NCBI GenBank assembly: GCA_949358305.1
Contig: OX442320.1
Coordinates: 1,490,501-1,554,500 of the forward strand
Origin: Strigamia acuminata
Lineage: Eukaryota; Arthropoda; Chilopoda; Geophilomorpha; Linotaeniidae
Length of the DNA: 64,000 nt
Reading direction: 5' to 3'
This document shows positions 1-64,000 of the stretch, piece after piece. A program made the translations under genes and the position numbers. How positions within the stretch are numbered: position 1 is the stretch's first letter; each line of letters begins with the position of its first letter. The notes beneath the pieces were generated by a model that was not told the DNA's origin, did not search any database, and saw nothing but the letters and a program-made list of their open reading frames with translations.

Positions 1-1
1 G

Positions 2-1312
2 CGACCAGGTATAGATTTCACCGAGGTGTTTTCACCTGTGGTGAATTTTGTTGTTATCTTGGTGTTATTTTGCATGTTGGTTGTCCTCATGAACTGGAGA
101 GACACACATGCGGATATAAAATCCGCATATCTCTATGGAGACTTGGACGAGGTCCAATATATGAGCATTCCAAAGGGGTTCCAAACGCAGCAGAATGTTG
201 GAAAGTGTTGGAAGCTTTATAAAGCTTTATACGGCCTGCACCAGTCGGGCCGTATGTGGTTCGAAAGGTTGCACGACAGACTGTTGCACATAGGATTTAA
301 ACCGGTCCCTGGTTTTAACTGCGTTTATTGTATGGACAGAGATGTAGTGTTAGTCGTGTATGTCGATGACTTAGTCATTTTTTCACGCAATGAGAAGATC
401 GAAAAAGATGTCCTGTCCTGGATAACAAACCATTTCCAAATGGTAAACCTTGGGCCAGTGACCCTTTTACTAGGCATAGAATTTACGCGTGTGAATGGCA
501 AGATCTTAGTCCATCAGCGCAAGTATATCGAGAGATTGTGTGCTCATTTCAAAATCGATGGGTCGCATAAAGTTCATTTACCTGGGGCGGTAGGTACTAT
601 GATAATGGGGGTGAAGAAGGACGAACAAATTGACACCGTGTTCCCCTACAGATCGCTGGTTGGTAGTCTTCTGTTTTTGGCGTCGCGAACCAGACCAGAC
701 ATACTATTTTCCACTATTGTGCTCTCCCAATACAACGAGCGACATTCTCAGAGACATATTAATATGTTATTGCAAGTACTCAGGTACTTGAAGAACACTG
801 AGGATTATTGTATTGATCTCTCGAGATGCAAAAGCGCTTTGCTGACGGTATTTACCGATGCGTCATACGCTACTGATGTAGACCAACGAAGGAGTTTCGG
901 AGGTCATGTAGTTTTCCTGGGCGGTGTTCCGGTTTCGTGGTCGTGTAGAAAGCAGAAGATGACCACGTTATCCGTGATGGAGTCGGAGTTTGTGGCCATT
1001 GTTGATGGCGTCAGGGAACTGATATGGCTTAAGAGGCTTTTCAACATGTCGGTGATGTTCGACTACTTTGGGAATTTGCAGCCCTGTGTCTTAGCTGATA
1101 GCACAGCGGCAATACAATATAGTAAGAACCGCGTAGAAAATAAAGCGAACAAACACATCGAGGTTCGCTTCCATTATTTACGCGATCTGTATGAAAGCAA
1201 GATCTTTGATATCCGGCACGTTCCTGGAAAACTGAACGTAGCCGATTTGTTAACCAAATGGTTGGCTCGCCCACGTCTGACCGAATTGTGTGAGCACATC
1301 TTTGACATGTGA
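2..1312 (+). CDS. pol: Copia A pol: reverse transcriptase and RNase H (5' truncated by window)
   Basis: The frame is open from base 2 to the stop at 1310-1312. It begins inside reverse transcriptase (GIDFTEVFSPVV) and runs through the catalytic YVDD box (359-370), the connection segment with FPYRSLVGSLLFLASRTRPD, and an RNase H domain (TDASYATD, then SVMESEFVAIVDG). It ends in the usual copia C-terminal segment (HIEVRFHYLRD, then VADLLTKWL). No frameshift or premature stop is seen, so the visible part could be functional. The product would copy element RNA into DNA inside virus-like particles. Gag, protease, integrase and any MBD-like domain would be upstream of the window and cannot be judged. 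Confidence 0.92.
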   Translation, partial: RPGIDFTEVFSPVVNFVVILVLFCMLVVLMNWRDTHADIKSAYLYGDLDEVQYMSIPKGFQTQQNVGKCWKLYKALYGLHQSGRMWFERLHDRLLHIGFKPVPGFNCVYCMDRDVVLVVYVDDLVIFSRNEKIEKDVLSWITNHFQMVNLGPVTLLLGIEFTRVNGKILVHQRKYIERLCAHFKIDGSHKVHLPGAVGTMIMGVKKDEQIDTVFPYRSLVGSLLFLASRTRPDILFSTIVLSQYNERHSQRHINMLLQVLRYLKNTEDYCIDLSRCKSALLTVFTDASYATDVDQRRSFGGHVVFLGGVPVSWSCRKQKMTTLSVMESEFVAIVDGVRELIWLKRLFNMSVMFDYFGNLQPCVLADSTAAIQYSKNRVENKANKHIEVRFHYLRDLYESKIFDIRHVPGKLNVADLLTKWLARPRLTELCEHIFDM

Positions 1313-1333
1313 CAAAATTGCCCAGAGGGGGTG

Positions 1334-1772
1334 TGTAGAGTTTAGGGACAAATATTGTCACAGTTCCATTACTTCGTGCTTTTCTGAATTAGCGCGATTG
1401 TTGCGCGATTAGTTTATCATTGTATCATGTCCCGAAATTGCAAATCGGTTGTTATTGTTTTTATAAATTGCGTGTGTATGTACCACAACTGATTTACTTC
1501 TATATAATGATTGGTCTAATTGTCGCCTGCTCAAATGAGCATTTTATGTTTTAAGAGTTTGTTTTGACATTGTACAGGACAAATCAACTAAAACATAATA
1601 TTGATTTGTCCTTCCGATAATTTGTGAGGTAAAATAACCTCAAACCGTGTATGTCGTTTTTCTCACATGTTATGTTTTTCCACTGCAATAAAGATGGCGG
1701 CACAATTTGTGCTTGTAATGCAAAACACTGGAAATAGGATTGGACTCACTTTATTCGATATAATGGCCTACA
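1334..1772 (+). repeat. 3' LTR of copia A (439 bp)
   Basis: It begins TGTAGAG directly after the polypurine tract and ends GGCCTACA, an inverted TGTAG/CTACA terminus. A TATATAAT box (1501-1508) lies about 28 bp before a small hairpin GCTC-AAAT-GAGC (1529-1540), near where transcription should start. An 11-bp palindrome (GGACAAATCAA, 1577-1587, and its complement, 1601-1611) follows. AATAAAGATGGCGGC near 1688-1701 overlaps a poly(A) signal and a YY1-like motif. Confidence 0.85.
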
Positions 1773-2435
1773 GAATACACGTGCGTATTCCTTACGCACG
1801 GGTTCCTAAACGTCGACACGTCGTCGGCGACGTGTAGAACGAACGTTGACCGTTCGTAATGCGAAATGTTGGCGATGATCGTCGCGGCACTCGTACCTGG
1901 CGAAAAACACTCAAAAACTACGAATTCCGCCGTGAAATTAGTGCTGATTCGCTCAAAACACCTTGCACTGGTGTAAATAATAACTATAGTTACTTGGCAA
2001 CACTCGTAGAATCCGAAAACCGCTGAAAAACGATGCTGGAAACAGCCAAAACACTTAACACCTGGTCGGCGCCATCTTGGATTTCCGAAAATGCGATCCA
2101 GGTTGAAAAATACAGTTCCGCGTGGTTTTAGCAGTTTCCTACTGCTAAATGCCGGATATTTTAACGAAAATATCTTGTCCTCACCGCTAATGATGAAAAC
2201 GCTGGCTGATCCACGTTGAAAACCGCTCAAAATCGTCGAAAAACGAATAATTTCGACTTCGCCGACCCCCGTTGTTGGCTGCGCCGCTCGGCGACGTGCG
2301 GGAAACGTTCCGTGATATCCCGCCTCCGTTTTCCGTGCGTCGTGACGTTCGCGACGTGGAAAATCGCCGAAAAATCGCCGAGAATTGCTTTAAATCGACA
2401 GGCACTCACCAAAAACGCATGCCTCTGCTACCACT
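1773..2435 (-). other. Leader (5' UTR) of element F with tRNA-iMet primer site
   Basis: On the minus strand the sequence TGGTAGCAGAGG (2433-2422) is complementary to the 3' end of animal initiator tRNA-Met and lies 2 nt after the LTR. The rest is GC-moderate non-coding leader with a YY1-like motif (GGCGCCATCTTGG, 2068-2080). Short open frames here have no recognisable protein similarity and I do not call them genes. Confidence 0.7.
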
Positions 2436-2960
2436 TGTGGGCCATTGAATCAAATAAGGTGAGTCCAGTCTAATTTTCCATGTTTGCAGAAAATGCACAA
2501 AGTGTGCCGCCATCTTTATTTGCCGACATAAAAACAGTAAGTGATAAATACAGTAAAATAAAGAACAAATCATTCTGTTTACAACACCATGTGATGACTA
2601 TGCATTTGTAACCTAATTAGACAAAGGACTAATCTTTAGAACAAATTAAATATGGCAGACTAACAATTCAAAACGCAATAAATAAATTATACAAGTGATT
2701 GCGATTAACAGTTATTATATTTTACAATAACTCAAGTCCGGAATATATTATCCCAGATCTAATTAATCAACAATCAATAATGGAGCATTCATTATTGAAT
2801 ACACAGATGATGCGAATCCCCACGTGAACGCACTAAATGAAACTAAGGATGGGAATAACAACACCACTCGATGTGCCACACAAAATAATGCTTTGAGTAC
2901 ACTAAACCTGAAACACGTACTTTAAAAATACTGTGACAATTATTGTCCCATACATTCACA
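2436..2960 (-). repeat. 5' LTR of element F (525 bp)
   Basis: The plus strand reads TGTGGGCC...CATTCACA, so on the minus strand it runs TGTGAATG to GGCCCACA. The right edge is placed where copia D gag coding begins, and the left edge 2 nt from the primer site. The segment 2506-2516 (GCCGCCATCTT) carries the YY1-like/poly(A) block also seen in the A LTR. The expected 5-bp target duplication (ACAAC, 2961-2965) has its partner outside the window. Confidence 0.75.
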
Positions 2961-2961
2961 A

Positions 2962-4023
2962 CAACTTCACGATGACCGCTCCAAACGCGCCAAGGCATTG
3001 CTTGGCCTATTTGTTGAGCCACAGTATCAGGACATCGTTCTCGCTGCGGATACCGCGCGCGATGCCTGGGTTGCATTGAAAGCGACGTTTCAACTGACTT
3101 CACTTGCCCGAATTGCAAAACTCCGACGTGATTTCCTCATGATGCGGTTACTTCCAAATGAAGATATGTCAGTCTTCGTAAGCCGCGTGACCAAAGCCCG
3201 TACGGTTTTGGTTGAATTGGATGTCAAATTTTCGGATTCGGATGTCGCTTATCAACTTCTGGATTTTTTACCGGATTCGTACGAAGCGACAGTACAGACC
3301 ATTTATCATTGGTCTAAGGCAGATTTCACCTTAAAGGCAGTCACCGACCATCTTCTCTCGGAATTTAACCGTTTGAAGATAAAGAGTGCTGATTCGGGAT
3401 CATCGACTAGTTTGCAGTCAGCGAGTTCGACTTCGAGTGCACCGACAAAGGTTTTCAAGCCATTGTCGCAAATCCAGTGCTTTAATTGCAAGAAAATGGG
3501 ACACTACGCGAACAAGTGCCCCAAACCCCGAGTCCAGGGCGCTGCCTCTTCCGCTCCATCCGCTAATCGTGGTCGACGCTCGAATTCGCGCAACCGCAAG
3601 CGTGGACGCGGTGGTGGTGCTGCGCAGACAGCCACTGTTTCTTCAAACGTGGTCACCGGGATCAATTTCTTCTCGCGATCGGAATCGAATGTGACTTCGG
3701 CTTCATCGAATGAGTGGCTCATCGATTTGGGTTCTTCCGACCATGTGTGTCCAGTGCGTGATCGTTTCACCAATTACAAGCCGGTCTCCAATTATTTCAT
3801 CATTTTAGGTGAAGGTCGTTCTCGGGTGGATGGTATTGGAGATGTGGTGTTGCGAGTTGGCCGTGGCGGCGCAGGGGGGTCTAATTTTCCCGTGACTATG
3901 CATAATGTTTTGCATGCCCCCGCTTTCTCGCGTAATTTGGTGAGTTTGTCGAAGATCGATCGTGCCGGACTGCATTTTGCAGCCGCTAATGGCTTAATGT
4001 CCATTTATCACCTGTCGTGTTCG
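2962..4023 (+). pseudogene. gag: Copia D gag and protease start (truncated both ends)
   Basis: The coding frame is open from the F junction to 4023 and reads into a stop at 4024-4026 within the G3 LTR. It contains the Gag helical region (LLGLFVEPQYQDIV onward), a CCHC nucleic-acid knuckle (CFNCKKMGHYANKC, about 3478-3519), a basic RG-rich stretch, and a retropepsin-like region starting WLIDLGSSDHV (about 3715). The usual protease triad D-S/T-G reads D-L-G here, while B and C read D-C-G. The N-terminus was removed by the F insertion, and the C-terminus stops where the gypsy G3 LTR begins. No internal frameshift is seen. Confidence 0.85.
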
Positions 4024-4313
4024 TGAAGTGATCACAATTGGTTTCAGCACATGAATAAACACCATTTATTTGCATTTGACTCTCTTTTACTGGTATCTTT
4101 TCAGACACAAATTTAGTACATGTTTTCATTCGTTCTTTTTCGTTCGTTATATCGATTCTTTTTCTAATAATAATTACATTTTCATCATGTTAACATTCAT
4201 TGTTTTTCTTAACAACTGCATCATCATATTGTTATTTGCACGCGCGCTTTGCTGAGTAATTTAATTGGATTTTACAAGAAATACACGACATTTTAATGAT
4301 GCGAGATGCGACA
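4024..4313 (-). repeat. 3' LTR of gypsy G3 (290 bp)
   Basis: On the minus strand it starts TGTCGCATCTCGC right after a purine tract (GGGGAGT, 4320-4314) and ends CACTTCA, giving TG...CA termini. The left edge meets the interrupted copia D protease. The partner LTR is not present in the window, so the boundary rests on termini, purine tract and the D junction. Confidence 0.7.
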
Positions 4314-4331
4314 ACTCCCCGGAAATCGACG

Positions 4332-5594
4332 TTACACTCGATTTCCCTTCTTCGTCTTGCGGCGCCAGGATGCTGTGGTTGATGTCGGGTACGGCCGGTA
4401 AGACTTGATACCCAAGTGCCGCTTCGACCGTCGTACCCCATCCTGCCACGTTGTCCCGTACTGATCTTGCGCTTCTGGTTGCTCCGCACTCGCATCAACC
4501 GTCGGACCCATCGGTTGCGTTATCCTTGATGCCAAACGATCCAAACGTTCGAGTGTCTGTTCTGTGTTCAACGGCGATGCTTCAACATTCGCCGATGATA
4601 ACTGTGGCGAGCTCGTTCCAGGTAAGATGCTCCGGGTCACGACAACTGGGAAGTTATCTGGCCGTTGGCGGATAAAACGTCGCCTCAAATGATTGATGTG
4701 CTTGATGTTTTCGACCTCGGTCGCCACTAATTTGACCAGATATCTGACGTCGCCCAGCTTCTCGATCACAATTCCCTCCTCCCACTTCCCAAGCGGCGAA
4801 AAGGACCACACTAAATCGTCCGGTTCCAGTTTTCTTACGGGTTTGGTCACTTGTATCAGATACGTATGATCCGGTCGTTGCATGGTCAGATGAGTTTTGA
4901 CTTCCCAGCTGAACATTAACTGAGCTGGGGTTAATCCGGTGCTTGCCGACGGTGTGGTGTGTTGATGGAAAAGAAAACGCATCATCCGCGCCAAAGATGT
5001 CCCGGATTCATACTTGCGCATACCATTTTTGAATGTCTGTACCGCGCGTTCGACCGGTCCGTTTGATTGGGCGTGGTACGGTGGCGAGAACTTCTGGCGT
5101 ATGCCGTTGGCCCTGTAAAATCGTCGAAGTTCCTCCGACTGGAAAGGCGGACCATTGTCGGTGACCACAAGGTCCGGCAGTCCAAAAGTGGCGAACCAAC
5201 GCATTGCCTGTAGTATCACTGCTGTTGCGGTGGTTGTGGTCATCCTCGCGGTCTCGATCCAATTTGTGCCGGTATCAACAAGTATCAGAAACTTCTCTTG
5301 GTCGAGGTCCGCAAAGTCCAGGTGAAGTCGGCTCCAGGGGCGGACTGGGGTCGGCCACGGGACCGGCTTCTCTTTGGGTGGCAGCGCCCTGACCCGTTGA
5401 CAGTTTTCGCAGCTAGCCACGTGGTATTCGATGTCCGCGTCGATCTTGGGCCACCAATAAGTGACTCTCGCTAGGCGTTTCATCGCCACTACTCCTGGAT
5501 GTCCCAGGTGCAGTTGCTGAAGGGCCCGTTGGCGAAGGGAGGTCGGAACCACCATTCGATGTCCTCTCACCAACACACAATCCTCAACAGTTAG
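4332..5594 (-). pseudogene. pol: Gypsy G3 integrase (C-terminal Pol fragment)
   Basis: The minus-strand frame enters from the N1 junction at 5594 and ends at 4332. It encodes a complete integrase: an HHCC zinc domain (HLGHPGVV...CENC), the DDE core (first Asp in HLDFADLD, second in VVTDNGPPF, Glu in NGPVERAV), then a C-terminal segment typical of gypsy Pol (PDDLVWSFSPLGKWEEG) and a basic tail. All three catalytic acids are present. The piece is cut off from RNase H by N1, so it is a fragment despite an intact frame. The product would insert element cDNA into host DNA. Confidence 0.9.
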
Positions 5595-6110
5595 TATGAG
5601 TGTCCAAACCGTGGTGAGTGCATGTGAGAAGCCAAAAAGTCAGAATTGCTAAAACCACCATTCTAATCCAGTGGTGGCTGACATCTTTATTTGTCAGAAA
5701 ACAGAAAGCAAGTGTCATGACTTGAGATTTGTTCTTCTCAAGTCAAATACATAACAAAAGAGAACAAATCAATGAATAACCATCATTAATTTGTCCTTAG
5801 AGAACAAATCAATGAATAACCATCATTGATTTGTCCTTTACACAGTAAAAAGCAAACAAACCAAATAAAGCCAGCATTAACACTGGATAAAATGCCGGGG
5901 CAAACCAAATGATAAATAAACACAAGCAGACGACAAGTTGAACGATCATCGCAAAACAAGAGCTGATAGCTAAGCTGAAATCACAACAATAACAAACAAC
6001 TCTCGACTTTTAGACAATAAGCAACAATCGCTGCATTGCGCCGTTGCTACGCCAATCCAGAAAGGCGCAGCATAAATACCAAACACCATATGGCTGATCC
6101 AAACTCTACA
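5595..6110 (-). repeat. 3' LTR of N1 (516 bp)
   Basis: On the minus strand it runs TGTAGAGTTTGG to GACACTCATA. The plus strand includes a 40-bp tandem repeat (5759-5798 and 5799-5838), each unit a palindrome of the ACAAATCAATG type shared with other copia LTRs here. It differs from the copy at 19407 by one base and, by eye, not at all from the copy at 20192. Confidence 0.9.
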
Positions 6111-6299
6111 TACCCCCTCTGATCAGCATATGGTCCAAACTGGACAAAATAATACGCTATAACCCCATCACTGCGCATTATTCCAATTGCGCCCCGAAAA
6201 TACATTTACCTGGGGTTACAGGTTATTATCTCCCAACCGTAGCGTACTTGATATTAAAGACTCCAATTCGATTAACGTGCAATGTCTATCATTCCCCCT
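6111..6299 (-). other. N1 3' UTR with conserved block and polypurine tract
   Basis: Between the ORF stop and the LTR lies about 190 bp. Read on the minus strand it contains a CGGGGCGC...GCAGTG...GGGGTTA-AGCGTATT block, then TCAGAGGGGGTA immediately before the LTR. The same block and tract occur in N2 and N3 but not in B or C. Confidence 0.75.
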
Positions 6300-7467
6300 C
6301 TAATATTTGGGGTAAATGAAGTTTTCGTCCCACGAGAATCCTAACTCATCAATTATAGTTTGTTTATCCCGTTCGCTTAGATCTTCAAATTTCACATCCC
6401 CTTCGGTCAGGACATAACTAATACAATCCGGCTCACCAGCCATCAATTCACACTCAACGTCATTCCTTTCCATTAAAGCAGTATTTTCAGTTTTCCTACG
6501 CTTTTTCTTTCGTCTCTTTGTTTTTCTACATTCCCCCTCTGTCTTGATGAATTTATATTCATTTACACCTGTCAGTGTCTCTATCGGTGTTGGGGAAATG
6601 TCGCCTTCCTGTGACGTCGGAGAAAACTCGCAAACATTCATGGAATTGACTTGCCCTTCATCATATTTGGGCTCAAAATCCAATGTAAACTGCTCTAATC
6701 CTTCACTTCCGTTTGCAATAACCTCGGAATTATTCGTGTCAACCCCGTGTGTTGACTCTGGAGGATTTTCTACAAGCAATTTAATTTCCTCATCACTAAA
6801 TCTCCTTTCTTGTTCCAATTCTTTCGGTTTCTTATTAACCTCCCCCTCTGTCTCAGTCAGTTTCCCCTCGCTTAAGGATGTGGAGATTTCATCTTCCACT
6901 GTGTTCATTAAAGGGGAAGATTGCTGGTCAGAAGCCAGTCCCTCATGAACCTCTTCATCACTTGTGGCAAATGTCCCTAAGTGTTCCCCCTCGTTTTTAA
7001 TACTTTCAATACTTCCTAAGTGTTCCCTTTCCTTGCTTAATGACAATGGGGGATTCTCAGATCCTACTCGCCATGGGGAAAGCATTTCAAACAGAGGAGA
7101 TGTTGGCACTCCAACAACCGTCGATGGAATTTCAATTCCTTCACTACCTGAAGTTTGGCCCACATTAGAAATTCCCAGAGAGGGTTTAACTTCCCCCTCG
7201 TGCCAATAACTCCACTCATCTACTTGTACATTATTCGTTTGAAAAATCCTGTTTTTCCTTGGGTCCCAGACTCGATATTTTCTCTGTGTATTCGAATATC
7301 CAACTAGAGCACCCATCCATGAACACTTCTGTCCATTTTTAACATGAAAAACCTCTACCCTTGACCCAATACACCTAAGGTGTCGCACAGAAATACATCT
7401 GTCATACAATATATTGCGTGGGGTTTTCCAATCTAAATCAATCCTGGGGGCTCTATTTCTTAAGTAT
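6300..7467 (-). pseudogene. N1 ORF, C-terminal part
   Basis: This is the continuation of the N1 ORF after the G1 insertion. Counting the GTAT duplication once, the frame joins 15907-17462 without a shift, so before G1 arrived N1 had one uninterrupted ORF of about 907 codons. The piece holds the end of the integrase-like fold (RHLRCIGSRVEVFHV, GALVGYS, YRVWDP), followed by a long acidic, Ser/Glu-rich low-complexity stretch, a Lys/Arg cluster, and a conserved C-terminus ending DENFIYPKY. N3 ends in the same way. The last 45 residues may be a degraded MBD-like segment. No reverse transcriptase follows before the purine tract. Confidence 0.85.
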
Positions 7468-8045
7468 TGTTATGTGGGATTTAGGCCCACTTGAGGCTAC
7501 CCACACAACTGGGATATGATAGGAAATAAAGAGTCATTTTAATTAGGTTTAAATTCAATCTAGTTTTTATTTAACCAGACAGCAAAGCTGTTTGATTATT
7601 CTTTCAAATGGATGAGTTTACTCTGTTTACATTGGCACAGTTTTTAAACTCAAATAATGAACTACATAAATTATATAAATTATATAAACTCTAATTATAA
7701 ATCATAAGTGACACTCTGAATTGAGATGCAATCTGAAACTATTAAATGGTGATTAAATTAATAACAATTTCTGCAGCCAGCCAAGAACAGGCTGACATTG
7801 GATAGGAGGGATTTGAGTTCACTCTCAAGTGAGAGCCGGAAGAGAACTGTCAAACTTGGGCGGATTCACTTCACAGGAAAGCTCCTGTTACCCCCTTTAA
7901 CTAATTGATAAGTCCAGTGACGAGGCAATGATGTAATCGATTGCCAACGCCATCTATGGACGAAATTTAGCAACTTTTATCCGAATTATAGCCGAATTAC
8001 GCGATACGGGTCGTCCGTTGATCGGGACGGCCTGTACGCGTAGCA
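7468..8045 (-). repeat. 3' LTR of G1 (578 bp)
   Basis: The plus strand reads TGTTATGTGGG...CGCGTAGCA, so the minus strand gives TGCTACGCG...CATAACA. It matches the right-hand LTR base for base as far as I can compare by eye. It carries GTGACGA, absent from the 571-bp G2 LTRs. Confidence 0.95.
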
Positions 8046-9021
8046 ACTCCCTTTTTTGCGTAATTTTGGTCTCTAAAATTAAATTTCGGATGAAGACAAT
8101 TCTTTTTTTTACCAAATATTAGATCTCAATTCATAGTGTCAAATAAAACAATTTACATCTCTTTTTACTCCCTTTTAGATTAATGTACATACAAAAGAAA
8201 AATCTTAATCTGTTTCAAATACAATATTTCTCATATTGGTCATATTACTTCATAAATTATACAATCATAATTTCCAACTTAACTTACTATTCAAGAAAAA
8301 CTTACAAAACTTAAATTCAAAACTCAAATAAGAATGAAAATTAAACACTAATTAAACAATTCAAATTGGTTCGAATTATAATTAACCAAATTATTTCATC
8401 CATTTTTACAATAAACCTTCAGAAATAAAATACAACATTTAAATTTCACAATAAATTCTCATAAAATAATTTAACTCTTTTCAAAAAATAAATTTGTTTT
8501 TGGTTTTCATTATTTTCTTTAAAAATTTGAATTCTCTTCTAAAACATCAACTCTCTAAATCCTAGAACATTTACAAAATTTTTGTGTTTGAAAATTTATT
8601 TACAATTCACATAATCAGTTTTATTCAAATTACGATAAACTTCACTAAATTCGCATTAATTACTTCGCCTCGCGACCTCGGATTTTCGTGTCATCAAATT
8701 TAACATTATTAAGAATTTTAATCTCCCTTAAACCAATTTTTATCTGCTAATACTATGTAAAATAACATTTCTAACATATTTTCCTATTCATTAAAATTAA
8801 TCCAAAGTCTAAGAAAATTATCAGCACGAATGAACGAAGATCGCGATTTGTTTCGTTTTGCAAAGTTTGGTATTTTATACACTTTTAACCTAATATTTCA
8901 ACTCAAAATCATACTAAAAACACTTAAAATGTATTCACAAACCTCAAAAAACACAATTCAATTCACGACACAACAAATAAATATCAAAATTTAAGCTTTG
9001 GTTCACGCAAGAAGCTCGCAT
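8046..9021 (-). other. AT-rich 3' non-coding region of G1
   Basis: Nearly 1 kb between the pol stop and the 3' LTR, very AT-rich, with no convincing ORF. The polypurine tract adjoins the LTR (plus strand ACTCCCTTTTTT, 8046-8057). The G2 counterpart (38303-39239) is similar but has deletions and substituted patches. Confidence 0.8.
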
Positions 9022-12000
9022 TCACCTTGGCGAAAATGTGGAGTAGCAATGGCGGTAGGATTTTCTCGCCTTCGGTCTGAGCTTGCGCAAACGATAGTCG
9101 TCGTTTTGCGTATTCGCGCCATCTAGTGGCGGGTTTTTAAGTTGTTTTTCAGTGTTTTCAAGTTCTGTTTGCGGTTCAAATAATGATTTGAGAGAAATTT
9201 GGTCACTATCATCGATATAACGTTCTTTTGCTTTGATTTGCTTTGTTTTTGTTGGCTTATCCAGAATTTCAACTGCAATTTCTCCTTTTTTACTGATTTT
9301 TTTCACTTTTTCAGCAAATTTCACTTTCTTTTCTGGCATCTCTTTCAAAGCTTCGTCTATGTCTTCTTCAATTCTTGCTTTATACGGTTTCAACCTTTCT
9401 ACGTTAACAATATCACTTTTCTTTCGTGTGGAATTAATAATTTCATAGTCATTTGGAGCTGTTCGTCGCACAATCTCGTAGGGGCCGGAAAATTGAGGTA
9501 AAAGCTTCTCTGACAGGCCAACTTTTCTATTTATGGTCTTCAAATAAACCAATTCACCTGGTTCAAATTCTTTGTTGACTCTATCTTTGTCGAATCTTTT
9601 CTTACTTTTCTCTGACTGCTTTTGAAGTCGTTCATTTGCAATTTTCCTAGCCTGTTGCATGAATTTTGATGTGCGTAACGTGAACTCTTTTTGGGGCAGA
9701 TTTAGGTTAACATCTATTGTCAAATCCACATCATATCCTCGAAGAAGATAGTGCGGTGTGTAACCTGTTGTTTCATGAACTCCCGTGTTGTAGGAAAACA
9801 GGACAAATGGCAGGAACTCATCCCAATCGGTGTGATCATCATTAACATAACTTTGCAACATTTTTGCGAATGTCGCATTAAACCTTTCTGTTAATCCATT
9901 GGTCCTTGGGTGGTATCCTGACGTTGTTTTATGCAAACTTTTGAATAAATTAGATACTTCTTCAATCATTTGGTTCCTGTATTCCGTTCCACGGTCGCTT
10001 AAAATTTCTTTTGGGCTGCCTTCCTTAAGAATCACTTCATAAACCAAAGTCTTTGCTGCTTCTAGAGCTGTTCCTACTGGTGCAGCTCTTGCAATCACAG
10101 ATCTTGACAAATAATCAGTCACAACGAAAACGTGTTTATTTCCTAGTTTTGACAATGGGAAAGGTCCAAGTGTGTCCATTCCAATCCGCTCGAATGGTTT
10201 TGAGACGGTTGACCACGGTTGCATTAGTCCTTTAGCTGGAGTTGTCATCGATTTTGCTTTTGCGCAGTTTTGGCAGGACAAGACGTATTTTCTAACGTCA
10301 GTGTAAATTCTTGTCCAAAAGAATCTTGTTCTTATTCGTTTCCATGTTTTTGCCAAACCTAAGTGAGCTCCTAGTAATCCGTCGTGCATTTCATGCAATA
10401 CATCCTTCTGGAGTTGTTTCGGAACTACTAGCAATAATCCTTCTGTATTTAGGGAACTTGAAGAGTTTTTCTTCCTAAATAACGTTTTCTCGTGGAGCAC
10501 GTACTGCTTAAGCGGTCGTCTCCTCTTCTTTGGAAGTTGCTCTAGGTTTTCAACTGCTGTAATTAGGTCCAGTAGTTTGGGATCCATCCTCTGTTGTGCA
10601 GAGAGGTCCAAATTTTCCAAGAAAAGCGAAGGTAATTTTTCTATTTCTTCTTCACTCATCTGGTCTGGTATCCTACTTAGTGCATCGGCGTCTGTGTGCT
10701 TTTTGCCGCTTTTATACACTATATCGAAATCAAAGTCTACTAATTGCAATGCCCATCTGGCTAAACGTCCATTGGGGTTTCGGACTGACTTCAGCCATTG
10801 GAGGGGTTGGTGGTCGGTTATTATTTGGAATTTCTGTCCGTACAAGTAAGGTCTGAATTTCTGTACTGCAAACATTATAGCGAGACACTCTCTTTCAGTG
10901 GCGGTGTAGTTTTGTTCCGCTGTGCTCATCAGTTTGCTTGCATACGCTACAACTCGCTCCTGGTTGTTGATCTTTTGCTTCAGAATGGCTCCCATTCCAT
11001 ACGCACTTGCGTCGGTTGATACTATGAATGGCTGTGCAAAGTCTGGATGCGCCAACACCGGTACTGTTATTAATGCATTTCGGAGTGTGATAAAAGCTGT
11101 ATCATGGGGCGGACCCCAGTCAAACTTCTCGTCCTTTTTAGTGAGATTCACCAGAGGTTTAGAAATATCTGCAAATCCCTTGATGAACTTTCGGTAATAA
11201 GAGCAGAGTCCTAAAAAACCACGTAGTTGTTTAACGTTCACAGGAAGTGGAAACTTCGCGACTGCTTCCAGGTTCCTGGGATCTGGTGAAACTCCATCAG
11301 CATCAACCACATGTCCTAAGTATCGAATGGTGTCGGTGGCAAACGTACATTTACTCAGCCTAACTTTCAGGTTTGCCATTCTGAGCTTTTCAAAAACTGC
11401 GTCCACATCCACGAGGTGCTGTTCGAATGTCTTCGAGAATATTATTAAATCATCGAGGTACGCTATGCATACCTTTCCCAAGAGGTTCCCAAGCACTTTA
11501 TTCATCAATTTTTGAAAGGCGGCTGGGCTGTTACATAATCCCATTCCGAGGACATTAAACTCATAATGTCCGCTTGACGTCGTGAACGCTGTCTTTTCAC
11601 GATCTTGTTCGTCTATTTCGACTTGGTGGTATCCCTGAATGAGATCCATCATCGAAAAATACTTCGCACCCGCTAGTTGATCTAGGGTGTCGTCGATACG
11701 TGGTAAGGGATAAACCATTTTCTTCGTTACTGCGTTTAAACGTCTCCAATCAACGCAAAATCTCCATCTGCCGTCTCTTTTCTTAATGAGTAGTACTGGT
11801 GCACTCCATGGGCTCTCGGATTCTCTAATTACTCCTTGTTCAAGTAACTTCTTTGTTTCAGCCTCCTCGATTTCTTTTTCCTTAATGGATCGTCTATAAG
11901 GTTGCAAGTGGATTGGAGGAGAGTCTCCTGTATCAATACGATGTTTTATTGCCTGTGCTCTGCCTAAGTCACTGTCAGATGTTGCAAATCTATCCGAATT

Positions 12001-12846
12001 CTTCTCTAGCAGCTGTCGCATCAATTCCTGTTGAGTTGGTGTCATATTCTCATTTGCCATGGCCTTGCTAAAGTCAAATTGATCAGCTCTTTTTTCATCT
12101 AACAAGCCAGACTCAATCACGTAAAATGCTTTTGCAACTGCTGAGTTTTTTCTTAAATAGATTGTCTTTTTAGTTGGATTCGCAACACGCAGAACTCCTT
12201 CACCTTTTCTGAATTTAGTCAATGTCTTGCAACAAATCACGCCAAATCGATCGATTACTCCACTCAATGGTTCTACAAACAATTCGTCATCAACTTTCTT
12301 TGCTATCTTTATTGGTACTACACATTCATGTAAAGCTGGTATCGTTATTGGTTTTAAAACTCGCGCAATATAGTTTTGTTCAGTGTAATTCTTTGACATT
12401 GGGAAAACTTCTTGTTGTTTATCTTTTGGCCCTACAAAGATCTTCTGTTGGTCATAGTCGAGCTGGCACCTTGCAGATCTCAAAAAATTATCTCCTAGCA
12501 GTAAATGGTTGCCAAATCCGCTGACAATCAGCACTTCAATAGTATGTTGTTGTTGTCCAACGTCAATGGTAATCTTGGTTTTTCCTCCTGGGGTTATCAA
12601 TGAACCATCTACAACTCTAAGTCGAACATGTGGACATGGTTGGTATTTGAGCTGCAGAGTTCTTACCAAATCTTCATTAATGATGTTGCGATAACCTCCG
12701 GAATCCAAGACACCAGTGACTTCCAAACCATTCACTACTACTGGAATCTGCAAAAGTTCATCTGTGGCGTTCAGCTCAATGATTTCTAATTTTCTCTTTT
12801 TGAATTTCTTCTTGTTTTTCCGTCTTTGTGGCCATTCTAGTTTCCC
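9022..12846 (-). CDS. pol: Gypsy G1 Pol polyprotein (read by -1 frameshift from gag)
   Basis: Open from the GGGAAAC shift site to 9022, 1275 codons including stop. In order it has a short basic stretch after the shift, then a retropepsin-like protease whose active site reads DSGG and whose C-terminal motif is LLLGDNFL. Reverse transcriptase follows, with CVDWRRLN, MGLCNSPAAFQ and catalytic YLDD. Next are RNase H (STDASAYGMGA, TDHQPLQW, DADALSRIP), an HHCC zinc domain (AHLGLAKT...CQNCAK), a DDE integrase (IGMDTLGPF, LSDRGTEY, NGLTERFNA), and a C-terminal region with FEPGELVYLK and a Lys-rich tail. No internal start is needed if expressed as Gag-Pol. Every catalytic residue I can check is present. 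G2 Pol differs by roughly a dozen residues. Confidence 0.95.
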   Translation of the reverse strand, partial: GKLEWPQRRKNKKKFKKRKLEIIELNATDELLQIPVVVNGLEVTGVLDSGGYRNIINEDLVRTLQLKYQPCPHVRLRVVDGSLITPGGKTKITIDVGQQQHTIEVLIVSGFGNHLLLGDNFLRSARCQLDYDQQKIFVGPKDKQQEVFPMSKNYTEQNYIARVLKPITIPALHECVVPIKIAKKVDDELFVEPLSGVIDRFGVICCKTLTKFRKGEGVLRVANPTKKTIYLRKNSAVAKAFYVIESGLLDEKRADQFDFSKAMANENMTPTQQELMRQLLEKNSDRFATSDSDLGRAQAIKHRIDTGDSPPIHLQPYRRSIKEKEIEEAETKKLLEQGVIRESESPWSAPVLLIKKRDGRWRFCVDWRRLNAVTKKMVYPLPRIDDTLDQLAGAKYFSMMDLIQGYHQVEIDEQDREKTAFTTSSGHYEFNVLGMGLCNSPAAFQKLMNKVLGNLLGKVCIAYLDDLIIFSKTFEQHLVDVDAVFEKLRMANLKVRLSKCTFATDTIRYLGHVVDADGVSPDPRNLEAVAKFPLPVNVKQLRGFLGLCSYYRKFIKGFADISKPLVNLTKKDEKFDWGPPHDTAFITLRNALITVPVLAHPDFAQPFIVSTDASAYGMGAILKQKINNQERVVAYASKLMSTAEQNYTATERECLAIMFAVQKFRPYLYGQKFQIITDHQPLQWLKSVRNPNGRLARWALQLVDFDFDIVYKSGKKHTDADALSRIPDQMSEEEIEKLPSLFLENLDLSAQQRMDPKLLDLITAVENLEQLPKKRRRPLKQYVLHEKTLFRKKNSSSSLNTEGLLLVVPKQLQKDVLHEMHDGLLGAHLGLAKTWKRIRTRFFWTRIYTDVRKYVLSCQNCAKAKSMTTPAKGLMQPWSTVSKPFERIGMDTLGPFPLSKLGNKHVFVVTDYLSRSVIARAAPVGTALEAAKTLVYEVILKEGSPKEILSDRGTEYRNQMIEEVSNLFKSLHKTTSGYHPRTNGLTERFNATFAKMLQSYVNDDHTDWDEFLPFVLFSYNTGVHETTGYTPHYLLRGYDVDLTIDVNLNLPQKEFTLRTSKFMQQARKIANERLQKQSEKSKKRFDKDRVNKEFEPGELVYLKTINRKVGLSEKLLPQFSGPYEIVRRTAPNDYEIINSTRKKSDIVNVERLKPYKARIEEDIDEALKEMPEKKVKFAEKVKKISKKGEIAVEILDKPTKTKQIKAKERYIDDSDQISLKSLFEPQTELENTEKQLKNPPLDGANTQNDDYRLRKLRPKARKSYRHCYSTFSPR

Positions 12847-14261
12847 GATTGATTAGCTGGTCCACCACGTGGGGCTCCTCGTTGACCTCGGCCTCCTTGG
12901 TAATTTTCAATGAAATTTTTACCTTTATAGTTTGGATTTCGTGGGTGACCTTGGTTATTTGGATTCCCCTGTCTTTGACCTTGTTGTTGTTGTTGCGGTG
13001 GATTCCATTGCTGTTGTGGCTGTTGTTGTTGTTGGAATCCTTGGCCAGAATTATTCCACTGATTATTCCAATTGCCTCTGTTTTGACCTTTATTATTATT
13101 CCATCCTCTACCTTGGTTCCAATTACTGTTGTTATTCCACCATCCACGTTGTTGTCCAGGTCGCCCTCTAAAGTTTCCTCTATTATAGAACTGGGCCTGG
13201 TTTGGATGTGGCGTATACCATTGATTTTGGTAGAAGACTGGAGTGACCTCTGCATATTGAACGTCCCCAAACTGCTGCTGTTGTCTTAGCACTTTGACCT
13301 CTGCTAACAACTCGTCTTTCGTTTTATTGACGTCGCTCGGTTCTACCAAGCAACTCGGTGTCACCTCACCTGTTGTATCAACAGCTTTTTGCAGTAGGGT
13401 TAGTAAAACTTCTGCAGGATCCTCATTGAATGCGTGGGCTTCCAACAATCCAAGTTGTGATGTTAATTGGTCCAACGTCTTTGGGTAATTGGCTACTAAT
13501 TTATCTCTGATCACCTTCTTCAGTCCTTGAAACACGTGAAATATCTTTTGATCTTCCGTGAACGACGGTCTTGCATAAGAGCATTCCTTTAATATTTTCT
13601 GCATGTGTTCCAAAGCTGTTCCGTCCTTGTGCTGCATTGCTTGTAATTTCGCCAAAATTGCTGTTATTTGTCGTCGAAATTTTGTTTTCAACGCATCTTT
13701 CCATTCAGTCCAAGTTCTAGTCGGATGTAATGGAAGTTGGTCTAAATACCACGATGATGCAGAATGTTTCAGCACAATTGACAGATGTTTAATTCTTTCA
13801 GTATCATCGGCAATCGTATCTTCGTATCCAATTAACCATGTGTCGATATTTCCAGTGGCTGGATCAAAATCAACTGGATTTCTTCTATTAACCACTAAAT
13901 TTTGTAATACTGTTTGTATTGCCAACATTTCTGGTGATGGCGAAGCATTAGCCATCTTAATTGGAGATTGTTCTTTATTAATACACAAATATGAAAGTTC
14001 TAAATTTGGTTGCTCCTCAACGTCTTGGAAAATGTCCTTCTCGTCTGCGTCGTCTAGATCACTCTGTTCCCGTATCAATAGTTCTCCTAATTGCTCCACC
14101 TCGTGTGGAAACAATTCAGCTTGAAGATCAGCACTAACAACTCGTATAAGGTGCTGTTGCGGGGTTTCACCTTCCCTTTTTTGAGTTTTAAGTTCCTCTT
14201 TGGGTTTTGGCTTCCTCTTTCGCTCAGTCACCTTGACGCTCAATGCTGTCTCTTCTTCCAA
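12837..14261 (-). CDS. gag: Gypsy G1 Gag
   Basis: This frame of about 474 codons encodes the structural protein that would form the particle. Its central region (IDTWLIGYEDTIADD, SSWYLDQL, WTEWKDALKTKFRR) has the helical look of a retrotransposon capsid. The C-terminal 100 residues are Asn/Gln/Gly-rich with RG repeats and contain no CCHC knuckle, so RNA binding probably relies on the RG-rich tail. The first ATG is at 13955 (MANASPSPEML). The frame is open about 120 codons further upstream, charged and protein-like but without an ATG, so either translation starts at 13955 or an upstream exon supplies the start. It ends at TAG next to the frameshift heptamer. It is nearly identical in G2. Confidence 0.88.
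   Translation of the reverse strand: MEEETALSVKVTERKRKPKPKEELKTQKREGETPQQHLIRVVSADLQAELFPHEVEQLGELLIREQSDLDDADEKDIFQDVEEQPNLELSYLCINKEQSPIKMANASPSPEMLAIQTVLQNLVVNRRNPVDFDPATGNIDTWLIGYEDTIADDTERIKHLSIVLKHSASSWYLDQLPLHPTRTWTEWKDALKTKFRRQITAILAKLQAMQHKDGTALEHMQKILKECSYARPSFTEDQKIFHVFQGLKKVIRDKLVANYPKTLDQLTSQLGLLEAHAFNEDPAEVLLTLLQKAVDTTGEVTPSCLVEPSDVNKTKDELLAEVKVLRQQQQFGDVQYAEVTPVFYQNQWYTPHPNQAQFYNRGNFRGRPGQQRGWWNNNSNWNQGRGWNNNKGQNRGNWNNQWNNSGQGFQQQQQPQQQWNPPQQQQQGQRQGNPNNQGHPRNPNYKGKNFIENYQGGRGQRGAPRGGPANQSGN
12840..12846 (-). promoter_or_regulatory. GGGAAAC -1 ribosomal frameshift site, gag-pol of G1
   Basis: On the minus strand the gag frame reads TCG GGA AAC TAG. The heptamer G GGA AAC has the X XXY YYZ form used for -1 slippage and directly precedes the gag stop. 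After slipping, the frame continues into pol, which is open only from just upstream of this point. The same heptamer occurs in G2 at 43058-43064. Confidence 0.8.
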
Positions 14262-15324
14262 CTCCTCTTCTTTCTTAACACCTGAGAGCAGGTAATCCGT
14301 TACGTATTTTGAAAACGCGTAACGTTTAGAGTCCGCAATGATTTATTAAATGTAGAGAAGACACAATCCTTTGGGTCGAAGCAATTCCTTTTTATTAATA
14401 AACACCTTTCACAAAACAAACACTTTCACTTTCTGAAATAAATTCAATAATTAAACAATTCAATTTTCACGGTCATTTATAAAAAACACTAAATAACTAT
14501 CAGTAAACATTCAACAAAATATCCTGAAAAACAATCAATTATCAAACAATCCACTTCAAAACAATTCAATTTTCATTGTCATTATCTTTATATAATTCAA
14601 TTTCAAAATTGTCAAAATTTTCATCAGTAAATATTCAAGAAAACTCTCTATTAGTAATTCTTTACAAAATCCCCCGAAAAAGAAACAAATTCACTAATAA
14701 ATCTGAACAATATATCTTATTAATATTCAATTCCATCAAAACACTTTATCAATGAACAATTTACAAAATATTCTGAGATTCAAAACTATTCATTAGCAAA
14801 TTCAGGTAATTTCTCTCTATTAATTCTCAATTTTATCAAAAACACCATAAATAAATTCTTTATCAAATAAACAATTTCATCATAAACAATTCACAAATTC
14901 AAATTTCATTCAATTATTAAATCAAACAACACCAACTGTAAAGTCATCCAATTAAATATTCAATTGCTTTTTTCAGCTTTTCTAATTTTAACTTCATTAA
15001 CTCTAATTGACTCTATTTACAAATGAGTCACTCTTATCTTTCCTATCATTTCTTGCAGTGAGTCATGCATATTCAAATTAGGTTGGGATCTTTCTAAATT
15101 TTATAAGATTTTTAAACAATTTCAAAGCTAATTTTTACCAATTTTAACTCTAATTTTGCCAATTTTTGAGTTTTTCAACTCTAGATTTTGATTTCTTAAC
15201 CTAATTTTGCAAATTTTTAATGAATTTTCACAAATTTTGACTATTTTTTATTAAATTTTCAAATTTGGGTTTTTCTATTTTAATTTTGGGGCAGTGTTTG
15301 GGGAAACCGCAATCTCCACCACTT
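14262..15324 (-). other. 5' non-coding region of G1 with primer-binding site
   Basis: About 1.06 kb of AT-rich sequence between the 5' LTR and gag. Next to the LTR the minus strand reads AAGTGGTGGAGATTGCGG. The likely primer site TGGTGGAGATTGCGG (15321-15307) has the TGG start expected for a tRNA CCA end, but I cannot name the tRNA. The middle of the region differs strongly from G2, unlike the coding parts. Confidence 0.7.
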
Positions 15325-15902
15325 TGTTATGTGGGATTTAGGCCCACTTGAGGCTACCCACACAACTGGGATATGATAGGAAATAAAGAGTCATTTTAAT
15401 TAGGTTTAAATTCAATCTAGTTTTTATTTAACCAGACAGCAAAGCTGTTTGATTATTCTTTCAAATGGATGAGTTTACTCTGTTTACATTGGCACAGTTT
15501 TTAAACTCAAATAATGAACTACATAAATTATATAAATTATATAAACTCTAATTATAAATCATAAGTGACACTCTGAATTGAGATGCAATCTGAAACTATT
15601 AAATGGTGATTAAATTAATAACAATTTCTGCAGCCAGCCAAGAACAGGCTGACATTGGATAGGAGGGATTTGAGTTCACTCTCAAGTGAGAGCCGGAAGA
15701 GAACTGTCAAACTTGGGCGGATTCACTTCACAGGAAAGCTCCTGTTACCCCCTTTAACTAATTGATAAGTCCAGTGACGAGGCAATGATGTAATCGATTG
15801 CCAACGCCATCTATGGACGAAATTTAGCAACTTTTATCCGAATTATAGCCGAATTACGCGATACGGGTCGTCCGTTGATCGGGACGGCCTGTACGCGTAG
15901 CA
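15325..15902 (-). repeat. 5' LTR of G1 (578 bp)
   Basis: Same sequence as 7468-8045. It is bounded on the right by the GTAT duplication and the interrupted N1 ORF. Confidence 0.95.
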
Positions 15903-15906
15903 GTAT

Positions 15907-17462
15907 GTTACTGTGTTGGCTAGCTCCAACCACAAATAACTTGGAAATCTATTTTCTACAATCAAACTTTCCACCCCGCTTATGATGTCTGCATTGGCCC
16001 TCTCGGAGATGGAGTCAGCCATTAGGTTCCTAGAATCTACACCATCAATTGTAATTCCGAAATTCTCCATTGCTTCAACCCATGCTGCTAATTCTTCTAT
16101 GGAAAATTCCATTCCAGGGCCCAAATGAACTTCATTCACAGTTCCTCTCAAGCATTGAATTTCAGCTAACCACTTTTGAAATTCTAGTAAAAAGCTATTT
16201 CCCTTTAATGGTTTAAACCATACATATTCAGTACAATCATCTATTATAATGACATATTTTTCCCCAGTTGCATGTGGGGCCCTCCAAACACTCAAATGTA
16301 CAGCTTCTAAAGCTTTCCTGTCATTATTCTTCTGTGTTGAGGGAATATTCTTCTTTGTCAAATCTCCTGTTATAGGAGAGGTCCCTGTGTTCTCCAATTG
16401 AACACCAAAAACATCTGTTGATCCATTCATAACATAAATGCTTTCTTCATTCAAATACCCCATCCGGGTATGCCATAATTTAAATGGGAGGACCTTGTCC
16501 TTGAATCTAAAATCCATACTGTTTTCCTGTTTTCTAACATTTACATGTCTAGAATTCTGTTTCTGGTTTCTAATACCAGAATTTAAGGGACCATTCTGTT
16601 TAATCCTTGTTGTCATACTTGACTTTTGGTTACTCAAACCCTTTTTGGATTTCCCTGAAATCCCCTTTGGAAGATCACTTCCCTTAATTAAGGTTGCACC
16701 ATGCAATTTCCTATTGCTTACAAAACCCTTTTTCATATTATCTGGGTCCCCCTCTCTCTTTTCATTCCGAACCCGGTTCGAATGTTCCATTTCTGTCAAT
16801 TTAGGCCTAGTTTCTTTCTTCATTTTAACAAAATTAAGAGGGTTACCACCTTTAATTGTGGTGAAATTCAATTCTTTATTTCTTTTTCTAATTTGAACCT
16901 TGTTCAAATATTCTAAATCCCCGTGTCCATGTTGGGATTTGATGTTTTGCACATCATTCATGGCATTCAAAATCACATTTGAATCAACCACGTTGCTGTT
17001 CTGATTACCATCACTAGTGCCCTGCACTTTGTTACTGCTAACCCCATTCGCTTCTCTCACATGCACATGCATTGCACAAAGTGTCAAAACTAGATCACTA
17101 ATGGCCCCTGCCATAACATCAATGTTTTCTGTTAATGCGCTCTTACAGACTAAATGGGTTAGTAACAATACACTTTTGTCATAATCAAAACACAAATCAA
17201 ATTTCTCTTTTCCAAGAACAGTAATTTTCCTTTTCAATTGTTCATTAAGTGCGTTATACACTGCCTGTCCGTTAAAGACATTCTGTCCATGTGTTTCCAT
17301 CTTCAATTGTGCCTTGTGTGTGTCATCCATTGTCTGCTTGTTGCAGGCACTCACATTGTCTGTTAAAGACCTTCTCCTTGCACAAAACGCTGTGCGCACA
17401 AAATTCGAGCCACACAACCACACCACACTCACTAATAAATTTAGTGACGGCACAAAACACAT
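15907..17462 (-). pseudogene. N1 ORF, N-terminal part: integrase-like protein
   Basis: I start this at the ATG at 17462 because the same MCFVPSLNLLVS start is conserved in N2 and N3. The open frame extends further, but without an ATG. The N-terminal 30 residues are hydrophobic and look like a signal or anchor segment. A charged, Lys/Asn-rich region follows with no CCHC knuckle and no protease, then a GAG_pre-integrase-like segment (LWHTRMGYLNEES) and an integrase-like core. Compared with copia B, the first catalytic Asp is Ser (AVHLSVW), the second is Gly (HLGPGMEF), and only the Glu remains (SISERANAD). The zinc-binding Cys pair is also gone. Catalysis is therefore unlikely. Gypsy G1 interrupts the frame after ELANTVT. 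Confidence 0.85.
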
Positions 17463-19386
17463 TGCTTCAATTATTTGCAGCACTTTCACTAAAATGCACT
17501 TTTCCACTTTGCAAATACACAAAAACACAATTTTCCCCAACCAAAATGAAGGAGAAAAATCACAATGCACCCTGGACTTATCTCAATAAGTGAGACGCAA
17601 AACTCCACACAGTATTTCCCAAGTTCCGACCGGTGCGCCTGGGCCCGCGGGACACTTGGTGGCCAGAAATAGCCTGTGTGGAAATAGGATTCCGCTACTC
17701 GAATGAGTAAAGGGCGGAAAACAAACAAAGGGACCCCAAAACAAAACCTTAAATAACTATACAAAGTTTCACGACAACCCAAAATAATAATACACTCAGT
17801 TGGCACGTTGTCTTCTTGTTTGCGGGATTTTCGCGTCGCAAAATCCCACGTTGACGTCGTTGTAACGTCGCTTGAATCGTTGTAATTCACTTGTGCACCT
17901 GGCACAAGACTTAACCAGTCCCTTCGTTGCGCAGATACACTCTACGTGCAAATCCGCGATGCGTTTGTGCCCGTCGCACCAAACGCGTCCAAGAAAACTC
18001 GAATTGTTCGTCAAAAATTCTGTGACGTCGTCCAGACGTCTGTCGCTGCTTCGTTGAACGTCTACCCGACGTAATCCAACGCAGAAATGCTCAATTAGAA
18101 TGAGTGACAACTTCTGAACGTTGTGAAATCCAATTTCACTCGTCGCCGCCGGAAAATGCTTCGTTTTCGACGAAAAATGGTCCGTTTCGACTCCAAACCG
18201 GTCCCAATCGATTCTTAGACTTCTTATGTGGTCCCACGTCGTAATTCCAGCGCTGGTGACCACTCCACGACTTCAAAACAGGCTAAACACGGCTGCTATC
18301 GTGGATTGAGATGGGCGCCGCCATCTTGGATTCGGCTGCTCCGCACATCTCGGCAAAAATACAAGGAAAATTAATAATAAATTGACCAAATAAATGTTCC
18401 TACTGTATAGAGGCAATCCAATCGTGTTCCTACACGATTCCACAGTCGAATCTCGGTGATTTTCCGCGAATTTCGACGCACTATCGTCGAATGCGACGCC
18501 GCTCGTTTGTTGCGGGTCTCGTCGCTTGAAAACCGGTCCAAACCGCTCGTTTGTCGTGTCCCGGACACGAAAATCCTCTCCTTCCACCGAAATACGTTTC
18601 CTAAACGTCTTCCAACTCGATGGGCACGTATTTAAAACGTGCGTCGTGCTTCAAAACGATCCCAAATCGCCGCACTTGTTGCCGCCGAAAAATGCTCGAT
18701 TCCGGCCAAAAACAATTCGATTTATTCCCAAACCGCTTCCTATCGCTTCCTGGGATCCTTATGTGGTCCCACGTTGTAATTTCCAGTGCTGAGAGACGTT
18801 AAAACTGGCGAAAACACTCGTAATGTGTTGGCAAAATATGTTCGCGCACGTCGCCGGTCAAAAATCCTCGTTTCGACCAAAAATTGTCCTCGAATCAACT
18901 GGAAACCGCTTCCAAACGATCCGTCGTGCCTTTTTGCACTAAAACGATGCCAAATCCAGCGTTGTAAACCGCTGGGCGACCTGGAAACAGTCTAAACACG
19001 GCCACTTCTCAAAAACACACTGGGGGCCGCCATCTTGGAATTTCGCGTCATCGTGGATTTGAAACACGAAAAAACGGTGTTATTTTCACCAAATGTATTC
19101 GACAAATACTTTCTAATGTTCCTGCAGTCCAGGCAACTAATTCCACGATGATTCCAAGCTGTTTCGTTGCCAAATTCGTTGACAATTGCTTCTCACTGCT
19201 TCGGGTCGCAATTCGCCGACTTCGCTGCTTTACGAAGCACGCGAAACTCGCTCGTCCGGTCGGAAAAATCGTCGCTCTCGTGCTGCCCGCCGCTACGGCA
19301 ATTCCCGTCGATGCGCACAAGACGTTCCCGGCCAGAATTACGTCGCGAATTCGATTCCGAGCGTTAAATTAACGTAGCACTCACCA
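17463..19386 (-). other. Long leader (5' UTR) of N1
   Basis: About 1.9 kb between primer site and ORF with no convincing gene. It contains related repeat blocks of roughly 180 bp (for example around 18080-18265 and 18640-18800, each with a GTGGGACCACATAAG-like core), YY1-like motifs (near 18316-18328 and 19025-19037), and the conserved leader motif at 17638-17652. Homologous leaders occur in N2 and N3. Confidence 0.75.
17638..17652 (-). promoter_or_regulatory. Conserved copia leader motif (N1 copy)
   Basis: On the minus strand it reads TCCCGCGGGCCCAGG. Matching 15-mers of form TCCCGCG-S-S-H-CCAGG lie in the leaders of B (22588), C (37638), N2 (33185), N3 (58941) and E (56429, minus), upstream of the ORF start. 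This may be an RNA packaging or dimerisation signal, which is an inference. Confidence 0.55.
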
Positions 19387-19405
19387 AAACCATCCTCTGC
19401 TACCA
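19387..19405 (-). other. Primer-binding site of N1 (tRNA-iMet)
   Basis: The plus strand reads AAACCATCCTCTGCTACCA, the 3' end of animal initiator tRNA-Met including CCA. The minus-strand transcript is therefore complementary to it over 19 nt, one base from the 5' LTR. A duplicated copy lies at 20172-20190. Confidence 0.85.
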
Positions 19406-19406
19406 T

Positions 19407-19922
19407 TATGAGTGTCCAAACCGTGGTGAGTGCATGTGAGAAGCCAAAAAGTCAGAATTGCTAAAACCACCATTCTAATCCAGTGGTGGCTGACATTTTT
19501 ATTTGTCAGAAAACAGAAAGCAAGTGTCATGACTTGAGATTTGTTCTTCTCAAGTCAAATACATAACAAAAGAGAACAAATCAATGAATAACCATCATTA
19601 ATTTGTCCTTAGAGAACAAATCAATGAATAACCATCATTGATTTGTCCTTTACACAGTAAAAAGCAAACAAACCAAATAAAGCCAGCATTAACACTGGAT
19701 AAAATGCCGGGGCAAACCAAATGATAAATAAACACAAGCAGACGACAAGTTGAACGATCATCGCAAAACAAGAGCTGATAGCTAAGCTGAAATCACAACA
19801 ATAACAAACAACTCTCGACTTTTAGACAATAAGCAACAATCGCTGCATTGCGCCGTTGCTACGCCAATCCAGAAAGGCGCAGCATAAATACCAAACACCA
19901 TATGGCTGATCCAAACTCTACA
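19407..19922 (-). repeat. 5' LTR of N1 (516 bp)
   Basis: Bounded by the primer site on the left and the GTTAG target duplication (19923-19927) on the right. It differs from the 3' LTR by a single base near 19497. Confidence 0.9.
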
Positions 19923-20191
19923 GTTAGTTGGTCGGAAATGGCCAACAGCTTCAATACGTCGCCGCTTTCCTCTTTCGTTGCGACCCCACTTCTCAACGCA
20001 TTAATGGCCCTAGAAATGCCACTGTCACGGCACGATTCGTCCGGTCGGAAAAATCGTCGCTCTCGTGCTGCCCGCCGCTACGGCAATTCCCGTCGATGCG
20101 CACAAGACGTTCCCGGCCAGAATTACGTCGCGAATTCGATTCCGAGCGTTAAATTAACGTAGCACTCACCAAAACCATCCTCTGCTACCAT

Positions 20192-20707
20192 TATGAGTGT
20201 CCAAACCGTGGTGAGTGCATGTGAGAAGCCAAAAAGTCAGAATTGCTAAAACCACCATTCTAATCCAGTGGTGGCTGACATCTTTATTTGTCAGAAAACA
20301 GAAAGCAAGTGTCATGACTTGAGATTTGTTCTTCTCAAGTCAAATACATAACAAAAGAGAACAAATCAATGAATAACCATCATTAATTTGTCCTTAGAGA
20401 ACAAATCAATGAATAACCATCATTGATTTGTCCTTTACACAGTAAAAAGCAAACAAACCAAATAAAGCCAGCATTAACACTGGATAAAATGCCGGGGCAA
20501 ACCAAATGATAAATAAACACAAGCAGACGACAAGTTGAACGATCATCGCAAAACAAGAGCTGATAGCTAAGCTGAAATCACAACAATAACAAACAACTCT
20601 CGACTTTTAGACAATAAGCAACAATCGCTGCATTGCGCCGTTGCTACGCCAATCCAGAAAGGCGCAGCATAAATACCAAACACCATATGGCTGATCCAAA
20701 CTCTACA
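20192..20707 (-). repeat. Duplicated N1 5' LTR
   Basis: This third copy of the 516-bp LTR was made by the tandem duplication, not by a separate insertion. It is followed by GTTAG (20708-20712) and the uninterrupted G3 gene. Confidence 0.9.
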
Positions 20708-21537
20708 GTTAGTTGGTCGGAAATGGCCAACAGCTTCAATACGTCGCCGCTTTCCTCTTTCGTTGCGACCCCACTTCTCAACGCATTAATGGCCCTAGAA
20801 ATGCCACTGTCACGGCACGATTCGTCATTTAATTCTGCCCACGTGATTGGTGAGTCTGTCAGGTTCATAAATAACAACTCCTGCCTCTCGAAAACCTCTG
20901 ATGAGGCACTGGTCACTGGTTGCAACGGCAGCCTACTCAATGCATCTGCATTAAGATGCTCGACCCCTTTGCGATATTCGATTTGATAATCAAAGGAGCT
21001 CAGGAACAGCATCCATCGTAGCATCCTGAGCGGTACTACCTCTGGAATGGGCTTTTTGCGACCAAAAAGTCCCAACAGCGGCTTGTGGTCCGTTATAATT
21101 ATAAACGAGAAGCCCATCAGGTACATGATAAATCTTTTTACACCAAAGATGACCGACAGTGCTTCTCTGTCTAACTGGGAATAGTTGCGCTCCGTTTGGG
21201 TCATGGTCCGAGATGCATAGGCCACTGGTCGTTCTCGGCCATCGATTCGGTGTGCCAGGACCGCCCCAACTCCAACTGGGGACGCGTCCGCTGCTAGCGT
21301 GATCTGGTATTTGGGGTTAAAAGGCATCAACAGCTTGGGTGAAACTAGTTCGTTCTTGACCAGTGCAAACGCCTTGTCATGGACACTGCTCCACATCCAC
21401 GCCGCTCCCTTTTGCAGCAGGTTGTACAACGGTGTCAGTGTAGTCGCCATGCTGGGTAGGAACATCGCGTAGAATGTGATGAGCCCCAGGAATGCTCTCA
21501 GCTCATGCACGTTCGTTGGACATGGCGCTGCCGTTAT
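20708..21537 (-). pseudogene. pol: Gypsy G3 reverse transcriptase end and RNase H
   Basis: The minus-strand frame runs from the copia B junction to the N1 junction. It starts in the RT connection (VHELRAFLGLITFYAMFLP) and continues through RNase H (AADASPVGVGAVL, SQLDREALSVIFG, ITDHKPLLGL, LNADALSRLP) into the linker toward integrase. Bases 19923-20036 repeat its last 114 bp because of the tandem duplication. The frame is continuous with the flanking G3 pieces once B and N1 are disregarded, so the gene was open when they inserted. Confidence 0.9.
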
Positions 21538-22083
21538 TGTTGGACTTTGGAACCACTTTTCAGTTATTTAAATCGTTTTTTGATGTGAAATGGCTTTAAA
21601 ATGTTTATTTTATCATTTATCGGTAATTGTTTCCATTTTCCTGGGTTATTCAGTGTTTTCATGCTTGTTTGTAAGGAGAATGCATGATACCGGGTTAAAT
21701 GTACTCAATACATTAGGTTTCATGCATCCTCTATCTTGTTCTTATGTTTTTCATTATTATTGTTTCCATTTTCGGCCACCAGATGTCTCTGGGACATTGC
21801 AAATGGCCGCGCACACAGCCAGTGTGTTTCTCTATGTTTTCCAATGGTTTTTGGATCAATTATGTAAGTTTTCTCGAATTAAAGTGTATTTTGTTAATTA
21901 TCAGTATTAGTTTATGTGCCACACGTCTTTATAAGTGTGGTACACGCGTTTTCTGGCCCAATACAGACCCGAACTCGCGTTTACGCATCACGGCAATTTT
22001 TCCAGCTCATGCATTGCCGTGAGCACGTTATTTTCACGCTTCCAGCACGATTTATCGTGCATTTATTGCGCCACAGCGCTACA
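21538..22083 (+). repeat. 5' LTR of copia B (546 bp)
   Basis: It runs TGTTGGACTTTGG to AGCGCTACA. A TTTATAAG box (about 21928-21935) sits inside a CCACAC...GTGTGG palindrome and is the likely core promoter. The LTR is two bases from the primer site. Confidence 0.95.
21928..21935 (+). promoter_or_regulatory. TATA-like box in copia B 5' LTR
   Basis: TTTATAAG within the 22-bp near-palindrome CCACACGTCT...AAGTGTGG. Its position in the second half of the LTR fits a promoter upstream of the R region. The same box occurs in the 3' LTR near 28150. Confidence 0.45.
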
Positions 22084-22804
22084 AGTGGTAGCAGAGGCCT
22101 GGAAAGACACCAGTGCCTCGTTTTTTCACTAATTTTCCGTAAATTTCGCGATTTTTTCGCGATTTGTGCGGAAATTTTTGTTTATTTCCAGTTTTTCGCC
22201 GAATTTCCGATGTCTCGACACACTTTGTACCCCGGAGTACAGTGTGGCCACATAGAACTTCATCTCGCTTAGTACCCCGGTGTACGGCGAATTTTTTTTC
22301 AGAAGTTTTTCCCGATTTTCACAATCGGACGGCGATTTTTTTCCCGATTTTCGAAATCGGTCGGCGATCTTTCGAAGAATTCCGCATTTTTTATGCGCGG
22401 TGTGCACAGGGACGTCTGTGCACACAGATTCATCAACTTCTCCTTCTTTTTATTTCAGATTTCGAATTTATTTGTTAGTTTTAAGTTTTTTGGTGTGGGT
22501 CAATTAGAATCCTTGGCGCCCTTCGTCCAAATCTGGGCAAGCGTCACTGTATTCTTAGACAAGGCTGAGCCCTGCGCCACCTAACATTCCCGCGGCACCA
22601 GGTGGTCATAAAGGACGTTAGGGGGACACTTGTCTAAGGTTCTCAGCCAATTTTAGCATTGGCTCCCCGTCGAGGTCTTTCCGCTTCGAACAACGTTTGT
22701 GTGTGCGTCGGTAGTGCTTCGAGTGCTTCGAGTGAAAAGTGCTTCGATTTCGTCAATTGTGCTTCGATTTTCGGAAATTTTTCGACGATTTTTCCTCCGC
22801 AATC
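22084..22804 (+). other. Leader of copia B with primer site and conserved motif
   Basis: TGGTAGCAGAGG (22086-22097) is complementary to initiator tRNA-Met. The leader holds the shared 15-mer TCCCGCGGCACCAGG (22588-22602) about 200 nt before the ATG. Nearby complementary segments (CTTAGACAAGGCTGAG near 22553 and CTTGTCTAAG near 22628) could fold the region. No gene is seen. Confidence 0.75.
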
Positions 22805-25800
22805 ATGCAAAAGGCTTCCGAAGCGACGTCGGGACGTGTACCGGTCCTGACGACCGGCAACTACGAACAATGGCAACGAACAGTTAAGATGTTGCTCAAA
22901 AGTGAAGGCCTGTGGCATCACGTCACAGAAGACGGCGAGGAGGATTTTCTGAAGACGGCGGATGACAAGGGGAAACGCAAATATCAACGTCGGAAGGAAC
23001 GAGCCCTAGGAACCATTTATTGTTTGGTATCCGAAGCCAAACAGTCGGCACTCGATGGCTGCGAGACACCGAAGGAACAATGGGACATGCTCGCCAAGAT
23101 CTACGCCCCCAGTTCACTCGCCCGTCAGGCAGCTATGCGCCGACAGTTCTTGCAATTGAAACTGGAGCCGAACGAGGAGATGCCCGATTTCCTGGGGCGT
23201 GTAGACCTGATGGTTCGTCAATTGAAGGACATCGGAGAGGACATTCTCCCTCGACATCAGGCCTACCAGTACCTCGATTTTCTTCCAGCGGATTACGACC
23301 AGGCAACGTTCTCCATTTACCATTGGCCGTTGGCGAATTTTACCCCGGCCAAAGTGTCCGAACAGCTCTTGTCGGAATACCTTCGTTTGAAGTCGAAATC
23401 CGACCACGATACGAAGAAGACGTCGGCATTCGCCGCGGACAATCGCAACCGCAGTCAATCTCGCAATCCTCGTCCACTATCGCAAATTCGTTGTTTCAAT
23501 TGCGATCAGATGGGCCACTACGCGAACAAATGCCCTTTTCCGCGCCGACAATCGAAGGAACAGCAACCGGCAGCTGCACTACAAGGTCGATCTCGCAGCA
23601 AAAACCGACGACGGAAGGGAACCAATTCTCAGCAACCCGGTGGTCAAAACCGTGAAATTTCCCGCCCGCGACGTGATGCTGCGTACCTCTTGTCTGCGCC
23701 ACCAGTTGTTACAGCACCGACTGTGCATTTCCTCCAATCCCACGAATGGATCGTTGATTGTGGCGCAACAGACCACGTCTCGCACGTTCAAGCGTGGTTC
23801 ACGAACTTTGTTTCCGTTGTCCCGTTCAACATCGAGTTAGGACAAGGCAGTTCGAAGGTCACAGGCAAAGGTGACGTTCCGGTCAAGTCGCTCATCGATG
23901 GCTGCGAATGCACCGTAATGCTACGCGACGTCTTATTCGCACCTGACTTCGGCGCCAATCTTATCTCGGTTTCTCGGATTGATAAATGCGGACATCACAT
24001 CCACATTCACAACTCGGAATTGCACACGTATGAAACGGATATCAAACTAAGTGTTCTTCGGGCGAAACAGAAGTCTGGACTTTATTTCGTGGATGGGCTT
24101 ATCTCGCCATTCGCCGCTCCGACTAATGTTTCGAGTTCTCCACCCGTTTCATCGTTGCCTCCGACTCCGACACCGACCACTCTAGTGACGAAGGAAGAGG
24201 ACTTTCCCGCATTGCCCAAGTCTTCCAACAAGGCTAAGACGAAGTCGGCTGACAATATGACCGATTTCCGCTTGCCCGTCTCCTCCAACACCTTACTGGT
24301 CCCTTCACTTTTTCCTACCAGTCCTGCTCCTATTCCCGGATCCCAACCTCAACAGATCCGGATGTATTCCAATGCCCTCACATCTCCTCTTCCCGTTGCC
24401 AAGTCAAACGCAACACCACCTCCTCCTGTTGCTAAGTCAAATGCAACATCACCTCTTAAACCGGTTACTACGTCGGTCAACGTCGCGGATGCCACGGGAT
24501 TGTGGCACAGCAGACTGGGTCACCTGCACACCAAAGCCATGCGGACTTTGGCTGCTAACTCCCAGGTTTACGGACTTGATCCAGCTGCTGTTCGACAGGA
24601 ACTTTCATGCAACACGTGCCGTGTCGCCAAGTCTACGCGTGCTTCGCATAAGCCGATTTCCGCGCCTTCGACCACGAAACCGCTTGAATTGCTTCACATG
24701 GACGTCTGGGGCCCGTCGAGACTGCCTTCCATTGGTGGCGCTAATTTCGCCTTCACCATTATCGACGACGCCACCAGGTATGCCTGGCTTTTCCCGATTG
24801 CCCGTAAATCCGATGTTTTCGCTACGTTCAAAGACTTTGTTTCCCGTGTCGAACGTATAGCCGATTGCCGGATCAAAACGATTCGTACCGACCGTGGAGG
24901 AGAATTCATTTCAAGGGATTTTGACCGTTATCTCGCCGACAAGGGTATTGTTGCGCAACGGACCAACCCCGCGAGCCCACAGATGAATGGAGTCGCCGAA
25001 CGCCTGAACCGGACGATGGGCGATTATCTCCGCTCCGTTAGATCCGAAACCGGATTTCCGCATACGCTTTGGGCCGAACTTGCTGTGACATTCGTGTACA
25101 TCAAGAACCGAAGTCCACATTCGAAGCTCAACGACGAAATCCCGTACATTTTGTGGCGCCAGCGAGCTCTTTCCGTCAGACATTTTCGTAAAATCGGTTC
25201 CAAGTGCTGGGTGCACTTCACCGCGCCTGGACGCAACAAACTGGATCCTCGAGCGTGGGAGGGATTTCTCGTCGGCTACGCTTCTGGTACTCGCGGTTAT
25301 CGAGTTTTGAATCCGGCTACGAACACTGTCACCGAAACTGTTCACGTCCAAATCGATGAACGGCAGAACTTTAAACGCTCGCCCTTTTATGTTCCGGATC
25401 CGGATGACAATGCTCCACCCATGGAGGAGCCTGCTCGTGGCCACACCCCGTCGCGTGTCACTTTTCATGATAATTTCCCAACTCAACCTTGGCCTCGACG
25501 ACGTCGCGATTCGGATAACGATTCTTCCGCCGGCAGTAGTGACGATGATGGAATTATCAGTCGTGCTCAGTCTGTCGCTTCGACCGCTCCGTCTTTCGCT
25601 TCATTTGCCCCGTCCGCCGCTGCAAGCGTGCCTCTGGATGGTGAGGCTATTCCTGATGGCTCCGTGACCGCTGCCGATGACTCCGTTACTGCAGCGACCG
25701 TTGCAGGACATGGCCAATTTTCTCCAACCATACGTTCCACGCGTTTACCCCAGCTGCGACGTTCGATCTCTTACCCAACTCTTCCATGTCTTGACGATAC

Positions 25801-27712
25801 CACGGCGATGTCTGTACAGGGTTCTGACTTTGACGACGACCTTCTTGACGAAGCGGCCGCCTTGCCTATTCCCGCTCCGGGTACGCCTAATTTGGCCCCT
25901 TTACGTGCTCTTCATTGCCCTTGGAGTTTTATTGGCGGCGTTTCGCCCTTCAGCGGATGGAGGAGAGAGGAACATCTCCGGAAAGATCAAATCCCGGGAA
26001 AGATCAAGGTCGACGTTTATTATTATCCGGAACACGGTGTCCGCTTGCGGTCGCAAAACGATATCGCCGCTTATTGTTTCGCACATCGGCTACCGTATGA
26101 CGAGTCTATTTTCTTTTTTGGCAATTTGGAACACCACATGCCCTATGTTCCACCATCGCCTCATCGTGTCTTCATGTGTTTTCGGGAACCGGCCACATAT
26201 GCCGAAGCAGTTAAATTGCCCGAAGCACCGAAATGGACCGAAGCAATCGACGAGGAGCTTTCTACTTTCAAGAAGCGCGAGGTTTACAAAGAGGTTCCGC
26301 GTCCACCCGATAAGACAGTCCTAGGATGCAAGTGGATTTTCAAGTTAAAATCGGACGCCACCGGGACAATTCATCGATACCGTGCCCGACTTGTCGCACA
26401 AGGTTTCCGCCAAACAATGGGCGTTGATTTCGATGAAGTTTTTAGCCCGGTAGTTAACTTCGTGCTCATCCGATTCTTCTTCTGTCTTCTAGTCGTCTTG
26501 TTAGGATGGAGGGATACTCATCTCGACGTAAAATGTGCCTACCTCTACGGCGACCTCGACCACGAAATCTACATGCGGATTCCCGCCGGTGCCACATGCT
26601 CCTCGCCCGACAACGTCTGGTTGTTGACCAAGTCGCTTTACGGTCTTCATCAGTCGGGGCGCATGTGGTACCAAAAGCTCGACGAGACATTAACCGGACT
26701 CGGATTCCAGAAATTTCCGGCTTGTAATTGCGTTTATGCATTTGGACATTCGGCCATCATGTTAGTTTACGTTGACGACATCGTTTTATTTTACGCGTCG
26801 GAGAACATCCGAGACCGTATTCTTGCGTTAATCACGAGCAAGTTCGAAATCGTCAACCTCGGCCCGATAACCAAGTTGCTCGGAGTGGAATTCGAGCGTC
26901 GTGACGGGAAAGTCTTCATGACTCAACGCAATTACATCGATAAACTCCTCAAAAAGTTTAATGTTTCGTCCGATGCACTCATTAAAGTGCCTGTTACACC
27001 GGGAACCACGCTCGTGAAAGGCTCGTTGGACAATCTTCCGGATTTCCCGTATCGGTCGCTCATCGGATCATTACTTTTCCTCGCTTCTCGCACTCGTCCC
27101 GATATCTTATACTCGGTCATCGCTCTCTCGCAGTACAACAACTGCTACGACCAAAGCCACATTAAGTGTTTGCTTCAAGTTCTTCGATATGTGGCCAATA
27201 CGAGTAATTATTCCATCGAACTTTCGAAATGCGATTCGAGTCAACTGTGGGGTTGCACAGACGCCTCTTGGGCCTCCGACATCGCTACATCGAGATCATT
27301 CGGCGGATACATTGTCTACATCGGAAGTGTGCCCATTGGCTGGAGCTGCAAGAAACAGACCAGCGTTGCCTGCTCCACTATGGAAGCCGAATTTGTGGCA
27401 TTAGTCGAAATCGTCAAAGAATTATACTGGTTGGACAGTATTTATCAAGTATTTCCGCCTTTACGTCGATTATCGAAACCGATCATATTTTCCGATGCCC
27501 TCGCCTCGATTCAGTTCACGAACAACGACATCGAGAACTCGAAAACGAAACATATTCGAGTGAAGTTTCACTGGCTTCGTGAGTGGCATATTGCCGGTTG
27601 TTTCGAACTCCGCAAGATTCCGGGTGAGATAAATGTATCCGACATTTTCACCAAGTGGCTCAGTTCAGAGCGTCTTCGAAATTTATTATCCCGAATTTTC
27701 GTCTCGAAATAA
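22805..27712 (+). CDS. gag-pol: Copia B Gag-Pol polyprotein with MBD-like domain
   Basis: Start chosen at the first in-frame ATG (22805), giving 1635 residues. The frame is open 22 codons upstream without an ATG. Order: Gag helical region; CCHC knuckle (CFNCDQMGHYANKC, from about residue 230); retropepsin-like protease (active Asp about 318, triad D-C-G); GAG_pre-integrase with H-H-C-C (about 565-620); integrase with Asp633, Asp696 and Glu732, a D-63-D-36-E spacing; Ser/Pro-rich linker; MBD-like domain (about 1050-1105); reverse transcriptase with YVDD (Asp about 1324); and RNase H (TDASWASD about 1486, EAEF). There are no stops or shifts. It would be cleaved by its protease and act in cytoplasmic particles, then in the nucleus. 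The MBD-like module could bias integration toward methylated DNA, which is an inference. Confidence 0.95.
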   Translation: MQKASEATSGRVPVLTTGNYEQWQRTVKMLLKSEGLWHHVTEDGEEDFLKTADDKGKRKYQRRKERALGTIYCLVSEAKQSALDGCETPKEQWDMLAKIYAPSSLARQAAMRRQFLQLKLEPNEEMPDFLGRVDLMVRQLKDIGEDILPRHQAYQYLDFLPADYDQATFSIYHWPLANFTPAKVSEQLLSEYLRLKSKSDHDTKKTSAFAADNRNRSQSRNPRPLSQIRCFNCDQMGHYANKCPFPRRQSKEQQPAAALQGRSRSKNRRRKGTNSQQPGGQNREISRPRRDAAYLLSAPPVVTAPTVHFLQSHEWIVDCGATDHVSHVQAWFTNFVSVVPFNIELGQGSSKVTGKGDVPVKSLIDGCECTVMLRDVLFAPDFGANLISVSRIDKCGHHIHIHNSELHTYETDIKLSVLRAKQKSGLYFVDGLISPFAAPTNVSSSPPVSSLPPTPTPTTLVTKEEDFPALPKSSNKAKTKSADNMTDFRLPVSSNTLLVPSLFPTSPAPIPGSQPQQIRMYSNALTSPLPVAKSNATPPPPVAKSNATSPLKPVTTSVNVADATGLWHSRLGHLHTKAMRTLAANSQVYGLDPAAVRQELSCNTCRVAKSTRASHKPISAPSTTKPLELLHMDVWGPSRLPSIGGANFAFTIIDDATRYAWLFPIARKSDVFATFKDFVSRVERIADCRIKTIRTDRGGEFISRDFDRYLADKGIVAQRTNPASPQMNGVAERLNRTMGDYLRSVRSETGFPHTLWAELAVTFVYIKNRSPHSKLNDEIPYILWRQRALSVRHFRKIGSKCWVHFTAPGRNKLDPRAWEGFLVGYASGTRGYRVLNPATNTVTETVHVQIDERQNFKRSPFYVPDPDDNAPPMEEPARGHTPSRVTFHDNFPTQPWPRRRRDSDNDSSAGSSDDDGIISRAQSVASTAPSFASFAPSAAASVPLDGEAIPDGSVTAADDSVTAATVAGHGQFSPTIRSTRLPQLRRSISYPTLPCLDDTTAMSVQGSDFDDDLLDEAAALPIPAPGTPNLAPLRALHCPWSFIGGVSPFSGWRREEHLRKDQIPGKIKVDVYYYPEHGVRLRSQNDIAAYCFAHRLPYDESIFFFGNLEHHMPYVPPSPHRVFMCFREPATYAEAVKLPEAPKWTEAIDEELSTFKKREVYKEVPRPPDKTVLGCKWIFKLKSDATGTIHRYRARLVAQGFRQTMGVDFDEVFSPVVNFVLIRFFFCLLVVLLGWRDTHLDVKCAYLYGDLDHEIYMRIPAGATCSSPDNVWLLTKSLYGLHQSGRMWYQKLDETLTGLGFQKFPACNCVYAFGHSAIMLVYVDDIVLFYASENIRDRILALITSKFEIVNLGPITKLLGVEFERRDGKVFMTQRNYIDKLLKKFNVSSDALIKVPVTPGTTLVKGSLDNLPDFPYRSLIGSLLFLASRTRPDILYSVIALSQYNNCYDQSHIKCLLQVLRYVANTSNYSIELSKCDSSQLWGCTDASWASDIATSRSFGGYIVYIGSVPIGWSCKKQTSVACSTMEAEFVALVEIVKELYWLDSIYQVFPPLRRLSKPIIFSDALASIQFTNNDIENSKTKHIRVKFHWLREWHIAGCFELRKIPGEINVSDIFTKWLSSERLRNLLSRIFVSK
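25952..26121 (+). other. MBD-like domain in copia B Pol
   Basis: The segment starts SGWRREEHLRK and continues with KVDVYYYPEHGVRLRS, ending near FFFGN. Aligned by eye to MeCP2-type methyl-CpG-binding domains, it retains the first Arg (R111 position), the Asp of D-V-Y (D121 position) and an Arg exactly 12 residues later (R133 position). The same pattern occurs in C (49323-49494) and D (30465-30629). Confidence 0.72.
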
Positions 27713-27759
27713 CTTTTTTCGATCGTTTAACACCGACATTTTACATCGAAGGAGGGAAT

Positions 27760-28305
27760 TGTTGGACTTTGGAACCACTTTTCAGTTATTTAAATCGTTT
27801 TTTGATGTGAAATGGCTTTAAAATGTTTATTTTATCATTTATCGGTAATTGTTTCCATTTTCCTGGGTTATTCAGTGTTTTCATGCTTGTTTGTAAGGAG
27901 AATGCATGATACCGGGTTAAATGTACTCAATACATTAGGTTTCATGCATCCTCTATCTTGTTCTTATGTTTTTCATTATTATTGTTTCCATTTTCGGCCA
28001 CCAGATGTCTCTGGGACATTGCAAATGGCCGCGCACACAGCCAGTGTGTTTCTCTATGTTTTCCAATGGTTTTTGGATCAATTATGTAAGTTTTCTCGAA
28101 TTAAAGTGTATTTTGTTAATTATCAGTATTAGTTTATGTGCCACACGTCTTTATAAGTGTGGTACACGCGTTTTCTGGCCCAATACAGACCCGAACTCGC
28201 GTTTACGCATCACGGCAATTTTTCCAGCTCATGCATTGCCGTGAGCACGTTATTTTCACGCTTCCAGCACGATTTATCGTGCATTTATTGCGCCACAGCG
28301 CTACA
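27760..28305 (+). repeat. 3' LTR of copia B (546 bp)
   Basis: Identical by eye to the 5' LTR. It starts directly after the purine tract (27748-27759) and is followed by GTTAT. Confidence 0.95.
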
Positions 28306-30152
28306 GTTATAGCCAACACCTTGCTTGGCAACGGAGCGATTCCCGCACTGGATATGCGGAACCCCAAAAAGTCTAAACTTCTAACCATAAAAATGCACTT
28401 TGGTTTGTTCAAACGCAACCCTATCTCGCGGAAACGCTGGAACACTCTCTTCAGCAATGATAGATGATCCAACTGGTTCAATGATGGTGCCAACATGTCA
28501 TCTTGATATGGGCGTACTTCTTCGACTTCTCTAAACTCCTCCTCAATGGTTCTCTGAAATTCTCCGGCGGCGGTGATGATTCCGAAAGGCATGCGTGTTA
28601 CGCGAAATAGGCCCATATGCGTATTAATGGCCACCAAGTACGATGACTCCTCGTCCAGCTCGCGCTGTTGGTACGCCTGCTGGAGGTCCAACTTTGAAAA
28701 TATGACTGCATCGCCAATCGACGCCAAAATATCAGGTATCTTTGGGAGCGGGTACGGGTGCGGGTACAAGGCCAAGTTAATGGTTGACCTGTAGTCCCCG
28801 CACAACCGTACTCCTCCGTCCTTTTTGGGAACAATCACGAGAGGAGTTGCCCATCGGCTGTATTTGATTGGCACTAAAATGCCTTGTCGTTGCAATTCTA
28901 AGATTGCTTCTTCGACCTTGCCGCGCAAAGCCATTGGCACCACTCTGGGCCTAAAAAATCTGGGCGGCACCGTGGCGTCAACTTCTAAATGAAGTGGAGG
29001 GCCTCGATAATGACCCAACCCGGGTAGAAAAATATCGTTATATTCCGATAACAATTTCTCCAAACTCTTCTGCGTGGGAGATTTATCCCCCAACGTGTGC
29101 ACGTTTGACTCGCGTTGCGAAGTTTGCTCACATGTTCGGCCCAACCTGTCCAGCACGTTTCTGCCAAGCAAATTTGGCCCGCCGTTTTCTACGACCAAAA
29201 TCTTGGCCGGTGTTACGACATTATTATCCGTTAAAACTACGTTAATCCGACCAAAAACATGCACCCTCTGACCAGTGTACGTCCTCAAAGTGTCGTTAGT
29301 GGGCAATAACAGCGGTGCCACGTCTCGGTCGGGCCAAATTTGGCTATACGACTCCTGTGTGATGAGGGTCTGCTTGCTTCCGGTGTCTACCAGCATTTTA
29401 ACCGGTTGACCGTCAAGTCGTACCTCGATCTCAATCGGTGGGACTTTGGTGTCCTCACTGGCGATCATAAATACATAATAATCGTCATCAAACTGTTGTT
29501 GCTGTCTGTTTTGCCCAGCCTGTTGTGTTTGTTGCTGTTGCTGTTGATAATTCCCATACTGTTGCTGTCCAAACTGTTGCTGCCCATATTGTTGCTGACG
29601 ATGGTCCCAGGCCTGGTCAACATTCTGGTACAGTTGACCACTGTATCCACCTGGGGCTTGTCTTAGCCGCTGCTGCTGTGGCTGTTGTAATTGTTGTTGT
29701 TGCTGTTGTGATCTCTGTTGCTGTTGATATTGTTGTTGTTGTTGTTGTTGTTGCTGATATTGCAACTGCTGTGGTGGAGGAAATTCCGTACTGGCCTCAG
29801 CCATCCAATTCACCGGCACCCGTCGTTGGTTAAACGGTGTAAAAGCTTCACGAGGTCGTTGTCCTCTGTCCTGTTGTTGGGCAGGGTCCGCCCTCATGCA
29901 GACCCTTGCCAGGTGTCCCACACCTCCGCACCGATAACATTTGGCCTCGCTGAAAGGGCACGATAGTCCCTTATGGTCGCCACCACATCGCTTGCATTTT
30001 CCGGCCAGCTGTGCGATGGTCATGGCCGGGCGATTCGCTGCGCCAGTGACGCCTTGTACAAATGGCTGGCCACGCGACCTTCCTCGTCCAAAATTTGTAA
30101 ATTGCCGACCCAAAACACCGCTGGGTTTAAATGATTGATCAGGGGCCTCCAC
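28306..30152 (-). pseudogene. gag-pol: Gypsy G3 Gag knuckles, protease and reverse transcriptase
   Basis: The minus-strand frame is open beyond 30152, and the true gag N-terminus is missing. It encodes two CCHC knuckles (CKRCGGDHKGLSC and CYRCGGVGHLARVC), a long Gln-rich tract, a retropepsin (VDTGSKQTLI, then LLGRNVLDRLG), and most of reverse transcriptase (RLCGDYRSTINLA, MPFGIITAAGEFQ). The RT box reads YQDD instead of the usual YVDD/YLDD, and the fragment ends in the LGFRIS region. Copia B cuts it just after KVLAI. Gag and protease/RT share one frame, unlike G1 and G2. No stop or frameshift is seen up to the junction. Confidence 0.88.
29470..29770 (-). repeat. CAG/CAA-rich low-complexity tract
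   Basis: Repeated TTG/CTG triplets on the plus strand encode the poly-Gln and Gln/Tyr-rich linker of G3 between the zinc knuckles and the protease. The plus-strand open frames over this tract are shadows. Confidence 0.8.
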
Positions 30153-30239
30153 TCGATAAACATCCGTGAGGGCACCGAAATCACCGATGAAGGTGCGATA
30201 TCGGTGGAGCTCGAGCCGGATTTTGGTTCTGACCCAATT

Positions 30240-30688
30240 CCTCCTCCACTTCCTCCGCGTCCTCCTGTTGGTGGTCTTCCTCCACCTACAATTCCTCCTC
30301 CGCCTCCTCCTGGACTTCCACCTCCTGGACCTCCACCTCCTGGAATTCCACCTCCAGGTTCACCTATTGCTACGCAACCCCCATTGAGAGCACATCTTTT
30401 GCCTCCACCTCCTGTTCACTCGCCACTGCGTCAGCCTCCGCCTGGTTCTCCGGCTGTGGGGGGCAAGTGGACTCGATCTGAGGTGATTCGGCAGTCTGGC
30501 GCGTCTATGGGTCACACTGATGTGTATTTTTTCCCGCCAGATCGTACCAGATTGCGGAGTCATGGCGACGTAGAGCGATATTGCGTTGACAATCGTTTAG
30601 CATACGATCGGAATTCCTTTGACTTTAGCACCCGAAATGTGCCAGTTCAAATGGTTGATCCCCCACCGGTAGATCCTAATGTTTCTCT
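30240..30688 (+). pseudogene. pol: Copia D: proline-rich linker and MBD-like domain
   Basis: A plus-strand frame, fused on its left to G3 sequence, carries a Pro-rich linker (many CCT repeats, about 30240-30440). An MBD-like domain follows, starting KWTRSEVIRQSG with TDVYFFPPDRTRLRS. It keeps the Arg, Asp and Arg (+12) positions seen in B and C. Copia C interrupts it at 30688. After C, at 52357, the same frame continues into reverse transcriptase, counting TCTCT once. The exact left boundary with G3 is uncertain within about 30155-30260, because both strands stay open there. D's integrase is absent. Confidence 0.72.
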
Positions 30689-31119
30689 TGTTGTTTTCCA
30701 ATGCCAAATAGTCCTCCGTACTCATTACGGATATTTCCTAGTGTTTATCTGCACTGAGCAGCTTTTTGTATTTATTTGTCTTTATATAATTATTTATCAT
30801 TGGGTATAATGCTGCCCACAGCTCAATTGTATTAAGTTGATGATTCCTAACACCAGATGGTGTCATTGTATATTTTCCTCATTCCAAGATGGCTGCTTGC
30901 AGGCTGTGCAAGCATAACCATGTTTTCCACACCAAAATGGTCTCTATTTGTAAGTTGTTTTATTTTATAGTAAATATTATTTATTTTTACATTGTGCAGC
31001 AGTCTTTTTGCTGCATATAAGCACGTTTTGCGTGCAGCAGCTTAGTTTTTGGCCCGCCATTAGCGGTATTTGCGTGCGCTCGCCATTACGGCCACGCACT
31101 TTGATTTTCGTGCGTGTTT
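30689..31119 (+). repeat. 5' LTR of copia C, first part
   Basis: The first 431 bp of the LTR, from TGTTGTTTTCC to the TGTTT (31115-31119) duplicated by N2. It has a YY1-like CCAAGATGGCTGC near 30884 and a candidate core promoter GCATATAAGC near 31013. The remainder is at 36946-36996. Confidence 0.92.
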
Positions 31120-31594
31120 TGTTGGGATTTGGAGCAAGCACATGGCGTCAGCCTGTTGATGTCGCATGTTTCCGGTTAAATGCGACCGCGATGCATCGAG
31201 TTTGTTGCCGTATCTTGTCCTGAAGTTGTGAGTCGCTTGTTCTGGATTTTATCCCGAGTGTTATGGTATTCCAAGCGGCTTATATAGCGCGGTAATCATT
31301 TGTTGTGTCGCCTGCTCGAAAGAGCTTATTGTTTGATTTGTTTTGGCTGCTTATCGATTGATAATGCCAGCATTTAGTTGCTTTTTATGTAAAGGACAAA
31401 TCAATGTTGATTATCCATTGATTTGTTCTCTTGTTTTATGTATTTGATTTGTGAAGAACAAATCACAAGCCAACTCACTTGTCTTTATGTTTTAGCAGAA
31501 TAAAGATGTCTGCCACCACAAGTCTTTAGGTTTGGCAAGTTTGAAAACATGTCTCGCTCATTTGGACTGCACTCACAACGATTAAAGGTCAACA
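31120..31594 (+). repeat. 5' LTR of N2 (475 bp)
   Basis: It runs TGTTGGGATTTGG to AAGGTCAACA. A TATATAG box (31281-31287) is about 30 bp upstream of the hairpin GCTC-GAAA-GAGC (31314-31325). A long palindrome (GGACAAATCAATG and its complement, about 31393-31427) and an AATAAAGATG block follow. Confidence 0.93.
31279..31325 (+). promoter_or_regulatory. TATA box and start-proximal GAAA hairpin of N2
   Basis: TATATAG followed about 30 bp later by GCTCGAAAGAGC, a 4-bp stem with a GNRA-type loop. In A the same layout occurs (TATATAAT 1501, GCTCAAATGAGC 1529). N3 keeps the hairpin (57158-57169) without a clear TATA. This probably marks the 5' end of the transcript. Confidence 0.5.
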
Positions 31595-33330
31595 ATGGTA
31601 GCAGAGGGTGGTTTTCGTGAGTGCTACGTTGGTTTAACGCCAAAATTCGAATTCGCGACGTTTTTCTGCACGGAAACGTCTTGTGCGCGTCGACGGAGTT
31701 TACCGGAGCGGCGGGCGGCACTCGAGTGACGATTTCCCCGACCGGACGAGCGAGTTTCGCGTGCTTCGTAAAGCAGCGAAGTCGGCGAATTGCGACCCGA
31801 AGCAGCGAGATTGGATTTCGACGGTTCTCGATTAGAAATAGCGTGGAATCATCGCTGGAAAGTGTCTAAAGACAGTAGGAACAGTTGTCAATATCATTTG
31901 AAATTTATTTGGCAGTTTATAAGCCATTTTTCGTCATTTGAAATCCACAATGGCGCGTCATTTCAAAATGGCGGCGCCCAGCACCGTTCGTGTTTGAGGA
32001 GCGGAATTGCACTGATAAGTGCATTTAACGTTTGCCAACGCCGGAATAAACGACGTGGGAACGTAGACAAGTCGTGGATTAGTCAGGACGAACATTTTCA
32101 GACGAATTGGCGAAGGTTTTTCGCCAGGACGACGACGCGAAGCGGAACGATCGTGTTTAGCGACGACGGGCACAGTTTGAAGTGTTCCCGCTTATTTGCG
32201 ACGGGTCTCAGCGCTGGATATACCAACGTGGGACTACATAAGCGTCGGTGGAGTCCTTACGAAGCGGTTTGAATTGGTTTTTCCGGCGATTTGGAGCGAC
32301 GAAACACGCAACGAACGAGCGGCGTCGCATTCGACGATAGTGCGTCGAAATTCGCGGAAAATCACCAAGATTCGACTGTGGAATTGTGTAGGAACACGAT
32401 TGGATTGCCTCTATACAGTAGGACATTTGTATTAGTCGAATTATTATTAATTTCGTTGTTTTTCTTTTGCCGAGATGTGCGGGAAAGCCACATCCAAGAT
32501 GGCGGCGCCCATCGGGATACGAGTTTGAGCTCGGGTTTGGACTGTTTTCAAGCCGAGACGTGGTCGACAACGCTGGATTTACCAACGTGGGACCACATTA
32601 GTATCTGGAGAATCGATTGGGACCGGTTTGGAGTCGAAACGGACCATTTTTCGTCGAAAACGAAGCATTTTTCGGCGGCGACGAGTGGAATTGGATTTCA
32701 CAACGTTTAGAAGACGTCGCTCATCGTAATTGAGCATTTCCACATTGAATAACGTCGGGTAGACGTGGTAAGGAGTTGCAGCTAACGTCTGGACAACGTT
32801 ACCGAATTTTTGGCGAACATTTCGAGACGATTTCGAGTTTTTTGGACGCGTTTGGTGCGACGGGCACAAACGCATCACGGATTGGCCCGTAACGGGTATC
32901 TGTGCATCGTGAGACAGGTTAAGTCTTGTGCCAGGTGCACAAGTGAATTACAACGATTCAAGCGACGTTACAACGGCGTCAACGTGGGATTTTGCAACGC
33001 AAAAGTCCCGCAAAGAAAACAACTTGCCAGCAAAGTGTTATTGTTTATTTTCTGGGTTGTCGTGAAACTTTGTATAGTTTATAAGTTTTTGTTTGGGCCT
33101 ATTAGTGTATTCTGCACCCTTTTGGGTAGTCACCCAAGTGCAGTCTTATTTCGGTTTGGGCTTGTCCGTGGTACAAGGTAGCCGTCCCGCGCCACCAGGT
33201 TGGCGGTCGGAAGCTATCAGGGCGACCAAACTCGAGTATTAATCCTTCTTATAAGGATTGTTATTTTTCGCCTATATTTTGGAGGGAAAATGTATTTATT
33301 TGTGCAAAGTGCTGCAAATAATCAGTGAAA
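31595..33330 (+). other. Leader of N2 with tRNA-iMet primer site
   Basis: TGGTAGCAGAGG begins at 31596. The 1.7-kb leader contains repeat blocks related to those of N1 and N3 (near 32205-32290 and 32570-32715), YY1-like motifs (near 31966 and 32495), a shared GTGCCAGGTGCACAAGTGAATT segment (near 32928) and the conserved 15-mer TCCCGCGCCACCAGG (33185-33199). No credible gene. Confidence 0.78.
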
Positions 33331-35178
33331 ATGTGTTTTGTTCCGTCACTAAATTTATTAGTGAGTGTGGTGTGGTCGTGTGGTGCGAGTTTTATGCCCA
33401 CAGTGTTTTGTGCACCGAGAACGTCTATAACAGACAATGTGAATGCCTGTAAGCAAACAATGGACGACACATACGAGGTACAATTGGAAATAGAAACACA
33501 GGAACAAACTGTCTTTAACGGACAAACAGTGCATAACGCACCGGATGAACAATTGAAAAAGAAAATTGATTCTTTTGAAAAAGAATATTTGAAATTGAAT
33601 CCTGATTTAGATCTGGATAAGATTGTAGTGTTACTAACCCATTTAGCACATAAAAGCGAACTAACAGGCTACATAGATACTGTGGCAAAGATCATTACGG
33701 ATCTAATCTTAGCGATTTGTAAAATGCGTGTGCGTGAAGAGAAAATGAATGGGGTTAGTAATGGTAAAGTGCGAGGCACTAACAATGTAAATCAGGAAAA
33801 TGAAATGGTTGATTCGAATGGGATTTCGGATAACTTGAGTGATTTGAACCTAATCTCAAATGATGATGTAGGAAACATCAAAACCCAACATAGACACGGG
33901 AATTTAAAATTTTTGGACAAGGTTCAAATGAAAGCTAGCAATGGGAATAAGAAATTGAATTTCACCACAGTTAAAGGTGGTAACCCCCTTAGTTATGTCA
34001 AAACAAAGAAAGGAATTAGGCCTAGTTTGACAGGAACAGATTATTCGAACCAGGTTTGGAATAAAAGGAACGAGGGGAACAGGGTTAATCAATTTAACAT
34101 TTTAGATTCTAGTAGACAGAATCAGCAAAGGGTTTTTGTGAAAACCACAGAAAAGAATCCCCCATCTTTAGATCAAAATAGGGAATTAAACAAATTGGAT
34201 TGTGCAACCACAATTAAACGTGATGACCCCCTTAAAGTAAATAGATTTACAAAAATGGAATTTTCAAACCGGGTTCGAAATAGAAAGAGAGAGGGGGATC
34301 CAAACGAAAGCGTTCTTTTGAGAAAGATTTCAGGGAAATCTAAAAGAGGTTTGAATAACCAAAAGTCAAGTATGACAACAGGGATTAAACAGAATGGTCC
34401 CTTGGATTCTGGTGCTAAAAACCAGAAAAAGGACTCTAGGAAAGGAAAGTTTAACAAAGACAGGGTTCTTCCATTCTCATTGTGGCATACCCGGATGGGG
34501 TATTCAACTGAAGAGAGTGTTCACGCCATGAATGGATCACAAGATGTTTTTGGTGTCCAATTGGAGGACACAGGGACCACCCCTATAACGGGGGACTTTG
34601 TAAAGGCAAATATTTACTCAACACAAAGAAATAATGACCGGAAAGCTTTAGAAGCTGTTCATTTGAGTGTTTGGAGGGCCCCAAATACAACTGGGGAGAA
34701 ATATATCATTATAGTCGATGATTGTTCTAAATACGCATGGTTTAGACCATTAAAGGAAAACAGCATTTTGATAGAATTTCAGAATTGGTTAAAAGAAATT
34801 AAATGCTTGAGAGGAACTGTGAACAAGGTTTATTTGGGCCCTGGGATGGATTTTTCCACAGAAGAATTGACAGCGTGGGTTGAAATAATGGAGAATTATG
34901 GAATTACAATTAATGGTGTAAATTCAGATAACCCAATGGCTGACTCCATCTCTGAGAGGGCCAATGCAGACATCATAAGCGGAGTGGAAAGTTTAGTTGT
35001 AGAAAATAAATTTCCAAGTAATTTGTGGTTGGAACTGGCCAACACAATGGTCTATTTAAGAAATAGAGCCCCCAGAATCGATTTAGACTGGAAAACCCCA
35101 TACAACGTATTGTATGACCGATGTGTATCGGTACGGCATCTCAGATGCGTGGGGTCAAAAGTTAAAATTTCCACATGA
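33331..35178 (+). pseudogene. N2 ORF, N-terminal part: integrase-like protein
   Basis: Start at ATG 33331 (MCFVPSLNLLVS), conserved in N1 and N3. The hydrophobic N-terminal segment is followed by a charged Asn/Lys-rich region of about 350 residues without zinc knuckle or protease. Then come the GAG_pre-integrase-like LWHTRMGYSTEES and the integrase-like core. As in N1, the first Asp is Ser (AVHLSVWRAP), the second is Gly (YLGPGMDF), and the Glu is kept (SISERANAD). The frame stops at 35176-35178. Compared with N1 and N3, one base has been lost in the A/T run at about 35164-35170, and the rest of the protein continues in another frame from 35175. Confidence 0.85.
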
Positions 35179-36305
35179 ACGATGGGAAAAGGTGTTCCTG
35201 GGCGGGCGCCTTAGTTGGGTATTCGACATCCAATAGAAAATATCGGGTCTGGGACACGAAGAGAAATAAAATATTTCAAACGAATACGGTACAGATATAT
35301 GAGTGGAGTTATTGGCACGAGGGGGAATTAAAACCCTCTCCGGAAATTTCAAACATTGAGAGTTACATTGAGAGTTTGGAAGCTGAAATTCCATCGAAGG
35401 TTGGGGTGCCAATATCCCCTCAACAGGTAGTCCCCTCAATATTAGAATTGTTGGAATTACAAAATCCCCCATTGTCGTCAAGTGAAGAAGTCGACATTAA
35501 TAAATGTGAAAGTTTTGAAAACGAGGGGAAACATTTAGGAAGTGATGAAGAGTTCTATGAGAGCCTCACTTGTGAACAAGATTCTTCCACTTTAGTGGAC
35601 ACAGTGGAAGATAAAATTTCCCCACCATTAAGCGAAGGAAGAATGATTGAGATAGAGGGGGAAATTAAAAAGAAACCGAAAGAATTGGAACGAGAACAGA
35701 ATTTCAGTAAAGAGGAAATTAATTTGTCATCAGAAATTCCCCCAAGTCTAACAACTAGTTTGGTTGATTTGAATTACTGTGAGTCTGTAAGCACAGAGGG
35801 GGAATATAACAAACCAAAGAAAAAGGAAAAGAGACGTAAGAAATGTAAGGACGCTGCTTTAATGAAAACAAATGACGATGAATGTCAGTTAACGGTTAAT
35901 GAACCGATATTGGATAACGAAATAACTAAAATAGAACAGTGTTTGGGTCTCACAACTGAGAATGAAATGGTTGGGACCTCGTGTTACTCCACATACTATT
36001 ATTCTGGGACGGACCTGAAGATGCTTGACATGTCCCAGTGGATTAGACAGGCCACGGTTGAACAAACGAAAAATGGGACCAATAAGATTGTTGTTTATTA
36101 CGTATCACCATTTGGAGATCAAATGTATTGCATAGAGGATGTGATAGATTGGTGTGGTGATAATGGTTTTAACCTAGATGTGCTTTGGTTCGATTTTAGT
36201 AATAAAGATCCAATACACCCGGCATATCCCGTTACTAACAAGCAGTGGGTTGAGCCCAAGAATTCAGAATTCATCGATTATGACTATACAGACATTAGTC
36301 TGTAA
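35175..36305 (+). pseudogene. N2 ORF, C-terminal part with degraded MBD-like domain
   Basis: This is the out-of-frame continuation of the N2 ORF. It begins at the end of the integrase-like fold (GALVGYS, YRVWDTK) and passes through an acidic Ser/Glu-rich stretch and a Lys-rich cluster. It ends with an MBD-like segment (SQWIRQATVEQ, KIVVYYVSPFG, DVIDWC, LWFDFS; about 36036-36201). Compared with B, C and D, the Asp of D-V-Y is Val and the Arg 12 residues on is Tyr, so methyl-CpG contacts are probably lost. N1 and N3 lack a recognisable full copy and end differently. No reverse transcriptase follows. Confidence 0.8.
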
Positions 36306-36465
36306 ATACTGTTTAAGTTTTAATGATGTTTTTATAATGGTTGTTGGGATTCACGGATTCAATGCTTTTTCGGGGCGCAGTTAGAACAATATGCAGTGTC
36401 GGGGTTACAGCGTATTCAGGTTATTCTCCTGACAGGCTTAGACCATGTGATGCTCAGAGGGGGTA
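36306..36465 (+). other. N2 3' UTR, conserved block and purine tract
   Basis: Contains CGGGGCGC-GTT-GAA-AAT-TGCAGTG and GGGGTTACAGCGTATTC (about 36373-36418), then TCAGAGGGGGTA just before the LTR. The block is shared with N1 and N3. Confidence 0.75.
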
Positions 36466-36940
36466 TGTTGGGATTTGGAGCAAGCACATGGCGTCAGCCT
36501 GTTGATGTCGCATGTTTCCGGTTAAATGCGACCGCGATGCATCGAGTTTGTTGCCGTATCTTGTCCTGAAGTTGTGAGTCGCTTGTTCTGGATTTTATCC
36601 CGAGTGTTATGGTATTCCAAGCGGCTTATATAGCGCGGTAATCATTTGTTGTGTCGCCTGCTCGAAAGAGCTTATTGTTTGATTTGTTTTGGCTGCTTAT
36701 CGATTGATAATGCCAGCATTTAGTTGCTTTTTATGTAAAGGACAAATCAATGTTGATTATCCATTGATTTGTTCTCTTGTTTTATGTATTTGACTTGTGA
36801 AGAACAAATCACAAGCCAACTCACTTGTCTTTATGTTTTAGCAGAATAAAGATGTCTGCCACCACAAGTCTTTAGGTTTGGCAAGTTTGAAAACATGTCT
36901 CGCTCATTTGGACTGCACTCACAACGATTAAAGGTCAACA
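36466..36940 (+). repeat. 3' LTR of N2 (475 bp)
   Basis: One difference from the 5' LTR was seen (GATTTGTGAAG versus GACTTGTGAAG). Followed by the TGTTT duplication and the rest of the copia C LTR. Confidence 0.93.
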
Positions 36941-36996
36941 TGTTTCACGCTTCCACGCGGCTTAATTGACCGCTCTGCGCCTCCTCCTCTGCTACA
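36941..36996 (+). repeat. 5' LTR of copia C, second part
   Basis: The terminal 51 bp of the C LTR plus the duplicated TGTTT, ending CTCTGCTACA. It matches the end of the 3' LTR (52306-52356) with one difference. Confidence 0.9.
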
Positions 36997-37731
36997 AGTG
37001 GTAGCAGAGGGTGGTTTGCTATCCTTGCAGCCCACCGAAACCGCTAATTTTATCGTTATTTTCGCGAAATTCGCGAATTTGCGATAAATTTTCTATTTCC
37101 AGATTTCCGCGACGATTTTCGTCTTCAGAACGTTCGCGACGACACGCCGACGTTCTCACGCAGTCTGTGCTACCGGCTCTACGATTTGTTATTTAATTTC
37201 GCTCGAATTTCCGCGAGTTTCGCGATTTTCGAAGCGAATTTTGTGTATTTTCAGGTTTTCGCCATTTTCCGACGAGATTCGACGTTGGAAACCCGCTTTA
37301 CACAGCGTGAACGACGATTTGTTGGATATCCCGACCTCGTACACAGTGTACGGTCGTTGTCACGACGATTTTCAAATTTTTCGGCGAGAAAAACGACAAT
37401 TTCCGACGATTTTCGCATTTTAATGCGCATCAACGCCATTTTCGATTCACGAATATTGGCGCAACGTCTCATCACACTAATTAATACTTGCCTTTCAGTT
37501 GTCGTAATTAGCTTGTTAGTATTTAAGGTCGTATTAAGTTTTTGTGGGTCCTTTAGAATAGTTTTTGCTCTTCTGTTCCAGTCGGAACTACCGCATTAAC
37601 TCATTCCTAGCCAGTGCTTACCGTGGCCAACAGGTACTCCCGCGCCTCCAGGCAGGCGAACGGACCCCTGTGTGTTGGCTGGCTAGGGTTATTTGGCCAC
37701 TTCAGAAGTGGTCGCCCAATTCGATTGATAT
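36997..37731 (+). other. Leader of copia C, first part (continues 46112-46250)
   Basis: The tRNA-iMet primer site starts at 36999 (TGGTAGCAGAGGGTGGTTT). The conserved 15-mer TCCCGCGCCTCCAGG is at 37638-37652, near complementary CCA/TGG segments. Gypsy G2 splits the leader at ATAT (37728-37731). The remaining 139 bp before the ATG are at 46112-46250. No gene. Confidence 0.78.
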
Positions 37732-38302
37732 TGTTATGTGGGATTTAGGCCCACTTGAGGCTACCCACACAACTGGGATTTGATAGGAAATAAAGAGTCA
37801 TTTTAATTAGGTTTAAATTCAATCTAGTTTTTATTTAACCAGACAGCAAAGCTGTTTGATTATTCTTTCAAATGGATGAGTTTACTCTGTTTACATTGGC
37901 ACAATTCTTAAACTCAAATAATGAACTACATAAATTATATAAATTATATAAACTCTAATTATAAATCATAAGTGACACTCTGAATTGAGATGCAATCTGA
38001 AACTATTAAATGGTGATTAAATTAATAACAATTTCTGCAGCCAGCCAAGAACAGGCTGACATTGGATAGGAGGGATTTGAGTTCACTCTCAAGTGAGAGC
38101 CGGAAGAGAACTGTCGAACTTGGGCGGATTCACTTAACAGGAAAGCTCCTGTTACCCCCTTTAACTAATTGATAAGTCCAGGCAATGATGTAATCGATTG
38201 CCAACGCCATCTATGGACGAAATTTAGCAACTTTTATCCGAATTATAGCCGAATTACGCGCTACGGGTCGCCCGTTGATCGGGACGGCCTGTACGCGTAG
38301 CA
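37732..38302 (-). repeat. 3' LTR of G2 (571 bp)
   Basis: Same termini as the G1 LTR (TGTTATG...GTAGCA on the plus strand). It lacks the GTGACGA of G1 and has several substitutions relative to it. It matches 45537-46107. Confidence 0.95.
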
Positions 38303-39239
38303 ACTCCCTTTTTTGCGTAATTTTGGTCTCTAAAATTAAATTTCGGTTGAAGACAATTCTCTTTTTAGTTCTCTCTTTACCAAATATTAGATCTCAATTC
38401 ATAGTGTCAACTAAAACAATTTACATCTCTTTTTACTCCCTTTTAGATTGATGTACATACAAAAGAAAATTTCTTAATCAGTTTTGAATACAATAATTCT
38501 TACATTCATTACAGTTTTCAAAAAAAAAACTATTCAATCATAATTTCCAACTTAACTATTATGTAAAAAAAACATACAAAAACTAAAGTTCAAAATTGAA
38601 TTACCCAAATTATTTCATCCATTTTTACAATAAACCTTCATAAATAAAATACAACATTTAAATTTCACAATAAATTCTCATAAAATAATTTAACTCTTTT
38701 CAAAAAATAAATTTGTTTTTGGTTTTCATTATTTTCTTTAAAAATTTGAATTCTCTTCTAAAACATCAACTCTCTAAATCCTAGAACATTTACAAAATTT
38801 TGTGTTTGAAAATTTATTTACAATTCACATAATCAGTTTTATTCAAATTACGATAAACTTCACTAAATTCGCATTAATTACTTCGCCTCGCGACCTCGGA
38901 TTTTCGTGTCATCAAATTTAACATTATTAAGAATTTTAATCTCACTAAAACCAATTTTTATCTGCTAATACTATGTAAAATAACATTTCTAACATATTTT
39001 CCTATTCATTAAAATTAATCCAAAGTCTAAGAAAATTATCAGCACGAATGAACAAAGATCGCGATTTGTTTCGTTTTGCAAAGTTCGGTATTTTATACAC
39101 TTTTAACCTAATATTTCAACTCAAAATCATACTAAAAACACTTAAAATGTATTCACAAACCTCAAAAAACACAATTCAATTCACAAAATGACAGATAAAT
39201 ATCAAAATTTAAGCTTTGGTTCACGCAAGAAGCTCGCAT
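38303..39239 (-). other. AT-rich 3' non-coding region of G2
   Basis: It corresponds to 8046-9021 of G1 with deletions (about 39 bp shorter overall) and substituted patches in its left third. It includes the purine tract next to the LTR. No ORF. Confidence 0.8.
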
Positions 39240-42200
39240 TTACCTCGGCGAAAATGTGGAGTAGCAATGGCGGTAGGATTTTCTCGCCTTCGGTCTGAGC
39301 TTGCGCGAACGATAGTCGTCGTTTTGCGTATTCGCGCCATCTAGTGGCGGATTTTTAAGTTGTTTTCCAGTGTTTTCGAGTTCTGTTTGCGGTTCAAACA
39401 ATGATTTGAGGGAAATTTGTTCACTATCATCGATGTAACGTTCTTTTGCCTTGATTTGCTTTGTTTTTGTTGGTTTATTCACTTTTCCAACTACAATTTC
39501 TCCTTTTTTACTGATTTTTTTCACTTTTTCAGCAAATTTCACTTTCTTTTCTGGCATCTCTTTCAAAGCTTCGTCTATGTCTTCTTCAATTCTTGCTTTA
39601 TACGGTTTCAACCTTTCTACGTTAACAATATCACTTTTCTTTCGTGTGGAATTAATAATTTCATAGTCATTTGGAGCTGTTCGTCGCACAATCTCGTAGG
39701 GGCCGGAAAATTGAGGTAAAAGCTTCTCTGACAGGCCAACTTTTCTATTTATGGTCTTCAAATAAACCAATTCACCTGGTTCAAATTCTTTGTTGACTCT
39801 ATCTTTGTCGAATCTTTTCTTACTTTTCTCTGACTGCTTTTGAAGTCGTTCATTTGCAATTTTCCTAGCCTGTTGCATGAATTTTGATGTGCGTAACGTG
39901 AACTCTTTTTGGGGCAGATTTAGGTTAACATCTATTGTCAAATCCACATCATATCCTCGAAGAAGATAGTGCGGTGTGTAACCTGTTGTTTCATGAACTC
40001 CCGTGTTGTAGGAAAACAGGACAAATGGCAGGAACTCATCCCAATCGGTGTGATCATCATTAACATAACTTTGCAACATTTTTGCGAATGTCGCATTAAA
40101 TCTTTCTGTTAATCCATTGGTCCTTGGGTGGTATCCTGAGGTGGTTTTATGCAAACTTTTGAATAGATTAGATACTTCTTCAATCATTTGGTTCCTGTAT
40201 TCCGTTCCACGGTCGCTTAAAATTTCTCTTGGGCTGCCTTCCTTAAGAATCACTTCATAAACCAAAGTCTTTGCTGCTTCTAGAGCTGTTCCTACTGGTG
40301 CAGCTCTTGCAATCACAGATCTTGACAAATAATCAGTCACTACGAAAACATGTTTATTTCCTAGTTTTGACAATGGGAAAGGTCCAAGTGTGTCCATTCC
40401 AATCCGCTCGAATGGTTTTGAGACGGTTGACCACGGTTGCATTAGTCCTTTGGCTGGAGTTGTCATCGACTTTGCTTTTGCGCAGTTTTGGCAGGACAAG
40501 ACGTATTTTCTAACGTCAGTGTAAATTCTTGTCCAAAAGAATCTTGTTCTTATTCGTTTCCATGTTTTTGCCAAACCTAAGTGAGCTCCTAGTAATCCGT
40601 CGTGCATTTCATGCAATACATCCTTCTGGAGTTGTTTCGGAACTACTAGCAATAATCCTTCTGTATTTAGGGAACTTGAAGAGTTTTTCTTCCTAAATAA
40701 CGTTTTCTCGTGGAGCACGTACTGCTTAAGCGGTCGTCTCCTCTTCTTTGGAAGTTGCTCTAGGTTTTCAACTGCTGTAATTAGGTCCAGTAGTTTGGGA
40801 TCCATCCTCTGTTGTGCAGGGAGGTCCAAATTTTCCAAGAAAAGCGAAGGTAATTTTTCTATTTCTTCTTCACTCATCTGGTCTGGTATCCTACTTAGTG
40901 CATCGGCGTCTGTGTGCTTTTTGCCGCTTTTATACACTATATCGAAATCAAAGTCTACTAATTGCAATGCCCATCTGGCTAAACGTCCATTGGGGTTTCG
41001 GACTGACTTCAGCCATTGGAGGGGTTGGTGGTCGGTTATTATTTGGAATTTCTGTCCGTACAAGTAAGGTCTGAATTTCTGTACTGCAAACATTATAGCG
41101 AGACACTCTCTTTCAGTGGCGGTGTAGTTTTGTTCCGCTGTGCTCATCAGTTTGCTTGCATACGCTACAACTCGCTCCTGGTTGTTGATCTTTTGCTTCA
41201 GAATGGCTCCCATTCCATACGCACTTGCGTCGGTTGATACTATGAATGGCTGTGCAAAGTCTGGATGCGCCAACACCGGTACTGTTATTAATGCATTTCG
41301 GAGTGTGATGAACGCTGTATCGTGGGGTGGTCCCCAGTCAAACTTCTCGTCCTTTTTAGTGAGATTCACCAGAGGTTTAGAAATGTCTGCAAATCCCTTG
41401 ATGAATTTTCGGTAATAAGAGCAGAGTCCTAAAAAACCACGTAGTTGTTTAACGTTCACAGGAAGTGGAAACTTCGCGACTGCTTCCAGGTTCCTGGGAT
41501 CTGGTGAAACTCCATCAGCATCAACCACATGTCCTAAGTATCGAATGGTGTCGGTGGCAAACGTACATTTACTCAGCCTAACTTTCAGGTTTGCCATTCT
41601 GAGCTTTTCAAAAACTGCGTCCACATCCACGAGGTGCTGTTCGAATGTCTTCGAGAATATTATTAAATCATCGAGGTACGCTATGCATACCTTTCCCAAG
41701 AGGTTCCCAAGCACTTTATTCATCAATTTTTGAAAGGCGGCTGGGCTGTTACATAATCCCATTCCGAGGACATTAAACTCATAATGTCCGCTTGACGTCG
41801 TGAACGCTGTCTTTTCACGATCTTGTTCGTCTATTTCGACTTGGTGGTATCCCTGAATGAGATCCATCATCGAAAAATACTTCGCACCCGCTAGTTGATC
41901 TAGGGTGTCGTCGATACGTGGTAAGGGATAAACCATTTTCTTCGTTACTGCGTTTAAACGTCTCCAATCAACGCAAAATCTCCATCTGCCGTCTCTTTTC
42001 TTAATGAGTAGTACTGGTGCACTCCATGGGCTCTCGGATTCTCTAATTACTCCTTGTTCAAGTAACTTCTTTGTTTCAGCCTCTTCGATTTCTTTTTCCT
42101 TAATGGATCGTCTATAAGGTTGCAAGTGGATTGGAGGAGAGTCTCCTGTATCAATACGATGTTTTATTGCCTGTGCTCTGCCTAAGTCACTGTCAGATGT

Positions 42201-43064
42201 TGCAAATCTATCCGAATTCTTCTCTAGCAGCTGTCGCATCAATTCCTGTTGAGTTGGTGTCATATTCTCATTTGCCATGGCCTTGCTAAAGTCAAATTGA
42301 TCAGCTCTTTTTTCATCTAACAAGCCAGACTCAATCACGTAAAATGCCTTTGCAACTGCTGAGTTTTTTCCTAAATAGATTGTCTTTTTAGTTGGATTCG
42401 CAACACGCAGAACTCCTTCACCTTTTCTGAATGTAGTCAATGTCTTGCAACAAATCACACCAAATCGATCGATTACTCCACTCAATGGTTCTACAAACAA
42501 TTCGTCATCAACTTTCTTTGCTATCTTTATTGGTACTACACATTCATGTAAAGCTGGTATCGTTATTGGTTTTAAAACTCGCGCAATATAGTTTTGTTCA
42601 GTGTAATTCTTGGACATTGGGAATACTTCTTGTTGTTTATCTTTTGGCCCTACAAAGATCTTCTGTTGGTCATAGTCGAGCTGGCACCTTGCAGATCTCA
42701 AAAAATTATCTCCTAGCAGTAAATGGTTGCCAAATCCGCTGACAATCAGCACTTCAATAGTATGTTGTTGTTGTCCAACATCAATGGTAATCCTGGTTTT
42801 TCCTACTGGGGTTATCAATGAACCATCTACAACTCTAAGTCGAACATGTGGACATGGTTGGTATTTGAGCTGCAGAGTTCTTACCAAATCTTCATTAATG
42901 ATGTTGCGATAACCTCCGGAATCCAAGACACCAGTGACTTCCAAACCATTCACTACTACTGGAATCTGCAAAAGTTCATCTGTGGCGTTCAACTCAATGA
43001 TTTCTAATTTTCTCTTTTTGAATTTCTTCTTGTTTTTCCGTCTTTGTGGCCATTCTAGTTTCCC
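39240..43064 (-). CDS. pol: Gypsy G2 Pol polyprotein (-1 frameshift from gag)
   Basis: 1275 codons, the same architecture as G1 Pol: basic segment, DSGG protease, reverse transcriptase with YLDD, RNase H (STDASAYG, DADALSRI), HHCC zinc domain, DDE integrase (MDTLGPF, LSDRGTEY, NGLTERFN) and Lys-rich tail. Differences from G1 are few: for example PVGKTRI for PGGKTKI early in the protease, and a cluster near the C-terminus (GEIVVGKVNKP versus GEIAVEILDKP). The frame is open without stops. I take the start as the GGGAAAC shift site, since pol has no convincing ATG of its own. Confidence 0.95.
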   Translation of the reverse strand, partial: GKLEWPQRRKNKKKFKKRKLEIIELNATDELLQIPVVVNGLEVTGVLDSGGYRNIINEDLVRTLQLKYQPCPHVRLRVVDGSLITPVGKTRITIDVGQQQHTIEVLIVSGFGNHLLLGDNFLRSARCQLDYDQQKIFVGPKDKQQEVFPMSKNYTEQNYIARVLKPITIPALHECVVPIKIAKKVDDELFVEPLSGVIDRFGVICCKTLTTFRKGEGVLRVANPTKKTIYLGKNSAVAKAFYVIESGLLDEKRADQFDFSKAMANENMTPTQQELMRQLLEKNSDRFATSDSDLGRAQAIKHRIDTGDSPPIHLQPYRRSIKEKEIEEAETKKLLEQGVIRESESPWSAPVLLIKKRDGRWRFCVDWRRLNAVTKKMVYPLPRIDDTLDQLAGAKYFSMMDLIQGYHQVEIDEQDREKTAFTTSSGHYEFNVLGMGLCNSPAAFQKLMNKVLGNLLGKVCIAYLDDLIIFSKTFEQHLVDVDAVFEKLRMANLKVRLSKCTFATDTIRYLGHVVDADGVSPDPRNLEAVAKFPLPVNVKQLRGFLGLCSYYRKFIKGFADISKPLVNLTKKDEKFDWGPPHDTAFITLRNALITVPVLAHPDFAQPFIVSTDASAYGMGAILKQKINNQERVVAYASKLMSTAEQNYTATERECLAIMFAVQKFRPYLYGQKFQIITDHQPLQWLKSVRNPNGRLARWALQLVDFDFDIVYKSGKKHTDADALSRIPDQMSEEEIEKLPSLFLENLDLPAQQRMDPKLLDLITAVENLEQLPKKRRRPLKQYVLHEKTLFRKKNSSSSLNTEGLLLVVPKQLQKDVLHEMHDGLLGAHLGLAKTWKRIRTRFFWTRIYTDVRKYVLSCQNCAKAKSMTTPAKGLMQPWSTVSKPFERIGMDTLGPFPLSKLGNKHVFVVTDYLSRSVIARAAPVGTALEAAKTLVYEVILKEGSPREILSDRGTEYRNQMIEEVSNLFKSLHKTTSGYHPRTNGLTERFNATFAKMLQSYVNDDHTDWDEFLPFVLFSYNTGVHETTGYTPHYLLRGYDVDLTIDVNLNLPQKEFTLRTSKFMQQARKIANERLQKQSEKSKKRFDKDRVNKEFEPGELVYLKTINRKVGLSEKLLPQFSGPYEIVRRTAPNDYEIINSTRKKSDIVNVERLKPYKARIEEDIDEALKEMPEKKVKFAEKVKKISKKGEIVVGKVNKPTKTKQIKAKERYIDDSEQISLKSLFEPQTELENTGKQLKNPPLDGANTQNDDYRSRKLRPKARKSYRHCYSTFSPR

Positions 43065-44479
43065 GATTGATTAGCTGGTCCACCATGTGGGGCTCCTCGT
43101 TGACCTCGGCCTCCTTGGTAATTTTCAATGAAATTTTTACCTTTATAGTTTGGATTTCGTGGGTGACCTTGGTTATTTGGATTCCCCTGTCTTTGACCTT
43201 GTTGTTGTTGTTGCGGTGGATTCCATTGCTGTTGTGGCTGTTGTTGTTGTTGGAATCCTTGGCCAGAATTATTCCACTGATTGTTCCAATTGCCTCTGTT
43301 TTGACCTTTATTATTGTTCCATCCTCTACCTTGGTTCCAATTGCTATTGTTATTCCACCATCCACGTTGTTGTCCAGGTCGCCCTCTAAAGTTTCCTCTA
43401 TTATAGAACTGGGCCTGGTTTGGATGTGGCGTATACCATTGATTTTGGTAGAAGACTGGAGTGACCTCTGCATATTGAACGTCCCCAAACTGCTGCTGTT
43501 GTCTTAGCACTTTGACCTCTGCTAACAACTCGTCTTTTGTTTTATTGACGTCGCTCGGTTCTACCAAGCAACTCGGTGTCACCTCACCTGTTGTATCAAC
43601 AGCTTTTTGCAGTAGGGTTAGTAAAACTTCTGCAGGATCCTCATTGAATGCGTGGGCTTCCAACAATCCAAGTTGTGATGTTAATTGGTCCAACGTCTTT
43701 GGGTAATTGGCTACTAATTTATCTCTGATCACCTTCTTCATTCCTTGAAACACGTGAAATATCTTTTGATCTTCCGTGAACGACGGTCTTGCATAAGAGC
43801 ATTCCTTTAATATTTTCTGCATGTGTTCCAAAGCTGTTCCGTCCTTGTGCTGCATTGCTTGTAATTTCGCCAAAATTGCTGTTATTTGTCGTCGAAATTT
43901 TGTTTTCAACGCATCTTTCCATTCAGTCCAAGTTCTAGTCGGATGTAATGGAAGTTGGTCTAAATACCACGATGATGCAGAATGTTTCAGCACAATTGAC
44001 AGATGTTTAATTCTTTCAGTATCATCGGCAATCGTATCTTCGTATCCAATTAACCATGTGTCGATATTTCCAGTGGCTGGATCAAAATCAACTGGATTTC
44101 TTCTATTAACCACTAAATTTTGTAATACTGTTTGTATTGCCAACATTTCTGGTGATGGCGAAGCATTAGCCATCTTAATTGGAGATTGTTCTTTATTAAT
44201 ACACAAATATGAAAGTTCTAAATTTGGTTGCTCCTCAACGTCTTGGAAAATGTCCTTCTCGTCTGCGTCGTCTAGATCACTCTGTTCCCGTATCAATAGT
44301 TCTCCTAATTGCTCCACCTCGTGTGGAAACAATTCAGCTTGAAGATCAGCACTAACAACTCGTATAAGGTGCTGTTGCGGGGTTTCACCTTCCCTTTTTT
44401 GAGTTTTAAGTTCCTCTTTGGGTTTTGGCTTCCTCTTTCGCTCAGTCACCTTGACGCTCAATGCTGTCTCTTCTTCCAA
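43055..44479 (-). CDS. gag: Gypsy G2 Gag
   Basis: 474-codon open frame almost identical to G1 Gag (one difference noted is GMKKVI versus GLKKVI), with the first ATG at 44173. It has the same capsid-like middle and Asn/Gln/Gly-rich, RG-containing C-terminus without CCHC knuckles. The upstream ATG-less extension is also preserved. Because G1 and G2 are so similar, its conservation here says little about selection. Confidence 0.88.
   Translation of the reverse strand: MEEETALSVKVTERKRKPKPKEELKTQKREGETPQQHLIRVVSADLQAELFPHEVEQLGELLIREQSDLDDADEKDIFQDVEEQPNLELSYLCINKEQSPIKMANASPSPEMLAIQTVLQNLVVNRRNPVDFDPATGNIDTWLIGYEDTIADDTERIKHLSIVLKHSASSWYLDQLPLHPTRTWTEWKDALKTKFRRQITAILAKLQAMQHKDGTALEHMQKILKECSYARPSFTEDQKIFHVFQGMKKVIRDKLVANYPKTLDQLTSQLGLLEAHAFNEDPAEVLLTLLQKAVDTTGEVTPSCLVEPSDVNKTKDELLAEVKVLRQQQQFGDVQYAEVTPVFYQNQWYTPHPNQAQFYNRGNFRGRPGQQRGWWNNNSNWNQGRGWNNNKGQNRGNWNNQWNNSGQGFQQQQQPQQQWNPPQQQQQGQRQGNPNNQGHPRNPNYKGKNFIENYQGGRGQRGAPHGGPANQSGN
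43058..43064 (-). promoter_or_regulatory. GGGAAAC -1 ribosomal frameshift site, gag-pol of G2
   Basis: Same context as in G1: the heptamer immediately precedes the gag TAG (43057-43055), and slipping by -1 enters the pol frame. Confidence 0.8.
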
Positions 44480-45536
44480 CTCCTCTTCTTTCTTAACACC
44501 TGAGAGCAGGTAATCCGTTACGTATTTTGAAAACGCGTAACGTTTAGAGTCCGCAATGATTTATTAAATGTAGAGAAGGCACAATCCTTTGAATTAGAGC
44601 AAATTCCTTTTTATAGATAAACACTTTTCACAAAACAAACACTTTCACTCTCTGAAACAAATCAACAATTAAACACTTCAATTTTCACGGTCATTATTTT
44701 TACATAATTCAAAAATATCAAAACAATCAAATTTTCACAGTCATTCATATAAAGAACACCAAATAACTATCAGTAAATATTCAACAACAATATCCTGAAA
44801 AACAATCAATCATTAAACAATTCATTCCCACTCCAATTTTATCAATTTCCAAAGTCACAAAGAAATTCAAAGTCTCCAAATCAATCAACTTATTATAATC
44901 TAACTTCTTATTAAACAAACACTTTCATCAAAAAAAAACAAAAAGAAATTTCCTGAAAATTCAAAATTCATTGATTAATTTCAACCAAATTCTTTATTAA
45001 ATTCACTATAGTAAGTCAAATGTTATTCAACAACTCAAAATTCATCAACAAACTTCAACTTAATTATCTTATTAAATGAACACTTTTTCACAAATAATTC
45101 AATAAACAACTCAAATACTGTTCAAACTTCAAATCAAACAACACCAAATGTAAAGTCATCCAATTAAATATTCAATTGCTTTTTTCAGCTTTTCTAATTT
45201 TAACTTCATTAGCTCTAATTGACTCTATTAACAATGAGTCACTCTTATTTTTCCTATGATTTCTTGCAGTGAGTCATGCATATTCAAATTAGGTTGGGAT
45301 CTTTCTAAATTTTATAAGGTTTTCAAACAATTTTTAAAGCTAATTTTCACCAATTTTAACTCTAATTTTGCCAATTTTTGAGTTTTTCAACTCTAGATTT
45401 TGATTTCTTAACCTAATTTTGCAAATTTTTAATGAATTTTCACAAATTTTGACTATTTTTTATTAAATTTTCAAATTTGGGTTTTTCTATTTTAATTTTG
45501 GGGCAGTGTTTGGGGAAACCGCAATCTCCACCACTT
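44480..45536 (-). other. 5' non-coding region of G2
   Basis: AT-rich, about 1.06 kb, with the putative primer site TGGTGGAGATTGCGG on the minus strand ending at 45533. Ends match G1 closely, but the middle (about 44600-45130) is rearranged relative to G1. Confidence 0.7.
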
Positions 45537-46107
45537 TGTTATGTGGGATTTAGGCCCACTTGAGGCTACCCACACAACTGGGATTTGATAGGAAATAAAG
45601 AGTCATTTTAATTAGGTTTAAATTCAATCTAGTTTTTATTTAACCAGACAGCAAAGCTGTTTGATTATTCTTTCAAATGGATGAGTTTACTCTGTTTACA
45701 TTGGCACAATTCTTAAACTCAAATAATGAACTACATAAATTATATAAATTATATAAACTCTAATTATAAATCATAAGTGACACTCTGAATTGAGATGCAA
45801 TCTGAAACTATTAAATGGTGATTAAATTAATAACAATTTCTGCAGCCAGCCAAGAACAGGCTGACATTGGATAGGAGGGATTTGAGTTCACTCTCAAGTG
45901 AGAGCCGGAAGAGAACTGTCGAACTTGGGCGGATTCACTTAACAGGAAAGCTCCTGTTACCCCCTTTAACTAATTGATAAGTCCAGGCAATGATGTAATC
46001 GATTGCCAACGCCATCTATGGACGAAATTTAGCAACTTTTATCCGAATTATAGCCGAATTACGCGCTACGGGTCGCCCGTTGATCGGGACGGCCTGTACG
46101 CGTAGCA
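45537..46107 (-). repeat. 5' LTR of G2 (571 bp)
   Basis: Identical by eye to 37732-38302. Followed by ATAT and the copia C leader. Confidence 0.95.
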
Positions 46108-46250
46108 ATATCCGCTTTGACAGTGCTCCGATTAGTGCGCCGTATTTGTGTAGTGCTATGCGATATTGTGCACCGAGACCGTCAAGTGCTCCAACTGTAC
46201 CATTCTCCATCCAGTGTGTTTTGCTACGGATTGTTTCGTAACTCCACGTC

Positions 46251-49200
46251 ATGTCGAAGTCCGCAGACGGAAATCCAGGACGTCTTCCCATCCTTAGCGT
46301 AGGAAAGTACGAACTTTGGCAGCGCTCAATGCGCATGGTACTCCGAAGCGAGGAATTGTGGGAACACGTAACGGAAGAAGAGGAGGAAGATTTCCTTAAA
46401 ACAGCTGGGGACAAGGAGAAAAAGAAGTACAAGCGTAGGAAAGCCAAAGCATTAGGCTTAATATACTGTTCTGTAAGCGAGGCGAAGAAGTCTGCGCTAG
46501 ATGATTGTAAAACCCCGAAGGAAGCATGGGACATTTTAGCCAACATTTATGCGCCATCATCGCGTGCGCGACAGGCAGCCATGCGCCGCGAATTTTTGAA
46601 TTTGCGACTAGAGCAGGGCGAAGACATGGCCGACTTCTTAGGACGCGTTGACTATCATGTCCGCCAAATGAAGGATATCGGAGAGATAACTTCGCCTGAT
46701 CACCACGCTTATCAATACTTGGACTTATTGCCCCGTGAATATTCACAGATTTCATTCACAACATATCACTTGCCCAACGGTGAATTCACACCAAAGAAAG
46801 TGTCTGAACAATTGCTCGCAGAACATATGCGACTCAAAGCTATGGATTCGCGCGACATAGACAATTCTAAATCTCCACGTGCCTATGCTGGTGAAAAACA
46901 GCAACGTGGGAGAAATCGTTCTCGTCCCTCTCGACCGTTATCTTCGGTGCAGTGTTTTAATTGCCAAGAATTTGGCCATTACGCAAATAAATGTCCTTTG
47001 CCATCGCGCCGAGATGACAAGAATCAACCGGCAGCTTCACTTCAAAGGAAGCCAAGAAGTTCTAGCCGCAAACGCAACAAGAACTCAAACCGTGATGATT
47101 CGAGACCAAGGGGGAATTCCAGCGCAAGACGGGAAACGAACTTTTTCGCCAGTGCGCCTCAACCAATGCCCACAATTCACTTCATGCAATCACATGAATG
47201 GATAGTGGATTGTGGGGCAACGGATCATGTGTGCCACGTCCAAGCCTGGTTTCAAGACTTTGTTAAAGTTGTGCCCTTTAACATAGCATTAGGTCAAGGA
47301 CATTCCGAAGTTCTTGGAAAGGGCAAAGTCCAGATTGTCACAATGATCAACAATGTAGAATGTGTCGCGAATCTCCAAGATGTGCTGTTTGCGCCAAAAT
47401 TTGAGGCGAATTTGATCTCCGTATCAAAAATGGACAAAGCCAAACATCATATCCATATTTGGGATGGAGGAGTCCATGTCTACAAATCCGATATCAATCA
47501 TCCAATGCTTCGAGCCAAAGAAAAGGGTGGTCTGTATTACGTCGACGGCTTATGTACACCCTCAACGGTCATATCAACAGTTAATGCGCCAGTTATACAG
47601 ACGACCGCTCCAGCCCGAACATTAGTCACGACAGAAGAGGATTTCATCCAGTATCCAAAGGCAAAGAAAAAGTCGAAAAATCCTGAACTTTTTACTGATT
47701 TTCGGCTCGAATTCCCTTCTTTGCCGAATGAAATTCCTCCACCTGCACCAATCAAAGTAACCCAGTCCAAGACATTTCCTGTACCTACTCCCACCAATCC
47801 GTTACCTCAAGTCCCATCCTTTGCCAAGACATTAAAGGCAAACCCACCGATCTCCCAACCGAATTCAAATTCAAAACCGAATTCAAAGCCAACCAACGCA
47901 AAGAAGGTTGCAGCACCATCGGTTAAAAAGGATGCGACAGGGACATGGCACAGCAGATTGGGTCACCTTCATACCAATGCGATGAAACTTTTGGCCGGAA
48001 ATAGCCAAGTTTACGGTGTTACACCGGCAGAAGTGAACAAAGAACTCTCATGTAATCATTGTCGAATTGCGAAATCAACGCGCATTTCTCACAAGCCGGA
48101 TGCGCACCCCATTTCAACTAAAGCTTTAGATCTCCTACACATGGACGTGTGGGGAGCTTCAAGAACGACTTCCTACGGAGGCGCGCGTTATGTGTTAACG
48201 ATTATCGATGACGCCACGCGCTATGCCTGGATATTTCCGATGGCCCAAAAATCACAAGTGTTTGGACTCTTTAAGGACTATGTCACACGAATTGAACGAG
48301 TGACAGGCAAACGAGTCAAGGCCATCCGAACAGACCGAGGAGGGGAATTCTTATCAAGCGAATTTGACCGCTATCTAAAAGAGACCGGAATTCAGGCCCA
48401 AAGGACCAATCCACATAGCCCCGCTATGAATGGCACAGCGGAGCGAATAAACCGCACCATGGCGGATTACACGCGTGCCATACTAGATGAAACTGGACTT
48501 CCAAACGAACTTTGGGCGGAATTCGCAGTGACTTTCTCGTACATAAAGAACCGGTGTCCTCATTCTCGTCTCAAAAATGAGGTGCCCTATATCCTGTGGC
48601 GACGACGTGCCCTTTCGCTCAGACACCTGCGCAAGTTAGGCTCCAAGTGCTGGGTTCATCATACAGCGCCCGGCAGGGACAAATTGGATCCACGAGCTTG
48701 GGAGGGCTATTTAGTCGGATACGCCACGACAACGCGAGGTTATCGCGTCTGGAATCCAACAGATAACAAGGTTATCGAGTCCATTCACGTCAAAATAGAT
48801 GAACGGCAGTCCTATAAACGCTCAAATCATTATCGAGGTCCACAGGAACCGTGGACAGGACCAGATTTGGACCGAACGCATCAAGCGTCGCAAATTTGTG
48901 AACCATTGCGCATTTCACAACCGCAAGTGAGATTTGACGACGAGTTGGAATATACCGATTGGCCCAAATTTCCGGATTCGGAAGATGAATGCGATACAGA
49001 CTATGACTCTGACGATTCAGCTCCGCCAGGTGCTCAAGCCCGGACACCACCAGGGTCTCCAATTAGGATTCCAACACCTGTCCTATCTCCAATAATTTCT
49101 CCAATGATATCTCGAGCGCCAAGCCCACTTATCACACCAGGTAATACACCAACTCACACACCGCCAGGAACACCACCGGGTTCACCACCACGTTTTGTGA

Positions 49201-51089
49201 ACGCTCGTCGAGGTTCTTGTGGCAATGCGCCACAAGCCCATCCAGCAGCGCACCATGGTCCACCTCCAACTGGAGCTGCAACAGCGTATAAGTGGCGTTA
49301 TGTTGGAGGCGATTCCGAGTGTAGGCGCTGGAAAAGAGAGGAACATTTGCGCAAAGTGCAGGAACCTGGCAAATTAAAAACAGATGTCTATTATTTCCCA
49401 GAACCAGGACACCGATTACGTTCTAGAGGTGACGTTGAGGAATTCTGTCATATAAATAACATTCCTTATGATCCTGAGCTATTTTATTTTGGCAATATGG
49501 AATATGAATTGGAAGATCTTCCGCAACCACTTCCCAGAGTGCACCTTTGTCGTCGTGATCCCACTAGTTACGCAGAGGCTGTAAGATTTCCGGATGCGAC
49601 CAAATGGCAGGAAGCCATTAATGAAGAGTTAGACACTTTTGCAAAAAGAGGCGTTTATGAAGAGGTCCCAAAACCGGAAAATACAACCATATTAGGGTGC
49701 AAGTGGCTCTTCAAACTGAAGGAAGATGCTCTAGGCAAACCAGCCAGATATCGCGCCAGATTAGTGGCACAGGGCTTTCGTCAAACTTTAGGTGTAGACT
49801 ACGATGAAGTCTTTAGCCCTGTTGTCAACTTTGTTCTCATACGCCTATTTTTCTGCCTATTAGTAGTCCTCAAAGGGTGGAAGGACGCGCATTTAGATGT
49901 GAAGTGCGCGTACCTATACGGCGATCTTGCGCACAAAGTATATATGCGCATTCCAGCTGGCGCAACATGTTCAAATCCAAATCACGTATGGCTCCTGATA
50001 AAGTCGCTCTATGGTCTCCACCAGTCCGGGCGCCAATGGTTTGAAAAACTGGATCAAACATTGCGCGATTTAGGATTTCGCAGATTACCAGGATGCAACT
50101 GTGTATACATATACGGAACTTCCGCCGTGATGCTAATATACGTCGATGATATAGTTCTATTTTACGCGACGGATGGCGTCCTGGCGCAATTAATTGCGCT
50201 CATCAGCACCAAATTCGATGTCGTGAATTTAGGACCAATTACGAAACTCTTAGGTGTAGAGTTCATCCGTACTCCCAAAGGAATCTTCATCATCCAACGT
50301 GCATACATACAGAAGATTCTCAAGAAATTTGAAATTATCGCCGATAAACTCATCAAGGTCCCAGTAACACCAGGAACGACGCTCGTCAAAGGGTCGAAAG
50401 AGGACTTGCCTGAATTTCCTTACCGTTCGTTAATTGGCTCTCTTCTCTTCCTCGCATCGAGGACACGACCCGACATATTATTCTCAGTGATAATGTTGTC
50501 ACAGTTTAACAATTGCTATAACCACAGGCACATCAAGGCGCTCATGCAGGTTGTGCGCTACGTAGGCAATACTTTGGATTACGCAATTGAACTGTCAAAT
50601 TGTTCCAATGGACAACTATGGGGATATACTGACGCGTCCTGGGCCACCGAAGTCAGCACTTCTTTGAGTTTCGGCGGGTATATAGCCTATATTGGAAACG
50701 TCCCCATCGGATGGAGTTGTAGAAAACAGACCAGCGTGGCGTGCTCAACGATGGAGGCGGAGTTTGTCGCCCTCGTTGAGTGCGTCTGTGAGCTTTATTG
50801 GCTCGATTACGTCTACAGTTCCGTACCGATGCTGAATAGATCTTCACCACCTATAGTGTTCTCCGATGCGCTTTCTTCCATTCGATTCACATCAAATGAC
50901 GTGGAGAACAGTAAAACGAAGCATATCCGAGTGAAATTTCATTGGATTCGGGAATGGTACACAGCAGGTGCATTCCAATTGCGCAAAGTCCCCGGATCAA
51001 TGAACGTGGCAGACATTTTTACCAAATGGTTGGGTTCATCTCAACTGCGTCTCCTGATTTCCCGGATTTTCAATTTCAACCAATTGTGA
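46251..51089 (+). CDS. gag-pol: Copia C Gag-Pol polyprotein with MBD-like domain
   Basis: 1612 residues from ATG 46251. Order: Gag helical region; CCHC knuckle (CFNCQEFGHYANKC, about residue 235); protease (active Asp about 320, D-C-G); GAG_pre-integrase (WHSRLGHLH...CNHCRIAKS); integrase with Asp632, Asp695 and Glu731; a Pro/Ser/Thr-rich linker; MBD-like domain (Trp1027, Asp1045, Arg1057); reverse transcriptase with YVDD (Asp about 1299); and RNase H (TDASWATE, EAEF). It ends in the usual VADIFTKWL segment. There is no stop or frameshift although G2 now sits between its promoter and ORF, so normal expression is probably disrupted. It is clearly related to the B protein throughout, but a different family by LTR sequence. 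Confidence 0.95.
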   Translation: MSKSADGNPGRLPILSVGKYELWQRSMRMVLRSEELWEHVTEEEEEDFLKTAGDKEKKKYKRRKAKALGLIYCSVSEAKKSALDDCKTPKEAWDILANIYAPSSRARQAAMRREFLNLRLEQGEDMADFLGRVDYHVRQMKDIGEITSPDHHAYQYLDLLPREYSQISFTTYHLPNGEFTPKKVSEQLLAEHMRLKAMDSRDIDNSKSPRAYAGEKQQRGRNRSRPSRPLSSVQCFNCQEFGHYANKCPLPSRRDDKNQPAASLQRKPRSSSRKRNKNSNRDDSRPRGNSSARRETNFFASAPQPMPTIHFMQSHEWIVDCGATDHVCHVQAWFQDFVKVVPFNIALGQGHSEVLGKGKVQIVTMINNVECVANLQDVLFAPKFEANLISVSKMDKAKHHIHIWDGGVHVYKSDINHPMLRAKEKGGLYYVDGLCTPSTVISTVNAPVIQTTAPARTLVTTEEDFIQYPKAKKKSKNPELFTDFRLEFPSLPNEIPPPAPIKVTQSKTFPVPTPTNPLPQVPSFAKTLKANPPISQPNSNSKPNSKPTNAKKVAAPSVKKDATGTWHSRLGHLHTNAMKLLAGNSQVYGVTPAEVNKELSCNHCRIAKSTRISHKPDAHPISTKALDLLHMDVWGASRTTSYGGARYVLTIIDDATRYAWIFPMAQKSQVFGLFKDYVTRIERVTGKRVKAIRTDRGGEFLSSEFDRYLKETGIQAQRTNPHSPAMNGTAERINRTMADYTRAILDETGLPNELWAEFAVTFSYIKNRCPHSRLKNEVPYILWRRRALSLRHLRKLGSKCWVHHTAPGRDKLDPRAWEGYLVGYATTTRGYRVWNPTDNKVIESIHVKIDERQSYKRSNHYRGPQEPWTGPDLDRTHQASQICEPLRISQPQVRFDDELEYTDWPKFPDSEDECDTDYDSDDSAPPGAQARTPPGSPIRIPTPVLSPIISPMISRAPSPLITPGNTPTHTPPGTPPGSPPRFVNARRGSCGNAPQAHPAAHHGPPPTGAATAYKWRYVGGDSECRRWKREEHLRKVQEPGKLKTDVYYFPEPGHRLRSRGDVEEFCHINNIPYDPELFYFGNMEYELEDLPQPLPRVHLCRRDPTSYAEAVRFPDATKWQEAINEELDTFAKRGVYEEVPKPENTTILGCKWLFKLKEDALGKPARYRARLVAQGFRQTLGVDYDEVFSPVVNFVLIRLFFCLLVVLKGWKDAHLDVKCAYLYGDLAHKVYMRIPAGATCSNPNHVWLLIKSLYGLHQSGRQWFEKLDQTLRDLGFRRLPGCNCVYIYGTSAVMLIYVDDIVLFYATDGVLAQLIALISTKFDVVNLGPITKLLGVEFIRTPKGIFIIQRAYIQKILKKFEIIADKLIKVPVTPGTTLVKGSKEDLPEFPYRSLIGSLLFLASRTRPDILFSVIMLSQFNNCYNHRHIKALMQVVRYVGNTLDYAIELSNCSNGQLWGYTDASWATEVSTSLSFGGYIAYIGNVPIGWSCRKQTSVACSTMEAEFVALVECVCELYWLDYVYSSVPMLNRSSPPIVFSDALSSIRFTSNDVENSKTKHIRVKFHWIREWYTAGAFQLRKVPGSMNVADIFTKWLGSSQLRLLISRIFNFNQL
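49323..49494 (+). other. MBD-like domain in copia C Pol
   Basis: It begins RWKREEHLRK and continues with KTDVYYFPEPGHRLRS and ends near LFYFGN. The Asp-to-Arg distance is 12 residues, as in MeCP2 (D121 to R133), and the upstream Arg-Lys pair is kept. Confidence 0.72.
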
Positions 51090-51297
51090 CATTCTTAATT
51101 TTGTTTTTCCCGAGTTTTGAGGATCATCGAGTTCCAGTGGGAATTTTCGGGCTTCCGTAGTGATTAATATAACAGTACCCGGCTCGATGATTTGCCTTAT
51201 TGTTTTCCTTTATTATCTAATATATTGTAAAGTTACATATGATATTTTCCCCCATTTCTGTTTAATTGTGCGGCTATCTGGCATTGAAGGGGGAAAT

Positions 51298-52356
51298 TGT
51301 TGTTTTCCAATGCCAAATAGTCCTCCGTACTCATTACGGATATTTCCTAGTGTTTATCTGCACTGAGCAGCTTTTTGTATTTATTTGTCTTTATATAATT
51401 ATTTATAGACCCCGGATATATATGTGAAATGAATTTCGTTTTATGCACATAAAATATGCACTAAAAATCCCATTTTATGCAAAATAAAAAATTGAAATAT
51501 GCAAAATAAAAAAATTTATTTCAGTAAAATCATTTGTTGCAATAACAAATCATTGTCATTTCTAAGTGCTGTGTGGTAAAACCTTGTCACTTGTCAGTAA
51601 GCACAGACTTAAATTGGGGAAAAAACTGTTCAACATCGCAACTGGTGATAGGGGCAAATTTAAATTTTGCAATTTTATTCGTAATGTGTTTTTATCAATT
51701 TTATTCGCGTCGAACTAGAATTGACAACTTTCGGCATTGTTGTAAAAGAAATGCAATGAAAACAATGCATGTATTTAAATACAGAAAAGGCCTTTCGTTA
51801 AGTGATACGTAAACAAAACACAACATAGACGGGTTACGTATCATGTTCGTATCAGAAAAAAAGCCGATTTATGCAAAAAAAACCAATTTTCGGGAAATAT
51901 GCAATAAAAGCCAATTTCAGCTTTTTATTGAATATAAATATATTGTATGCATTTATGCATTTATCCGGGGTCTAATTATTTATCATTGGGTATAATGCTG
52001 CCCACAGCTCAATTGTATTAAGTTGATGATTCCTAACACCAGATGGTGTCATTGTATATTTTCCTCATTCCAAGATGGCTGCTTGCAGGCTGTGCAAGCA
52101 TAACCATGTTTTCCACACCAAAATGGTCTCTATTTGTAAGTTGTTTTATTTTATAGTAAATATTATTTATTTTTACATTGTGCAGTAGTCTTTTTGCTGC
52201 ATATAAGCACGTTTTGCGTGCAGCAGCTTAGTTTTTGGCCCGCCATTAGCGGTATTCGCGTGCGCTCGCCATTACGGCCACGCACTTTGATTTTCGTGCG
52301 TGTTTCACGCTTCCACGCGGCCTAATTGACCGCTCTGCGCCTCCTCCTCTGCTACA
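51298..52356 (+). repeat. 3' LTR of copia C, interrupted by a MITE
   Basis: It starts after GAAGGGGGAAAT and ends CTCTGCTACA. Removing the MITE and one copy of its duplication leaves 482 bp, equal to the 5' LTR. About three differences from the 5' LTR were seen. Confidence 0.93.
51406..51974. mobile_element. hAT-like MITE (569 bp)
   Basis: Terminal inverted repeats TAGACCCCGGATA (51406-51418) and its complement (51962-51974), flanked by 8-bp duplications ATTATTTA (51398-51405 and 51975-51982). The 8-bp duplication fits the hAT superfamily. The interior is AT-rich with repeated ATGCAAAATAAA-type subterminal motifs at both ends and no transposase. A 79-codon open frame inside has no recognisable domain. 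Confidence 0.85.
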
Positions 52357-53251
52357 TCTCTTCCACGCAGTCCTACGACTTCGGAAGAAGAAGCGTTTGC
52401 GGATTGCTATTCTACCGAACCACCACGGTACGCGCATTCCTTGTTTGCCCAGGTTCCTCGCACCTTCAAGGAAGCTATTTCTAGCCCCGACCGTGTCCAT
52501 TGGCAGAAAGCCATGGAGGAAGAGCTTGATCTCTTTCGTGAGCGAGGTGTTTACGAGGAAGTTGAAAAACCTCCTCCTGATGTAAACATTGTGGGGAATA
52601 AATGGGTCTACTACATCAAGCGTGATGCAGAAGGCATTGTGCGCCGTTTTAGGGCGATGTTAGTAGCTCAGGGTTTCAGCCAGAAGTACGGAGTTGATTA
52701 TTCCGAGGTTTTCAGTCCCGTGGTCAACTACGTCTTGATACGCCTATTTTTTGTGCTTCTAGTAGTCGTTTTAGGCTGGCTAGACACACACCTTGATGTC
52801 AAGGGTGCCTATCTTTATGGCAACTTGGATGAAGCCATTTTTATGAGGATTCCCAGGGGCTGGGAAACTCCTCAAAACACTGGAAAAGTGTGGCGGCTTC
52901 ATAAGGCTCTTTACGGCCTTCATCAGAGCGGGCGACAATGGAATTTTCGTCTCGTTGAAGTCTTGTTGGAGATTAATTTTCACAAGCTTCTAGGTGTGAA
53001 TGGCGTTTTCATTTCCGACACTTACGATGCCGTCATCCTGGTTTATGTCGATGACATGGTGTTATTCACCAAAGGACCCGGTCCTCGAGACCGAACTGTT
53101 AAAGCCCTTCGTGGATTTTTCACGATAACAGATCTTGGTCCGGTATCGAAACTGCTAGGCGTTCAGTTTGATCGCGATGGTGGACGCATTTCCATTCATC
53201 AGCGCGATTACATTGATCGGATTGCGGAAGATTTCGGAATCTCCTCCGAGC
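52357..53251 (+). pseudogene. pol: Copia D reverse transcriptase fragment
   Basis: It continues the D frame after copia C. It contains the segment before RT (TFKEAISSPDRVHWQKAMEE), the RT core (RFRAMLVAQGFSQKYGVDY, FSPVVNYVLIRL, LYGLHQSG) and catalytic YVDD (near 53044), then TDLGPVSKLLGV and the IHQRDYIDRI region. Element S interrupts it at GAGC (53248-53251). The frame resumes at 54805 without a shift when the duplication is counted once. No stop lies within the fragment. Confidence 0.9.
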
Positions 53252-54804
53252 TGTAGCAAACAACCTTGGCTCTCACAAGGAAAACTGGCGAATTGGTCTG
53301 TAACCTCTGGAGACCGCCCGAGACTGTATAGTGGTTGATGAAACAAGTTGACATCTCAGCCCAAACTCTAGGCCCAACTGCATCACGAGAAATCAGGCCT
53401 AACTGCATTTAGTTGAAAATGATAAAGGAAGCTCTCTGGATACTGGGGAAAACCTTGTGCCTCCAGTGAGGAGGAGAGCATGCAAAGCTCTCTACTCACT
53501 CATTTGCATATTTCCCTGAGTAGGAAATAAGATCAGAAAAGAATGTTCAAAGCAGGAGGAAAAACACATCAACTTTTTAATCTTAACAACAAGTAACAAC
53601 TGATTGCTTCTTTAGCAACCACACAACAACTGGTCACCTGCTTACAATAAATATCAGTGACCAAACAATACAGATTTGCATAATAACAATAGTGCCAACA
53701 AGGTTTCTGTATTTCTATAACAGATGTCAAACTTAACATAAGTAAAGGCAAAACTTAACCTAACACCTTGATAACATTATGACCTGTGCAAACAGCACTT
53801 CACTTAAACTTAACAGATAATTCAAAGGCTAAAACTAACATTAGTTACACTCAAAACACAATGCTTAGCCCAAACCCAATCACCACCAACAGAGGGCGCA
53901 ACGTGTCATAGTTTTAACCCCTTTACAACCATGCAATAACAACGGTAAAAGCTTAGATTAACAACCCTTAATATTGGTAATTTATACAAACAATAACTAG
54001 TAAATACTCCCTATGTCCAGGTTTCATTAAAGCCCCGAACTAAATAATAACAGGGCACCAGTGCAGCACCAAATCCAAGATGGCGACCATGCAACTGCTA
54101 ATATGACGTGAATGGAGCCAAACAAGGTCGCGAGCGATTCACAGGCCTTCTCAACGGTGGATCTGCGTCTTAGAACGGTCAGTACAACTCGCCCAATGCT
54201 CGAACACAAGAAACCAGTCGTTTCATCTCATTTACAGACCACACACGGCCACGAGAGGCGTCGCAAGGCGTGCGCTCACGCCCGACGCTCCCGAACGCTC
54301 ACAAACGATGTCCAACGTCCATCCAGCGACCCAGGACACCTGTGGAGTACCTTAAACACCAATACAAGTTAGTATAAATTAAATTACAAGTAAAACAAGC
54401 ACTAAAACTGCAATTGTGCTTATTTCGGGTTCTTCCCGTCTCCCAGTTCACTTGCGCTATGGCGGCCATCTTGCCGATGCACGCCTATCTCCTTCGCAAG
54501 TGAACTGGAAACGGGAGAGAACTTACAAGTACTAGAAATAACACATACAAGTGAAAAAGACACATAAATTAATTACAAAAGACTAAAAACACAACTTTCA
54601 AACATTCCAGGTGTGGCAGGCGAAGTGGCAACCCCCTTGAACTTCCAGGATCGTGTCAACAAAGCAGCAAACCAACTGGACATGTCAGATATGTGTTAAA
54701 AATCTATTCAAACTTGACAACAAAACTAAAAAGCCTTTTCTTTCTTTCAGAAGATAAACAACGTGAAATCTCCAGATCTTTTTGTTGCGTTCTTGCTCGC
54801 AACA
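53252..54804. mobile_element. Element S: LTR-like 1553-bp insertion, possibly a solo LTR
   Basis: It starts TGTAGCAAAC and ends CTCGCAACA, flanked by GAGC (53248-53251 and 54805-54808). A 4-bp duplication with TG...CA ends suggests a gypsy- or ERV-like solo LTR. The inside shows no recognised coding domain. It holds a 27-bp imperfect inverted repeat (54430-54521), two YY1-like motifs and a pyrimidine-rich CTTTCTTTCTTTCAG near the right end. Orientation is not clear, and no second copy is present for comparison. Confidence 0.6.
54430..54521. repeat. Inverted repeat inside element S
   Basis: Left arm 54430-54456 and right arm 54495-54521 pair over about 27 bp with few mismatches (core CAGTTCACTTGCG and CGCAAGTGAACTG). 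The 38-bp loop contains ATGGCGGCCATCTTG, a back-to-back YY1-like site. Confidence 0.75.
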
Positions 54805-55548
54805 GAGCGTTTGTGCAGGGTCCCGATCACCGTTGGCACAATGGTGAATTGCGCTAGAGAGGGAGAACGTGTGCTGAACGACGACGAGTTCCCTTACCGT
54901 TCTCTCATTGGGTCGCTTTTGTTTCTTGCTTCTCGCACGCGCCCCGATATCCTCTTTCCGGTGATTTTGTTGTCCCAGTACAACACGTGCTTCACCTCAA
55001 AGCACGTGGCCCTTCTGCTTCAGGTTCTCCAGTATTTGAAGAGCACGCGGAATTATTCGATTTGCCTTTCCGCGGTCACTGGAGACATCCTGTCAGGGCA
55101 CTCCGACGCCTCTTGGATCTCGGACCGAGATACAAGAAAGAGCTTCGGAGGATTTACGATTTCGATTTTCGGGGTTCCCATCTCCTGGGGCTGCTGTAAG
55201 CAGCGCTATTGTGCTTTAAGCATCATGGAGGCCGAGTTTTTGGCACTTCTCGATGGCGCGAAGGAGATCGTTTGGCTCCACGGCGCGATCGATCGAACCC
55301 GAATTTTCCGTTTGCCCACTCCGACGATGTTTTCTGATTCGTTGTCTACGATTTATTTTACGAGGAATGACATCGAAAATCGTCGGACCAAACATATCGA
55401 TGTGCGCTATTTCTTTTTGCGGGATTGGCTTACCGAGGGCGTTTTTGTTTTGCGAAAGATTTCCGGCGATTTAAATCCTGCCGACATTTTCACCAAGTTT
55501 TTCTCGCCTGCCCGTTTGCAATTTTTGTGCAAACATTTCTTTCGGTAA
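54805..55548 (+). pseudogene. pol: Copia D RT connection and RNase H (C-terminus)
   Basis: It resumes the D frame after S. It contains FPYRSLIGSLLFLASRTRPD, RNase H (GHSDASWISD, with Ser replacing the first residue of the usual TDAS; then IMEAEFLALLDG) and the terminal segment (TKHIDVRYFFLRDWL, NPADIFTKFF) up to the stop before 55549. The upstream in-frame start in S is coincidental. Functional residues of RNase H appear largely intact. The gene is broken by F, G3, C, S and the missing integrase. Confidence 0.88.
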
Positions 55549-55722
55549 TTTCGATTATAGTTTTTCGATTTCCCGCATTTGTGCATTTGTCAATTGGTTG
55601 ATTCTGATTTTTATCACTGCTTGTTCTGTACCGCAACCAATTGACTATCGATATTGTTTTCGGGGTTTTTGTTTTTCTTTTCGACTGAGATTTGTTTATT
55701 ATCTCGGAGAATGGGGGGCTAT

Positions 55723-56000
55723 TGTTGGCCTTTTTGTTCCCCGAGATCGTTGATTTAATGTTTATTCTCGATGTTTACATTACTGTTTGGATATTTATCA
55801 GTGTATTATTGTGTAGACATTGTTTTATGAATGGATCAAATGAGATCCCGTACTTGTGCTTTTGTTTTGTATAGATTTCGTTTATCGGGTTTTGTTTAAC
55901 CCATATCTGTATCTCGTTTTATCATTGCCTTTGTTATTACTTACGTTTTCCTGTTTTTCAATGATGAGTGTGCTTAATAAAGCAGCTATGGATTTCTACA
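55723..56000 (+). repeat. 3' LTR of copia D (278 bp)
   Basis: It starts TGTTGGCC after a purine tract (GAATGGGGGGCTAT, 55709-55722) and ends TTTCTACA, the CTACA end shared with the A, B and C LTRs. An AATAAA signal is near 55975. The right edge coincides with the start of copia E gag sequence. The 5' partner is outside the window. Confidence 0.75.
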
Positions 56001-56211
56001 CTTTTGCCTCTTTATTTCCGGACAATCTACAAAACTCCCTAACTTCTTTCGCAGAAGCCGTGGCTGGCAAGGGCTTCTCCTTGCCAGTCACGTGGCCCCA
56101 AACTCCATATGATTGCAAAAGGAGTTGGATTTGAACACTCCACGTCGAATAGTTCGTTCCATTCAATTTTTCGACGTCCTTATAGTCGTCTCGGCGATCC
56201 CAACTTGCCAT
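56001..56211 (-). pseudogene. gag: Copia E gag N-terminus
   Basis: It starts at ATG 56211 (MASWDRRDD) and contains the conserved copia Gag opening (LNGTNYSTWSVQIQLLL, YGVWGHVTG), about 70 residues in all, before the copia D 3' LTR begins. It reads into a stop a few bases inside D. The remaining Gag-Pol must be beyond the left window edge, so integrity cannot be judged. Confidence 0.85.
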
Positions 56212-57088
56212 GTTGAGAAAATTCGACGAAAAACGACGCACAAATCACTAAATCACAAATTTCCGAAGAAAAACACAAAAAATTCACAATACACGTGAAT
56301 ATGTCGCACGGAGAAGCAATTTGCCCCCCAAAAATTGAAGGCGAAATAATACAGTACTTCCCAAGGGGGATCTCAATAAGTGAGATCGAGACTCGAATCT
56401 GGCAACCCTGCTAGCTTCCGACCGCCAACCTGGTGGCGCGGGACGGCTAACTTGTGCCACGGGTAAGCCCAGATTGAAATAAGACTGTACGTGAGCGACT
56501 GCTCAAAGGGTACAGAATAATCTAAGTGGCCCAACACAAAAACCTTAATGTATAACAAAGTTTCACGAAAATGGTAATCAAAACACAGTGTATGATGTGA
56601 AGTTGGCCAGTTACGGGTTCCACACGTCGTAACTGGTTCCCACGTTGAAATAAACGTCGGCTTCACGTTGTCTTCGCACGGAACTGGGGCTGACGTGCAA
56701 TCCGCGTACACACATCCGTGTAAGCGCGAAGAAAATCGTCGTAGCGCACGTCCGCGCCTTCGTACTTGCTTTCCTGGATGCAAAGTACGGAAACAATTGC
56801 CCACACACACGCTTATCGTGTGCAGGACTTCTCGGTGAGTCTGTTCGTGTCGAAACGCTGATTTTTCGTCTTTCTTTGACGAAAAATGGCCGCCGTTGTG
56901 AAATCGTCGATTCTCGATGATTTCCGTGTCGATTTCACGGCAAAACGATTCGAAATGCAACGTCGTTTCGACGTATTCCCTCGTCGAATCGATACGAGCG
57001 TGTATCAGCTCGTATACACGTTTGGCGTGGGGCTTCACCGTCGTACGCGATGAAGATCCCAAAACGAAAATGGCGCCGCCAGAGAAAA
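56212..57088 (-). other. Leader of copia E (part next to gag; continues at 62343-62595)
   Basis: Non-coding. On the minus strand it contains the conserved 15-mer TCCCGCGCCACCAGG (56443-56429). The neighbourhood GTGGCACAAGTTAGCCGTCCCG is very close to the N2 leader around 33165-33200. GAAAA at 57084-57088 is the N3 target. The open frames here show no known domain. Confidence 0.72.
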
Positions 57089-57436
57089 TGTTGGTATTTG
57101 GAGCAGACATATGGTCACAGCCAGTTAATCTTGCGGTGATCGATTGTTGAGTCGTCTGCTCGAAAGAGCTTATTGTTTAGTCTGTTTTGGTGTGTTATCA
57201 CTTGATAATACATGGTTTTATCTTTATTTATGTAAAGGACAAATCAATGATGGTTATCCATTGATTTGTTCTCTTTTGTTATGTATTTGACTTGAGGAGA
57301 ACAAATCTCAAGTCATGACACTTGTTTTTATGATTTGGTCGAATAAAATGGCTGCCGACGGTTTGTCAGCAATGTCAGCACATTTTAACTATGGCTGCAT
57401 TTTTCCAACTCACTACACATTTAGTAAATCCCAATA
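57089..57436 (+). repeat. 5' LTR of N3 (348 bp)
   Basis: It runs TGTTGGTATTTGG to AATCCCAATA, one base from the primer site. It contains GCTC-GAAA-GAGC (57158-57169), the palindrome GGACAAATCAATG/complement (57237-57271), a second palindrome ACTTGAG...CTCAAGT (about 57290-57313) and an AATAAAATGGCTGCC block. Confidence 0.94.
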
Positions 57437-59126
57437 ATGGTAGCAGAGGATGGTTTACAACGTTAGGACAACGTTGTAACAACTTCTATTGGGTCGACAG
57501 TGAGTAGGAAGTCATTTCACTTCATTTTCGCGAAGTTGCGAAAAGCACGGGAATTCACGGACACGCGGGCCGAAGCGGGGACGCCTTCTTGGGCATCGAG
57601 TGACGACGATCTCCCGTCGAAACGGAAGAAGTGATTTCGAAACGAAATTTTCGCGGATTTGAGGGCCGAAACGTTGAGGGAAAGCATTGATACGACCGTA
57701 AGAACTGAATTATATAGTTTGTCGAATTTATCACGGTGCATTTTTAGTAAAATGACCACATCAAGTGCTTCACCCACGGACATTTCCAAAATGGCGGCGC
57801 CCAGTGTGATTATCAGAAGTGGCCGTGTTTAGACTGTCTCCAGGTCGCCCAGCGGTTTACAACGCTGGATTTGGCATCGAGGATTTTTGACCGGCGACGT
57901 GCGCGAACATATTTCGCCAACACATTACGAGTGTTTTCGCCAGCTTTAACGTCTCTCAGCACTGGAAATTACAACGTGGGACCACATAAGGATCCCAGGA
58001 AGCGATAGGAAGCGGTTTGGAAATAAATCGAATTGTTTTTCGTCGGAAACGAGCATTTTTCGGCGGCAACGAGTGCAGCGATTTGTGATCGTTTTGAAGC
58101 ACGACGCACGTTTTAAATACGTGCCCATCGATTTGGAAAACGTTTAGGAAACGTGTATCGGTGGATAGAGAATCATCTCGTGTCCGGGACACGACAAACG
58201 AGCGGTTTGAATTGGTTATTCCGGCGATTTGGAGCGACGAGACACGCAACGAGCGAGCGACGTCGCATTCGACGATAGTGCGTCGAAATTCGCAGAAAAT
58301 CACCGAGATTCGACTGTGGAATCGTGTAGGAACACGATAAGATTGCCTAGCGACAGTAGGAACATTTATTTGGTCGATTTATTATTAATTTTGTTGTTTT
58401 TTCACCGAGATGTGCGGTGCAGCCGAATCCAAGATGGCGCCGTTCATGCCAGTCTGGTGAAAACGAACGAGGATCGTTCACAGCTCGTCGTGGGATTATC
58501 TCAGCGTGGAATTACGTCGCGTAGACGTTCTAGGAGTGTGCAACCAACGTTTTAGCGACGTTACGGAATTTTTCGAGGACATTTCGATTTTTGCAAGCAT
58601 TTGGCGCACGCAACGTGCGAATTGAGATTCGCCGATCACGGATTAGCCCGGGACGGGTATCTGTGCAACGAAGGAACCGGATAAGTCTTGTGCCAGGTGC
58701 ACAAGTGAATTGCATCAGATTCAAGCGACGTTTCAGCGACGTCAACGCGGGATTTGCGACGCAAAAATCCCGCAAGAAGACAACTTGCCAGCAAAGTGTT
58801 TATTTTTATTTCTGGGTTGTCGTGAAACTTTGTATAGTTTATAAGTTTTTGTTTTGGGGTCCCTTTGTTTGTTTTCCGCCCTTTACGCAGTCGCGTAGCG
58901 GAATCCTATTTCCACACAGGCTTTCCCTGGCCACCGAGTGTCCCGCGGGCCCAGGAGTCCGGTCGGAACTCGGGGGATACTGTGTGGAGTTTATCATCTC
59001 ACTTAGTGAGATTAGCCCACGGGAAGTTTTGTATTTTCGCCTTATTTTTGGAGGGGAAATTGTTTTTGTGAATTTTCCAAAGTGGAAAAGTGTTAATTTG
59101 TGAAAGTGCTGCAAATAATTGAAGAA
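57437..59126 (+). other. Leader of N3 with tRNA-iMet primer site
   Basis: TGGTAGCAGAGGATGGTTT starts at 57438. Repeat-like blocks related to those in N1 (57955-58110) include GTGGGACCACATAAGGATCC. YY1-like motifs lie near 57784 and 58430. The conserved 15-mer TCCCGCGGGCCCAGG is at 58941-58955. No credible gene. Confidence 0.78.
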
Positions 59127-59339
59127 ATGTGTTTTGTGCCGTCACTAAATTTATTAGTGAGTCTAGTGTGGTTGCAGTGTACGAGTTTTGTGCGCACAGT
59201 GTTTTGTGCGACAAGAATGTCTGTAACAGACAATGTGAAGGCCTGCAACAAACAAACAATGGATGGTACACACGTGGCTCAATTGAAGACGAAACACACG
59301 AACAAAGTGTCTCTAATGGACAAACCAAACAGTGCGTAA
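59127..59339 (+). pseudogene. N3 ORF, N-terminal segment (frameshifted)
   Basis: Starts at ATG 59127 with MCFVPSLNLLVS, the start shared with N1 and N2, including the hydrophobic N-terminal segment. Relative to N1, a one-base loss near 59293 and a five-base CAAAC-type duplication near 59321-59330 put the rest of the protein in another frame, so this frame stops at 59339. The main ORF starts overlapping it at 59332. Confidence 0.75.
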
Positions 59340-61809
59340 CGCACTTGATGAACAATTGGAGAAGAAAATTGGTTCTTTTGAGAAAGAGTATTTGGATTTG
59401 AATCCTGATTTAAATGTGGATAAAATTGCATTATTACTAACCCATTTAATTGATAAGAGCGAATTAACAGACAACATAGATACTGTGATAAAGGGCATGG
59501 CTAATTTAATCTTAGCAATTAGTAAAATGCGTGTGCAAGAAGAGAAAGCAAATGGGGTTAGTTATGGCAAAGTACGGGGCACTAGCAGTTTAAATCAGAG
59601 CAATGAAATGGTTAATTCAAATAGAATGTCGGATGACTTGAATGATTTGAGCGTAATCTCAAATGGTGATGTAGGAAACATCAAATCCCAACATGGAAAC
59701 GGGAATTTAGAGTTTTTGGACCAAGTTCAAAGGAAAGCTAGCCATGGAAATAAGAAATTGAATTTCACCACAGTTAAAAGTGGTAAACCCCTCAATTGGA
59801 ATAAGAAAAATGGGGAAAATAACCAATGTAGGATTGGTAACTTAGAATTTTCGAACCGGGTTTGGAATAGAAAGAGAGAGGGGGACCCAAATAGGAGTGA
59901 TCTTTTAATAGAGATTTCAGGGAAATCTAATACGGGTTTGAGTAACCAAAAGTCAAGTATGACAACAGGGATTAAATGGAATGGTCCCCTGAATTCTGGT
60001 ATTAAAAACCAGAAAAAGAATTATAAAAATGTGACAAAGCAGAAAGGAGAGTGTAACAAGGACAGGGTCCTTCCATTCTCATTGTGGCATACCCGGATGG
60101 GGTATTCGAATGAAGAGAGTGTTTATGCCATGAATGGGTCACAAAGTGTGTTTGGTGTCCGATTAGAAGACACGGGGACCGCCCCTATAACAGGGGATTT
60201 TGCAAATACAAATATTTGCCCGACACAAAGAGATAATGGCAGGAAAGCTTTAGAAGCTGTGCATTTGAGTGTTTGGAAGGCCCCAACTAAGGAAAAATAT
60301 CTCATTATAATAGATAATTGTTCTGAATACGCATGGTTTAGACCATTAAAGGAAAACAGCATTTTACTGGAATTTCAAGGTTGGTTAAATGAAATTAAAT
60401 GCTTGCCAGGAACTGTGAATAGAGTTTATTTGGGCCCTGAGATGGATTTTTCCACAGAAGAATTGACAGCGTGGGTAGAAATAATGGAGAATTTCGGAAT
60501 TACAATTAATAGTGTGGATTCAGATAACCCAATGGCTGACTCCATCTCCGAGAGGGCTAATGCAGACATCATAAGCGGAGTGGAAAGCTTGATTGTAGAG
60601 AATAAATTCCCCAATAATTTGTGGTTGGAACTGGCCAACACAATGGTCTATTTGAGAAATAGAGCCCCCAGAATGGATTTAGACTGGAAAACCCCGTACA
60701 ACGTGTTGTATGACCGAGGTGTATCGGTACGGCATCTCAGATGCGTGGGGATGAAAGTTAGGGTTTTTCATGTTAAAAATAGAGAAAGGCATTCCTGGGT
60801 GGGCGCTCTAGTGGGTTATTCAAATTCACGGAGGAAATATCGGGTCTGGGACCCGCAAGGAAACAGAGTTGTTCAAACTAACAACTTGAGTGTACATGAG
60901 TGGAGTTATTGGCACGAGGGGGAAGTTAAACCCTCTCTGGAATTCTCTAATGTGGATCAAACTTCAGATAGTGAAGGAGTTGAAATTCCATCGAAGGTTG
61001 GGGTGCCAATATCCCCTCATCAAGAAGTCCCCTCAACATTAGACTTGTTGAATCCAGAAAATCCCCCATTGTTGCTGAGTGAAGAAGTTGACTTTAATAA
61101 GTGTGGAAGTATTGCAAACGAGGGGGAACACTTAGAAACACTTGCTACAAGTGATGAAGAGGTTTATGAGGAACTCACTTGCGAACAGGAATCTTCCTCT
61201 TTAGTGTACACAGTGGAAGATGATATTTCCCCATCATCAGGCGAGGGTAAAATGATTGAGACAGAGGGAAAGTTTAAAAGAAATTTTAGCGATAAGGAAA
61301 ATGAATTGCTAGTAGGAAATCCTCCAGTGTTAGCACAGTCTATATTGGACTTTGAGCCCAAATATGATGAAGGGCAAGTCAATTCCATGAAAGTTTGTGA
61401 GATTTCTTCGACATCACGTGAAGACGACATTTCCCCAACACCGGTAGAGACACTGATAGGTGTGGGTGAAGATAAAGTCTCTAGGACAGAGGGGGAATGC
61501 GGAAAGACTAAAAGACGCAAGAAAAAGTGTAGGAAATCCAAGAATGTTGTTTTAATTAAAACAAAGGATGATGAATATCGTTTGGCGGTTAATGAACCGA
61601 TATTGGATAATGAAACAACTAAAAATGTTACGTTGATGGAAGCGGATGACATGGAACGTGAATTGATGGCTGGTGAGCCGGATTGTATTAGTTATGTCCT
61701 GACCGAAGGGGATGTGAAATTTGAAGAGCTAAGCGAACAGGACAAACAAACTATAATTGATGAGTTAGGATTCACGTGGGACGAAAACTTCATTTACCCC
61801 AAATATTAG
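59332..61809 (+). CDS. N3 integrase-like protein (main ORF)
   Basis: This 825-codon open frame lacks an ATG at its beginning because of the upstream frame disruption. It contains the charged Asn/Lys-rich region and the GAG_pre-integrase-like LWHTRMGYSNEES. In the integrase-like core the first Asp is Ser (AVHLSVWKAP), the second is Gly (YLGPEMDF) and the Glu is kept (SISERANAD). The C-terminal integrase fold follows (RHLRCVGMKVRVFHV, GALVGYS, YRVWDPQ), then a long acidic region, a Lys-rich cluster and the terminus DENFIYPKY. There is no CCHC, protease, reverse transcriptase or RNase H. The absence of other stops over 2.4 kb suggests recent descent from a translated ancestor. The role is unknown. 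Confidence 0.85.
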   Translation: MRNALDEQLEKKIGSFEKEYLDLNPDLNVDKIALLLTHLIDKSELTDNIDTVIKGMANLILAISKMRVQEEKANGVSYGKVRGTSSLNQSNEMVNSNRMSDDLNDLSVISNGDVGNIKSQHGNGNLEFLDQVQRKASHGNKKLNFTTVKSGKPLNWNKKNGENNQCRIGNLEFSNRVWNRKREGDPNRSDLLIEISGKSNTGLSNQKSSMTTGIKWNGPLNSGIKNQKKNYKNVTKQKGECNKDRVLPFSLWHTRMGYSNEESVYAMNGSQSVFGVRLEDTGTAPITGDFANTNICPTQRDNGRKALEAVHLSVWKAPTKEKYLIIIDNCSEYAWFRPLKENSILLEFQGWLNEIKCLPGTVNRVYLGPEMDFSTEELTAWVEIMENFGITINSVDSDNPMADSISERANADIISGVESLIVENKFPNNLWLELANTMVYLRNRAPRMDLDWKTPYNVLYDRGVSVRHLRCVGMKVRVFHVKNRERHSWVGALVGYSNSRRKYRVWDPQGNRVVQTNNLSVHEWSYWHEGEVKPSLEFSNVDQTSDSEGVEIPSKVGVPISPHQEVPSTLDLLNPENPPLLLSEEVDFNKCGSIANEGEHLETLATSDEEVYEELTCEQESSSLVYTVEDDISPSSGEGKMIETEGKFKRNFSDKENELLVGNPPVLAQSILDFEPKYDEGQVNSMKVCEISSTSREDDISPTPVETLIGVGEDKVSRTEGECGKTKRRKKKCRKSKNVVLIKTKDDEYRLAVNEPILDNETTKNVTLMEADDMERELMAGEPDCISYVLTEGDVKFEELSEQDKQTIIDELGFTWDENFIYPKY

Positions 61810-61994
61810 AGGGGGAATGAGATTGTACGTTAATTGAACTGGAGTCTTTAACATCAAGTACGTTTTGGTTAGGAGAGAACAACTTGTAACCCTAGATAAA
61901 TGTATTTTCGGGGCGCGATTGGAATAATGCGCAGTGATGGGGTTATAGCGTATTCTTTTGTCCAGTTTGGACCATATGCTGCTCAGAGGGGGTA
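61810..61994 (+). other. N3 3' UTR, conserved block and purine tract
   Basis: CGGGGCGCGATTGGAATAAT and GCAGTGATGGGGTTATAGCG (about 61910-61950) match N1 closely and N2 more loosely. TCAGAGGGGGTA (61983-61994) precedes the LTR. Confidence 0.78.
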
Positions 61995-62342
61995 TGTTGG
62001 TATTTGGAGCAGACATATGGTCACAGCCAGTTAATCTTGCGGTGATCGATTGTTGAGTCGTCTGCTCGAAAGAGCTTATTGTTTGGTCTGTTTTGGTGTG
62101 TTATCACTTGATAATACATGGTTTTATCTTTATTTATGTAAAGGACAAATCAATGATGGTTATCCATTGATTTGTTCTCTTTTGTTATGTATTTGACTTG
62201 AGGAGAACAAATCTCAAGTCATGACACTTGTTTTTATGATTTGGTCGAATAAAATGGCTGCCGACGGTTTGTCAGCAATGTCAGCACATTTTAACTATGG
62301 CTGCATTTTTCCAACTCACTACACATTTAGTAAATCCCAATA
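61995..62342 (+). repeat. 3' LTR of N3 (348 bp)
   Basis: Matches the 5' LTR except for G instead of A at one site (TTGTTTGGTCTG). Followed by GAAAA. Confidence 0.94.
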
Positions 62343-62595
62343 GAAAATCCGTTATATCGGCAAAAACAGTTCAAATTATTCGAAAATAAACGTTCCTTAC
62401 ACCGTTGGAATCCTATTCCTTCGTAGAATCGTCCGCACACGTAATCCAGACGTTTGCCGCCCCAAAAATTCGTTTTCACGACGAATTGGGCGGGCGCGCA
62501 CTTTGCGACTTCTTGGAGTCGAAAAATGTCCGTTTTTTCTTCAATTCTTCTAAAATTGGCCGGCGCTGGTCGTCGCCGATCCTCTGCTACCATTT
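62343..62595 (-). other. Leader of copia E, LTR-proximal part with primer site
   Basis: On the minus strand TGGTAGCAGAGG (62593-62582) follows the LTR after one or two bases. The rest is non-coding and ends at the N3 target duplication. Confidence 0.75.
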
Positions 62596-63052
62596 GAAGA
62601 GCGTATTTGGACCTGTAGCATGCGGAAATAACTTGCAAACCGATTATAAAGTGCGGTTAGTTCGCAACACGCGACCGCCATCTTTATTCACCGTGAAAAC
62701 ATAAAGCAGTGATCTGGGTTGAGGCTATTTGATCTCAACACAGGTTACAAATCAAAAGGGAGAATGAATCTATTATTACAACTAAAGGATTCATTCTTTA
62801 CAATAGTATAAAAGCTAAAGTAATAGATAAACAATACCAAACATAACTAAAGGATCATCGCTCAACAAGCAGACGACGGGACGCACGTTATCATGTTGAC
62901 ACAGCCAGTTGCGGTACAGAACAAGTGTAGTTTAAAAGTCGGAATCAACTGGCTGACCATTCGTATCGATACCTGAAATAACGCGCTTATTGTGCCTATT
63001 CGGAAATGCACAACAAATATGATTATCGCAAAGAATTCATCGCAGACCAACA
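62596..63052 (-). repeat. 5' LTR of copia E (about 457 bp)
   Basis: On the minus strand it starts TGTTGGTCTGCG, exactly where BEL coding sequence breaks off, and ends near CGCTCTTCA just before the primer site. One base of uncertainty remains at that end. It shares GTCGTCTGCT with the N LTRs and CCGCCATCTTTATT (about 62668-62681) with A and F. Confidence 0.78.
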
Positions 63053-64000
63053 AGCTTGTCCAATTTTTCTTGGATGTCCAAATCGCAAGTATTGCAACAG
63101 GTTGTCAATTCTTCTTCATCTTCGAACAAATTGGTGTTCCCAGACGCTCCAGCCATGACCCAACCAAAAATTGTGTTAATTAGTCCAAGATCGGCGTTTA
63201 CCTTTTTCTTGCCATCCTTAACGACCTTCCACCACACGTCGACTCCTAAAAGCACATCAATTTGAGCAGTCTTAGCTGGTAGGTCTTCAGCAAGTTCGAG
63301 ATTTAGTTTCTTCACTTTGTCAATTATTGATGAGTTAAGAATGCCCTGCACTCGTGGCAAATTTTCCACAGAAAGCATTGAAAGTTTCAAATCTTGAGTG
63401 TCATTTTTGCTCTGCAGTGTGACATTAAACACATCATAGTCCGTGGCTGCTGGAGACGAATCATTAAAACGTTGTGTGGTGGCAGAAACACTGCCGCACT
63501 TTTTAAGTTTCAGTCTATCAACAAATTCTTTCGTAATGAACGATCGATGGCTTCCCGGGTCGATCATTCCGCGAACGCTGTGAGTTCCTCCTGATTTTGT
63601 TTTGAGGTCCGCGGTGAATATCATTAGTTGTAGAGTCGTCGAGATTGCGCATGAAACATGTGTTGTTACTTGTGGCTCCTTCGGCTTCTCCACAGCGCTC
63701 GTTGAATTCTTCACCTCGGATTTTTTGCATATTGTTGAGTGGTGTCGCCCACCACAGTGTTTACAAGAAAATTTGACCTTGCAGTCTCCCACTCTATGTC
63801 CAGTTCTGAAACAGTTAAAACACAGTCTGTTTTTCTTTACTATTTCGATTTTCGCGTTGATTTCGAAATCCTTTTTACAAGAGCCGTTTAAATGTTCATC
63901 TTCACAAAAAATGCACTTGTTTGTCTTTGAAGGCGTATTCTTGCTTTCGGATTTAGGTTCACTCTTTGTTTTGGCACTAGTAGACTGCTTGGCGTCTTGA
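63053..64000 (-). pseudogene. gag-pol: BEL/Pao element: Gag zinc region and protease (partial)
   Basis: The minus-strand frame is open from the window edge to the copia E junction. It begins with a Lys/Ser-rich stretch and then shows the BEL/Pao Cys/His array (CIFCEDEHLNGSC, CFNCFRTGHRVGDC, CKHCGGRHHSTIC). A DUF1758-type aspartic protease follows (active region MIDPGSHRSFI, D-P-G; later VLLGVDVWWKVV) and an EEELTTCCNTC segment. After KLDKLV the frame enters the E LTR and stops at 63037. Reverse transcriptase, RNase H and integrase would lie beyond E, left of the window. No other disruption is seen. BEL/Pao elements occur only in animals. Confidence 0.88.

Follow-up and report, generated by a model that had tools for sequence, protein, structure and literature searches.

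Chromoviruses of the Ty3/gypsy group carry a chromatin reader, the chromodomain, in Pol, where it biases target choice; it reads histone methylation and lies at the C-terminus of integrase. MBD-type copia elements of Strigamia maritima and of spiders are reported, with binding to methylated DNA. The targeting of chromodomain retrotransposons is the subject named in the title of Gao 2008, and the capture of a methyl-CpG-binding domain (MBD) by an arthropod retrotransposon family is announced in the title of de Mendoza, Pflueger and Lister (2019, Genome Research 29:1277-1286), and a de Mendoza 2019 paper is cited elsewhere for the methylation of transposable elements in some arthropods. Retrotransposons carrying cytosine methyltransferases are described as well (de Mendoza 2018, PMC5890265), and the terms "MBD" and "methyl-CpG" are absent from the main text of that paper.

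The three copia elements analyzed here, designated B, C, and D, share with the family of 2019 the presence of an MBD within an arthropod retrotransposon. They appear to differ from it in probably belonging to another host species, in occurring as several families side by side, and in being accompanied by elements that are devoid of reverse transcriptase (RT) and whose MBD-like end lacks the contact triad. Like the chromoviruses, they have a chromatin reader in Pol; in these copias it is an MBD that lies between integrase and RT. The domain and its contact residues are those of host MeCP2 and MBD1-4, here fused in a Gag-Pol polyprotein. Both they and the methyltransferase retrotransposons (PMC5890265) took up a host DNA-methylation gene, which in the latter is a writer enzyme and here a reader. 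The initial annotation was aware of no such domain in copia Pol; since an arthropod retrotransposon family that captured an MBD is already in print (de Mendoza, Pflueger and Lister 2019, by its title), the novelty of the idea falls, and B, C, and D are new members of a kind of element known since 2019. With them, the use of a host epigenetic reader by a mobile element, published before, is seen in a further arthropod genome, which would be a second geophilomorph centipede with MBD copias if the family of 2019 includes elements of Strigamia maritima, as is reported.

An MBD in copia Pol

The features of the window, that is, the whole 64-kb stretch of DNA analyzed, are collected in Table 1. Element B is a Ty1/copia element by its domain order (gag, integrase, RT), its LTRs, and a 5-bp target duplication, GTTAT, at 21533-21537 and 28306-28310; the PBS-like sequence TGGTAGCAGAGG lies directly 3' of the 5' LTR. 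Pfam ordered the B Gag-Pol as Retrotran_gag_2, zinc knuckle, Pol_BBD, gag_pre-integrs, rve, SH3_retrovirus, MBD, and RVT_2. No LTR pair was found for element C, which was assigned to Ty1/copia by domain order only, and D is a fragment of a copia element interrupted by the inserted element E. Further pieces of the E type were seen at 15843-17582 and 6300-7469, both on the minus strand; the E-type elements and pieces in the window encode an integrase-like protein that has S,G,E for D,D,E wherever this part is present, and their C-terminus is either MBD-like and devoid of contact residues or an unrelated tail.

Table 1. Positions of the elements, open frames, and MBD modules in the window
Feature	Position	Strand	Remarks
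Element B, complete young copia	21538..28305	+	LTRs 21538-22083 / 27760-28305, identical
B Gag-Pol open frame	22736..27712	+	stop to stop, 1658 aa
B MBD	25952..26179	+	Pfam, copia-MBD profile, MeCP2 mapping
B MBD contact codons	R111 25979-25981, D121 26012-26014, Y123 26018-26020, R133 26048-26050	+	counted from the W codon at 25958
C Gag-Pol open frame	46242..51089	+	1615 aa; domain order as in B
C MBD, contact residues intact	49326..49547	+	Pfam, copia-MBD profile, MeCP2 mapping
D MBD, contact residues intact	30465..30677	+	inside open fragment 30135-30809 of copia element
Element E	31120..36940	+	LTRs 31120-31594 / 36466-36940, 99.8% identical; target duplication TGTTT
E open frames	33322-35178 and 35166-36305 (33322..36305)	+	different frames; integrase-like region with S,G,E replacing D,D,E, then SH3-like domain
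E MBD-like domain	36033..36257	+	scaffold retained; R111/D121/R133 equivalents changed to E/V/Y
Third element, E type	57089..62342	+	LTRs 57089-57436 / 61995-62342; target duplication GAAAA
Gypsy element, control family	37731..46108	-	sister copy 7467-15902

The initial annotation had placed an MBD-like module, defined by a set of short motifs, between integrase and RT of three copia elements. The motifs were present at 25952-26121 in B and at 49323-49494 in C, in frame and inside long open copia Pol frames on the plus strand, and the proposed position held in both, where Pfam ordered the SH3-like integrase domain, the MBD, and RVT_2. The D module was recovered at 30465-30629 on the plus strand by tblastn, with E values of 3e-9 against B and 1.5e-10 against C. 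A fourth module, in E (36033-36257), without R111, D121, and R133, had been overlooked. The Pfam MBD profile scored 24.5 bits on the whole B protein (E 2.1e-5), over the cut-off of 21; the score for C was below the cut-off with the whole protein (18.9 bits) and 25.2 bits as an isolated piece, and that for E was 17.6 bits, below the cut-off. With a profile built from 15 copia MBDs (A1), the four modules scored 87-93 bits each, and no other score in the six frames of the window was higher than 8 bits. Because these four copies are themselves members of the profile, the independent evidence consists of the Pfam and PDB matches. All 15 members matched PF01429 at E 0.01 or better. When a single sequence was searched against the PDB, the best match was MBD2 (E 8e-4), followed by some lectin chains at about 1e-3; with the 15-member profile, the solved structure of MeCP2 came first (1.2e-13), then MBD2, MBD4, MBD3, and MBD1. 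No Pfam MBD match was obtained at E up to 1 in the gypsy sister copy. Taken together with the MeCP2 contact residues, the Pfam match of B and the PDB matches strongly support the identity proposed earlier, and on these sequence comparisons the domain in B, C, and D is a real MBD (PF01429).

When B, C, and D were mapped on MeCP2, W104, R106, R111, D121, V122, Y123, R133, and S134 were all present. The correspondence to the MeCP2 contacts R111, D121, and R133 was thus confirmed, with Y123 in addition, and so was the spacing, counted on the sequences, that puts the Arg exactly 12 residues past the Asp in all three; the Arg-Lys pair (R111-K112) occurred in B and C, as had been noted, and is R-Q in D. 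Among 33 copia proteins plus D, 34 rows in all (the E, F, and G types described below being left out), R111 was kept in 33, D121 in 30, Y123 in 27, and R133 in 28. Two MBD-copia families of the host, Q and K, have Y123 changed to I or V. Three metagenome copias of the MBD clade (P0008, P0010, and P0011) form a separate subclade with a degenerate MBD region that has lost D121 and Y123.

When only the MBD of B served as protein query, no matches were obtained; the integrase-RT part yielded 255 relatives, and PF01429 was precomputed in 9 of the 120 listed. The copia-MBD profile detected an MBD at i-E 0.01 or better in 32 of 128 copia proteins (122 P-numbered ones, with B and C included, and six of our own loci). 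In an RT tree of 90 rows, from which P0091-P0124 and, for too short an RT match, four of 30 MBD rows (L003, L006, P0041, and P0050) were omitted, 26 MBD rows and three weak-MBD rows formed one clade with support of 100/100, including a copia of the spider Stegodyphus mimosarum. P0028, in which no MBD was detected, joined this clade next (100/95; midpoint root). A single MBD clade fits one capture of the domain.

Copy number, selection, and CpG content

The mitochondrial COX1 of the host was nearest to that of Mecistocephalus marmoratus (84%), by a small margin over horseshoe crabs (82-83%), and Bothropolys followed at 81%. Mecistocephalus belongs to the Geophilomorpha, as does Strigamia, and the host is taken to be an arthropod, probably a geophilomorph centipede. 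The host assembly (237.5 Mb, 157 contigs) was searched for further copies. Among 108 scored of 2788 candidates, at least 45 copies of B were found at 98-100% amino acid identity, together with sister families at 94% and 89%, and many B copies were open across the whole frame; B is young and recently amplified. The dN/dS of the MBD in three pairs of B against its sisters was 0.10-0.15, and that of the linker and RT 0.03-0.06, ratios by which the B MBD is judged to be under purifying selection. In a PF01429 scan of the host genome, which gave 1092 candidates, all 150 that were scored exceeded the cut-off. Classed by motifs, some four loci of this genome are DNMT1-like and one is DNMT2-like (L031-L041).

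To describe the surroundings of the insertions, we counted CpG per 100 bp in the first 300 bp (273-300) outside the 3' LTR. The B flanks (20 of 45 listed copies plus the window copy, n = 21) gave 10.5, the Q family 7.3 (n = 12), the K family 6.1 (n = 11), and E/F-type elements lacking the triad 7.2 (n = 7); the controls, gypsy flanks (n = 7) and random sites (n = 20), both gave 3.4 and did not differ from each other (p = 0.76). Flank CpG was higher in B than in gypsy (p = 0.0035) and random sites (p = 2e-5), and higher than in gypsy in Q (p = 0.0035), K (p = 0.023), and the triad-less elements (p = 0.015), p values that come from many uncorrected tests on small samples with one gypsy family and random sites as controls. 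No difference was found between B and Q plus K together (p = 0.076). In CpG observed/expected (o/e), the flanks of K (p = 0.12) and of the triad-less elements (p = 0.26) did not differ from random sites. GC content relative to gypsy was higher in the flanks of B (p = 0.007) and of the triad-less elements (p = 0.021), and not different in those of Q (p = 0.42) and K (p = 0.19); because B and triad-less flanks are both GC-richer than gypsy, CpG and GC are not separable in them. Four short G-type triad-less flanks (89-95 bp; mean 5.0) were kept apart, outside the tests. Flanks were dropped in Q (3 of 15 tried; LTR end missing in L123 and L127, inner LTR in L119), K (1 of 12, L140), and the triad-less set (L047, L048, L049, and L054, LTR ends unclear); among the gypsy flanks, two came from the window and five begin about 3.27 kb past the match and contain no LTR, so that they lie close to the LTR end without starting precisely there.

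Some of the B insertions (L074, L077, L078, L085, L087, and L088) lie in CpG-dense repeats. Five of the 20 B flanks have one GC-rich repeat in common, with 16-18 CpG per 100 bp, and another flank consists of a tandem of CGCGCCGCC, with 33. With four of the five common-repeat flanks removed, the B mean was still 9.2 (p = 0.009 against gypsy).

These data supported indirectly the role in target choice that the initial annotation had suggested: CpG is denser in the 3' flanks of MBD copias than at random sites or next to gypsy elements, but the flanks of elements without the contact residues are CpG-dense too. The comparison with the triad-less elements, which did not differ from B (p = 0.33), gave no evidence that intact contact residues alone explain the CpG-dense flanks or that the bias depends on them; in the triad-less elements, mobilization in trans would account for it.

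The gypsy pair in the window (8380-14477 and 38599-44695) showed an excess of CpG transitions, at 15 of 418 CpG positions against 41 of 5678 positions elsewhere (p = 3e-6), which hints at germline methylation of some repeats. No such excess was detected in copies of K (ratio 1.10, p = 0.83, 11 of 16 copies kept) or Q (ratio 1.24, p = 0.42, 5 of 8 kept), from which the more divergent copies had been removed; all 16 and 8 copies gave ratios of 1.11 and 0.84. Four G-type copies gave a ratio of 2.10 (p = 0.18). As K and Q lack the excess and the CpG o/e of the window is 1.08, there is no sign of germ-line methylation in these copies. The suggestion that the elements hide in silenced chromatin was thus not borne out, the deamination excess being absent from the two MBD-copia families and present in the gypsy pair.

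Possible roles of the MBD

We consider it probable that B, C, and D represent the MBD-carrying copia kind known from arthropods, in which the MBD docks the pre-integration complex on CpG-dense DNA and so steers insertion there. The host-type MBD lies between the end of integrase and RT of copia Pol and would most likely be released or exposed together with integrase, with which it would travel. It would then dock the complex on CpG-dense, presumably methylated, DNA by binding methyl-CpG, and new copies would land in such DNA, not in average CpG-poorer DNA, with the MBD as the putative cause of the flank bias. Directly supported parts of this scheme are the domain identity, the intact contacts, the one RT clade, the purifying selection on the B MBD, the recent amplification of B, and the CpG-dense 3' flanks. 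Several families are present with many young copies in this one genome, which makes the targeting idea testable: elements with an intact, an altered, or no reader can be compared side by side.

Some members of the MBD family do not need methylation, and the fold might be kept in copia as a general DNA- or protein-binding module, the CpG-dense flanks arising from a preference of copia integrase or from open GC-rich chromatin. This explanation, which we regard as unlikely but as the strongest of the alternatives, would accommodate the persistence of elements with Y123 changed (K and Q) or without contacts (E, F, and G types), the CpG-dense flanks of K, Q, and the seven E/F-type elements (less so the four short G-type flanks), and the lack of a deamination signature in K and Q. 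It sits less well with the retention of R111, D121, and R133 in 33, 30, and 28 of the 34 rows of the deep clade and with the strong purifying selection in the B family.

Host MBD proteins are linked to silencing, a general observation that lends something to a different proposal, that the MBD takes effect once a copy is integrated, or acts upon the host, by binding methylated copies to block or recruit silencing, so that it tunes copy number, not target choice. The numerous B copies, many of them open over the whole frame, would agree with this, but the bias by which the 3' flanks depart from those of gypsy speaks for an effect at integration, even if selection after insertion could shape flanks, and we hold such a role to be improbable. 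That the resemblance to an MBD is convergent or due to chance has a negligible probability: the whole C protein falls under the Pfam cut-off, but the family profile reached MeCP2 at E 1.2e-13, 15 of 15 members matched, the contacts are conserved, and the elements form one clade.

Elements of the E type

The MBD-like ends of E and its relatives occur in three forms (E, F, and G), all of which lack R111, D121, and R133 and retain the W, R106, a YxSP-like strand, and the FDF end; the MBD-like region of E also gave a weak match to P0006. No gag or RT was found in E or in the third element by tblastn with four copia queries. The integrase-like region of the E type was about 27-33% identical to that of copia by tblastn, with one 36-aa piece at 47%. 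Its catalytic positions read S,G,E in all seven E-type sequences counted (L047, in which the anchor is missing, was outside this count) and D,D,E in all six copias. Of the two marks by which we define an autonomous copia, RT and an integrase with catalytic D,D,E, the E type shows neither. The third element likewise has an integrase-like region with S,G,E; its C-terminus differs from that of E, and no MBD was found in it. Some E-type copies have internal stops, and others have frames of more than 1000 aa without stops. The pairwise dN/dS, where computable, was 0.15-0.48 for the MBD-like part and 0.27-0.82 for the part before it, suggesting that constraint would be moderate at most.

The E-type elements and the MBD copias have a PBS-like sequence and LTR starts in common, which, together with the flank bias, agrees with the E type being non-autonomous relatives that would be moved in trans by the MBD-copia machinery. 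RT-less LTR elements with a broken D,D,E integrase, some of them ending in a contact-less MBD-like domain, are possibly new; the literature listings and abstract openings searched showed neither MBD copias lacking the triad nor copia relatives with a dead integrase, of which the 2019 paper of de Mendoza and colleagues may make mention. More tentatively, and with some doubt on our side, we propose a lineage of non-autonomous LTR elements that has retained from copia only a dead integrase and, in several subfamilies, a contact-less MBD fold, with long frames open in some copies; the product of these might be a tether or decoy that enters the intasome of active MBD copias and steers or restrains it, which would make the lineage a parasite of a parasite, made out of the latter's own targeting machinery. 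Such elements would serve as a natural experiment on the share of the MBD in targeting. Two copies, L066 and L067, were 94% identical in DNA to the E-type copy L044 around the MBD-like part and more diverged in the remainder, which may be read as a sign of recombination between subfamilies.
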